Positions 1 to 36,874 of a stretch of DNA of 36,874 nt are shown here, in pieces; within the stretch, counting starts at the first letter, position 1, and the number at the start of each line of letters is the position of its first letter. The notes beneath the pieces were generated by a model. That model was not told where the DNA came from and did not search any database. It saw nothing but the letters and a program-made list of their open reading frames with translations. A program made the position numbers and the translations under genes. Origin of the DNA: an uncultured Bacteroidales bacterium (GTDB taxonomy: Bacteria > Bacteroidota > Bacteroidia > Bacteroidales > FEN-979); the NCBI GenBank assembly GCA_903915465.1, contig CAIWTA010000169.1:1-36874 (forward strand), in the 5' to 3' direction.

Positions 1-975
1 GTAATAACTTGTCCGGGAAATGTTAATACAGTAGCAGATCCAGGAAAAACTTTTGCAACTATTTCTCTTCCGGCGCCAACCTATTCTGATAATTGCACCC
101 CGACAGGAAATATCAGTATTACCTGGGTCATGACCGTTCCAACTGCCGGTAGTGGAACAGGTATAATTCCGGTTCCCTTTCAGTTTAATCTTGGAACGAC
201 TACTGTAACATATAGTGCAACTGATGCTTGCGGCAAAGTTTCCAGTTGCTCATTCACGGTTGTCGTTGCATCCGATGATCCTCCTGTTATTACTTGTCCC
301 TCAAATTTGATGGTGAATACGGATTCAGGGATATGTTCGGCTTCAATAGATCCCGGATTTCCCGTTAAGCTTTCAGGGACGGATCCAATCATCTATACAT
401 GGGTAATGACAGGTGCTACTACTGGTTCAGGAACGGGGCCAATTGGCGTTTATCTTTTCAACCTGGGTGTCACTACCATCACCTGGACCGCAACAAATAT
501 TGCAGGCAGTGTTACTTGTACGCAAACGATCACTGTTATGGATTCAGAGAAACCAAGGTTTTTGGTACTTCCGGTTTCTGTCAGGTACTTTTGCGTAATT
601 GCTATTTTCCAGGCCAATTTTTATCCCGACACTGTTGATATTACGCCAATAAGGCCGGATTACTATATACTTACGCCAACGGACAAAAGCAATCTTGATC
701 TCAATCCTGCAACATTCTTGGACAATTGTACACCAGCAGCTAACTTAATTCTGCATTGGAGGATAGACTTTAATGGCGGCGTCCCTTCCCCGATAGCAGG
801 AACCGGACAAATTTCAAACTATATGGGGGAATTGAGATTCCCTGGTGCTCCCAAGATAGATATTACACATACGATCTCCTACTGGCTCGAAGATGATTTC
901 AATAATCTCTCCGACGAAGTTGTTGTTAACATCATCATTAAACCACGTCCTGATGTTGTCAAATTAACACATTGA
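1..975 (+). CDS. HYR-domain secreted protein, 3' part only
   Basis: The reading frame is open from base 1, so the start lies outside the window; 324 residues are visible and end at TGA 973-975. At least two HYR (hyalin repeat) modules are recognisable by the VITCP-type opening, the SDNCTP segment and the TTTVTYSATDACG / TTITWTATNIAG strands, with paired cysteines typical of extracytoplasmic Ig-like folds. HYR modules are adhesion-type folds in secreted bacterial proteins; the exact ligand cannot be inferred. The last 100 residues are not HYR-like and end in IIIKPRPDVVKLTH, a tail whose K-P-R-P core recurs in the next secreted protein and, as NPKP, in the one at 3153. No classical T9SS type A or B sorting domain is visible. 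Role as a surface or matrix protein is inference. Confidence 0.8.
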   Translation, partial: VITCPGNVNTVADPGKTFATISLPAPTYSDNCTPTGNISITWVMTVPTAGSGTGIIPVPFQFNLGTTTVTYSATDACGKVSSCSFTVVVASDDPPVITCPSNLMVNTDSGICSASIDPGFPVKLSGTDPIIYTWVMTGATTGSGTGPIGVYLFNLGVTTITWTATNIAGSVTCTQTITVMDSEKPRFLVLPVSVRYFCVIAIFQANFYPDTVDITPIRPDYYILTPTDKSNLDLNPATFLDNCTPAANLILHWRIDFNGGVPSPIAGTGQISNYMGELRFPGAPKIDITHTISYWLEDDFNNLSDEVVVNIIIKPRPDVVKLTH

Positions 976-1014
976 TTAACGGGAAATATTAAATAACCAT
1001 AAAACCTCAAACCT

Positions 1015-1170
1015 ATGAAAAATGAAAAGAATACAAATGAAATGACAAATATTTTTATACGTGTCATCATCGGTAAGAATGGCAAAGTGATCATAACTTA
1101 TACTTTGCCTGGATTGCTCTTACGGACCCAAATTCTTGAAAAACTAATCACCCAATATAGTAATAACTAA
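1015..1170 (+). CDS. Small ORF of 51 codons, unknown
   Basis: ATG at 1015 to TAA at 1168-1170, 51 residues beginning MKNEKNTNEM and ending KLITQYSNN. It contains a short hydrophobic stretch (VIITYTLPGLLL) but no signal peptide and no family I recognise. It sits in the 300-base gap between two same-strand secreted-protein genes, 39 bases after the first. Upstream is A-rich without a clear Shine-Dalgarno, which is normal in this phylum. It may be a real small protein or untranslated leader sequence; evidence is only the ORF and position. Confidence 0.3.
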   Translation: MKNEKNTNEMTNIFIRVIIGKNGKVIITYTLPGLLLRTQILEKLITQYSNN

Positions 1171-1275
1171 AAACAGACACCATGAAACAAAAAAGGATCA
1201 AAAATTATGAAAAAGTTCAGCTTAGAATGCAACTAACACAACTAACACAACTATTTAACCTTTAAAACAAAAAAA

Positions 1276-2397
1276 ATGAAAAAGCAACTTTTTATGATTC
1301 TGGTGACAATTTTTGCCATCGGCTTCACAAGCACTTTTGGGCAGACAGTTACTTGCCCGGTTCCTCGTACGGTTGACATAACATGTCTTCCCAGTGATGC
1401 TTTGCATCCTGTAGCAGGTACTCCTTATGACTATACAGTCGTTGTCCCGACTCCTCCTGGTACAAAGGCGTATACCTGGTTTGTGACTCAGGACCCTGCT
1501 TTTATTGCTGCCGGAGTACTGACAGCTAACCGTGAAACATCACCTGGGTTGCATATTGCAGCAACTGGTGTGGGATACAATGATCCTGCAACAGGATTGG
1601 CAACCTTATCAATTACCTGGAAATCATTTGTGCCTGATCCTGCACTGCCTGTATTTGTCGTAATTAATGTTCAAAATACGGCCTCTACAGCAGATGCTTG
1701 CGTTTCGCAGAATATGAAGGTGTTTAAGATCCTTCCTGTTAACGCTTTTACGCTTGATATTGCAAACGTTACTGCGCTTGGTGTTGCGCAGGGTTATGAA
1801 ACTCCGATCGACCGCTGTATACATGCCATCGTATCTGCAAGTTATGATGCAACAGCACCGGAAGGGGTTTTGTATGACTTTGGAACAGATTTCCTGTATT
1901 ATGTAGTTACAGCAGCTAATTTCTCCACTTCATGGAAACCAAGTGTACAGTTGACAGGCGTGGATGCGCAGGAAACAATCACTGCAGTTGAATGGGCATT
2001 GCCGACTGACTTTGCTTTCGGAACGGTGCATGCGATGCCTCTGGCAGCAGGAACATATACTTCGACAGATCCGGTTACAGTTGTTAATTCAACCGGAACG
2101 GTTGGAACGGCAGGTGAATGTATCCTGATTCGCGTCAGCATTGATCATACCGCTGGTGCACTCCAATACCAGGGTTTGGCTGATGAGGTCATCACTATGG
2201 CTGTGGACGGAATCACGGAGCTTGCATCAGCAACACCCGTTGGTGACGTCCATTTCTCATCTACGTTACCTGCAGCAAATGCAGATTGCGGAAAAGTGGA
2301 TGGATTCTTATATGACAAGGCTGTGCAGACAATCAAGCCAAGGCCTGATATTACTGCTCCGGCTATGCCAGCACCCGGATTACTGCCTGTTAAATAA
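1276..2397 (+). CDS. Secreted protein of unknown function with KPRP tail
   Basis: 373 residues from ATG 1276 (preceded by an A-rich stretch) to TAA. A Sec signal peptide is clear: KK, hydrophobic core MILVTIFAIGF, then STFGQ at about residue 23. The mature part is rich in beta-prone Thr/Val/Ala with several cysteines (ITC, DAC, DRC, GEC, ADC), consistent with an extracytoplasmic beta-sandwich protein, but no named domain is recognised. The C terminus reads QTIKPRPDITAP followed by a Pro/Ala-rich end; the IKPRPD core matches the tail of the upstream HYR protein. No type A or B T9SS sorting domain is visible. Its place in the surface-protein locus suggests an accessory or matrix role (inference). 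Confidence 0.75.
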   Translation: MKKQLFMILVTIFAIGFTSTFGQTVTCPVPRTVDITCLPSDALHPVAGTPYDYTVVVPTPPGTKAYTWFVTQDPAFIAAGVLTANRETSPGLHIAATGVGYNDPATGLATLSITWKSFVPDPALPVFVVINVQNTASTADACVSQNMKVFKILPVNAFTLDIANVTALGVAQGYETPIDRCIHAIVSASYDATAPEGVLYDFGTDFLYYVVTAANFSTSWKPSVQLTGVDAQETITAVEWALPTDFAFGTVHAMPLAAGTYTSTDPVTVVNSTGTVGTAGECILIRVSIDHTAGALQYQGLADEVITMAVDGITELASATPVGDVHFSSTLPAANADCGKVDGFLYDKAVQTIKPRPDITAPAMPAPGLLPVK

Positions 2398-2440
2398 CCG
2401 GGAATCGTATAACTGTTGCTTTTTCAACCAGCCATTCTTC

Positions 2441-2463
2441 CCGGCCGGGCTATACCCGGCCGG
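2441..2463. other. Perfect GC-rich hairpin (9-bp stem, 5-base loop)
   Basis: CCGGCCGGG at 2441-2449 is followed by loop CTATA and then CCCGGCCGG at 2455-2463, a perfect inverted repeat 43 bases after the stop of the upstream gene. There is no following T-run, so it is not a standard intrinsic terminator. It could end or protect the upstream transcript or be part of a dispersed repeat. Confidence 0.6.
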
Positions 2464-2709
2464 AGAGAACAGCGGGTGAGGAAAAGTATTACAGGGCGCA
2501 AGCAAAGACAGGTACGATCGCACATACAGGCAAAAGCGGTTGGGATGCGCTGCATTCCACCCTTGGTAGTTTCCGGAAGACCGTGAAATTAATGCCAGCT
2601 TTGTGTTGTATGGCACTGTGAAATTGGATATTACAATAGCTAACCAATGAAACGAATTCAGAATAAACACGGACCCGACTTTGATGTAGGGTTTCTGTTG
2701 ACCAGACGG

Positions 2710-2886
2710 CCACGCGACGGAACCGAAAGGAAGCCACGTGACGGAACTGAAGGAATGCCACGCGACGGAACTGAAAGGAAGCCACGTGACGGGACTGAAG
2801 GAATGCCACGCGACGGAACCGAAAGGAAGCCACGTGACGGGACTGAAGGAATGCCACGCGACGGAACTGAAAGGAAGCCACGTGAC
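2710..2886. repeat. 24-bp tandem repeat, two alternating unit types (48-bp super-unit)
   Basis: Seven full 24-base units and a 9-base partial lie head to tail: 2710, 2734, 2758, 2782, 2806, 2830, 2854 and partial at 2878. Odd units begin CCACGCGACGG and end GAAAGGAAG; even units begin CCACGTGACGG and end GAAGGAATG. The strict A-B alternation means the copied unit was 48 bases. Only single-base differences separate units of the same type (AACCG versus AACTG; GGAACT versus GGGACT). In the forward frame the units would encode alternating PRDGTERK and PRDGTEGM octapeptides, but several frames on both strands are open, so coding cannot be inferred. There are no spacers, so this is not a CRISPR. 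Confidence 0.95.
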
Positions 2887-3152
2887 AAAACAATACTGCC
2901 GAAGGACAGCCTTGTGGTCAGGTATTTTTACCGGCTAACCGAGCAACCGCAAGATGTCCGAATTCAGGGCAGACCATCATCCCGATGGCGAATACCCTGG
3001 TGGGGGAAACCGGCCTGTTTTAGACCGGTATAGGGAGAGGTATGTCCTATGGAAAAGAAAAGTGAAAAGTGAAATAAAAATAGTGTATAATTGATAAAAA
3101 TTAAAGGATAAATACTGAATGGTTTTATAAATAACGATGCAAAGAAACTAAA

Positions 3153-3821
3153 GTGAACCGATCTAAACACATATTCCTGCGTCTGTTGCTGGTAGCAATA
3201 CCACTACTGATGGCTATGGCTCCTGCCATGGCACAGAATACTGTGTACGTAGGTCAATCAAGCGATTTAAGCGTAATAGAGATTCCGGGTGATACGTATG
3301 TTTGGGAATTATACAATAGTGTTACGGGCATAAATTTTGCTACCGACCCTGGCAATTGCCTGCCAGGCGATGCGTATTTCACAGGCAGTTCCACGAACTC
3401 CACAGCAAATGTAATGTGGCTAACGCCAGGGATTTACTTCTTTAAGGTGACAGCTTACAGGGGAGGTTGCACAATGAACTTGAAAGTCGGTAAGATGAAT
3501 GTAATTTCGACAACACCGGCAGCAGTCATCGAACCTCCGCAACCAATCTGCTCAGGCGACTCGGCACACCTCACCGTAATACTGGCCGGGACCGCACCAT
3601 GGAGCATCACGTTGACTGATGGCGTGAACAGCTTTGTCTTTAACAACATCACGTCAAGCCCGTTCACCCTCACCGTTCCGGAGATCCCATTAGTAACTGC
3701 TTCTTACTGGATTTCGGAGGTGACTGATATCCAAGGTACAAATACAACCCCATCTCCACAAGTAGTGCAGGTAGTGAATCCAAAACCAGTCAATTCAAAA
3801 ATATACCAATACGGACCGTAA
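3153..3821 (+). CDS. Secreted protein with NPKP tail, first gene of the adhesin unit
   Basis: 222 residues, GTG start at 3153. The only nearby ATG (3136) runs into a stop after four codons, and the GTG gives an intact signal peptide (MNRSKHIFLRLLL ... MAMAPAMAQ, cleavage near residue 28). The first mature segment has the pattern PGDTYVWEL ... MWLTPGIYFFKV ... GGC, which resembles the N-terminal segment of the next protein. The second half, from about residue 125, looks like an Ig-like strand module (ICSGDSAHLTVIL). It ends QVVNPKPVNSKIYQYGP, related to the KPRP tails upstream. The adhesin gene starts 10 bases after its stop, so co-expression is likely. Function is unknown; a partner of the adhesin or of its export is inference. 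Confidence 0.75.
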   Translation: MNRSKHIFLRLLLVAIPLLMAMAPAMAQNTVYVGQSSDLSVIEIPGDTYVWELYNSVTGINFATDPGNCLPGDAYFTGSSTNSTANVMWLTPGIYFFKVTAYRGGCTMNLKVGKMNVISTTPAAVIEPPQPICSGDSAHLTVILAGTAPWSITLTDGVNSFVFNNITSSPFTLTVPEIPLVTASYWISEVTDIQGTNTTPSPQVVQVVNPKPVNSKIYQYGP

Positions 3822-3831
3822 TAGTAAGAAA

Positions 3832-6800
3832 ATGTTGAATAAGCTCAGATACATATTGTTGACTATACTGCTGATCGCTGCTTCCCAGGCAGCCGGCCAG
3901 TATATTATCAGCAGAGTAGCTGTGGGATCTGTAAAATATTACCGCGTGGATGGCGAACCTGGTTCCAGCTATATCTGGAAACTTACAGATCCCTTGGGCA
4001 CTACGGTAACCCTTCCAAGCACCGCCGATACTGTTGCGATCACCTGGAACGTTGTTCCCGGCATTTATAAATTATCAACCATTCAGCATTCTGTAATCAC
4101 AAACTGCGATGGATTGCTTGAGATCGGCGATGTAGAAGTATTCGACCAGATCATACCGAATTTTGCGGCTATCGGCCCGCTTTGCCTGAACAGTGCTGCG
4201 CCACCGCTGCCGGATATTTCAACAAATGGCATTACCGGAACATGGATACCGGATACCATCATCACGAGTTCGGTTGGCACTACTGCCTATGTATTTACAC
4301 CTGATTCAGGGCAATCTGCAATCGCAATATCATTAGATATCACGATTGTTACTGAAATTATTCCTGCCTTTGCATCTGTCGGCCCGTTCTGCCTGAACAG
4401 TACTGCGCCTGCACTGGCAGCTACTTCCACAAACGGCATTACCGGTACATGGGCCCCGCCAACTATCAGCACGGATACGATTGGCACAACTACCTATACA
4501 TTTACACCTGATTCAGGGCAATGTGCAATCACAACAACATTAGATATCACGACAGCTACTGAAATTACTCCTGCCTTTGCTGCTATCGGCCCGTTCTGTC
4601 TGAACAGCACTGCGTCACCGCTCCCGGCTGTTTCAACAAATGGTATTACCGGTATATGGATACCGGCTACAATCAGCACGGATACGGTTGGCATCGATCT
4701 TTATACATTTACACCTGATTCAGGGCAATGTGCAATCGCAACAACATTATACATCACTATAACTGAGGAAATTACTCCTGCCTTTGCAGCCGTCGGCCCG
4801 CTTTGTTTGAACAGTACTGCACCTGCACTGGCATCTACTTCCACCAACGGCATTACCGGTGCATGGATACCGGCTACAATCAGCACGGGTACGGTTGGGA
4901 CAGCTCTTTATACATTTACACCTGATTCAGGGCAATGTGCAATCGCAGTAACATTAAATATCACCATAACTGCAGAAATTACTCCTGCCTTCGCAGCTGT
5001 CGGTCAGCTCTGCCTTAACAGTACTGCGCCACTGCTACCGACTGTTTCAACAAATGGCATCACCGGCACATGGGTACCGGCTACCGTCAGCACGGGAACA
5101 GTTGGGACAACTCTTTATACATTTACACCTGCTTCAGGGCAATGTGCAATCGTAATAACATTAGATATCACGATAGCTACGGAAATTATTCCTGCCTTTG
5201 CAGCAATCGGCCCGCTCTGCCTGAACAGCACTGCGCCACCGCTACCGGGTATTTCAACAAACAGCATTACCGGTACTTGGGTACCGGCTACCATCAGCAC
5301 GGGTATGGTTGGTACAACTTTCTATACGTTTACACCTGATTCAGGGCAATGTGCAGTTGTAGTGACTATGGGAATCGAAGTTACCGACCAGATAACCCCG
5401 ACATTCTCATCCTTAGGCCCGCTTTGCTTTAACAGTACTGCGTCTGCACTGCCGGCTATTTCCACAAACGGCATTTCCGGCACGTGGGTATTGGCTGCTA
5501 TCACCACAGGTACGGTTGGAATAACTAATTATACCTTCACTCCTGATCCGGGGCAATGTGCAATTGTAGTGACTATCGGAGTCGAAGTTTCTAGTGAGAT
5601 CATCCCCGCGTTCACAGCCTTAGGCCCGCTTTGTTTGAACAGCAATAGTTCTGCACTGCCAACTACTTCCACAAACGGCCTTACCGGTACATGGGTGCTG
5701 TCTTCCATAACCACGAGTACGGTTGGTATAACTAATTATACATTCACCCCCAACCCAGGGCAATGTGGAGTTGTAATAACTATGGGAATTGATGTTTCTG
5801 ATGAGATAATCCCCGCATTCGCATCCATAGGCCCGCTTTGCCTGAACGGCATTGCGCCTGCGCTGCCAGCTATTTCGACAAACGGAATTACCGGTAAATG
5901 GATACCAGCCACCATCAGTACAGCAACGGTTGGTACAACTTTCTATAGATTTACGGCTGATGCAGGGCAATGTGGAATACCAACCACACTTAGAATTAAC
6001 GTTGCCGCTGCAATCCCGCCTGCCATTACCATCAACGGCAATCCGGCAACGATCTGTGCAGGGACGACAATGAACTTTACTTCCTCTGTTGCCGGCGAAG
6101 GAGCAACACCTGCATACGAGTGGCTGGTGAACGGGTTACCGGTTGGAACCAACAGCCCGACTTATTCCAGCAATACCTTGGCCAATAACGATGTGGTATC
6201 CTGCATTCTTACTTCCAGCCAAGAATGTGCAAGCCAGGCAACGGCTACTTCTAACGATATTATCGTCATTGTAATGCCTGCCATCATTCCAACCATCGTC
6301 ATCACAGGCAGCCCGACAACGATATGTGCCGGCACATCGGTGAACTTTACAACCACTGTTACCGGACAGGGGCCAACTCCAACATACCAGTGGCTGGTGA
6401 ACGGGTTACCGGTGGGCACTAACAATCCGACCTATTCCAGTAATACATTGGCCAATGGTGATGTTATATCCTGTATACTTACTTCCAGCGAAGCCTGTGC
6501 AAGCCCTGCAACGGATACTTCTAACAATGTTACCATTACCATCACCGCTCCTGTTGTGCCGACCATCAGCATTGCTGCCGATCTGAACCCGATATGTGCC
6601 CGTACCCTGGTAACATTCACTGCGACAATTACCAATCAGGGACCGGATCCTGTATATATGTGGTTTAAAAATGGCATCCACGTGGGAAATAACCTGCCTG
6701 AATATGCCGATTCTACACTGGTTGACAAGGATGTGATCAGTTGCAGCATTATTTCGATTCTGCGTGACGCTGGCCCCGTGACTATCAAATCAGCCGAAAT

Positions 6801-7380
6801 TAAAATGGCCGTCTATGTTACTATAGCCGGATTCACTCTTACCGATAATTCAAGAAATATAAACGGGAATATTCTATTCACTAACACTTCAACCGGAGCT
6901 GATACGTATTATTGGGATTTTGGCGATGGTCAAACATCGAATGAAGTAAACCCATTTGTTAATTATACAAAAGACGGAACTTATCTGATCATTTTGACTG
7001 CAATGAATAAACTTAAATGCGCAGATACTTTTTCCTATAAATATGACATGCTGTTTAAAGGACTTTTTATCCCGAATGCATTTGCACCGAACGCAACAAC
7101 TACGCTGGGAAGTGTGTTTCAACCATCGGGAATCAGTTTAAAGAAATACAAGATTGAAGTTTACGATAATTGGGGGCACCTGATTTGGGAATCATCTGCA
7201 CTCGACAGCAATGGCACCCCGACTGAGTCGTGGGATGGAACTTATCACGGGAAACCTATGCCACAGGGAACCTATTTATGGAAAGTTCATGCTATATTCT
7301 ATGATGATACCATCTGGCATGGTTCTGATAATGGTGCCGGAAAGGGATCAGAAATTGGTACAGTTTTATTAATCAGGTAA
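3832..7380 (+). CDS. Giant repeat adhesin-like protein with PKD and T9SS type B sorting domain
   Basis: 1182 residues. A signal peptide occupies about 1-22 (hydrophobic ILLTILLIAA, then SQAAGQ). Residues 23-106 form an N-terminal module. Residues 107-727 are nine tandem 69-residue repeats built round GPLCLNS, STNGITGTW, YTFTP and GQCAI. Three Ig-like modules follow at about 728-817, 818-907 and 908-996 (each with ICAGT/ICART and a later VxSC), then a PKD domain at about 997-1077 (YYWDFGDGQTS). The last 105 residues match the gliding-motility-associated type B C-terminal domain: FIPNAFAPN, YKIEVYDNWG, SWDGTYHGKPMPQGTYLWKV and a final IGTVLLIR. Type B cargo is exported across the outer membrane by the T9SS and generally needs a PorP/SprF-like partner, which is the next gene. 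Most repeats carry two cysteines, which may form disulfides. An adhesin or motility role is inference from this architecture. Confidence 0.93.
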   Translation: MLNKLRYILLTILLIAASQAAGQYIISRVAVGSVKYYRVDGEPGSSYIWKLTDPLGTTVTLPSTADTVAITWNVVPGIYKLSTIQHSVITNCDGLLEIGDVEVFDQIIPNFAAIGPLCLNSAAPPLPDISTNGITGTWIPDTIITSSVGTTAYVFTPDSGQSAIAISLDITIVTEIIPAFASVGPFCLNSTAPALAATSTNGITGTWAPPTISTDTIGTTTYTFTPDSGQCAITTTLDITTATEITPAFAAIGPFCLNSTASPLPAVSTNGITGIWIPATISTDTVGIDLYTFTPDSGQCAIATTLYITITEEITPAFAAVGPLCLNSTAPALASTSTNGITGAWIPATISTGTVGTALYTFTPDSGQCAIAVTLNITITAEITPAFAAVGQLCLNSTAPLLPTVSTNGITGTWVPATVSTGTVGTTLYTFTPASGQCAIVITLDITIATEIIPAFAAIGPLCLNSTAPPLPGISTNSITGTWVPATISTGMVGTTFYTFTPDSGQCAVVVTMGIEVTDQITPTFSSLGPLCFNSTASALPAISTNGISGTWVLAAITTGTVGITNYTFTPDPGQCAIVVTIGVEVSSEIIPAFTALGPLCLNSNSSALPTTSTNGLTGTWVLSSITTSTVGITNYTFTPNPGQCGVVITMGIDVSDEIIPAFASIGPLCLNGIAPALPAISTNGITGKWIPATISTATVGTTFYRFTADAGQCGIPTTLRINVAAAIPPAITINGNPATICAGTTMNFTSSVAGEGATPAYEWLVNGLPVGTNSPTYSSNTLANNDVVSCILTSSQECASQATATSNDIIVIVMPAIIPTIVITGSPTTICAGTSVNFTTTVTGQGPTPTYQWLVNGLPVGTNNPTYSSNTLANGDVISCILTSSEACASPATDTSNNVTITITAPVVPTISIAADLNPICARTLVTFTATITNQGPDPVYMWFKNGIHVGNNLPEYADSTLVDKDVISCSIISILRDAGPVTIKSAEIKMAVYVTIAGFTLTDNSRNINGNILFTNTSTGADTYYWDFGDGQTSNEVNPFVNYTKDGTYLIILTAMNKLKCADTFSYKYDMLFKGLFIPNAFAPNATTTLGSVFQPSGISLKKYKIEVYDNWGHLIWESSALDSNGTPTESWDGTYHGKPMPQGTYLWKVHAIFYDDTIWHGSDNGAGKGSEIGTVLLIR
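4150..6012 (+). repeat. Nine in-frame 207-bp repeats inside the adhesin gene
   Basis: The repeats are exactly 69 codons each with no length variation, covering residues 107-727. By eye the first six copies share long DNA identities (for example TTTACACCTGATTCAGGGCA), and copies 7-9 are more divergent (TNYTFTPDPGQ and TNYTFTPNPGQ forms). Copy 1 lacks one of the two cysteines (GQSAI instead of GQCAI). Such arrays change copy number readily by recombination or slippage. Confidence 0.95.
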
Positions 7381-7396
7381 TATAAAATCTGGCAAA

Positions 7397-8497
7397 ATGA
7401 AAAAGATATTATATTCGGTTATCATTTTCCTTGGCCATTTTGGGCTGATCCCCGGTACTATGGGGCAGGATCCAAATTATTCTCAGTGGTTAAATGCGCC
7501 ACTCTATTATAATCCGGCTTATGCAGGGTTGAATACTGGCCTCAGGGCCAGGTTTTCCGCAAGGGATCAATGGCCTAATTTGCAGCAGGATTTTAGAACC
7601 TACTACTTTTCTGCCGATTTTGGAAATCGTAATTTACCCGGTTCCGGTGGAATTGGATTGCTTGTCAACAAAGACAATGAAGGAGTCAGCTTTATCAAGG
7701 ATCTGTCGATTGGGATAGCATTATCTGTAAGGATCCCCCTCGCTTCAAATATCATCGCGCAGGTTGGTATTAAAGGTTCTCTGGTGCAGAAATGGCTGAT
7801 GTGGAATAATCTTGTGTTCAGCGATCAATTGAATCCGAAATATGGAAATATTTATTCTGCTGCAGTGACTCCTCCGGATGACCAGCAACGGATGTTCCCC
7901 GACTTTGGCGTAGGTGGTCTTGTACAGTTCGTCAATAAAGAAGGCAATGTTTCCGGAACTGCCGGGTTTGCCGTTGATCATATTTTTCAGCCTGACGAAT
8001 CCTTTCTTTCCATAGCCAAATCACCACTTCCAAGGAAATATGTAGGGCATCTTGATTTTGTTATTTCAATGGGAAACGGACCTTCTTCCAGCCAGAATCC
8101 TATGCGTGGTTTTGGGGATGCACTAAAAATAAATCCAGGGATCATTTATCAGAATCAGCATAATATGAGTTCGATTCAGGTTGGATTAAATATGCTGAAA
8201 TACAATTTCTACCTGGGAGGGTATTTTAAGGCATCTTCCTATAGCAATGGCACAACCTCCCTGATGCTGCTGGCAGGGTACCGGTACATGATAGCAGGAG
8301 ATATCAGTCTTAAATTTATGTACAGCTATGATATACAGATTTCAAAGAACCTGCAGGGCACGGGCGGAGCGCACGAAATAAGCCTGATCCTGGAATTTAA
8401 AAGCCTTCGGTTGCTTGGGAAAAAACGTTATGAAGCATGTCCTGCGATAGATGAACCGGATCTGAAAGTATCTTCATTGGAATGCAGCCCGTTTTAA
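7397..8497 (+). CDS. PorP/SprF-family T9SS outer-membrane protein
   Basis: 366 residues beginning 16 bases after the adhesin stop. A signal peptide ends near residue 24 (GTMGQ). It is followed directly by the family hallmark DPNYSQWLNAPLYYNPAYAG, and the rest alternates short amphipathic strands and turns, as in an outer-membrane beta-barrel. PorP/SprF proteins (TIGR03519-type) work with type B sorting-domain cargo; in Flavobacterium johnsoniae SprF is needed for surface display of the adhesin SprB. The adjacent type B adhesin is therefore its probable client (inference from pairing). Genome-wide there are usually several paralogs, so I do not assign the name porP or sprF. The core T9SS machinery is not in this window. 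Confidence 0.9.
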   Translation: MKKILYSVIIFLGHFGLIPGTMGQDPNYSQWLNAPLYYNPAYAGLNTGLRARFSARDQWPNLQQDFRTYYFSADFGNRNLPGSGGIGLLVNKDNEGVSFIKDLSIGIALSVRIPLASNIIAQVGIKGSLVQKWLMWNNLVFSDQLNPKYGNIYSAAVTPPDDQQRMFPDFGVGGLVQFVNKEGNVSGTAGFAVDHIFQPDESFLSIAKSPLPRKYVGHLDFVISMGNGPSSSQNPMRGFGDALKINPGIIYQNQHNMSSIQVGLNMLKYNFYLGGYFKASSYSNGTTSLMLLAGYRYMIAGDISLKFMYSYDIQISKNLQGTGGAHEISLILEFKSLRLLGKKRYEACPAIDEPDLKVSSLECSPF

Positions 8498-8622
8498 TCT
8501 TTTTATGGGTCAATTCCCGGTAGCTTGCTGGCATTTATTCTTTGAGAATGCAGATTCTGAATGCAGGAATTCTGATACCCCGTTGCTTGCTGATGAATAG
8601 ACAAATCTTTGGGATCACCAGC

Positions 8623-10062
8623 TTATTCAGCCCAGAGAAAATTGATAAGCTGAGGGATTTCTGAATTCTGAATAAAAGGTCCCCGGTTGCTGTCGTATTC
8701 ATCAGCCATCTTCCGAAACCATTCACTTCCTGATCCTTTAGCAAACAATGCTATGAGGGAATTGGTGTGATTATTTGAATAGAATTTCATTTCAGGAAGA
8801 TTCTGGAAACCTTTATCCCCGATAGGTTTAAATGGGTCGACACCCCAGAGCAATCCTGTTTCATGATCGCCGGTAACGATCAGCAGTGTCTCATCCCAAT
8901 TGCTGTGAGTATTGACCCATTCGACAACGGTTTCAACAGCTTCGTTGAAGCTTTTCATTTCCTCGATCAACCGGCCTTTCTGATTGTCGTGGCTGGCCCA
9001 GTCGATGGCACCTCCTTCGATCATCACGAAAAATCCATTGGAATTTCTGCCCAAAACATTTAATGCACCGCCCGTCATCTCCGCCAGGGAAGGTATGGAA
9101 GAATTGAAAGGAGTGAAATAAGGGGGAGAATCCTTGTTTTCTGTATTCGGCTTAGCCCGATTTTGCTGCAGAGTTGAATAAACCTTTGGGCAACCCAGCA
9201 CCCGTTTCGGAGCATTACCGTGAATAAGAGTACGGAAATCTTCAGGATCCCTTACGAGCGTCCATGGATCCGGTAAGCCATCGCCATCTGAATCCTGGGT
9301 GGTAAGGTTTTTAGATCCGATGGTGAACAGTGTCTGTTTGCCGCTGCCAGCCTGAAGCTGCACCCAGAAAGCACTGTCGCCAACATACTTTGCATTCTTC
9401 CATTTTTTGGTCATGGGAATCCCGTTATCATCATAGGAGGGATCCCCGCAACCCATGATAACATCGCACCGGCTTCCAAGCAACATTTGATAGGCTATCT
9501 GGCTGTAATTGGTGCGCACTTTGTTATGGGCCACAAATCCTGCGGGAGTGGCATGACTGAATTCAACGGAAGTAACCACACCGGCCGATTTTCCCTTTGA
9601 TTTGGCCAACTCTACGAGATTTTCCAGCGTATCATAAGTAACCGACATACCTATTGCATTGTTATATGTCTTGAAACCTGTAGCCATGGCAGTGGCGGCT
9701 GCAGCGGATTCCGTAAAATTACGTTTCAGGTAAGCTGTGTCTGACCATGCGGCCACCGTATTGTATCCTGTTGAATAATAATTTGAATTGGGATTACCAG
9801 CCTCGTATTCGCCTGCTTTAACCGGATAATCAGCCATCGCTACCCGGACAGGGAAGTCTTCATAAACCTGCTTCTTTATGCCAAAGTAGTAATCAGCTGC
9901 CTGAATATGGTTATAACCCATTCCGTCGCCGATCATGAGAATGACATTTTTGGGATGAGGAAGTGTTTCTCCTCTCTGTGCCAACAATGACCAGATAGGT
10001 AACAAACAAAGAAAAGGAAGGATAAAAAAAGAAGGGCAACACGAGCGGAAACGGTTTTTCAT
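8623..10062 (-). CDS. Alkaline phosphatase (PhoA superfamily), exported
   Basis: 479 residues from ATG at 10062-10060. An in-frame codon at 10128 exists, but the promoter-like TATCTTTG at 10089-10082 lies downstream of it, and the 10062 start gives a good signal peptide (MKNRFRSCC, hydrophobic FFILPFLCLL, cleavage near LLAQ). The metal and catalytic signatures are in order: IGDGMG (Asp46), nucleophile Ser119 in TESAAAATAMATG, SHATPAGF (Thr172), EGGAIDWASH (Glu349, Asp354, His358), TGDHETG (Asp399, His400) and the final metal His432 in NNHTN. It hydrolyses phosphomonoesters in the periplasm or outside the cell. The residue before the nucleophile is Glu, where E. coli PhoA has Asp. Residues 257-265 read DSDGDGLPD, a calcium-loop-like motif. 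It is transcribed away from the acyl-CoA ligase gene. Confidence 0.93.
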   Translation of the reverse strand: MKNRFRSCCPSFFILPFLCLLPIWSLLAQRGETLPHPKNVILMIGDGMGYNHIQAADYYFGIKKQVYEDFPVRVAMADYPVKAGEYEAGNPNSNYYSTGYNTVAAWSDTAYLKRNFTESAAAATAMATGFKTYNNAIGMSVTYDTLENLVELAKSKGKSAGVVTSVEFSHATPAGFVAHNKVRTNYSQIAYQMLLGSRCDVIMGCGDPSYDDNGIPMTKKWKNAKYVGDSAFWVQLQAGSGKQTLFTIGSKNLTTQDSDGDGLPDPWTLVRDPEDFRTLIHGNAPKRVLGCPKVYSTLQQNRAKPNTENKDSPPYFTPFNSSIPSLAEMTGGALNVLGRNSNGFFVMIEGGAIDWASHDNQKGRLIEEMKSFNEAVETVVEWVNTHSNWDETLLIVTGDHETGLLWGVDPFKPIGDKGFQNLPEMKFYSNNHTNSLIALFAKGSGSEWFRKMADEYDSNRGPFIQNSEIPQLINFLWAE

Positions 10063-10081
10063 CAGTTCAGATTTTAAACAA

Positions 10082-10089
10082 CAAAGATA
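10082..10089 (-). promoter_or_regulatory. Bacteroidota -7 box TATCTTTG for alkaline phosphatase
   Basis: On the minus strand TATCTTTG fits TAnnTTTG and ends 19 bases before the ATG at 10062, giving a short leader. No good upstream TTTG box at the usual distance was found. It supports the 10062 start over 10128. Confidence 0.5.
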
Positions 10090-10141
10090 CGCGGAACAAG
10101 GGAAATTGAGTTTAGAAACCCATATCACATAAATAATTTAG

Positions 10142-10149
10142 TAACTTTG
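10142..10149 (+). promoter_or_regulatory. Bacteroidota -7 box TAACTTTG for acyl-CoA ligase
   Basis: TAACTTTG fits TAnnTTTG and lies 20 bases upstream of the ATG at 10170. No clear -33 box is seen. It faces away from the phosphatase promoter, so the roughly 100-base gap carries two divergent promoters. Confidence 0.5.
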
Positions 10150-10169
10150 CCGTTGATATAATTTTTGGA

Positions 10170-11813
10170 ATGACCGACAATAGAAAAATGACGTTTCCGG
10201 CATTGTTCGCTGAATCGATAAGATGCTTCGGGGATCGTAATGCTATAGCCCTTGTTGGCGAGCGCCCCAAGACATACAATGAAATCAATCAGGAGGTTCT
10301 TTCTCTGATTGCACACCTGGAGCATTTAAATATCCAACGTGGGGACAAAATCGCCATTCTCTCAGCCAATATGCCCAACTGGGTAGTGGCTTATTATGCA
10401 ATTACTTTCATGGGAGCGGTGGCTGTTCCCTTGCTTCCGGAATTCCTTTCTGCTGAAATCCAGAACACCTTAGATCATTCCGGTGCAAAAGCCATTTTTA
10501 TTTCGGAGAACCTTTTGCCGAAAATGAAAGAAGTTAGAAATAACGTACTGAAAATCCGTATAAAAATTGAGGATTTTTCTTTGATTGAAACGGAAAATAT
10601 CCCGCCTTCTTACAATCGTCATAACATTCCGGTTGGTGAACACATTGTTGAGGAAGATGACATGGCGGCAATTATTTATACTTCCGGAACAATGGGAACG
10701 CCAAAGGGCGTAATGTTGTCGCACCGGAACATCTGTTTTACTGCAATTAAAAGCGGTGTAATACAACCCATTGATGAGCATGACCGTTTCCTTTCGATCC
10801 TCCCGCTTTCTCATACTTATGAAAACACCATCGGGCTTATTCTTCCCATGTTGAGTGGTGCCTGTGTATACTTTCTTGGGAAACCGCCTACTCCATCGAG
10901 CTTGCTTCCTGCATTATTAGAGGTAAGGCCAACCCTCATGCTGACTGTTCCATTGATCATCGAAAAAATATACCGGGGGAAAGTTCTTCCTTCAATTCAG
11001 GGGAAATGGATTACGCGTCAGCTTTACAAACATTCGTTCTTCAGGAAAAGATTGAACGTCCTGGCCGGGAAAAAACTCATGCAAACCTTTGGTGGAAAGA
11101 TCAAGTTTTTTGGCATCGGTGGCGCCAAGCTGGATCCGGTTGTTGAGAAATTCCTGATCGAGGCCCGCTTTCCTTATGCAATTGGATATGGACTTACGGA
11201 AACAGCACCTTTACTGGCCGGAGCCAATCCAAAATATACCCGGATGCAATCCACCGGACCGGCAATGGAAGGTGTACAACTGTTGATTCACAATCCGAAC
11301 CCGGTTACCGGTGAGGGAGAAATCTGGGCGAAAGGCCCAAATATCATGATGGGCTATTATAAAGAACCGGCGATGTCCCGCTCGATGTTTTCTGAAGACG
11401 GATGGCTTAAGACCGGCGATCTTGGAGCATTTGACAAAGATCGATTTCTTTATATCAAAGGTCGTTTGAAAAATTTAATTCTTGGCGCAAACGGGGAAAA
11501 TATTTACCCTGAAGAAATAGAAACGGTAATTAATAATTTTAAATATGTTGTTGAATCCCTGGTGGTTCAGCAAAAAGGGAAACTGGTTGCGATGGTCCAT
11601 TTTAACCGTGAAGAAATTGAACACCGGTTTGAGCACCTTGCTGATGAAGTGACGAATTACGTGGAGCGAAAAATTGAAGAACTTCTGCAGGAACTTCAGG
11701 AGTATGTCAACAGCCGGGTGAATAAGGTTTCACGCATCCAGCTTATCGTCTTGCAGCCAGATCCCTTTACGAAAACTGCAACGCAAAAAATCAAGCGGTT
11801 TCTATATACCTGA
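10170..11813 (+). CDS. Long-chain fatty-acid--CoA ligase (AMP-binding, FadD-like)
   Basis: 547 residues, within the usual range for the class I adenylate-forming family. The ATP-binding loop is YTSGTMGTPKG at residues 170-180. YGLTETAP (340-347), GWLKTGDLG (411-419) and GRLKNLILGANGENIYPEEIE (431-451) are the standard A5, A7 and A8 motifs. The C-terminal TKTATQKIKR contains the conserved adenylation Lys. It activates a carboxylic acid, most likely a long- or medium-chain fatty acid, to acyl-AMP and then acyl-CoA in the cytoplasm; chain length cannot be told from sequence. It is monocistronic, divergent from the phosphatase and convergent with the efflux operon downstream. Confidence 0.9.
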   Translation: MTDNRKMTFPALFAESIRCFGDRNAIALVGERPKTYNEINQEVLSLIAHLEHLNIQRGDKIAILSANMPNWVVAYYAITFMGAVAVPLLPEFLSAEIQNTLDHSGAKAIFISENLLPKMKEVRNNVLKIRIKIEDFSLIETENIPPSYNRHNIPVGEHIVEEDDMAAIIYTSGTMGTPKGVMLSHRNICFTAIKSGVIQPIDEHDRFLSILPLSHTYENTIGLILPMLSGACVYFLGKPPTPSSLLPALLEVRPTLMLTVPLIIEKIYRGKVLPSIQGKWITRQLYKHSFFRKRLNVLAGKKLMQTFGGKIKFFGIGGAKLDPVVEKFLIEARFPYAIGYGLTETAPLLAGANPKYTRMQSTGPAMEGVQLLIHNPNPVTGEGEIWAKGPNIMMGYYKEPAMSRSMFSEDGWLKTGDLGAFDKDRFLYIKGRLKNLILGANGENIYPEEIETVINNFKYVVESLVVQQKGKLVAMVHFNREEIEHRFEHLADEVTNYVERKIEELLQELQEYVNSRVNKVSRIQLIVLQPDPFTKTATQKIKRFLYT

Positions 11814-11875
11814 CAGATTCCAGTCAGATCATCTTTTTCAGCTTTTTCATGCGGTAACTCCGGCTACGATACTTT

Positions 11876-11895
11876 CCAGCTACAAAGTCAGCTGG
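11876..11895. terminator. Short inverted repeat between convergent genes
   Basis: CCAGCT (11876-11881) and AGCTGG (11890-11895) form a 6-bp stem with an 8-base loop in the 88-base gap between the acyl-CoA ligase and the convergent TolC-like gene. There is no strong T-run on either side, so a role as a bidirectional terminator is only a possibility. Confidence 0.25.
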
Positions 11896-11901
11896 TTGAA
11901 G

Positions 11902-13197
11902 TTATAAAGCTCCCAGCAGTTGTTTCAACTTTGTCTCTGCAACCTTAGTTATATACTCAAAATTGATCAGACGGGTGTGCGATGCCTCATAACTTTCCTG
12001 TGCCTGATGAACTTCAAGTGAAGTGGTTTGCCCCAATCGTAAACGGTACATTGAGATGTCAAGATTTTCCTTGACAAGTGCGGCATTTTCCTTTTCTATT
12101 GCCAACATCTTCTGCTGGTTCTCAAACTCCGTAAGTGCATTCTGTAATTGCGTATTGACCTCGAGTTTCGCACTTTCCAGCGTATAGCCGGTGGATTGCA
12201 ATTGCAGCTTTGCCACCCTGACCTGCCTGTTGATGTTCCCTGCCTGATAGATCGGGATTGTAATGGTTCCGCCGATCAGAGGTCCGTAAGTGCGATTGGA
12301 GGTCACACTTCCTGCAGAATTGCTGCTGTTCAGGAAATTATACCCGGCTGAAATGTTTATTTCCGGGAATCGTAAAGCATTTACTTCTTTCACGCCCAAC
12401 CGGGCAATCTCAACCTCTTTCTGTGATGATAAAACCTGTGGGTTGCTGATGAAAAGCTTTTTATTCAATTCGTTGATATCCGGTTTGTAATTCAGCGGGA
12501 TTGAATCCTCAACATCAAATGGTGCATCTGCTTCCCTGCCCATCAATTGATTCAATATCCTTTTTACGGAAATGATCAAAGTTTGCTGGCCAATAGCCAG
12601 TTCCAGGTTAACGTTAAGGTCAATCTGGGCCTGCAGCAAGTCTGTCTTGGGCGAAAGTCCCGCATTAAAACTGGCTTTCAGTATCTTAACCCGTTCATTG
12701 TTGTAATTGATCACTTCATCATAGGATGCAAGTTGTTGTTTCTGCTTAACTATATTAAAATAGGCAATAATTACATCAAACAGTGTTTGCATCACATCGT
12801 CCTTAAACCGGAGCTCTCCAAGGGTTTCAATTTCAGCCAGCTTTTTCTTTGTGACAAACATCTTTCCTCCATCAAACGCTGTCCAATCAAGTGCTATACC
12901 TGCATTCAATATGTTTGATGTTGCATTATTGGAACTGACATTCACACCACTTGACAGATCCTGGGAAACATTGTTGATAGAGTAGTTATCTGAACCAGTG
13001 ATTCCTATACCCGGCAGCATACCGGCATTTCCGGCAGTGTTATTGGCTTTATCGATGTCTGCCGCTGCGCGGGAAAAAAGGATGCCGTAGTTGTTTTTCA
13101 TGGCCATGCCAACAGCATCATCCGCCGTAAGCTTCTGGGCATTCAGACATGAAGAAGCAAGAACAAACAAGACGAAAAAAACCAACACTATTTTCAT
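11902..13197 (-). CDS. TolC-family outer-membrane efflux channel (system 1)
   Basis: 431 residues. The frame opens at 13329, but the first part would overlap the upstream pump gene and lacks a signal peptide; ATG 13197 gives MKIVLVFFVLFVLASSCLNAQ, a clean signal peptide, 13 bases after the pump stop. The body shows the duplicated OEP pattern of long amphipathic helices and beta segments: early LTADDAVGMAMKNNYGI, a central FNAGLSPKTDLLQAQIDLN, and late YRLRLGQTTSLEVHQAQESY. It forms the trimeric outer-membrane duct for the RND pump encoded just upstream. It is the last gene of a three-gene operon whose order (fusion protein, pump, channel) is standard in this phylum. Confidence 0.92.
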   Translation of the reverse strand: MKIVLVFFVLFVLASSCLNAQKLTADDAVGMAMKNNYGILFSRAAADIDKANNTAGNAGMLPGIGITGSDNYSINNVSQDLSSGVNVSSNNATSNILNAGIALDWTAFDGGKMFVTKKKLAEIETLGELRFKDDVMQTLFDVIIAYFNIVKQKQQLASYDEVINYNNERVKILKASFNAGLSPKTDLLQAQIDLNVNLELAIGQQTLIISVKRILNQLMGREADAPFDVEDSIPLNYKPDINELNKKLFISNPQVLSSQKEVEIARLGVKEVNALRFPEINISAGYNFLNSSNSAGSVTSNRTYGPLIGGTITIPIYQAGNINRQVRVAKLQLQSTGYTLESAKLEVNTQLQNALTEFENQQKMLAIEKENAALVKENLDISMYRLRLGQTTSLEVHQAQESYEASHTRLINFEYITKVAETKLKQLLGAL

Positions 13198-13210
13198 CAG
13201 GATGCGTTTT

Positions 13211-16200
13211 TTATGGGTGCTGTTCAATCGAAGTATCAACAATTTCTTGTCTTTCCTTTTTGCTTGACATGAGAACATACATGGAAGGAATGACAAAAAG
13301 AGTAAGAACCAGTGAGAACAGCAATCCACCCACTACTACGATGCCTAAAGGAACGCGGCTCGATGCACCTGCTCCCAATGCAAGGGCGATGGGCAAAGCG
13401 CCAAAAACCGTTGCCAGGGAAGTCATCAAAATGGGCCTAAGTCGTGCAGCAGCGGCTTCAAATGCAGCTTCAGCCTTGTTTAGCCCGGCTTTCCGTTTCT
13501 GATTTGCAAATTCCACAATCAGGATGCCATTCTTCGTTACAATACCGATCAACAGGATCATCCCGATCTCTGAAAAAATATTCAATGTTTGTCCGGTCAT
13601 CCAAAGTGAAAGTATAGCTCCTGCAATTGCCAGGGGAACTGTGAGCATGATGATGAAAGGATCACGGAAACTCTCGAATTGTGCGGCCAGGATAAGATAA
13701 ATGAGCAGTAAAGCAAGGATGAGAGCAAAAGATGTATTAGAACTGCTTTCTGCAAAATCCCTTGAAGGGCCAAACAACGAGGTCTGAAAAGTGTCATCCA
13801 GTACTTTTTTTGCAATTTTTTGCATTTCGGTAATACCTTCACCTAAAGTACGGCCGGGGGCAAGAGAAGCTGAAACAGTGGCTGATTTATACCGGTTGAA
13901 ATGATACAACGTCGGAGGACTACTGTTTTCCTCTATCCTGATCAGGTTGTCGAGCTGGATCATCTGGCCGCTTCTGCTTCTGACATAAAGGGAGGAAATA
14001 TCGGCAGGGGAACTGCGGGATTGCCGTTCAACCTGTCCGATAACATAATATTGTTTTCCGTTCCGGAGGAAATAGTCATACCTTCGTCCGCTTAAGGCGA
14101 ATTGCAAGGTGTTTGAAATATCAAGGACATTGACACCAAGATTCGTAGCCTTCAGGCGATCGACCGTGAGGTTCAGTTCAGGTTTGTTGAATTTCAGGTT
14201 CACATCGACATTTCCGAAGACAGAATCCTTTCGCGCTTCCTCCAGGAATTTCGGAAGGAAAAGTTGCAACTTCTCAAACTCGAGATTCTGTAAGACAAAC
14301 TGTACAGGTAACTGGGATCCGGAGGAAAGGGAAGTGGAGATGGTTTGTTCCTGGTTAGGAATGATCCTTGCTTCCGGGAAACGCTTGTACATTTTGGTAA
14401 GCTTGTCATAAATCTGTTGCTGCGTGGCTTTCCGTTCGTTGGGTTGCGTGAGAAATGTCGTAATTGAACCTGTATTGGTAGCGCTGCTTCCTGAGCCTCC
14501 TCCGGAGGAGATTCTGCCAAAAATTAACCGAGCTTCAGGAAAGCTGTCCATTTCTGCCTGGCAGATGCGATGGATGAGATTGGAAGTACGATCAAAATCT
14601 GTTCCTTCGGGAGTCGTTACATTGGCACGGATGATACTATGGTCTTCCAAAGGCGCCAGTTCTGTTTTCAATGTCTTTCCAATGAAAAATATCAGGAAAA
14701 GGCATATCCCAAGAATGAGAAAAGATGCCCATCTGCGATCCATAAAGAACTTAAGAAGACGACGGTAACCCTTATCCAGGTTCACAAAGAAAGGTTCAGT
14801 TAAATTATAAAATTTTGAATGCCTGGAAAGTATTCCCCCCAGTTTGATATTCAGAACAGGCGTCAAAGTGAGCGAGACAAAAGCGGAAATCAACACCGAA
14901 CCCGCCACAACGATTCCAAATTCCCGGAACAACCTTCCGGTGAATCCCTGTAAAAAAATCACCGGGATAAATACGATTGCAAGCGTAAGAGAAGTGGAGA
15001 TCACCGCAAAGAAAATTTCACGCGTTCCGGCAAATGCCGCCTTCCACCGATCCATCCCCAATTCGATCTTTTTAAATATGTTTTCCGTGACCACGATACC
15101 GTCATCAACCACAAGCCCCGTAGCCAGGACAATTCCAAGCAAGGTTAAAACATTCACGGAGAACCCGAAAATATACATGATAAAGAAAGAACCGATCAGG
15201 GATACCGGAATATCAATCAATGGGCGTAAGGCGATAATCCAGTTCCGGAAGAAGAGAAATACGATCAATACAACTAAAGAAATGGCGATAGCCAGGGTTT
15301 CCGTAACATCACTGACGGATTGTCTGACAAATTTCGACTTGTCAAAACCTACGTCAATAATTAACCCGGCCGGGATCATCTTTTTTATTTCGTTAAACCG
15401 TTTGTAAAACTCATCGGCAATCTGGATTGCATTGGCTCCGGGTAATGGGATCAGCGCCAGGGTGATCCCGTCAGCCCCATTCAGCTCGACTCCGGTTTCT
15501 TCATTTTCCGGACCTAGCATAGCTTCACCAATATCGCTGAAACGTACCATCTGATCGTTGGTCTGGATGATTATGATGTTGTTAAAATCTTCTTCTGTAA
15601 CCAATCTGCCGTTTGTTTTAACAATCATCTCCGTCGATTTTCCCCTGACCTTTCCACTAGGGAGATCGACATTTTCTTTGATCAGGGCGGTATTGATATC
15701 TTCAGGTGTAACATTGTATGCTGCCATCTTTTCAGGGTTCAGCCAGAGTCGCATGGCGGGTCGTCTTTGTCCGTACAAACCAACGGAACTGACCCCTGGT
15801 ATCGTTTGTAATTTCTCCTGAAGGACATTTTCTGCATAGTCACTTAGCTGAAGCGGGTTCATCGTGGTGCTTTGAACCGACAATGTTATGATCGGGTCGG
15901 AATTGGCATCCGCTTTGGTAACCACCGGGGGAGCATCAATGTCCTGCGGCAGGCTTCGCGCAGCCTGTGAAGTTTTATCACGGACATCGTTAGCAGATTT
16001 CTCAAGATCAGCGCCCACATTGAACTCAACAGTGATGTTACTGCTGCCAATTGCCGAAGATGATGAAATCGATTTAACGCCCTCAATGCCGTTGATCGCT
16101 TTTTCTAAGGGTTCCGTAATCTGGGATTCAATGATATCAGCGTTTGCGCCGGTATAACTAGTCTGAACATTGATGGTTGGCGGGTCAATGGCAGGATAGA

Positions 16201-16309
16201 GCCGGACTCCCAGGAAAGAGTAGCCGACAGCACCAAAAACCACGATAATCAGACTCATCACGATGGAAGTAACGGGACGTTTTATCGCAATATCGGATAA
16301 TGAAGCCAT
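13211..16309 (-). CDS. RND multidrug efflux permease, AcrB/HAE1 type (system 1)
   Basis: 1032 residues, the normal length of HAE1 pumps. The N terminus (SDIAIKRPVTSIVMSLIIVV, then LYPAIDPPTINVQTSYTGA) is typical. The TM4 proton-relay pair is present (VDDGIVV, Asp402-Asp403), as is the TM10 Lys (GIVTKNGILIVEFA). Twelve transmembrane segments and two large periplasmic loops can be drawn. It exports hydrophobic or amphiphilic compounds using the proton gradient; substrate is not predictable. Its ATG is 2 bases after the stop of the fusion-protein gene and its stop is 13 bases before the channel start, so the three are one operon. Confidence 0.95.
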   Translation of the reverse strand: MASLSDIAIKRPVTSIVMSLIIVVFGAVGYSFLGVRLYPAIDPPTINVQTSYTGANADIIESQITEPLEKAINGIEGVKSISSSSAIGSSNITVEFNVGADLEKSANDVRDKTSQAARSLPQDIDAPPVVTKADANSDPIITLSVQSTTMNPLQLSDYAENVLQEKLQTIPGVSSVGLYGQRRPAMRLWLNPEKMAAYNVTPEDINTALIKENVDLPSGKVRGKSTEMIVKTNGRLVTEEDFNNIIIIQTNDQMVRFSDIGEAMLGPENEETGVELNGADGITLALIPLPGANAIQIADEFYKRFNEIKKMIPAGLIIDVGFDKSKFVRQSVSDVTETLAIAISLVVLIVFLFFRNWIIALRPLIDIPVSLIGSFFIMYIFGFSVNVLTLLGIVLATGLVVDDGIVVTENIFKKIELGMDRWKAAFAGTREIFFAVISTSLTLAIVFIPVIFLQGFTGRLFREFGIVVAGSVLISAFVSLTLTPVLNIKLGGILSRHSKFYNLTEPFFVNLDKGYRRLLKFFMDRRWASFLILGICLFLIFFIGKTLKTELAPLEDHSIIRANVTTPEGTDFDRTSNLIHRICQAEMDSFPEARLIFGRISSGGGSGSSATNTGSITTFLTQPNERKATQQQIYDKLTKMYKRFPEARIIPNQEQTISTSLSSGSQLPVQFVLQNLEFEKLQLFLPKFLEEARKDSVFGNVDVNLKFNKPELNLTVDRLKATNLGVNVLDISNTLQFALSGRRYDYFLRNGKQYYVIGQVERQSRSSPADISSLYVRSRSGQMIQLDNLIRIEENSSPPTLYHFNRYKSATVSASLAPGRTLGEGITEMQKIAKKVLDDTFQTSLFGPSRDFAESSSNTSFALILALLLIYLILAAQFESFRDPFIIMLTVPLAIAGAILSLWMTGQTLNIFSEIGMILLIGIVTKNGILIVEFANQKRKAGLNKAEAAFEAAAARLRPILMTSLATVFGALPIALALGAGASSRVPLGIVVVGGLLFSLVLTLFVIPSMYVLMSSKKERQEIVDTSIEQHP

Positions 16310-16311
16310 GA

Positions 16312-17367
16312 TTAGTTTGGGATAATTTTAGAAAACTTCACTTTGCCTTTCGGCTTAATAAATAATATTCCCGATGTTGCTATGGTATCTCCGGGTTTGA
16401 GCCCATCCAGTACTTCTATCTTCGAAGCCTGCCTGACGCCGGTCCTGACTGTCACAAAAATTGCTTTTCCCTCTTTTACAACAATCACTTTTTTGTTGCG
16501 CTCTTGTGGGATGATGGCCTGTGTAGGAATCATTAAAGCATTATTATCTTCTTCCAGATCTAATTCCACATTGGCATAGGCTCCAGGCTTCAGCGATGAC
16601 GAATTCCCATCCACTACTGCCCTCACCTTAAGGTTACGCGTGTTCAGTTCGATGCTTTCTTCGGTAGCCATAACTTTGCCTTCGAATTTATTGTCATCTC
16701 CCTGGACAGTAAACAGAATTCGTTTACCTTCAATGACTTCCTTGCTATATTTTTCCGGTACACTGAAATCCATTTTCAACCGATTGGTCATACGGATCGT
16801 AGCCAATGAAATGGAAGGGGTTACCTGTGCTCCGACGCTTATATTACGCAACCCGATTACACCATCAAATGGCGCAACAACTTCCGTCTTACTAATCTGG
16901 GCCTTCAGGTATTCAATATCATCTTTGATGGATTTTGCCTGAAGCTCTGTTTGGTCGTATTCCAATTGGCTTATACCGCTAACCTTAAGCAATTCGTTTT
17001 GTCTTTTCTCTGTCTGCTCTGCGAGCTCTAATTGTGTCTGTAATTTTTTAAGACTGGCCTGCAGATCGTTGTCGAACAATTTTACCAGGAGAGTTCCTTT
17101 TTTCACGAATTTACCTTCGGGCAGGTTGATCGAGATCACTCTTCCGGAAACATCGGACATGAGAATGGTCTCTTCAAAAGGTTTGAGCGTACCGGAAACG
17201 GAAATAGATTGATCAAGGACACAGGGTTTCACGATATATCCTTCGGCCACAAAGGGGGTATTTGCCCGTTTCCCGGGATCGTCTTTAACATTTGAACCAT
17301 TCTTGCATGAAAACAGCTCAATGATCAATGCGGCCAGACAAAGCAGGGAAATTATTTGATTTTTCAT
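16312..17367 (-). CDS. RND membrane-fusion lipoprotein (system 1)
   Basis: 351 residues. The N terminus MKNQIISLLCLAALIIELFSC is a lipoprotein signal with Cys21 as the lipidated residue (lipobox LFSC). It is followed by the first barrel-sandwich half (SVSGTLKPFEETILMSDVSGRV), a coiled-coil hairpin at about 100-165 (rich in Leu/Glu/Lys/Gln), the second half (VVAPFDGVIGLRNISVGAQV) and a beta-barrel ending in ... GDTIATSGILFIKPKG. It bridges the inner-membrane RND pump and the outer-membrane channel in the periplasm. First gene of the operon; a TACTTTTG box lies 44 bases upstream. Confidence 0.93.
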   Translation of the reverse strand: MKNQIISLLCLAALIIELFSCKNGSNVKDDPGKRANTPFVAEGYIVKPCVLDQSISVSGTLKPFEETILMSDVSGRVISINLPEGKFVKKGTLLVKLFDNDLQASLKKLQTQLELAEQTEKRQNELLKVSGISQLEYDQTELQAKSIKDDIEYLKAQISKTEVVAPFDGVIGLRNISVGAQVTPSISLATIRMTNRLKMDFSVPEKYSKEVIEGKRILFTVQGDDNKFEGKVMATEESIELNTRNLKVRAVVDGNSSSLKPGAYANVELDLEEDNNALMIPTQAIIPQERNKKVIVVKEGKAIFVTVRTGVRQASKIEVLDGLKPGDTIATSGILFIKPKGKVKFSKIIPN

Positions 17368-17411
17368 GGTTTTTCAAAAATAGACTCACCTCAATTCTGA
17401 ATATCAGCTGT

Positions 17412-17419
17412 CAAAAGTA
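17412..17419 (-). promoter_or_regulatory. -7 box TACTTTTG for efflux operon 1
   Basis: On the minus strand TACTTTTG fits TAnnTTTG and ends 44 bases before ATG 17367. No -33 box at the expected spacing was found, so this is a one-element prediction. Confidence 0.4.
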
Positions 17420-17623
17420 CTACTTAAAGAGATACTATGGGTAATTTACAAATGACGATAAAATTGAAGGATTGACAATTTGACGAATAAACAAACGTAA
17501 ATCGCAACTCGGAAATTCCTTAGCAGATCGTAAATTGTTCAATCGTAAATTGTTTTGGGAACTTCAATAACCTTGAAACACGGCCTTAAACAGCCGGTAA
17601 GTCAATGTTAAATTAGCCGTAGA

Positions 17624-17655
17624 TTGAAAATCTAACTTTTATTTTTGTAAATTTG
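17624..17655 (+). promoter_or_regulatory. Promoter for the tRNA-Pro/tRNA-Thr pair
   Basis: TTG at 17624-17626 and TAAATTTG at 17648-17655 are separated by 21 bases, close to the TTTG-N19-21-TAnnTTTG layout of Bacteroidota sigma-70-type promoters. The predicted transcript begins about 30 bases upstream of tRNA-Pro. Confidence 0.5.
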
Positions 17656-17693
17656 CGCCACTCAATACGTTTTCTGTGTTGGGTATAATGAAC

Positions 17694-17767
17694 CGGGATG
17701 TAGCGCAGTTGGCTAGCGCACCACGTTCGGGACGTGGGGGTCGGAAGTTCGAGTCTTCTCATCCCGA
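17694..17767 (+). tRNA. tRNA-Pro (anticodon CGG)
   Basis: 74 bases folding as a standard cloverleaf. The acceptor is CGGGATG paired with CATCCCG (discriminator A at 17767), the D-stem GCGC/GCGC, the anticodon stem CCACG/CGTGG with loop TTCGGGA, the variable loop GGGTC, and the T-stem GGAAG/CTTCT around TTCGAGT. Anticodon CGG reads CCG proline codons. CCA is not encoded. Confidence 0.95.
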
Positions 17768-17769
17768 CA

Positions 17770-17821
17770 CCCCCACCCCAAACCCCTCTCCCAACTGGAG
17801 GGGGCTGGGGGAGGGGTTTTT
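17770..17821. repeat. G/C-rich inverted repeat between the tRNAs
   Basis: AAACCCCTCTCCC (17780-17792) pairs with GGGGGAGGGGTTT (17807-17819) with one G-T pair, leaving a 14-base loop; a T-run follows at 17817-17821. The minus strand of 17770-17792 also has four G-runs (GGG, GGGG, GGGG, GGGGG) with short loops, a quadruplex-forming pattern. It may be a terminator or processing hairpin between the tRNAs, or a copy of a dispersed palindromic repeat. Its low-complexity translation (PPPVGRGVWGG) makes a spurious minus-strand ORF. Confidence 0.75.
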
Positions 17822-17894
17822 GCCTCTTTAGCTCAGTTGGTAGAGCAGCTGATTCGTAATTAGCAGGTCGGGGGTTCAAGTCCCCTGAGAGGCT
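17822..17894 (+). tRNA. tRNA-Thr (anticodon CGT)
   Basis: 73 bases with a full cloverleaf. The acceptor is GCCTCTT paired with GAGAGGC (one G-T pair, discriminator T), the D-stem GCTC/GAGC, the anticodon stem GCTGA/TTAGC with loop TTCGTAA, the variable loop AGGTC, and the T-stem GGGGG/CCCCT around TTCAAGT. Anticodon CGT reads ACG threonine codons. CCA is not encoded. Confidence 0.95.
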
Positions 17895-18033
17895 CAGTAA
17901 AATCAATGGCTTCAGAGCCTCGATCCGGAATGCGTTTTCATTGTCTGTGCCCAGCGAGTAGTGGTACATTCCCGGATAATACTTCTCTTCCAAACAAATC
18001 ACAAATCCTGACCAGGACAAATACAATTTAACC

Positions 18034-18041
18034 TAAATTTG
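18034..18041 (+). promoter_or_regulatory. -7 box TAAATTTG for the QueD-like gene
   Basis: TAAATTTG fits TAnnTTTG and ends 16 bases before the ATG at 18058. No good -33 box is visible. No riboswitch-like structure was recognised in the 163-base gap after tRNA-Thr. Confidence 0.45.
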
Positions 18042-18057
18042 CAATTAAATCAATACA

Positions 18058-18507
18058 ATGGCCACGATCAGAATTTCAAAAGAATTCCGCTTTGAAGCTG
18101 CACATGCATTGAGTGATTATGACGGTCCGTGTAAGGGAATTCATGGACATTCTTATGAGCTTTCCGTTACAGTTAAAGGAATTCCCGTCCAGGATCCCGA
18201 TTCTCCTAAAAAAGGGATGATCATGGATTTCGGTGACCTGAAAAAAATTGTTAAACGAAATATTATTGACCGGTTTGATCACGCTTTGATACTTTTTGCC
18301 CAGGATTCGCTTTCTATCCTTGACGAGCTTGGAGATGCTTTTTCCAATATCGTCTTCGTCGATTATCAGCCAACAAGCGAAAACCTTTTGCAGGATATAG
18401 CCGAAAACTTAAAAAGATTACTTCCGGAAGGAGTGACCTTGCATAGTTTGAAACTTCGCGAAACTGCAAACTCTTATGCTGAATGGTTTGCAGAAGATAA
18501 TGAATAA
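18058..18507 (+). CDS. queD: 6-carboxytetrahydropterin synthase / 6-pyruvoyl-tetrahydropterin synthase family (QueD-like)
   Basis: 149 residues, normal for the T-fold PTPS/QueD family. Zinc ligands are His16 (FEAAHAL), His29 and His31 (CKGIHGH); Cys25 in the same motif is the catalytic thiol. MDFGDLKK, FDHALIL and a late LRETANSYAEW (conserved substrate-anchoring Glu) follow. In queuosine synthesis QueD converts 7,8-dihydroneopterin triphosphate to 6-carboxy-5,6,7,8-tetrahydropterin. The CxxxHGH spacing favours QueD over eukaryotic-type PTPS, but no other queuosine gene is nearby to confirm it. It is a single gene with its own promoter, convergent with the next gene (8-base gap). Confidence 0.85.
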   Translation: MATIRISKEFRFEAAHALSDYDGPCKGIHGHSYELSVTVKGIPVQDPDSPKKGMIMDFGDLKKIVKRNIIDRFDHALILFAQDSLSILDELGDAFSNIVFVDYQPTSENLLQDIAENLKRLLPEGVTLHSLKLRETANSYAEWFAEDNE

Positions 18508-18515
18508 TCCGGTTT

Positions 18516-20540
18516 CTACTTGCGAATGATCATTTTCCTGATCACTGCAGCACCTTGCCCTTCTTTAATGCTCATATAATACAAACCTCCGGAAAGGTTC
18601 TTCACAGGAATAGACAATTGGTTCGCTCCGCGGTTCAATGAAAACCGGAATTCAGTGGCAACTTGACCTGTAATGTAATAAACCGATAGATTAATCTCTG
18701 TTTCCTGAACAGCAACAATTGAAATATAGGCTTTATCAACCGAAGGATTAGGGAATATTTCAGAAATCCCGGAAACAATCCCTGGCATCCGATCATTAAT
18801 TCCCAAAATGTTATTTCCCTGTATTGTGAAAGCTGTGCTTACGGAAGGAGTCGTATTGTCAAGGGCTACAACAGTCGGGATGGTGTTTTTCCCAACAATT
18901 TCAGGATAGATGGAATATGTTCCGAAGGCCATATTGGCAAACTCAAACGTCCCGTCCTGATCAGACATAGCGCATGCCAACGCCTCATTGGATGTGCTGC
19001 GTAATAAAATTTCCACATTGGGTGCAGGTGTCCCGCCTGAGTTTATTTTAGCATTTTGCGAGATCACTCCGCTGATTGTACCTGGGCCTGAATTGTAACT
19101 CAAGGCATGAACCATCTCGAAATTATATGGGTTGCTGGGTTGTCCTAGTTCAATCAATGTGGCTTCTGTCCAGTTTATAGCATGCTGATAGTACGTTGGA
19201 ATGTATTGTCCATAATATGCAGAACTTGGCAGCAGCGTAGCTTTCAGGTAGTAATGCCCCGGAAGAACACCGCCAAACGCATACATACCAAGTGAATCAC
19301 TTATTTCTTTCGTATCAACAATTGTCATAACACCGCCATCAACGCGGATAAGGTCAACAATTCCATGATCTACTAAAGCATTGGCCGCATACACCCTGCC
19401 GTTAACATCGCAGGTTGCATTAACGTGAATTGTCAGGGTGGAGGGAAACTCGCATCCTAATGAATCGAGCGTCACCAGCGTAACTACATAAGATCCTGCA
19501 GCAGGAAAGGTAAAGGAGGGATCAACACCTGTTAACGTGGTAGAAGCAGGATCTCCCATATGCCAGGTGTATGTTGTCTGGTATGGGCTGTGGGTATGGC
19601 CTTCAAAATGCACGGTCAGGAAATTCAGATTGTAAGTGAGCCAGCTTTCGCAGTAAGGTGGGATGGTTCCGATTGTCAGCTCATCACATTTTTCGGAATA
19701 ACAACTGTCGGTGGTGAAAATCCGCAGACAAACAGTATAGACTCCCGGCGATGCGTACCAGTGCCAGGGATCAGATGTTGTAGCTGTACCGCCATCTCCG
19801 AAAAGCCAGAACCTCGATGCGATTGCATTGGCCGGTGTGCTGGCATCAAAGAAATGAACATTGAGGTTATCCGTAGAATCAGGATAAAAATGAAAACTGG
19901 CTTCACAACCCGGGTTATGATCTACTATAACCTCTTGACAACGATGGCTTGTACAACCGGCGGTGGTCGCAATGGTCAGGCAGACAGTATATGTTCCTGC
20001 TGCAGAAAACAAGTGGTACGGGTTCTGCATCATTGAGATGTTATTAGGACCTGCCGCCGGATCGCCAAAATTCCAGTTCCAGGCAGTGATCTGTCCCTGG
20101 GGATGACTGGTATCAAAAAAACGAAACAATCCGGTTTGTGCGGGGTCCCATTCCGATAGGAATGCGGCCTCACAACCAGTTGTATTATAATTACAGATCA
20201 CAAAATTCACAGTGTCAGGTGTTGCGCTTCCCGTGAATGTTTGGGTGAGAGTTGTGCTGTCGCAGTTTTTTGTTGTCACAACAAATGTAACAGCGGCACC
20301 GGTCGCAGGCACCTCGTGAATCGTACAATCATAGAAGCCGTTGGGATTTGTTATCCTCGTAGCATAAAAGTGAAAACCATATGCATTGCTGTCGGCCTGG
20401 ATAATTACCTGGTGATCCGGAACCGGAACACCGGTCGAATCCCGGTTAACCGTACCGCTAAAATGAACCGTTATAGTCTGGGAAGTGACTTGCCCGGCAA
20501 AGATCAATGCCAGGAACAAAGTCAGGAGTAAATTTCTCAT
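18516..20540 (-). CDS. Secreted three-PKD protein with T9SS type A sorting domain
   Basis: 674 residues. A signal peptide covers 1-21 (LLLTLFLALIFAGQVTSQ). A carboxypeptidase-regulatory-like beta-sandwich lies at about 22-115. Three PKD modules follow at about 122-207, 211-291 and 297-375, marked by NWNFGDP, FWLFGDG and TWHMGDP and each containing cysteines. Two more regulatory-like modules (379-470 with NGRVYAANALVDHG; 500-590 with ISGVISQNAKI) come next, then a C-terminal 80-residue type A T9SS domain (ISEIFPNPSVDKAYISI ... GLYYMSIKEG ... IRKMIIRK). The protein should be exported by the T9SS and anchored to or released from the surface. It is a paralog of the gene 93 bases upstream and probably belongs to the same sigma-factor cluster. 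No catalytic domain is seen. Confidence 0.9.
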   Translation of the reverse strand: MRNLLLTLFLALIFAGQVTSQTITVHFSGTVNRDSTGVPVPDHQVIIQADSNAYGFHFYATRITNPNGFYDCTIHEVPATGAAVTFVVTTKNCDSTTLTQTFTGSATPDTVNFVICNYNTTGCEAAFLSEWDPAQTGLFRFFDTSHPQGQITAWNWNFGDPAAGPNNISMMQNPYHLFSAAGTYTVCLTIATTAGCTSHRCQEVIVDHNPGCEASFHFYPDSTDNLNVHFFDASTPANAIASRFWLFGDGGTATTSDPWHWYASPGVYTVCLRIFTTDSCYSEKCDELTIGTIPPYCESWLTYNLNFLTVHFEGHTHSPYQTTYTWHMGDPASTTLTGVDPSFTFPAAGSYVVTLVTLDSLGCEFPSTLTIHVNATCDVNGRVYAANALVDHGIVDLIRVDGGVMTIVDTKEISDSLGMYAFGGVLPGHYYLKATLLPSSAYYGQYIPTYYQHAINWTEATLIELGQPSNPYNFEMVHALSYNSGPGTISGVISQNAKINSGGTPAPNVEILLRSTSNEALACAMSDQDGTFEFANMAFGTYSIYPEIVGKNTIPTVVALDNTTPSVSTAFTIQGNNILGINDRMPGIVSGISEIFPNPSVDKAYISIVAVQETEINLSVYYITGQVATEFRFSLNRGANQLSIPVKNLSGGLYYMSIKEGQGAAVIRKMIIRK

Positions 20541-20633
20541 AGGATTGCGTTTTAGTTGATTTACTAGCTGATTGTATTAATAACAGATGTACAATAATTA
20601 AGACACAAAAGGCAACAGAAGTTGGCAGAAAGC

Positions 20634-22166
20634 TTAATTTTTTATGATCTTTCTGAGAGAGATAATAGTTCCATCATCCGACCTGAGAGTCATGAAATAT
20701 AAGCCTTTCGGAATATCCGATAGGGGAATAGTAAAGTTCGTTGAATTCCTATTCGTAATGTATTTTGCAGAATAGATTTTCATTCCTGTCAGATTAACTA
20801 AATCCAGACTGATTCTTCCGGCTACTGCTGAAGAAATATGTATATGAAGGTCGTCGGAAAATGGATTCGGGAAAATCTGAACAATCTCATTTTGATCATT
20901 TTCATTCCATTGCCCGATTCCTGTATAGTTCAAATCAGAAACTTCGAGAACGATCCCGCCAACAACCGGCGATCCTTCATCGATCAAGACTTCGCGAATC
21001 TGGGCAAATTTTCCTGTGATCTCAGGATATAAATAATATTTTCCATAAGCAAGACCGATGAAATCAAACCTCCCGCTTTCATCAGAAACAGTAAAGCTTA
21101 CAGGTTCCACGCTTTCATTATAGAGAATAACTTCCGTATCTTTCATCAAGGGGCCTTTCTCTCTATGTGAAACATATCCTCCAATCGAACCATCTCCTGG
21201 TGATGTAGTTGTTTGAAATAAATGAATATCATTGGTAAAACTGCTGCTTCCTGCAATTGTAACCGGAGACACTGTCTGCCATTTTAACTGGTCGCCTGAA
21301 TAGACAGGTAAGAAATCAGAATAATGTGTTGAACCTTTTTTCAGTCCGATTTTCACAATATATGGTCCCTGCAATAAATGGAGGAAGGCATAATAGCCAA
21401 GATAAGTAAAGGAAATCGTGTCAAGAGGAACAATCTTGCTATTTTGCAGCCGGTAAAGGTATGCAACACCTGTATCTCCGGTACTGGTAGGGTTATTGAT
21501 CGGGTATAATCCGGCAAACACTAATCCTCCGAGGTTATGGTAAGATGGTGTCTCAATTTCACTACAGGAAGAGTCAGCACAAAGAATTTCTCCGGATAGA
21601 TCCTTTTTTAAAACTGTCAGGCACACATTATAATGTCCTGAATTTTTATAACTATGCATGGGATGTTGATCGTGCGATACAAACCCATCTCCAAATGACC
21701 ATACCCAGTGATCCGGATGACCTTCCGAACCATCAGTAAAAATAAAAGTATTCTGAACTAAATTATTGGAATCCAGTTTAGAAGTGAATAAAGCTTTACA
21801 TGAGTTCAGTGCACAAATAGAAAAATTTACTTCAACAGAAGCGTCAGAGCTGTAAAAAATTTGAACATATAAACTGTCATTACAGTCGAAAACGCTTACA
21901 GTTATAGGGATACCTACGGGAACGTTAAGGATCGTATCCTGATATTGGCCATTAGAATTTGTCAGCTTAATGGCTGAGTAATGAATGAGATTTGCATTGA
22001 TAAGAACTGGTTGACCTGCAATCAGGCCTCCTGTGATGGAATTATAAACATGCCCGTGAAGGTATACATTGACATTCGCGACACCGGCGAAAATGGATTT
22101 ATCGGGTGAGGATAGCCACAGGATTTGTATTAATATGAAAGAGGAAAAAATATTTTTCATCGTCAT
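20634..22166 (-). CDS. Secreted one-PKD protein with T9SS type A sorting domain (paralog)
   Basis: 510 residues from ATG 22166, which overlaps the upstream TGA as ATGA; ATG 22160 two codons later is equally possible. The longer frame to 22349 would lie inside the upstream gene and is rejected. The order is signal peptide (IFSSFILIQILWLSS), regulatory-like module (VYLHGHVYNSITGG), one PKD domain (HWVWSFGDGFVSHDQHP), further beta-sandwich modules (IGGYVSHREKGPLMKDTEV) and a type A T9SS C-terminal domain (VQIFPNPFSDDLHIHI ... GLYFMTLRSDDG ... LRKIIKN). The plan matches the downstream protein except for having one PKD instead of three, indicating tandem duplication. Coupling to the barrel gene suggests a functional link. 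Confidence 0.88.
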   Translation of the reverse strand: MTMKNIFSSFILIQILWLSSPDKSIFAGVANVNVYLHGHVYNSITGGLIAGQPVLINANLIHYSAIKLTNSNGQYQDTILNVPVGIPITVSVFDCNDSLYVQIFYSSDASVEVNFSICALNSCKALFTSKLDSNNLVQNTFIFTDGSEGHPDHWVWSFGDGFVSHDQHPMHSYKNSGHYNVCLTVLKKDLSGEILCADSSCSEIETPSYHNLGGLVFAGLYPINNPTSTGDTGVAYLYRLQNSKIVPLDTISFTYLGYYAFLHLLQGPYIVKIGLKKGSTHYSDFLPVYSGDQLKWQTVSPVTIAGSSSFTNDIHLFQTTTSPGDGSIGGYVSHREKGPLMKDTEVILYNESVEPVSFTVSDESGRFDFIGLAYGKYYLYPEITGKFAQIREVLIDEGSPVVGGIVLEVSDLNYTGIGQWNENDQNEIVQIFPNPFSDDLHIHISSAVAGRISLDLVNLTGMKIYSAKYITNRNSTNFTIPLSDIPKGLYFMTLRSDDGTIISLRKIIKN

Positions 22167-23530
22167 TTTTTTATTTGACCGAAATGATAACGGATTCCTA
22201 TCCCAACTCCAATTGAATAAGGATCCTTGGATGATGTTTGTTCTTTTTTTGTGAAGGAAGTAAAATAATACTTGTAAGAAGGTTCCAGATAACATCCCAG
22301 CTTCTTTGTGATCCTGTACTCCAAATGCAGTCCCAATGTTATTTTCCAATTCATCTTTACCCGTTCGGGCGTATTATCATCAACCCGGATAATCCTGGCA
22401 TTCTGATAGTCAACGAATGGCGCTGCTTCACGCGTTCCGATCAAAATTGTGAATGCCGGACCTCCCAGAATGTCAAGACTCAGGTGGTTCGTTTCAAAAA
22501 TCTGGTAGCCAATCAGAAGCGGGAACTCAAGATAAGTATACCTGTTTCGGGTTCTGTCATCTGCGAAATGCTGTAAGCTATCATACACTGCAACATTTTT
22601 GGTATTGAAAATGAGTTCATTCTGGTTTGCAGGATCAATGTAGAAAGAGATGACGCTGGTAAAATATCCGATGCTGTCCTTGCTGATATATTTTGTATTG
22701 TATTTTCCTTCATCAAAGACATACCCAAGAGCAACTCCTGTCCGAATGGAAAATTTCGAAAAATGGTAAGAGATATCAGCATTCAGCCAATAATTCATTT
22801 CTGAATATGAATGAGATGTATTGTAATTTATCAATTCCGGTGTTACACCAAGATCTGTAGAAAAAGATTGAAGTATCCCGGGTTTTTCTTTTTGAACCCT
22901 CACAATTCCCTGAAGGGTTCGGAAAGAGATTACAGTATCCTTCAAATCAGCAATGAATAAATCTGATGTACGGATTGGCTCGAGCATCAGAATGGACCAG
23001 CTTTCTGAAGGCGATTCAGTATTTGTGATATCCCGGTCCATTTCCACCGGATGGATAGATTCGTTACTGTTTTTAACAGGATCAGGCATCGGTTTGGAAA
23101 CTGAGGCAATATCTTGTACCTTGTTGAAAATTATCTGTTTGTGTAATATGGAATACGGTTTGGTCGGTTTTCCAACAATAGGTTTTGCTTCTTTCTTAAG
23201 ATCCGTTCCACCAACCATGGAAATGGCTTCGGATTTAATGTTAACAGTTGTTTCCCGATCTTTTGGGAGATTTGGCTGAATAGTTTGCTTTTTATCAGGA
23301 TGAAAGAAAAGAAAACCAATAATCACGGCAATCGTAACTGCACCAGCTATCCTGTAGATTTGTGAGACGTTTGTGAAGTTGAATCGGGAGATCTCTCCCC
23401 AAAGTAATTTCCGGCTAGCCCTTTTCCAGAGATTATTAGATGGTTCAACCGTATGATCCCCTAATGTATTTCGAAACAGATCATCAACCTGTTTTCCTTC
23501 ATCAGCGGAGAATTTTATCTTATCATTCAT
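22163..23530 (-). CDS. Inner-membrane-anchored protein with C-terminal outer-membrane barrel-like domain
   Basis: 455 residues. Residues 1-60 are cytoplasmic-looking (DEGKQVDDLFRNTLGDHTVEPSNNLWKRA), a single membrane helix lies at about 61-76 (IAGAVTIAVIIGFLFF), a polar linker of roughly 110 residues follows, and residues from about 215 to the end have alternating strand/turn patterns with aromatic ends (FSKFSIRTGVALGYVF, YTYLEFPLLIGYQI, LSLDILGGPAFTILIG, GLHLEYRITKKLGCYLEPSYKYYF) and end in YHFG, as in PorT-like beta-barrels. The N terminus follows an ECF sigma gene by 13 bases, so it may act like an anti-sigma factor (inference; no zinc motif seen). A protein with both an inner-membrane helix and a barrel would span the envelope. 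Alternatively the C-terminal part is a soluble beta structure. Confidence 0.75.
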   Translation of the reverse strand: MNDKIKFSADEGKQVDDLFRNTLGDHTVEPSNNLWKRASRKLLWGEISRFNFTNVSQIYRIAGAVTIAVIIGFLFFHPDKKQTIQPNLPKDRETTVNIKSEAISMVGGTDLKKEAKPIVGKPTKPYSILHKQIIFNKVQDIASVSKPMPDPVKNSNESIHPVEMDRDITNTESPSESWSILMLEPIRTSDLFIADLKDTVISFRTLQGIVRVQKEKPGILQSFSTDLGVTPELINYNTSHSYSEMNYWLNADISYHFSKFSIRTGVALGYVFDEGKYNTKYISKDSIGYFTSVISFYIDPANQNELIFNTKNVAVYDSLQHFADDRTRNRYTYLEFPLLIGYQIFETNHLSLDILGGPAFTILIGTREAAPFVDYQNARIIRVDDNTPERVKMNWKITLGLHLEYRITKKLGCYLEPSYKYYFTSFTKKEQTSSKDPYSIGVGIGIRYHFGQIKK

Positions 23531-23543
23531 GGATAAACGTTGA

Positions 23544-24092
23544 TTACTTGGTCTGTTTTAATGATAAAATATTTTTCCTGAGGAGCCGGCGTGCTTTGAG
23601 TAATTGCGTTTTTGACGTGCTCTCTGAAACATTCATTGATTCTGCAATCTCCTTATGACTGTATTCCTCAAAAACATATAAGTTAAATACCATCCTGTAT
23701 CCTTCAGGAAGCTTTTGGATCATTGCAAGCAGCGTATCGGCTGGTATCGGATTAAGAGGTTCCGGTTCTTCCATGTCAAGTATCTCCGTTTCATCTATTT
23801 CCTCAATTACCGAATGATACGGAACCTTACGGCTCTTACGATAATGATTAAGTGCCTGGTTTATCATAATACGCTTCATCCAACCCTCGAAAGATCCCTC
23901 CTTCCGAAAGGAAGTTATCCTTTGAAATACTTTAATAAAGCCTTCCTGTGCAATATCTTCTGCTTCAACACGGCTGCTGGAATATCGCATACAAACCCCC
24001 AACATGGTACCAGCAAATTTCTTATACAATAAAGCTTGTGCACTACGCTTGCCCGCGATACAGCCCTCGAGTATAGAATCTTCAACAATCAT
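23544..24092 (-). CDS. ECF RNA polymerase sigma factor
   Basis: 182 residues, the usual size. Region 2 is clear (AEDIAQEGFIKVFQRITSF, then GWMKRIMINQALNHYRK). Region 4 is clear (LPEGYRMVFNLYVFEEYSHKEIAESMNVSESTSKTQLLKARRLLRK, quoted here only as the helix-turn-helix core SHKEIAESMNVSESTSKTQL). A short acidic linker (EEIDETEILDMEEPEP) joins them. It directs RNA polymerase to a dedicated promoter set. It is first in a cluster with a membrane protein and two T9SS cargo genes, 13 bases before the next start, so these are likely co-transcribed and may include its targets. The upstream promoter looks like a normal housekeeping type. Confidence 0.93.
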   Translation of the reverse strand: MIVEDSILEGCIAGKRSAQALLYKKFAGTMLGVCMRYSSSRVEAEDIAQEGFIKVFQRITSFRKEGSFEGWMKRIMINQALNHYRKSRKVPYHSVIEEIDETEILDMEEPEPLNPIPADTLLAMIQKLPEGYRMVFNLYVFEEYSHKEIAESMNVSESTSKTQLLKARRLLRKNILSLKQTK

Positions 24093-24148
24093 CTGCGGGT
24101 TTACCAGATTAAAGACATTTAATGAAGCAAAAAGTTGCCTGCATGAAT

Positions 24149-24179
24149 CAAATCTACGCGATATTTCTCATCTTACAAA
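24149..24179 (-). promoter_or_regulatory. Promoter of the ECF sigma operon (TTTG-N19-TAGATTTG)
   Basis: On the minus strand TTTG (24179-24176) and TAGATTTG (24156-24149) are exactly 19 bases apart, the best match to the Bacteroidota housekeeping promoter in this window. The predicted start is about 50 bases before ATG 24092. A second TAATTTTG at 24183-24176 overlaps the upstream box and is probably incidental. Confidence 0.65.
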
Positions 24180-24344
24180 ATTACAAGAAGTACCTGCCAG
24201 AAAAAAAATGTAATCAGGGTGACGGGTAGTTTTGGTTTATCAGTGGGATAAAACAATGAAGGAATGACAAATAGGAGAATGACGAGTGCGGGAATGAGAT
24301 TCTCGAATCCGTTACATATTGTATTCGTCATTTTTAAACGCGCT

Positions 24345-24968
24345 CTAAGTGAGGGATGCTTTATACTTTGTAAAATTCTTGTTAAAAAATATCAATCCTT
24401 TGGCACTTAGAATGCCATGTAGGTGATAAACAAATAGTTCGTGAAATACCTGGAAAGAAATCAGCTCCTCTATCGAAAAAAGATCATTTTCAGTCAGATT
24501 CTCAACCCGAAATACATGCAATTTTGCTATGATGTTTGTATTCAACTCTTTTCTGTATAACCCTTCTTTCTTTCCCTTATTCAGATTGGTAAGAAAAGAT
24601 TCAAACATGTTTTTCCGGCGAATGTCCCTGATAGATGTGAACAGATCAGGGTAATACTTGCGGATATCATATTCCATAGATGGGTTATAATCGCGGAATC
24701 TTTTATGGATCAGGTTGTAAACTTCAAGCAACTCCTCCACAGCATTAAGGTTTCTCGACAGGATTTCACTGTGTATCTTACTTTGGATATCATTCTCAAG
24801 AAACACAATTGACCTTACCAGGTCTTCTTTATCTTTAAAATGCTTGTAAAGGGTTTTTTTTGAAATGCAGAGATGTTGAGCAACATCATCCATAGTAACG
24901 CTTTTGATCCCATAACGCCCGTATAACTTTCTGACTTGTTCAAGGATATGTGGGGTTTTCGTCTCCAT
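24345..24968 (-). CDS. TetR-family regulator 1, divergent from efflux system 2
   Basis: 207 residues from ATG 24968 (METKTPHI...); the frame opens at 24995, but the later start follows a TATCTTTG box directly. The helix-turn-helix is at the N terminus (SVTMDDVAQHLCISKKTLYKHF). The ligand domain has a motif RFRDYNPSMEYDIRKYYPD and later NLNKGKKEGLYRKELN, both shared with the second TetR at 30988. TetR proteins usually repress neighbouring genes until a ligand binds. The divergent fusion-protein/pump genes and the inverted repeat between them make those the probable targets. Confidence 0.9.
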   Translation of the reverse strand: METKTPHILEQVRKLYGRYGIKSVTMDDVAQHLCISKKTLYKHFKDKEDLVRSIVFLENDIQSKIHSEILSRNLNAVEELLEVYNLIHKRFRDYNPSMEYDIRKYYPDLFTSIRDIRRKNMFESFLTNLNKGKKEGLYRKELNTNIIAKLHVFRVENLTENDLFSIEELISFQVFHELFVYHLHGILSAKGLIFFNKNFTKYKASLT

Positions 24969-24972
24969 GTCA

Positions 24973-24980
24973 CAAAGATA
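24973..24980 (-). promoter_or_regulatory. -7 box TATCTTTG, possibly giving a leaderless tetR transcript
   Basis: The minus-strand TATCTTTG ends only 4 bases before ATG 24968. With normal spacing transcription would start at or next to the A of the ATG. If real, the message is leaderless and the 24995 start is excluded. Confidence 0.35.
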
Positions 24981-24993
24981 CTCAAAATGAAAC

Positions 24994-25028
24994 AACGGAA
25001 ACTTTCATCCGTTAAAAGTTTTTCCGTT
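24994..25028. promoter_or_regulatory. Candidate TetR operator: AACGGA/TCCGTT inverted repeat plus third half-site
   Basis: AACGGA (24994-24999) and TCCGTT (25008-25013) form an inverted repeat with an 8-base spacer; another TCCGTT lies at 25023-25028, 15 bases on. The broader halves also mirror each other (ACGGAAACTTT against AAAGTTTTTCCGT). The site lies between the divergent tetR and efflux -7 boxes, covering the expected -33 regions of both, which is where a repressor of both would bind. Confidence 0.55.
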
Positions 25029-25041
25029 CTGACAAAATATT

Positions 25042-25049
25042 TATCTTTG
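25042..25049 (+). promoter_or_regulatory. -7 box TATCTTTG for efflux system 2
   Basis: TATCTTTG fits TAnnTTTG, 48 bases before the ATG at 25098 and just downstream of the TCCGTT half-sites. The -33 position is only a weak match (TTTCCG), as is common for regulated promoters. Confidence 0.5.
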
Positions 25050-25097
25050 CGGTTATTTAGAAAAAACATTCGAATCATTAGATTTAAGCGATTGAAT

Positions 25098-26210
25098 ATG
25101 AAAAAACTATTTTTCTTCCTTGGAATTTTAACCTTGGTTTTAGCTTGCAGTAGCCCGGATAAAAAAGCACAACTTGAAAAGCTAAAGAAAGAGCATGATA
25201 AAATCGCAATACAAATATCTAATTTGGAAAAAGAATTGTATCCTGCTGGTAATAAAACCATTACAAATGTAAGCGCTGAATCTTTATCGAAACGTACTTT
25301 TGACCACTTTATCGAAGTTCAGGGGCGAATCGATGGAAATGAAAATATTGCTGTCAGCCCTCGTTCTCCGGGAGTTGTGTTAAAAATATTGGTCAAAGAA
25401 GGAGATTTTGTCAGAAGAGGTCAACTTCTTGCTGAGCTTGATGCGGATGTTGCCAAGCAGAATCTGAAAGACCTTCAAACCCAGTTGGCATTTGTCACCG
25501 ATATGTTTGAAAGGCAAAAGGCATTATGGGATCAAAAAATAGGATCGGAAGCACAGTTCCTGGATATGAAAAACAAAAAGGAATCGGTGGAAAATAAAAT
25601 TGCGGCACTGAAGGAGCAGATCAATATGTCGAGTATTACTTCCCCGATAGATGGTACCATTGAAGATATTCCAATTAAGGTTGGCCAGATGGCTTCCGCT
25701 ACAAGTCCTCAACCCGCCTTCCGCGTGATCAATTTTACCCGTGCAAAAGCCGTTGCAGACGTTGGCGAAGCATATAGTTCCAAAATCAATACCGGGGATC
25801 AGGTAAAGATTTTTTTACCTGATTACAATGAAGAGATACAGCAAAGAGTAACTTTTGCAAGTAAATTCATCAACCCGACTAACCGTACGTTTAATGTAGA
25901 AATTGAAATTCCTTCCAACAATAAAATCTTTCGTGCCAATATGATCGCTGTGATCCGGATCAAGGATTATTCAAATCCATCAACCATTGCCATTCCGCAG
26001 AATTTTATCCAATCATCAAAGGATGAAGGGTTGTATGTGTTCATTGCAAAAGAAGAAAACGGAAACAAAATTGCCCGGAAAGCTTTTATCAAAACGGGTG
26101 TAACTTATAACGGCCTTACAGAAGTCACAAATGGATTAGATGCGGGTGACAAAATCATAACAGCCGGATATAAAGACCTTTATGATGGCCAGAGTATCGA
26201 ATACAAATAA
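25098..26210 (+). CDS. RND membrane-fusion lipoprotein (system 2)
   Basis: 370 residues from ATG 25098; the upstream part of the open frame back to 24936 lies across the promoter region and lacks a signal peptide. MKKLFFFLGILTLVLAC is a lipoprotein signal with Cys17 lipidated. Residues 20-48 are a charged coiled coil (KKAQLEKLKKEHDKIAIQIS) before the first barrel-sandwich half (VSPRSPGVVLKILVKEGDFV), then a helical hairpin, the second half (SSITSPIDGTIEDIPIKVGQM) and the beta-barrel and membrane-proximal parts. It links the pump to an outer-membrane channel. The pump ATG is 9 bases after its stop. Confidence 0.93.
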   Translation: MKKLFFFLGILTLVLACSSPDKKAQLEKLKKEHDKIAIQISNLEKELYPAGNKTITNVSAESLSKRTFDHFIEVQGRIDGNENIAVSPRSPGVVLKILVKEGDFVRRGQLLAELDADVAKQNLKDLQTQLAFVTDMFERQKALWDQKIGSEAQFLDMKNKKESVENKIAALKEQINMSSITSPIDGTIEDIPIKVGQMASATSPQPAFRVINFTRAKAVADVGEAYSSKINTGDQVKIFLPDYNEEIQQRVTFASKFINPTNRTFNVEIEIPSNNKIFRANMIAVIRIKDYSNPSTIAIPQNFIQSSKDEGLYVFIAKEENGNKIARKAFIKTGVTYNGLTEVTNGLDAGDKIITAGYKDLYDGQSIEYK

Positions 26211-26219
26211 GTATTGACG

Positions 26220-29200
26220 ATGAAAGAAAAAAAACAGAAGTTTAAAGAATTTTTTGCAACCAGCTGGTCGATTGATAACCGTGCCTCTATCTATGTTCTG
26301 ACTATCATCATCACCATGCTTGGTTTACTTTCCTTCCTAAGCATTCCTAAAGAACAGTTTCCCGAAATCGTCATTCCTACAATTATCGTCAGTACACCTT
26401 ATCCTGGAACGTCGCCGGAAGACATGGAAAACCTTGTCACACGTCCCATTGAAAAGGAACTGAAAGCACTTGCTGATGTAAAGAAAATCACGAGTAAATC
26501 AATACAGGATTATTCCGCAATTGTAGTGGAATTCAATCCCGGGATTGCTGTTGCTGAAGCCAAACAACGAGTGAGGGATGCCGTTGACAAATCCAAACCA
26601 AATCTCCCAAGTGATATTCCGAAAGAACCGGATATCAAAGAAATTGACCTTTCTGAAATCCCAATAATGTTCATTAACATTTCAGGGGATTATGACCTTC
26701 AACGGTTGAAGAAATTTGCCGACGATACAAAGGACAGGATTGAAACCTTTAAGGAAATTACCCGGGTTGACATTGTAGGAGCCCTCGACAGGGAGATACA
26801 GGTGGATGCTGACATGTATAAGATGCAATCAGCCAGTGTCACTTTTTCCGACCTGGAAAGGGCCATAGCCAGTGAGAATATAACAATTTCAGCAGGGAAC
26901 ATTACAAGTTTTGGGTCAAAACGATCGATTCGGATAACAGGACAATTTAAGAACCCCGATGAGATCAAGAATATCATGATTAAATCGTCGAGCGGAGCAA
27001 TCGTTTATATACGGGATATTGCTGATGTAAAAGACGCTTTCAAAGAACAGGAAAGTTTTGCCCGTTTCAATGGAAAAAATGTGATCACGCTGAACGTCGT
27101 CAAAAAAAGCGGTGAAAACCTGCTTAATGCTTCTGATGAGATTAAGGGACTGATCGCTGATTTGAAAAAAAACTCCTTTCCTCCTGATCTCATAGTTGAT
27201 ATCACCGGCGACCAGTCAAAATTCACACGGAGTACACTCGAAGAGCTGAACAACACTGAAATCATTGGATTTGTCTTGGTGACATTGGTATTGATGTTTT
27301 TCATGGGCTTCAACAATGCATTCTTTGTAGGACTTTCTGTACCTCTTTCCATGTTCGTCGCCTATATGATCATGCCCGGTTTGGGTTTTACGATGAACAT
27401 GATTGTAATGTTTGGTTTCATCTTTGCATTGGGTATTATTGTGGATGATGCGATTGTTGTTATCGAAAACACGCACCGAATACACCGCGACGAACCGGAT
27501 ATTGTGAAAGCCGCTAAACATGCGGCTGGCGAAGTATTTTTACCCATCTTATCAGGAACATTGACGACACTTGCTCCGTTTTTCCCATTGGCTTTCTGGC
27601 CAGGAATTGTCGGAAAATTCATGCACTACCTGCCAGTCACATTAATTCTGACACTTTTTGCATCACTTTTTGTTGCCTATATCATCAATCCGGTTTTTGC
27701 AGTTACATTTATGCAACATGAATACGATAAAAAGAGTCATAAGGTAAATACGAAGAGTCTGCTGGTTGCGAGCGTAATCCTGTTTACCCTGGCACTCATT
27801 TTTTATATCGGTGGGTCGTTTGGGATGGGAAACCTGCTTGTTTTTTGCCTGATCATTAATGCCATTTACCGGTTATGGCTGAAAGAAATTACTGTTAAGT
27901 TCCAGAATGTGTGGTGGCCGAAGCTAATGGATATTTACGAAAAAAGCCTGAGGTTCTTTCTGAAAAATAGAAACCCCTATTACCTTTTGGGTTTTGTTGT
28001 GGCACTCTTTTTCCTTTCCCTCTTTTTACTTGGTGTAGCAAAACCCAAGGTTTTGTTTTTTCCCAACAATGACCCAGGCAGTGTCTATGTTTATGTTAAA
28101 ATGCCTGAAGGTACCGATCAAACGGTTACTGATTCCGTTACAAAGCTGGTAGAAAGCAGGATATCAGAGGCCATTGGAAAGAACAACCCTTTGGTGGAGT
28201 CGATAGTTACAAATGTGGGGTTTGGCGCCGGCGAAGGTATCTTCGACAGAACAGCCGCCTCAAACAAAGGTAAACTTACCATCAATTTCGTTGAAAGCAG
28301 GTACAGGAAGGGCCAGAAAACTAATGATTACATGGACAAAATGCGTGAAAAGTTAATGGATGTTCCCGGGGCCCAGATTAGCGTAGAAAAGAACAAAATG
28401 GGACCGCCCACCGGAAAACCAGTCAACATTGAAGTTACAGGTGAAAATCTTGACGAACTGATTATCACCGCTAATACATTTAAACATTACCTGGATTCAT
28501 TGCGCATTCCCGGGATTGAAAAACTCAAATCAGATTTTGAAAACAATAAACCTGAGATCATCGTTAATATCGACCGTGTCAGAGCCAATCGGGAAGGTCT
28601 TTCCATTGGACAGATCGGGATGGAACTCCGTACGGGCATTTATGGGAAAGAGGTTTCAAAATATAAGGAAGATGAAGATGAATACCCGATTGAATTAAGG
28701 TATTCAGAAGAACAAAGGAAAAATGTTGATAAAGTGATTAATGCAAAGATCACATACCGGGACATGAACTCCGGCGTCCTGAGGCAAATTCCGATTTCAT
28801 CTGTTGCTAAAATTGGATATAAAGATACCTATGGTGGTATTAACCGGAAGAATTCAAAACGGATAATTACTATTTCCTCAGAAGTCCTTTCAGGCTATAC
28901 AGCAAATGAAGTTGTCGCCTCCATTACACAAGCAGTAAAAGGGTTTAGAGTACCAAAAGGAATTGATATTAACCTGACCGGAGAACGGGAAGATCAGGCA
29001 GAAACAATGAATTTCCTTACAAAAGCCATGTTGATAGCGATCGGTCTGATCTTTTTTATCCTTATCACCCAATTCGGTTCTGTAAGTAAGTCGCTCATCA
29101 TCCTGAGTGAAGTAATCTTTAGCATCATCGGGGTGTTTTTCGGAATTGTGATCTTCAATATGTCCATCTCAATCATCATGACCGGACTTGGTATCGTTGC

Positions 29201-29597
29201 TCTTGGGGGAATTGTTGTCAGAAATGGAATCCTTATCGTTGAATTCTGTGATGTCCTCAAGGAAAGAGGATTAAAAACCAGAGATGCAATCATTCAGGCA
29301 GGAAAAGTAAGAATCACTCCGGTAATTCTGACTGCAACAGCCACTATGCTGGGCCTTGTACCTTTGGCTGTCGGGATGAATATTAATTTTATTACAATGT
29401 TCACAGAATTAAACCCGCATATTTATTTTGGTGGCGACAATGTATTATTCTGGGGACCTCTTTCTTGGACCATCATCTTTGGATTAGCCTTTTCCACCTT
29501 CCTGACACTGATATTCGTTCCGGCGTTATACCTTATCGACTACCAGATCAAGACCAAATTCAAAAGAAGAAAATCGTTAAGGAAAATTCACGGATAG
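26220..29597 (+). CDS. RND efflux permease, enlarged form (system 2)
   Basis: 1125 residues from ATG 26220; the TTG at 26214 is an unlikely alternative. It has the RND plan: TM1 at about 24-42, TM4 with Asp409-Asp410 (GIIVDDAIVVIEN), two periplasmic domains, and TM10 with GGIVVRNGILIVEF. It is about 90 residues longer than the system 1 pump. Two hydrophobic segments at about 513-531 and 537-554 add to the usual twelve, and the TM11-TM12 loop (about 1052-1080, NFITMFTELNPHIYF...) is long. The residue aligned with AcrB Lys940 is Arg1001 (codon AGA). The substrate is unknown. It pairs with the fusion protein just upstream and, by position, with the convergent TolC gene. Confidence 0.93.
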   Translation: MKEKKQKFKEFFATSWSIDNRASIYVLTIIITMLGLLSFLSIPKEQFPEIVIPTIIVSTPYPGTSPEDMENLVTRPIEKELKALADVKKITSKSIQDYSAIVVEFNPGIAVAEAKQRVRDAVDKSKPNLPSDIPKEPDIKEIDLSEIPIMFINISGDYDLQRLKKFADDTKDRIETFKEITRVDIVGALDREIQVDADMYKMQSASVTFSDLERAIASENITISAGNITSFGSKRSIRITGQFKNPDEIKNIMIKSSSGAIVYIRDIADVKDAFKEQESFARFNGKNVITLNVVKKSGENLLNASDEIKGLIADLKKNSFPPDLIVDITGDQSKFTRSTLEELNNTEIIGFVLVTLVLMFFMGFNNAFFVGLSVPLSMFVAYMIMPGLGFTMNMIVMFGFIFALGIIVDDAIVVIENTHRIHRDEPDIVKAAKHAAGEVFLPILSGTLTTLAPFFPLAFWPGIVGKFMHYLPVTLILTLFASLFVAYIINPVFAVTFMQHEYDKKSHKVNTKSLLVASVILFTLALIFYIGGSFGMGNLLVFCLIINAIYRLWLKEITVKFQNVWWPKLMDIYEKSLRFFLKNRNPYYLLGFVVALFFLSLFLLGVAKPKVLFFPNNDPGSVYVYVKMPEGTDQTVTDSVTKLVESRISEAIGKNNPLVESIVTNVGFGAGEGIFDRTAASNKGKLTINFVESRYRKGQKTNDYMDKMREKLMDVPGAQISVEKNKMGPPTGKPVNIEVTGENLDELIITANTFKHYLDSLRIPGIEKLKSDFENNKPEIIVNIDRVRANREGLSIGQIGMELRTGIYGKEVSKYKEDEDEYPIELRYSEEQRKNVDKVINAKITYRDMNSGVLRQIPISSVAKIGYKDTYGGINRKNSKRIITISSEVLSGYTANEVVASITQAVKGFRVPKGIDINLTGEREDQAETMNFLTKAMLIAIGLIFFILITQFGSVSKSLIILSEVIFSIIGVFFGIVIFNMSISIIMTGLGIVALGGIVVRNGILIVEFCDVLKERGLKTRDAIIQAGKVRITPVILTATATMLGLVPLAVGMNINFITMFTELNPHIYFGGDNVLFWGPLSWTIIFGLAFSTFLTLIFVPALYLIDYQIKTKFKRRKSLRKIHG

Positions 29598-29617
29598 AAA
29601 TTCAACTCATCAACTCG

Positions 29618-30961
29618 TCAGACTTTCTCTAGCAACTTGTTGAGCTGTATTTTCAGGTTAACAACGTTGAACATTGTCAGCAAATAATCGCTCTCAGACT
29701 GGAGAAATTGATTGTATTTTTGATTCAGATCTGTACTTCCTGCTACTCCTTCTTTGTATTTGTTGATGGTTTTCAGGTAGATCTTTGTCGCAACTTCCAA
29801 CCCTTTTTTCTTGTTCAGGAACACCAGGTAAGCATTGTTAAAATCACTTCTTGCAGAAGCCACCTGGAGTTCAAGCCCGGTTTTCATCTTTTCATCATTC
29901 ACTTTCATTTTCTGAACCTGCAGATAAGCCTGATCAACTGTATATTTTCTGCTTCCGCTGCTCCAAATAGGAACAGTTACAGTCATTCCCCAGTTAAGTG
30001 TTTTAAACCAGGATTGATTGGCAGCAAAGAAATTCCACGCATTTCGCTGCGCATTGTCGCTGAATCCCATGAATGCAGAAAGACTAGGCTGATAGGCGGT
30101 TTTGGAAAGTTTATATTGCATTTTGACAAGATATTCCTGTTTCTTGAATACTGAATAATCAATATTAAAATTATAGTCAAACTGTTGTTTCATCAGATAA
30201 TCTCTTCCTAAAGTATTGATAAAACCACGGAGGCTGTCGGTAAGCAGAATCTGCTGGTTTTCCTTTAGTCCCAAGACAAATTTCAACCGGGCAGTGCTGA
30301 TCTCGAGCTGGCTGTTTGTATTGATCAAACGCGCTTCCAGGTCGGATTTATTGAGTTCCAGCTGGTCTACTTCAATATCTTCTACAAGACCTAATTTGAA
30401 TGTTTCCTCGAGCTCTTTTACCATCTGGTTGATCACTTTATATGTAGAATCCAGGATTTTTGTCTGTTCCTGATACAACAGAACCACCAGGTAACTGTTT
30501 TCAACCTGATCTCGAATATCAATTTTTACTTTTACGTTTTTTTGACGCTCTGTCTCCAGAAATGCTTTTGCAGTCTGCAAACCAACAAGATACTGTCCAC
30601 TATACAAGAGCTGATCAATCCGTCCCCGCATAGTCAAATTGTAGCGTGTCCCAAATTGTATTTCAATATCTGTGCCTGGTTTGCCAATAAATTCACCTGG
30701 AATTAATGATGTAGGACGAGCAAAATATTCCATATAATCTATACCGCCATTTACCTGTGGGAGCCCTATTGCGGTATTCTGCCTGACTTGTTTTTGCGCT
30801 ATCTGCACATCATAAGCAGCGTTCTTCAGGTCATAATTATTCTCATATGCATAATCCTGTGCCTGTTTTAAAGAAAATGCCAACGGAACTTGTCCATGTA
30901 ATTGAAAAGAAAAAAAACAGCAGGTAGAAAGAATCGATAGCAGAAGCGCATTTAGTTTCAT
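29618..30961 (-). CDS. TolC-family outer-membrane efflux channel (system 2)
   Basis: 447 residues. A signal peptide is clear (LLLSILSTCCFFSFQLHGQ, about 23 residues), followed by FSLKQAQDYAYENNYDLKNA and the duplicated helical pattern of OEP proteins (TFKLGLVEDIEVDQLELNKS in the first half, INKYKEGVAGSTDLNQKYNQ in the second). It is encoded opposite to the pump and ends 20 bases from the pump stop. It follows a TetR gene by 26 bases and is probably co-transcribed with it. It most likely completes the system 2 efflux complex, though the separate promoter would let it serve other pumps. Confidence 0.9.
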   Translation of the reverse strand: MKLNALLLSILSTCCFFSFQLHGQVPLAFSLKQAQDYAYENNYDLKNAAYDVQIAQKQVRQNTAIGLPQVNGGIDYMEYFARPTSLIPGEFIGKPGTDIEIQFGTRYNLTMRGRIDQLLYSGQYLVGLQTAKAFLETERQKNVKVKIDIRDQVENSYLVVLLYQEQTKILDSTYKVINQMVKELEETFKLGLVEDIEVDQLELNKSDLEARLINTNSQLEISTARLKFVLGLKENQQILLTDSLRGFINTLGRDYLMKQQFDYNFNIDYSVFKKQEYLVKMQYKLSKTAYQPSLSAFMGFSDNAQRNAWNFFAANQSWFKTLNWGMTVTVPIWSSGSRKYTVDQAYLQVQKMKVNDEKMKTGLELQVASARSDFNNAYLVFLNKKKGLEVATKIYLKTINKYKEGVAGSTDLNQKYNQFLQSESDYLLTMFNVVNLKIQLNKLLEKV

Positions 30962-30987
30962 GAGTAAATTTATTTTGAAAGATCAAA

Positions 30988-31614
30988 TTAATTATAATTC
31001 CCAAAGTTCAATTTTTGTTTTTGTTGTTCATAATAACTGATACCAGACTCATTGGCGATACCACGAATAAAATTATCGAACATGACGTCAAAAAGCGTCT
31101 GAAATGAGAATTTGTCAGCAGGGAAAAATTCAGGATTGTGCAGGTCAATTAATCTACGGATGTATAGTCTCGCCAACAGTTCTGTGCTGAGATCGTCACG
31201 ATAAACTCCTTGTTTAATGCCCTTGTCAAGATTGATCTTAATCTTCCCGAAAATGAATTCAATTCTTTCGTTGACATGTGCATGATAAACATCAGGATAA
31301 TACTTTTTAAGGTCAAAAGTCATCGAAGGGCTTACATCCCTGAAGCGCCCACCAAGTTCTTTACTTACAATCAACAGAATATCGATGGCATTTACACCAT
31401 CAAAATTATTGGTGTCAAAGATGATCTCAAAGTTCTGCCTCTCAAGTTCCAGCAATTTTTCAACCAACTCATTTTTACTGGGAAAAAACTGATAAAGCTT
31501 TTTCTTTGAGATATTGATATCTCTACAGAGATCATCCATCGAAACACTTCGAACCCCATATTTATAAAAGAGCTCACGAACTCGTTCAAGGATATTGACT
31601 TGCATTTTATCCAT
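30988..31614 (-). CDS. TetR-family regulator 2, upstream of tolC
   Basis: 208 residues from ATG 31614 (MDKMQVNILERV; ATG 31605 is an alternative). The N-terminal helix-turn-helix (SVSMDDLCRDINISKKKLYQFF) and the ligand domain (RFRDVSPSMTFDLKKYYPD; NLDKGIKQGVYRDDLSTELL) align closely with TetR 1 along the whole length, so the two are paralogs. It heads an operon with the TolC gene and probably regulates that operon, the pump operon or both. The TCCGTT half-sites seen at 24994-25028 were not found upstream of this gene. Confidence 0.9.
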   Translation of the reverse strand: MDKMQVNILERVRELFYKYGVRSVSMDDLCRDINISKKKLYQFFPSKNELVEKLLELERQNFEIIFDTNNFDGVNAIDILLIVSKELGGRFRDVSPSMTFDLKKYYPDVYHAHVNERIEFIFGKIKINLDKGIKQGVYRDDLSTELLARLYIRRLIDLHNPEFFPADKFSFQTLFDVMFDNFIRGIANESGISYYEQQKQKLNFGNYN

Positions 31615-31722
31615 GAAAAAAAGATTTTACCTCATGCTGATTGAAAAATAATAGCCACCTTAATTCCTTATCATTAGTATGAAAAACCCATCACTTGATG
31701 AAGCCGGTATTTTGTTCCTCTG

Positions 31723-31752
31723 CAAAATTAGAGATTATTTACAAGAAACAAA
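31723..31752 (-). promoter_or_regulatory. Promoter for tetR2-tolC (TTTG-N18-TAATTTTG)
   Basis: On the minus strand TTTG (31752-31749) and TAATTTTG (31730-31723) are 18 bases apart, a good Bacteroidota promoter match. It implies a leader of roughly 100 bases before ATG 31614. No second gene lies in the 208-base gap. Confidence 0.55.
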
Positions 31753-31822
31753 ATTCGTATCAAAAGTTTCTGTGGGCGAAGAGAAGGATAAAATCAGAAA
31801 TGCGGTTTAACAGTCTCGAAGG

Positions 31823-33379
31823 CTATTCTATGATCATCTTTTTTCGAATCGATTGCTCGCCATTGACAAGAGAAAAATAATAAAGGCCTGGCGGAAGACG
31901 GGAGCTGGAGATATCAAAATATTCGATGTACTTACCTGGTGTAACTCTTTTGTTCTCTGCAATTGTTGCGACCCCCCGTCCTAATAAATCACAGATAGTC
32001 AACGAAACAGTTGTTGTTTCATGGACTTTATATGCAAAATAAGTGAATTCCTTTCCCGGGTTGGGATAATTTTGTTCCAGTGTGAAGGACATGAAGGATT
32101 CGGGCTTCTGCCCCGTTCCAGTAAAGATACTGTCAGCAATCGCAGTCCACACACTCAATTCATTGTATTGAAGCCGGGCCCAGATTGGGCGGACTACGTT
32201 GTTATGAGCAGAAATGCCCGTATAATCGCCAAAAAAGATGCCAGAATTAGGATGAAATGGAGACTCACTGATTTTTATATTCTCGAAGCTTTCTCCACCA
32301 TCTCGTGAAACTGCGAGATAAACATCTGTAAGAACATCAGAATATGAACGGCGATCGTAAAAAACAAAATAGATATAACCTGTCACCTGATCAACGGTCA
32401 TCCAGGTCAGGAATTGCTGTTTTCCGGGAGGGTCATTATTCACTCTTTTTCGTTCACCCCAATGGATCCCGCCATCCGTGGATTTCATAAACCAGATGTC
32501 GGTGTCGTATCCTCCATATCGTTGATCCGACCAATTTACATAGATGTTCCCCCTGTGTGGTCCCTGGCTGATGTCGCAACAAGTAACCGGAAGCCCATTT
32601 GCCCTGTATATTCCCGAAATATTATAATCCCACCCACCCGGGATATCGGAAACAAAAACATTGGTATCCATCCATGTGTTCCCCTGATCTAATGACCTGT
32701 TAAAAACAAGTCCTGCCGGTCCAGCCCAGCAAACATAAATTTCGCCGTTAGGTCCCACAGCAGGAACAGCACCTTCAACCGTATTGTCTCCATCCATGCA
32801 GTCCCCGGCTTTCTGGTTTATCCTCATGGGAGAGCTCCAACTCTGGCCACCATCAATGGATTTTGAAAAAAGAATATTTGAACTGTCCAACTGGCTGGGG
32901 CTCTGATAAATATCAAATTGTGTCCAGCATACATAGATGTTATTTGTCGCTGGGTCAATTACTGCCCATTCCTTATCTTGGGTTTTTGATCCATTCAAAC
33001 CCATATACGTGCCGTTTGACCAGGAGGCTCCGCCATCTGAGGATTTCTGACAAACAATCCGGTCGACAAAAGCACTACCGGGAGGATCGGACAGATGAAA
33101 ATAATAAAAATTCCCTGTTGTATCTACCACTAAACATGGATCTCCCCAAACGCCAACAGTAGAAGCGATGTTTCCTCCCTGCCATGTCAAGCCACCATCT
33201 TGGGAATAATAGTAATTGTCAAGATTTGCACCCGCGATTAACTGGTTGGTGTTTTTGGGATTAATGATAATGGAAGGTTCTTCAGGAGTATTTGCGTTCC
33301 CGATCATGATGTTCGGAAATTGACAAAAACCTTCAAATGTTAAAAGCAACAGGCAAACTATCGACAGTATTTTCAACAT
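31823..33379 (-). CDS. Secreted Asp-box (sialidase-fold-like) protein with T9SS type A sorting domain
   Basis: 518 residues. A signal peptide ends near residue 19 (LLLLTFEGFCQ). Six Asp-boxes (S-x-D-x-G-x-x-W/F) lie at about 59-66, 113-120, 174-181, 229-236, 300-307 and 358-365, e.g. SQDGGLTW and STDGGIHW, as expected for a six-bladed propeller of the sialidase/BNR type. The C-terminal 80 residues are a type A T9SS domain (LEQNYPNPGKEFTYFAY ... LPPGLYYFSLVNGEQ ... RKKMIIE). The sialidase arginine triad and its FRIP motif are not evident, so sialidase activity should not be assumed; the fold could bind or cleave other glycans. It is a single gene flanked by unrelated genes. Confidence 0.88.
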   Translation of the reverse strand: MLKILSIVCLLLLTFEGFCQFPNIMIGNANTPEEPSIIINPKNTNQLIAGANLDNYYYSQDGGLTWQGGNIASTVGVWGDPCLVVDTTGNFYYFHLSDPPGSAFVDRIVCQKSSDGGASWSNGTYMGLNGSKTQDKEWAVIDPATNNIYVCWTQFDIYQSPSQLDSSNILFSKSIDGGQSWSSPMRINQKAGDCMDGDNTVEGAVPAVGPNGEIYVCWAGPAGLVFNRSLDQGNTWMDTNVFVSDIPGGWDYNISGIYRANGLPVTCCDISQGPHRGNIYVNWSDQRYGGYDTDIWFMKSTDGGIHWGERKRVNNDPPGKQQFLTWMTVDQVTGYIYFVFYDRRSYSDVLTDVYLAVSRDGGESFENIKISESPFHPNSGIFFGDYTGISAHNNVVRPIWARLQYNELSVWTAIADSIFTGTGQKPESFMSFTLEQNYPNPGKEFTYFAYKVHETTTVSLTICDLLGRGVATIAENKRVTPGKYIEYFDISSSRLPPGLYYFSLVNGEQSIRKKMIIE

Positions 33380-33456
33380 AGATAAATTCCTTTGAAATTT
33401 TCCACAAGGTACAAAATTTCAAGGTTCTCATTCCTTTACTTTGTGAATATTTTGTG

Positions 33457-33464
33457 TAAGTTTG
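33457..33464 (+). promoter_or_regulatory. -7 box TAAGTTTG for the M14 peptidase gene
   Basis: TAAGTTTG fits TAnnTTTG and ends 21 bases before ATG 33486. A TTTG lies at 33440-33443, but the 13-base spacing is too short for a standard pair. The box overlaps the TTG codon at 33462, arguing against that codon as the start. Confidence 0.4.
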
Positions 33465-33485
33465 GGCTTTCTTATTGGATATGAT

Positions 33486-35267
33486 ATGCGATTAATCCTT
33501 CAGGTTCTTTTTCTTATATCTGTTTTTTCGGGATCCTCACAAGACAGTATTTGGATGACTTTCTATGAAAAGTCGGACTTTAAAAAAACGCCCCGGTATA
33601 AAGAAACTATTGAGTATTGCAGGGAGTTAGCTTCAGCATCCTCTTTGATTAAATTAAAATCATTTGGGGAAAGTGCCCAGGGAAGGAAGCTTCCACTGAT
33701 GATCGTAGATAAACAAGGGTATTCGGAACCGGAGGAGATCAGGGCAGCAGGAAGGGTTGTTTTACTGATTCAGGCATGTATCCATCCGGGTGAATCGGAA
33801 GGCAAAGATGCTGGATTGATGCTGATCCGGGACCTGGTCCTTAGGAATAAATATCCAGGACTTCTTGACCATGTTTCCATTCTTTTTATTCCAATTTTTA
33901 ATACAGATGGCCATGAACGGTTTGGCTCGTTTAACAGAATAAATCAGAATGGTCCTGAAGAAATGGGCTGGCGGGTTACTGCAACGAACCTCAATCTCAA
34001 CCGTGATTATTTAAAAGCAGACACTCCGGAGATGCAGAACTGGTTAAGGATGTTTAGCAAATGGCTTCCGGAGTTTTTTATCGACACACATACCACTGAT
34101 GGAGCCGATTACCAGTATATTCTTACCTATTATATGAACACGACCGGAGGGATGGACGAAAATCTGAGTTCCTGGGCCAAGGATGTTTTTTTAAAAAGCT
34201 GGTCTTCCGGAATGGAACGTGGAGGAATTCCTGTTTTTCCGTACATTGAATTCCGCTCCTGGCATGATCCGAAAAGCGGGATCGATGGCGGTGTTTCTCC
34301 TCCAATGCTTTCTCAGGGATATACCTCACTTCGAAACAGACCCGGGTTATTGGTGGAAACCCATATGTTGAAAACTTACAAGCAAAGGGTTTCTGCAACG
34401 TACGAATGCTTTGTCACTTCTTTACGCATTCTGAATAAGGAGTACAGGAATCTGCAAGACCTGGAGCGTAAAGCCGACACGTTTTCATCAAGTTCCGGTT
34501 TCCGGCAAACTGCGTTTCCTCTTGAATATAAAGTCATTTATAATGATAGCACACTTGTTGATTTTCTGGGAATCCGGTACACCAGGGTCAAGAGCGAGAT
34601 CACCGGGGATAATTGGTACAAATATGGAAAAGAAAAGGAAACAATGAAGATTCCATACTTTGAGAAAACCCAGGTTGAAAATGCGGTGAAACTTCCGGAA
34701 GCTTATATTGTACCTGCAGAATGGAGAAATGTTATCGAACGCCTGAAGATTCATGGAATCAGGATATCCCGTTTAACAAAAGACACACTGCTAAAGGTTT
34801 CAACTTATCGTTTTTCAAATCCTAAATGGCAATCCTCTCCTTATGAAGGCAGACACCCATTGACCGATTTTGACATTGAAGAAATTACAGATGAAAGGAT
34901 CTTTTCAGCTGGCTCTGCCTTGATTGACCTAGATCAGCCTTCGTCAAGAATTATTGCCCACATCCTTGAACCAAAAGGGAATGGATCATACGTGTACTGG
35001 GGGTTTTTTGACGCAATTTTCGAGCAAAAAGAATATGCCGAAAATTATGTGATGGAAGAACTGGCGAAAAAAATGTTGTCAGAAAATCACGGACTGAAAG
35101 ATGAATTTGAAAAGAAAAAACGACAGGATGTATCGTTTGCAGGTAATTCAGATGCCATCCTGAATTGGTTTTTCTCGAAAACTCCCTACTGGGACGCGCG
35201 AAAAGATCTTTATCCGATAGGTAAGATAATGGACAGGAAAACCGTTGAAGAATTACTCAAAAAGTAA
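33486..35267 (+). CDS. M14-family zinc carboxypeptidase-like protein, exported
   Basis: 593 residues from ATG 33486, chosen because it gives a signal peptide (MRLILQVLFLISVFSGSSQ) and follows the promoter box. Zinc ligands are His100 and Glu103 (IHPGES) and His202 (FIDTHTTDG). NLNRDY (about 170-175) supplies the substrate-binding Asn-Arg pair and Glu291 in LLVETHML fits the catalytic Glu. M14 enzymes remove C-terminal residues from peptides or act on cell-wall peptides; which is not decided here. About 250 residues after the catalytic domain form an uncharacterised C-terminal region. There is no T9SS sorting domain, so it is probably periplasmic. Its last 11 bases overlap the end of the convergent nifS-selD gene. 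Confidence 0.87.
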   Translation: MRLILQVLFLISVFSGSSQDSIWMTFYEKSDFKKTPRYKETIEYCRELASASSLIKLKSFGESAQGRKLPLMIVDKQGYSEPEEIRAAGRVVLLIQACIHPGESEGKDAGLMLIRDLVLRNKYPGLLDHVSILFIPIFNTDGHERFGSFNRINQNGPEEMGWRVTATNLNLNRDYLKADTPEMQNWLRMFSKWLPEFFIDTHTTDGADYQYILTYYMNTTGGMDENLSSWAKDVFLKSWSSGMERGGIPVFPYIEFRSWHDPKSGIDGGVSPPMLSQGYTSLRNRPGLLVETHMLKTYKQRVSATYECFVTSLRILNKEYRNLQDLERKADTFSSSSGFRQTAFPLEYKVIYNDSTLVDFLGIRYTRVKSEITGDNWYKYGKEKETMKIPYFEKTQVENAVKLPEAYIVPAEWRNVIERLKIHGIRISRLTKDTLLKVSTYRFSNPKWQSSPYEGRHPLTDFDIEEITDERIFSAGSALIDLDQPSSRIIAHILEPKGNGSYVYWGFFDAIFEQKEYAENYVMEELAKKMLSENHGLKDEFEKKKRQDVSFAGNSDAILNWFFSKTPYWDARKDLYPIGKIMDRKTVEELLKK

Positions 35268-36874
35268 TTTTTCTTTTGATTCGGATGATTGGCTTTTCTT
35301 CAACAAAATGTCCTATCAATGCTGCTTCGGTTACACCTGCTCCATGCAGTTCTGCCAACAGTTTCCTGGCATAATCCTGGGGAACAGAAATCAGCAACCC
35401 TCCGGAAGTCTGGGCATCAGCAAGGATTATTCTTGTAATTGCCGGAATCCCAGAATCCCAATCTGCAATGTCTTCAACAGACTGAAGATTACTTAACGTT
35501 CCTCCCGGTACTATATTTGCAACTGCAAGGTCACATACACCCGGCAAAACCGGGATATTTTCCATGCCAATGCAGGCACCAACACCGCTCCCTTTTACCA
35601 TCTCTTTCAAGTGTCCAAGAAGACCGAAGCCTGTCACATCTGTGCAGGAATTGACTGTAAAACGAGTCATAATTTCAGCAGCTGTTTTGTTGAGCTGTTC
35701 CATGATACTGATCATCCTGGTTTTGTTCTCATCATTTACCATACCACGTTTTATTCCCGTGGAAAGGATTCCGGTACCAATGGGTTTAGTCAATAGAAGT
35801 ACATCTCCGGGTTTTGCATTTGAATTTGTCAGGATTTTATCGGGATGAATACGACCTGTGACAACCAATCCGAATTTTGGCTCTGTATCTTCAATTGAAT
35901 GACCACCAATTATGGAAATTCCGGCTTCAGCAACTTTATCAGAGGCACCTTTGATGATGAGTTGTAAAACCTCCAAGGGAAGGAGATTGATTGGAAAGCC
36001 AACGATACTGAGTGCAAATAGCGGGGTTCCTCCCATAGCGTATATATCACTCAGCGAATTTGCGGCTGCAATTGCTCCGAAATGATATGGATGGTCAACA
36101 ATCGGAGGAATGAAGTCAACGGTCTGAACAATGGCTGTTCGATCATCGATCTTATAAACCGCAGCATCATCGGAAGTGCCAAAGCTAACCAACACATTTC
36201 GATCTGATGTGGCTGGGATATCCTTAAGCAATTGTTCCAGGATCTGGGGACGAATTTTGCAGGCACAGCCCAAACCGTGCGTATAGTGTGTGAGCTTAAT
36301 TTCAGATGAAACCCTTTTGGGTTCATTTTGAGCAGCTGTTCCAGCTGACAGCTTTTTATACGCTGTAGCGATCAGAACAGCAGCTTTTTCAATTTCATCA
36401 GAAGTTGTCATCCTTCCCAATGAAAAACGGATTGTCCCCCTTGCATAATATTCCGGGACTCCCATTGCTTTCAGCACAGGAGAAGTTGAAATGCTTCCGG
36501 CATGACAGGCTGAACCGGCTGAGGCAGCAATATATGCCATATTATCAAGCAGAAGATTGGCTTCAGCACCTGGAAAACTGATGTTTAAGGTATTTGGAAG
36601 TCGTTTATCGGATGGCCCATTTAGTCTAATTTCCGGAAAATCAAACAAGAGGGTAGTAAATAACTGATCTCTCAATTCTTTTATACTTATTTTCCTGGCC
36701 AGAACACCATCCTCATTTTCAACACTATCAAAATCCCTGATAAAAATCTCTGTTAATTCTGCTGCTTTTCCAAGCCCCACGATGGATGCAACATTTTCTG
36801 TACCTGCCCTTAAATTTTGTTCATGATCGGCTCCATGAATCAGTTTTTCCAGAACGATACCTCTGCGAATATAC
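35257..36874 (-). CDS. selD: NifS-like cysteine desulfurase / SelD fusion, 5' end missing
   Basis: The frame runs off the window at 36874, so the start is missing; about 539 residues are visible. The GTG at 36780 is internal: the frame continues upstream with LIHGADHEQNLRAGTENVAS, a typical cysteine desulfurase segment. The NifS part continues to about 36330 and includes the active-site loop ASAGSACHAGS and the LKAMG region. After a linker of about 25 residues, SelD begins at LTHYTHGLGCACKIRP; the catalytic position is Cys (GCACK), not selenocysteine. ATP/phosphate-binding segments (SDDAAVYKI, VQTVDFIPPIV, NSLSDIYAMGG, GGHSIEDTEPKFG, TDVTGFGLLGH, ADAQTSGGLL) are all present, so SelD is complete. 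NifS-like enzymes release Se from selenocysteine and SelD converts selenide to selenophosphate for Sec-tRNA or 2-selenouridine. Fusion would join the two steps. Confidence 0.9.
   Translation of the reverse strand, partial: YIRRGIVLEKLIHGADHEQNLRAGTENVASIVGLGKAAELTEIFIRDFDSVENEDGVLARKISIKELRDQLFTTLLFDFPEIRLNGPSDKRLPNTLNISFPGAEANLLLDNMAYIAASAGSACHAGSISTSPVLKAMGVPEYYARGTIRFSLGRMTTSDEIEKAAVLIATAYKKLSAGTAAQNEPKRVSSEIKLTHYTHGLGCACKIRPQILEQLLKDIPATSDRNVLVSFGTSDDAAVYKIDDRTAIVQTVDFIPPIVDHPYHFGAIAAANSLSDIYAMGGTPLFALSIVGFPINLLPLEVLQLIIKGASDKVAEAGISIIGGHSIEDTEPKFGLVVTGRIHPDKILTNSNAKPGDVLLLTKPIGTGILSTGIKRGMVNDENKTRMISIMEQLNKTAAEIMTRFTVNSCTDVTGFGLLGHLKEMVKGSGVGACIGMENIPVLPGVCDLAVANIVPGGTLSNLQSVEDIADWDSGIPAITRIILADAQTSGGLLISVPQDYARKLLAELHGAGVTEAALIGHFVEEKPIIRIKRKITF

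Follow-up and report, generated by a model that had tools for sequence, protein, structure and literature searches.

A NifS–SelD fusion gene of an uncultured Bacteroidales bacterium and its link to selU

The DNA analyzed here, a 36,874-nucleotide contig from an uncultured Bacteroidales bacterium (hereafter called the “window”), ends inside a minus-strand gene that encodes two enzyme domains in one chain. Its features are as follows.

35257..36873, minus strand: NifS::SelD fusion gene, with 538 codons seen and the 5′ end lost at the contig end (open frame, NCBIfam, and Pfam)
36370..36873, minus strand: C-terminal part of the NifS-like domain (group I, aminotransferase class V), residues 1-168 (TIGR03402 and Aminotran_5 of Pfam)
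36505..36507, minus strand: codon of the putative NifS-domain active-site Cys (ASAGSACHAGS), its role assigned by alignment to IscS and PMC3266270, followed by the His codon of a Sec-lyase-like signature
36307..36369, minus strand: interdomain linker of about 20 residues (gap between the family matches)
35257..36306, minus strand: complete SelD (selenophosphate synthetase) domain and stop codon (TIGR00476)
36256..36267, minus strand: SelD catalytic motif C-A-C-K, of the Cys type, with no UGA

An earlier note, made from the sequence alone, had described the C-terminal part of a cysteine desulfurase joined by a short linker to a complete SelD, and the family matches bear this out. The 538 open codons run without interruption; residues 1-168 correspond to positions 209-366 of the NifS model TIGR03402 (E 4.5e-42), and residues 193-500 to positions 1-309 of the 311 in the SelD model TIGR00476 (393.6 bits, cut-off 125). 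The three motifs it had named, RAGTENVAS, ASAGSACHAGS, and GCACK, all lie within this frame. The C-A-C-K motif is the catalytic one in SelD, and the Cys and Lys of GCACK are conserved in all 84 aligned sequences. Judged by sequence, the SelD half is an intact Cys-type enzyme, for which ATP-dependent selenophosphate synthesis is predicted. The note had also asked whether a stop or frameshift separates the domains, or whether a full-length selD lies elsewhere. Neither was found: the frame is open across the junction in both versions that the assembly holds (see below), and in a profile search of the genome the other SelD matches, a piece on contig C181 (50.7 bits) and two more (57.6 and 28.7 bits), all stay below the TIGR00476 cut-off of 125.

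The second version, diverged from the first, lies on C181 of the same assembly, and its reading frame, too, runs across this junction without a break. The two share 84% DNA identity over 744 bases and 196 of 246 residues, with dN 0.116 and dS 0.507 (dN/dS about 0.23); the shared stretch, consisting of the C-terminal part of NifS and the N-terminus of SelD, is under purifying selection. C181 also supplies the N-terminus that the window copy lacks (Aminotran_5, 270.2 bits). As the window copy ends at the contig edge, the N-terminal half of NifS and its PLP-lysine motif are known only from the C181 version and from homologues. On C181, the fusion lies directly downstream of selU (mnmH), and the selU stop overlaps the fusion start by 20 bases.

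Placing selU upstream of the window copy holds only if C181 and the window carry versions of one locus. It is quite possible, although we do not favor it, that they are instead two paralogous genes of one cell, in which case the window copy may have a different upstream neighbor. For strains of one species, an identity of 84% would be low, and this, like the purifying selection on the stretch common to both versions, speaks for paralogues. However, only a single SelD C-terminus and a single NifS N-terminus of this kind occur in the assembly, and the two contig ends carry identical stretches of 121 and 48 bases, as expected of an unresolved bubble between strain variants.

What kind of enzyme is the NifS half? 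The PLP-binding lysine of its GHK motif, which lies outside the window's cut copy, is present in 83 of 83 readable rows, and the loop active-site Cys in 84 of 84 sequences; as these residues and the family matches indicate, it is a group-I NifS/IscS-like PLP enzyme. The C181 version and another fusion, L119, reach neither the NifS equivalog TIGR03402 (474 and 504.8 bits, cut-off 530.75) nor the IscS equivalog TIGR02006 (408.5 and 439.9, cut-off 643.2), and a stand-alone NifS control (L186) passes TIGR03402 with 558.1 bits. The broad IscS-subfamily desulfurase model NF002806 (cut-off 304) is barely passed, with 305.2 and 309.3 bits, and the scores against the bacterial Sec lyase model SclA, NF040779, are 123.1 and 151.7 bits against a cut-off of 525. 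The best solved structures for the domain are IscS-type desulfurases, at 324 bits; selenocysteine lyase gives 222 bits.

Three positions mark the selenocysteine lyase SCLY (human numbering). At position 389, all 84 fusions have His, while the 20 controls have Thr (17) or Ser (3). At position 256, the 83 readable fusions have Ala, not the Val of SCLY, and the controls have Ser (8) or Thr (3), with 11 of the 20 readable. Two of the three positions are non-ordinary in every readable fusion. At position 146, Pro occupies all 82 readable rows of the 84, and the decisive Asp of SCLY is absent. This position varies in the 20 controls (His 11, Gln 5, and one each of Lys, Asp, Arg, and Pro), and Asp is found there in an IscS-subfamily protein that the window's own genome encodes on contig C58, so that any argument about selenium specificity from position 146 is weakened. 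The NifS of A. vinelandii, a functional cysteine desulfurase, probably carries Pro at this position as well. In a tree with 42 of the 84 fused sequences, the NifS domains of the fusions make up a clade of their own, to the exclusion of 22 other NifS proteins (SH-aLRT 100). For the SelD halves, a single origin was neither rejected nor established (p-AU 0.514), in a tree that left out 11 of the 27 stand-alone SelD loci of the class (L021-L047) and, by a motif filter, L056 and L095, and in a test run without the truncated F_L108 and without C_L044, which has a branch of length 10 and was probably read in a wrong frame.

How widespread is this architecture? When 84,980 species genomes were scanned, the best 80 of 356 relatives, which lean towards the window's kin, were all NifS–SelD fusions, from 12 phyla as labelled; each match covers both sides of the junction, and one ORF matches both domains in 80 of 80. 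The scan patterns contained GCACK or HGADHEQN and may miss Sec-type fusions. Bacteroidota (uncultured), Zixibacteria, KSB1, and Calditrichota carry the fusion often enough to fill this limit of 80. The search for the two-domain architecture that the earlier note had advised found it widely, and its belief that such fusions are rare fails in general, although within the window's class they occur in just 3 of 295 genomes. The architecture has been known from the literature since 2008 and cannot be called very rare.

The note had left the use of selenophosphate open, and for this genome (99% complete) the matter is largely settled. SelU is present, encoded upstream of the fusion on C181. The Sec machinery was not found: SelA gave no match at E 1e-20, the best SelB match reached 181 of the required 242 bits and lies in an EF-Tu-sized frame, and for tRNA-Sec the top match, at 46.6 bits against a cut-off of 47, is a tRNA-Ser according to ARAGORN. 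Among the SelU and Sec traits, the host seems to use selenium only for tRNA modification.

The link to selU extends through the Bacteroidota, where, of 40 loci that have 1150 or more bases of preceding sequence, 25 have selU upstream on the same strand and 23 have it within 150 bases; outside the Bacteroidota, this holds for 1 of 27 loci. Besides selU, which is adjacent in 26 of 83 loci, recurrent neighbors form clusters in at most seven loci, each of one lineage bar single loci. A generic short-chain dehydrogenase, in most cases not an immediate neighbor of the fusion, makes up a cluster found in 15 of the 83 loci.

SelU and the Sec machinery were scored in a hand-picked panel of 53 genomes, in which MAGs can lack genes: the window's genome, two others of its class that have the fusion, and the genomes of 50 of the best 80 loci (all 33 non-Bacteroidota and 17 of the 47 Bacteroidota, as labelled). 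The window's genome, G172, and G277 were counted as Bacteroidota from their type IX secretion domains and nearest genes. Of the 20 Bacteroidota genomes, 15 have SelU only. Outside the Bacteroidota, 30 of 32 genomes lack SelU (one labelled Alphaproteobacteria was counted apart), which rules out that the fusion is a SelU enzyme wherever it occurs. Seven panel genomes have both traits. Three of them (G328, G331, and G337) show a clean split, with the fusion beside selU and a stand-alone selD in the array selC-selA-selB-yedF-selD; YedF, scored in G328, matches TIGR03527 with 184 bits (cut-off 110). The other four do not: in G341 the stand-alone selD lies apart from selA and selB, in G338 and G306 the fusion is the sole SelD, and in G311 the fusion and selU are on different contigs. 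Our literature search on two SelD genes per genome found no bacterial report. To judge from the available parts of the cited papers, the upstream selU in Bacteroidota loci, the SelU-only genomes, and the split between fusion/selU and selD/selC-selA-selB are apparently unpublished.

Tentatively, and as a minority chance, the fusion in Bacteroidota may be a SelD dedicated to selU, and its clade a bacterial Sec lyase, SCLY-like in function and with a Pro/Ala/His signature, that is joined to SelD as a closed enzyme leading from Sec to selenophosphate. Some cells with both traits would then keep two insulated supplies, from NifS::SelD to selenouridine and from YedF/SelD to selenocysteine.

A different role is conceivable, if doubtful, in genomes with a second, Sec-containing SelD, in Zixibacteria and others: the Cys-type fusion could be a starter or recycling enzyme that makes selenophosphate before the Sec-type SelD can be made. 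With the contig-cut pieces of G354, G384, and G434 left out of the fusion counts, a stand-alone SelD gene containing an in-frame UGA accompanies the fusion in 14 of 21 clear-fusion Zixibacteria genomes, and another of the 21 has a SelD fragment that lacks the motif. In 16 of 16 Sec-type SelDs the UGA takes the place of the catalytic Cys codon, and in the complete chromosome of G322 the Sec-type SelD lies beside selC, selA, and selB, with the fusion about 1 Mb off. On the other hand, in most SelD-bearing Zixibacteria the SelD is of the Sec type and no clear fusion accompanies it, several NifS halves persist without a SelD half, and the window's genome, with no Sec trait found, falls outside the scope of this idea.

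For the window's genome, we propose, with a probability of roughly 0.75, a two-domain enzyme that joins a PLP-dependent NifS-type desulfurase/selenocysteine lyase to a Cys-type selenophosphate synthetase and feeds SelU; we infer both activities, the hand-over between them, and any preference for selenium. The NifS loop Cys would probably receive selenium, as a sulfoselenide, from L-selenocysteine or some other small donor of the element. Across the flexible linker, this selenium would then reach the mobile Cys of SelD, and the SelD half would turn it into selenophosphate. Finally, selenophosphate would feed SelU for the exchange of sulfur for selenium at the tRNA wobble uridine. In a structure model of the homologue L051 (mean pLDDT 87.4), confidence drops below 50 in few segments, among them 322-327, 379-388, and 400-405, where the linker and the Cys loops lie, and the pTM of 0.58 gives no fixed interdomain contact. 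The low values suggest that these parts are mobile. The direct hand-over raised by the earlier note stands as a natural idea, proposed in print for separate enzymes (PMC3266270); for the fused chain itself, we infer it.

Could the NifS half instead be mainly a sulfur donor, a cysteine desulfurase providing sulfur for the 2-thiouridine that SelU needs and for other uses, with the link to SelD reflecting co-regulation and not selenium transfer? IscS-type structures are its best sequence matches, the fusions pass NF002806, and the substrates of SelU are 2-thiouridine tRNAs (PMC9105526). Nevertheless, we consider this unlikely: the partner is SelD and no thiolation protein, the fusion occurs in many genomes without SelU, and positions 256 and 389 differ from ordinary NifS in all readable fusions. 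In addition, a SufS desulfurase (C98; TIGR01979, 589.6 bits, cut-off 475.1) and the IscS-subfamily desulfurase on C58 sit elsewhere in the genome, so that the NifS domain of the fusion need not serve Fe-S assembly. An assembly chimera or frameshift artefact, which the position at a contig end might suggest, is refuted by the recurrence of the junction in the second assembly version and in each of the best 80 homologues, which come from other assemblies, and chance is excluded by two curated families in one frame with the same junction in those 80.

One open question of selenium metabolism is how selenide, a reactive species, gets to SelD without leaking away, and a natural one-chain enzyme makes this transfer directly testable. 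The two-SelD genomes offer a test for separate selenophosphate supplies to tRNA and protein. Should the NifS half favor selenium, a second kind of bacterial selenocysteine lyase, distinct from SclA, would be marked by the Pro/Ala/His signature.

The closest known systems are the fusions of Zhang 2008 (PMC2398784) and Mariotti 2015 (PMC4561486), which have the same order, a single chain in which SelD follows the NifS-like domain; the named case, Geobacter FRC-32, has CxxU, whereas the window fusion is Cys-type. Mariotti 2015 gives two prokaryotic cases, one of the Cys type, as well as Acanthamoeba and Naegleria. All genomes with extended SPS genes in that study have the Sec machinery, in contrast to none above cut-off in the window's genome. 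A NifS-like domain and SelD also share one protein in Spironucleus salmonicida and Caldithrix abyssi (PMC3916229), tied there to Sec synthesis and found here beside selU. A genome labelled Caldithrix sp. holds one member of the present set (L064). SclA (NF040779) is a selenium-supplying PLP enzyme of the same superfamily, but the fusion scores far below its cut-off. A 2021 paper by Johnstone is reportedly titled on the selenium-over-sulfur specificity of a bacterial lyase. Mammalian SCLY (PMC3266270), whose mobile loop is proposed to pass selenide to selenophosphate synthetase, is likewise a group-I NifS-like enzyme with His at 389 and no Ser/Thr at 256; however, it stands alone with Asp146, whereas the fusion has Pro there and is nearer to IscS in overall sequence. 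A 2019 review reports no SCLY homologue in bacteria (PMC6770646). The Ndh-SelD fusions (PMC2398784) likewise join an N-terminal partner to a Cys-type SelD, but that partner is an NADH dehydrogenase-like protein and not a PLP enzyme. Finally, the selD-ybbB (selU) operons (PMC2432076) also place selD next to selU, with a SelD that, in the available text, apparently has no attached selenium-supplying domain of the kind proposed for the fusion.

In the window, the NifS-like cysteine desulfurase domain is joined to the N-terminal side of SelD in one chain, and at its 3′ end the gene shares 11 bases with a convergent gene for an M14-peptidase-like protein.

35257-36873, minus strand: NifS::SelD fusion, one uninterrupted reading frame (538 codons), cut off at its 5′ side by the contig end
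33462-35267, convergent to the fusion: gene for an M14 carboxypeptidase-like protein of 601 residues, starting at TTG

Residues 1-168 of the fusion match positions 209-366 of the NCBIfam NifS-type model, and residues 193-500 match positions 1-309 of the SelD model (393.6 bits; cut-off 125); Pfam assigns both domains in agreement with NCBIfam. The in-frame fusion proposed in the earlier note is thus borne out, as is its complete, Cys-type SelD with the GCACK motif. Elsewhere, the window encodes two AcrB-type efflux pumps (13214-16309 and 24936-31614, the latter with an HlyD-type adaptor, an outer-membrane efflux protein and a TetR regulator) and, at 3832-8494, a PKD/CHU_C protein of 1182 residues adjoining a PorP/SprF type IX secretion membrane protein.

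As contig C169, the window belongs to an assembly of 4.07 Mb in 329 contigs (98.95% complete), in which a second contig, C181 (4948 bases), bears a diverged version of the fusion. There, a complete NifS-like domain (TIGR03402, 474 bits) continues in frame into SelD positions 1-56. The two versions are 84% identical across 744 bases, with perfectly matching stretches at the window end (121 bases) and the C181 end (48 bases), and 196 of the 246 shared residues are the same (dN 0.116, dS 0.507). Since a SelD C-terminus and a NifS N-terminus of the fusion kind each occur once in the whole assembly, we lean toward an unresolved assembly bubble, that is, two strain versions of one locus, over a duplicated gene. 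Directly upstream of the C181 fusion lies selU/mnmH (TIGR03167, 336.8 bits), which overlaps the fusion start by 20 bases.

How is the selenophosphate used in this genome? The search for Sec genes and selU called for by the earlier note yielded SelU, and none of SelA, SelB or tRNA-Sec above cut-off. SelA had no match at E 1e-20; the best SelB match (181 bits, cut-off 242) lies in a 399-residue frame of EF-Tu size; and the best tRNA-Sec match (46.6 bits, cut-off 47) is a tRNA-Ser according to ARAGORN. The tRNA-Sec cut-off was passed by eight of the 11 genomes searched, none of the eight from the window's class. Outside the fusion locus, no SelD scored above cut-off. With SelU and the Sec machinery both searched, tRNA 2-selenouridine would be the sole SelD-dependent use found in this genome. 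The genome also encodes SufS (contig C98, 589.6 bits, cut-off 475.1) and an IscS-subfamily desulfurase (contig C58, 348.4 bits, cut-off 304).

The junction region, used as a query against 84,980 species genomes, retrieved 356 relatives, and the best 80 of the 356 were retained. All 80 cover the junction, and in each a single ORF matches both domains. By record title, they comprise 47 Bacteroidota, 9 Zixibacteria, 3 Calditrichota, 3 Myxococcota, 2 Cloacimonadota, 2 Krumholzibacteriota, one from each of six further phyla (one of them under the doubtful label Alphaproteobacteria) and 8 whose titles give no phylum, four of them KSB1. In the window's class, the fusion occurs in 3 of 295 genomes; of the 295, 170 give at least one match at E 1e-30, and the non-fusion genomes among the matches listed have SelD-only matches. 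A hand count found a clear fusion in 21 of 132 Zixibacteria genomes, and contig ends may have truncated the fusion in three more.

Of the 40 Bacteroidota loci whose upstream sequence spans at least 1150 bases, 25 have a same-strand selU preceding the fusion, 23 of them within 150 bases. Outside Bacteroidota, upstream selU occurs at 1 of 27 loci, that of the Alphaproteobacteria-labelled MAG (L095 in G312), where the neighbours of the fusion equal those of the Bacteroidales locus L096; mislabelling or a mixed bin is probable. No other cluster adjoining the fusion occurs in more than 7 of the 83 loci, and each is almost always confined to one phylum. In three Zixibacteria (L089, L110, L112), a Sir2 (NAD-dependent deacylase) gene lies directly 3′ of the fusion.

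In a hand-chosen panel of 53 genomes, SelU exceeds its cut-off in 23, SelA in 33, SelB in 29 and SelD in 53. All 20 genomes placed in Bacteroidota have SelU. Of these, 15 are SelU-only, and the fusion is their sole SelD; the Sec machinery is present in the other 5, of which 4 add a stand-alone Cys-type SelD to the fusion and 1 has no SelD but the fusion. The genome labelled Alphaproteobacteria is SelU-only. Among the 32 others, 30 lack SelU above cut-off, SelA or SelB is present in 29, and a stand-alone SelD containing an in-frame UGA in 22; in all 16 such SelDs read, the UGA stands in place of the catalytic Cys.

Seven panel genomes have both traits, and SelD is split by pathway in some of them, not generally. 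In each of G328, G331 and G337, selC-selA-selB shares a contig with a ~204-codon gene and a stand-alone selD, and selU and the fusion lie together on a different contig. The ~204-codon gene of G328 is yedF (TIGR03527, 184.3 bits against 110), and those of G331 and G337 look similar. In G341, the stand-alone selD lies away from selA and selB; in G311, the fusion, selU and a Sec-type selD are each on different contigs; and in G338 and G306, the fusion is the only SelD. In the complete Zixibacteria genome G322, selC, a Sec-type selD, selA and selB lie inside 6 kb, with the fusion ~1 Mb off. At three Bacteroidales loci with Sec (L228, L229, L230; TIGR03527 applied to L228), a YedF-like gene stands between selB and a stand-alone selD whose motif is CSAK, not CACK. 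On the complete chromosome of G316, which also holds a stand-alone Sec-type SelD, the 544-residue fusion at L108:7317-8951 has a SelD half that ends early; this half is probably degenerating, with the NifS half retained.

In a tree with 22 other NifS proteins, the fused NifS domains cluster together, apart from the rest (SH-aLRT 100). Because five stand-alone proteins nest inside this group, the SelD half has probably been lost several times. The fusions score under the NifS equivalog cut-off, which a stand-alone Zixibacteria NifS exceeds, and only just above that of the broad IscS-subfamily desulfurase model. Human selenocysteine lyase is distinguished by D146, V256 and H389, with D146 decisive (Collins and colleagues, PMC3266270). 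In register with the IscS alignment and the primer sequences in that paper, the fusions have Pro (82/82 readable), Ala (83/83 readable) and His (84/84) at these positions; in 20 stand-alone NifS controls from Zixibacteria, position 146 is mixed, position 256 is Ser or Thr (readable in 11) and position 389 is Thr (17) or Ser (3). The bit-score ratio of solved selenocysteine lyase to E. coli IscS is 0.69, 0.67 and 0.72 for fused domains (n=3) against 0.58 and 0.52 for controls (n=2). These residues and ratios tilt the fused NifS half toward selenium, short of proof. Stand-alone NifS proteins of the fused clade (L178-L182) have the same Pro, Ala and His; four of their five genomes hold a UGA-containing SelD elsewhere, and in the fifth, G458, SelD gave no match at E 1e-30.

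We infer the enzymatic activities and the hand-over of the fusion. In a model of the homologue L051 (35-row alignment; mean pLDDT 87.4, pTM 0.58), pLDDT falls below 50 at residues 225-236, 322-327 (NifS Cys loop), 379-388 (linker), 400-405 (SelD Cys motif) and the end, and the two Cys loops are ~80 residues apart in sequence. Bound selenium may be passed between these mobile loops across the flexible linker, a hand-over with which the predicted structure is consistent. The separate T. brucei enzymes bind via the N-terminal region of selenophosphate synthetase (PMC7595633), which is where the two domains are joined here.

The NifS-SelD architecture was published in 2008, 2014 and 2015 (PMC2398784, PMC3916229, PMC4561486), and selD is described in operons with ybbB or selB, rarely with both (PMC2432076). 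For two SelDs split by pathway, one of them fused, we found no published case among the openly accessible main texts searched. In the available text of Mariotti et al. (PMC4561486), Sec genes accompany the extended SPS genes in every genome; in contrast, the present fusion also occurs in genomes without the Sec machinery. What is added to the published accounts, as far as their available text goes, is how widely the fusion is spread in uncultured lineages, its coupling to selU, its occurrence without Sec machinery, and the division of two SelDs by pathway in some genomes.
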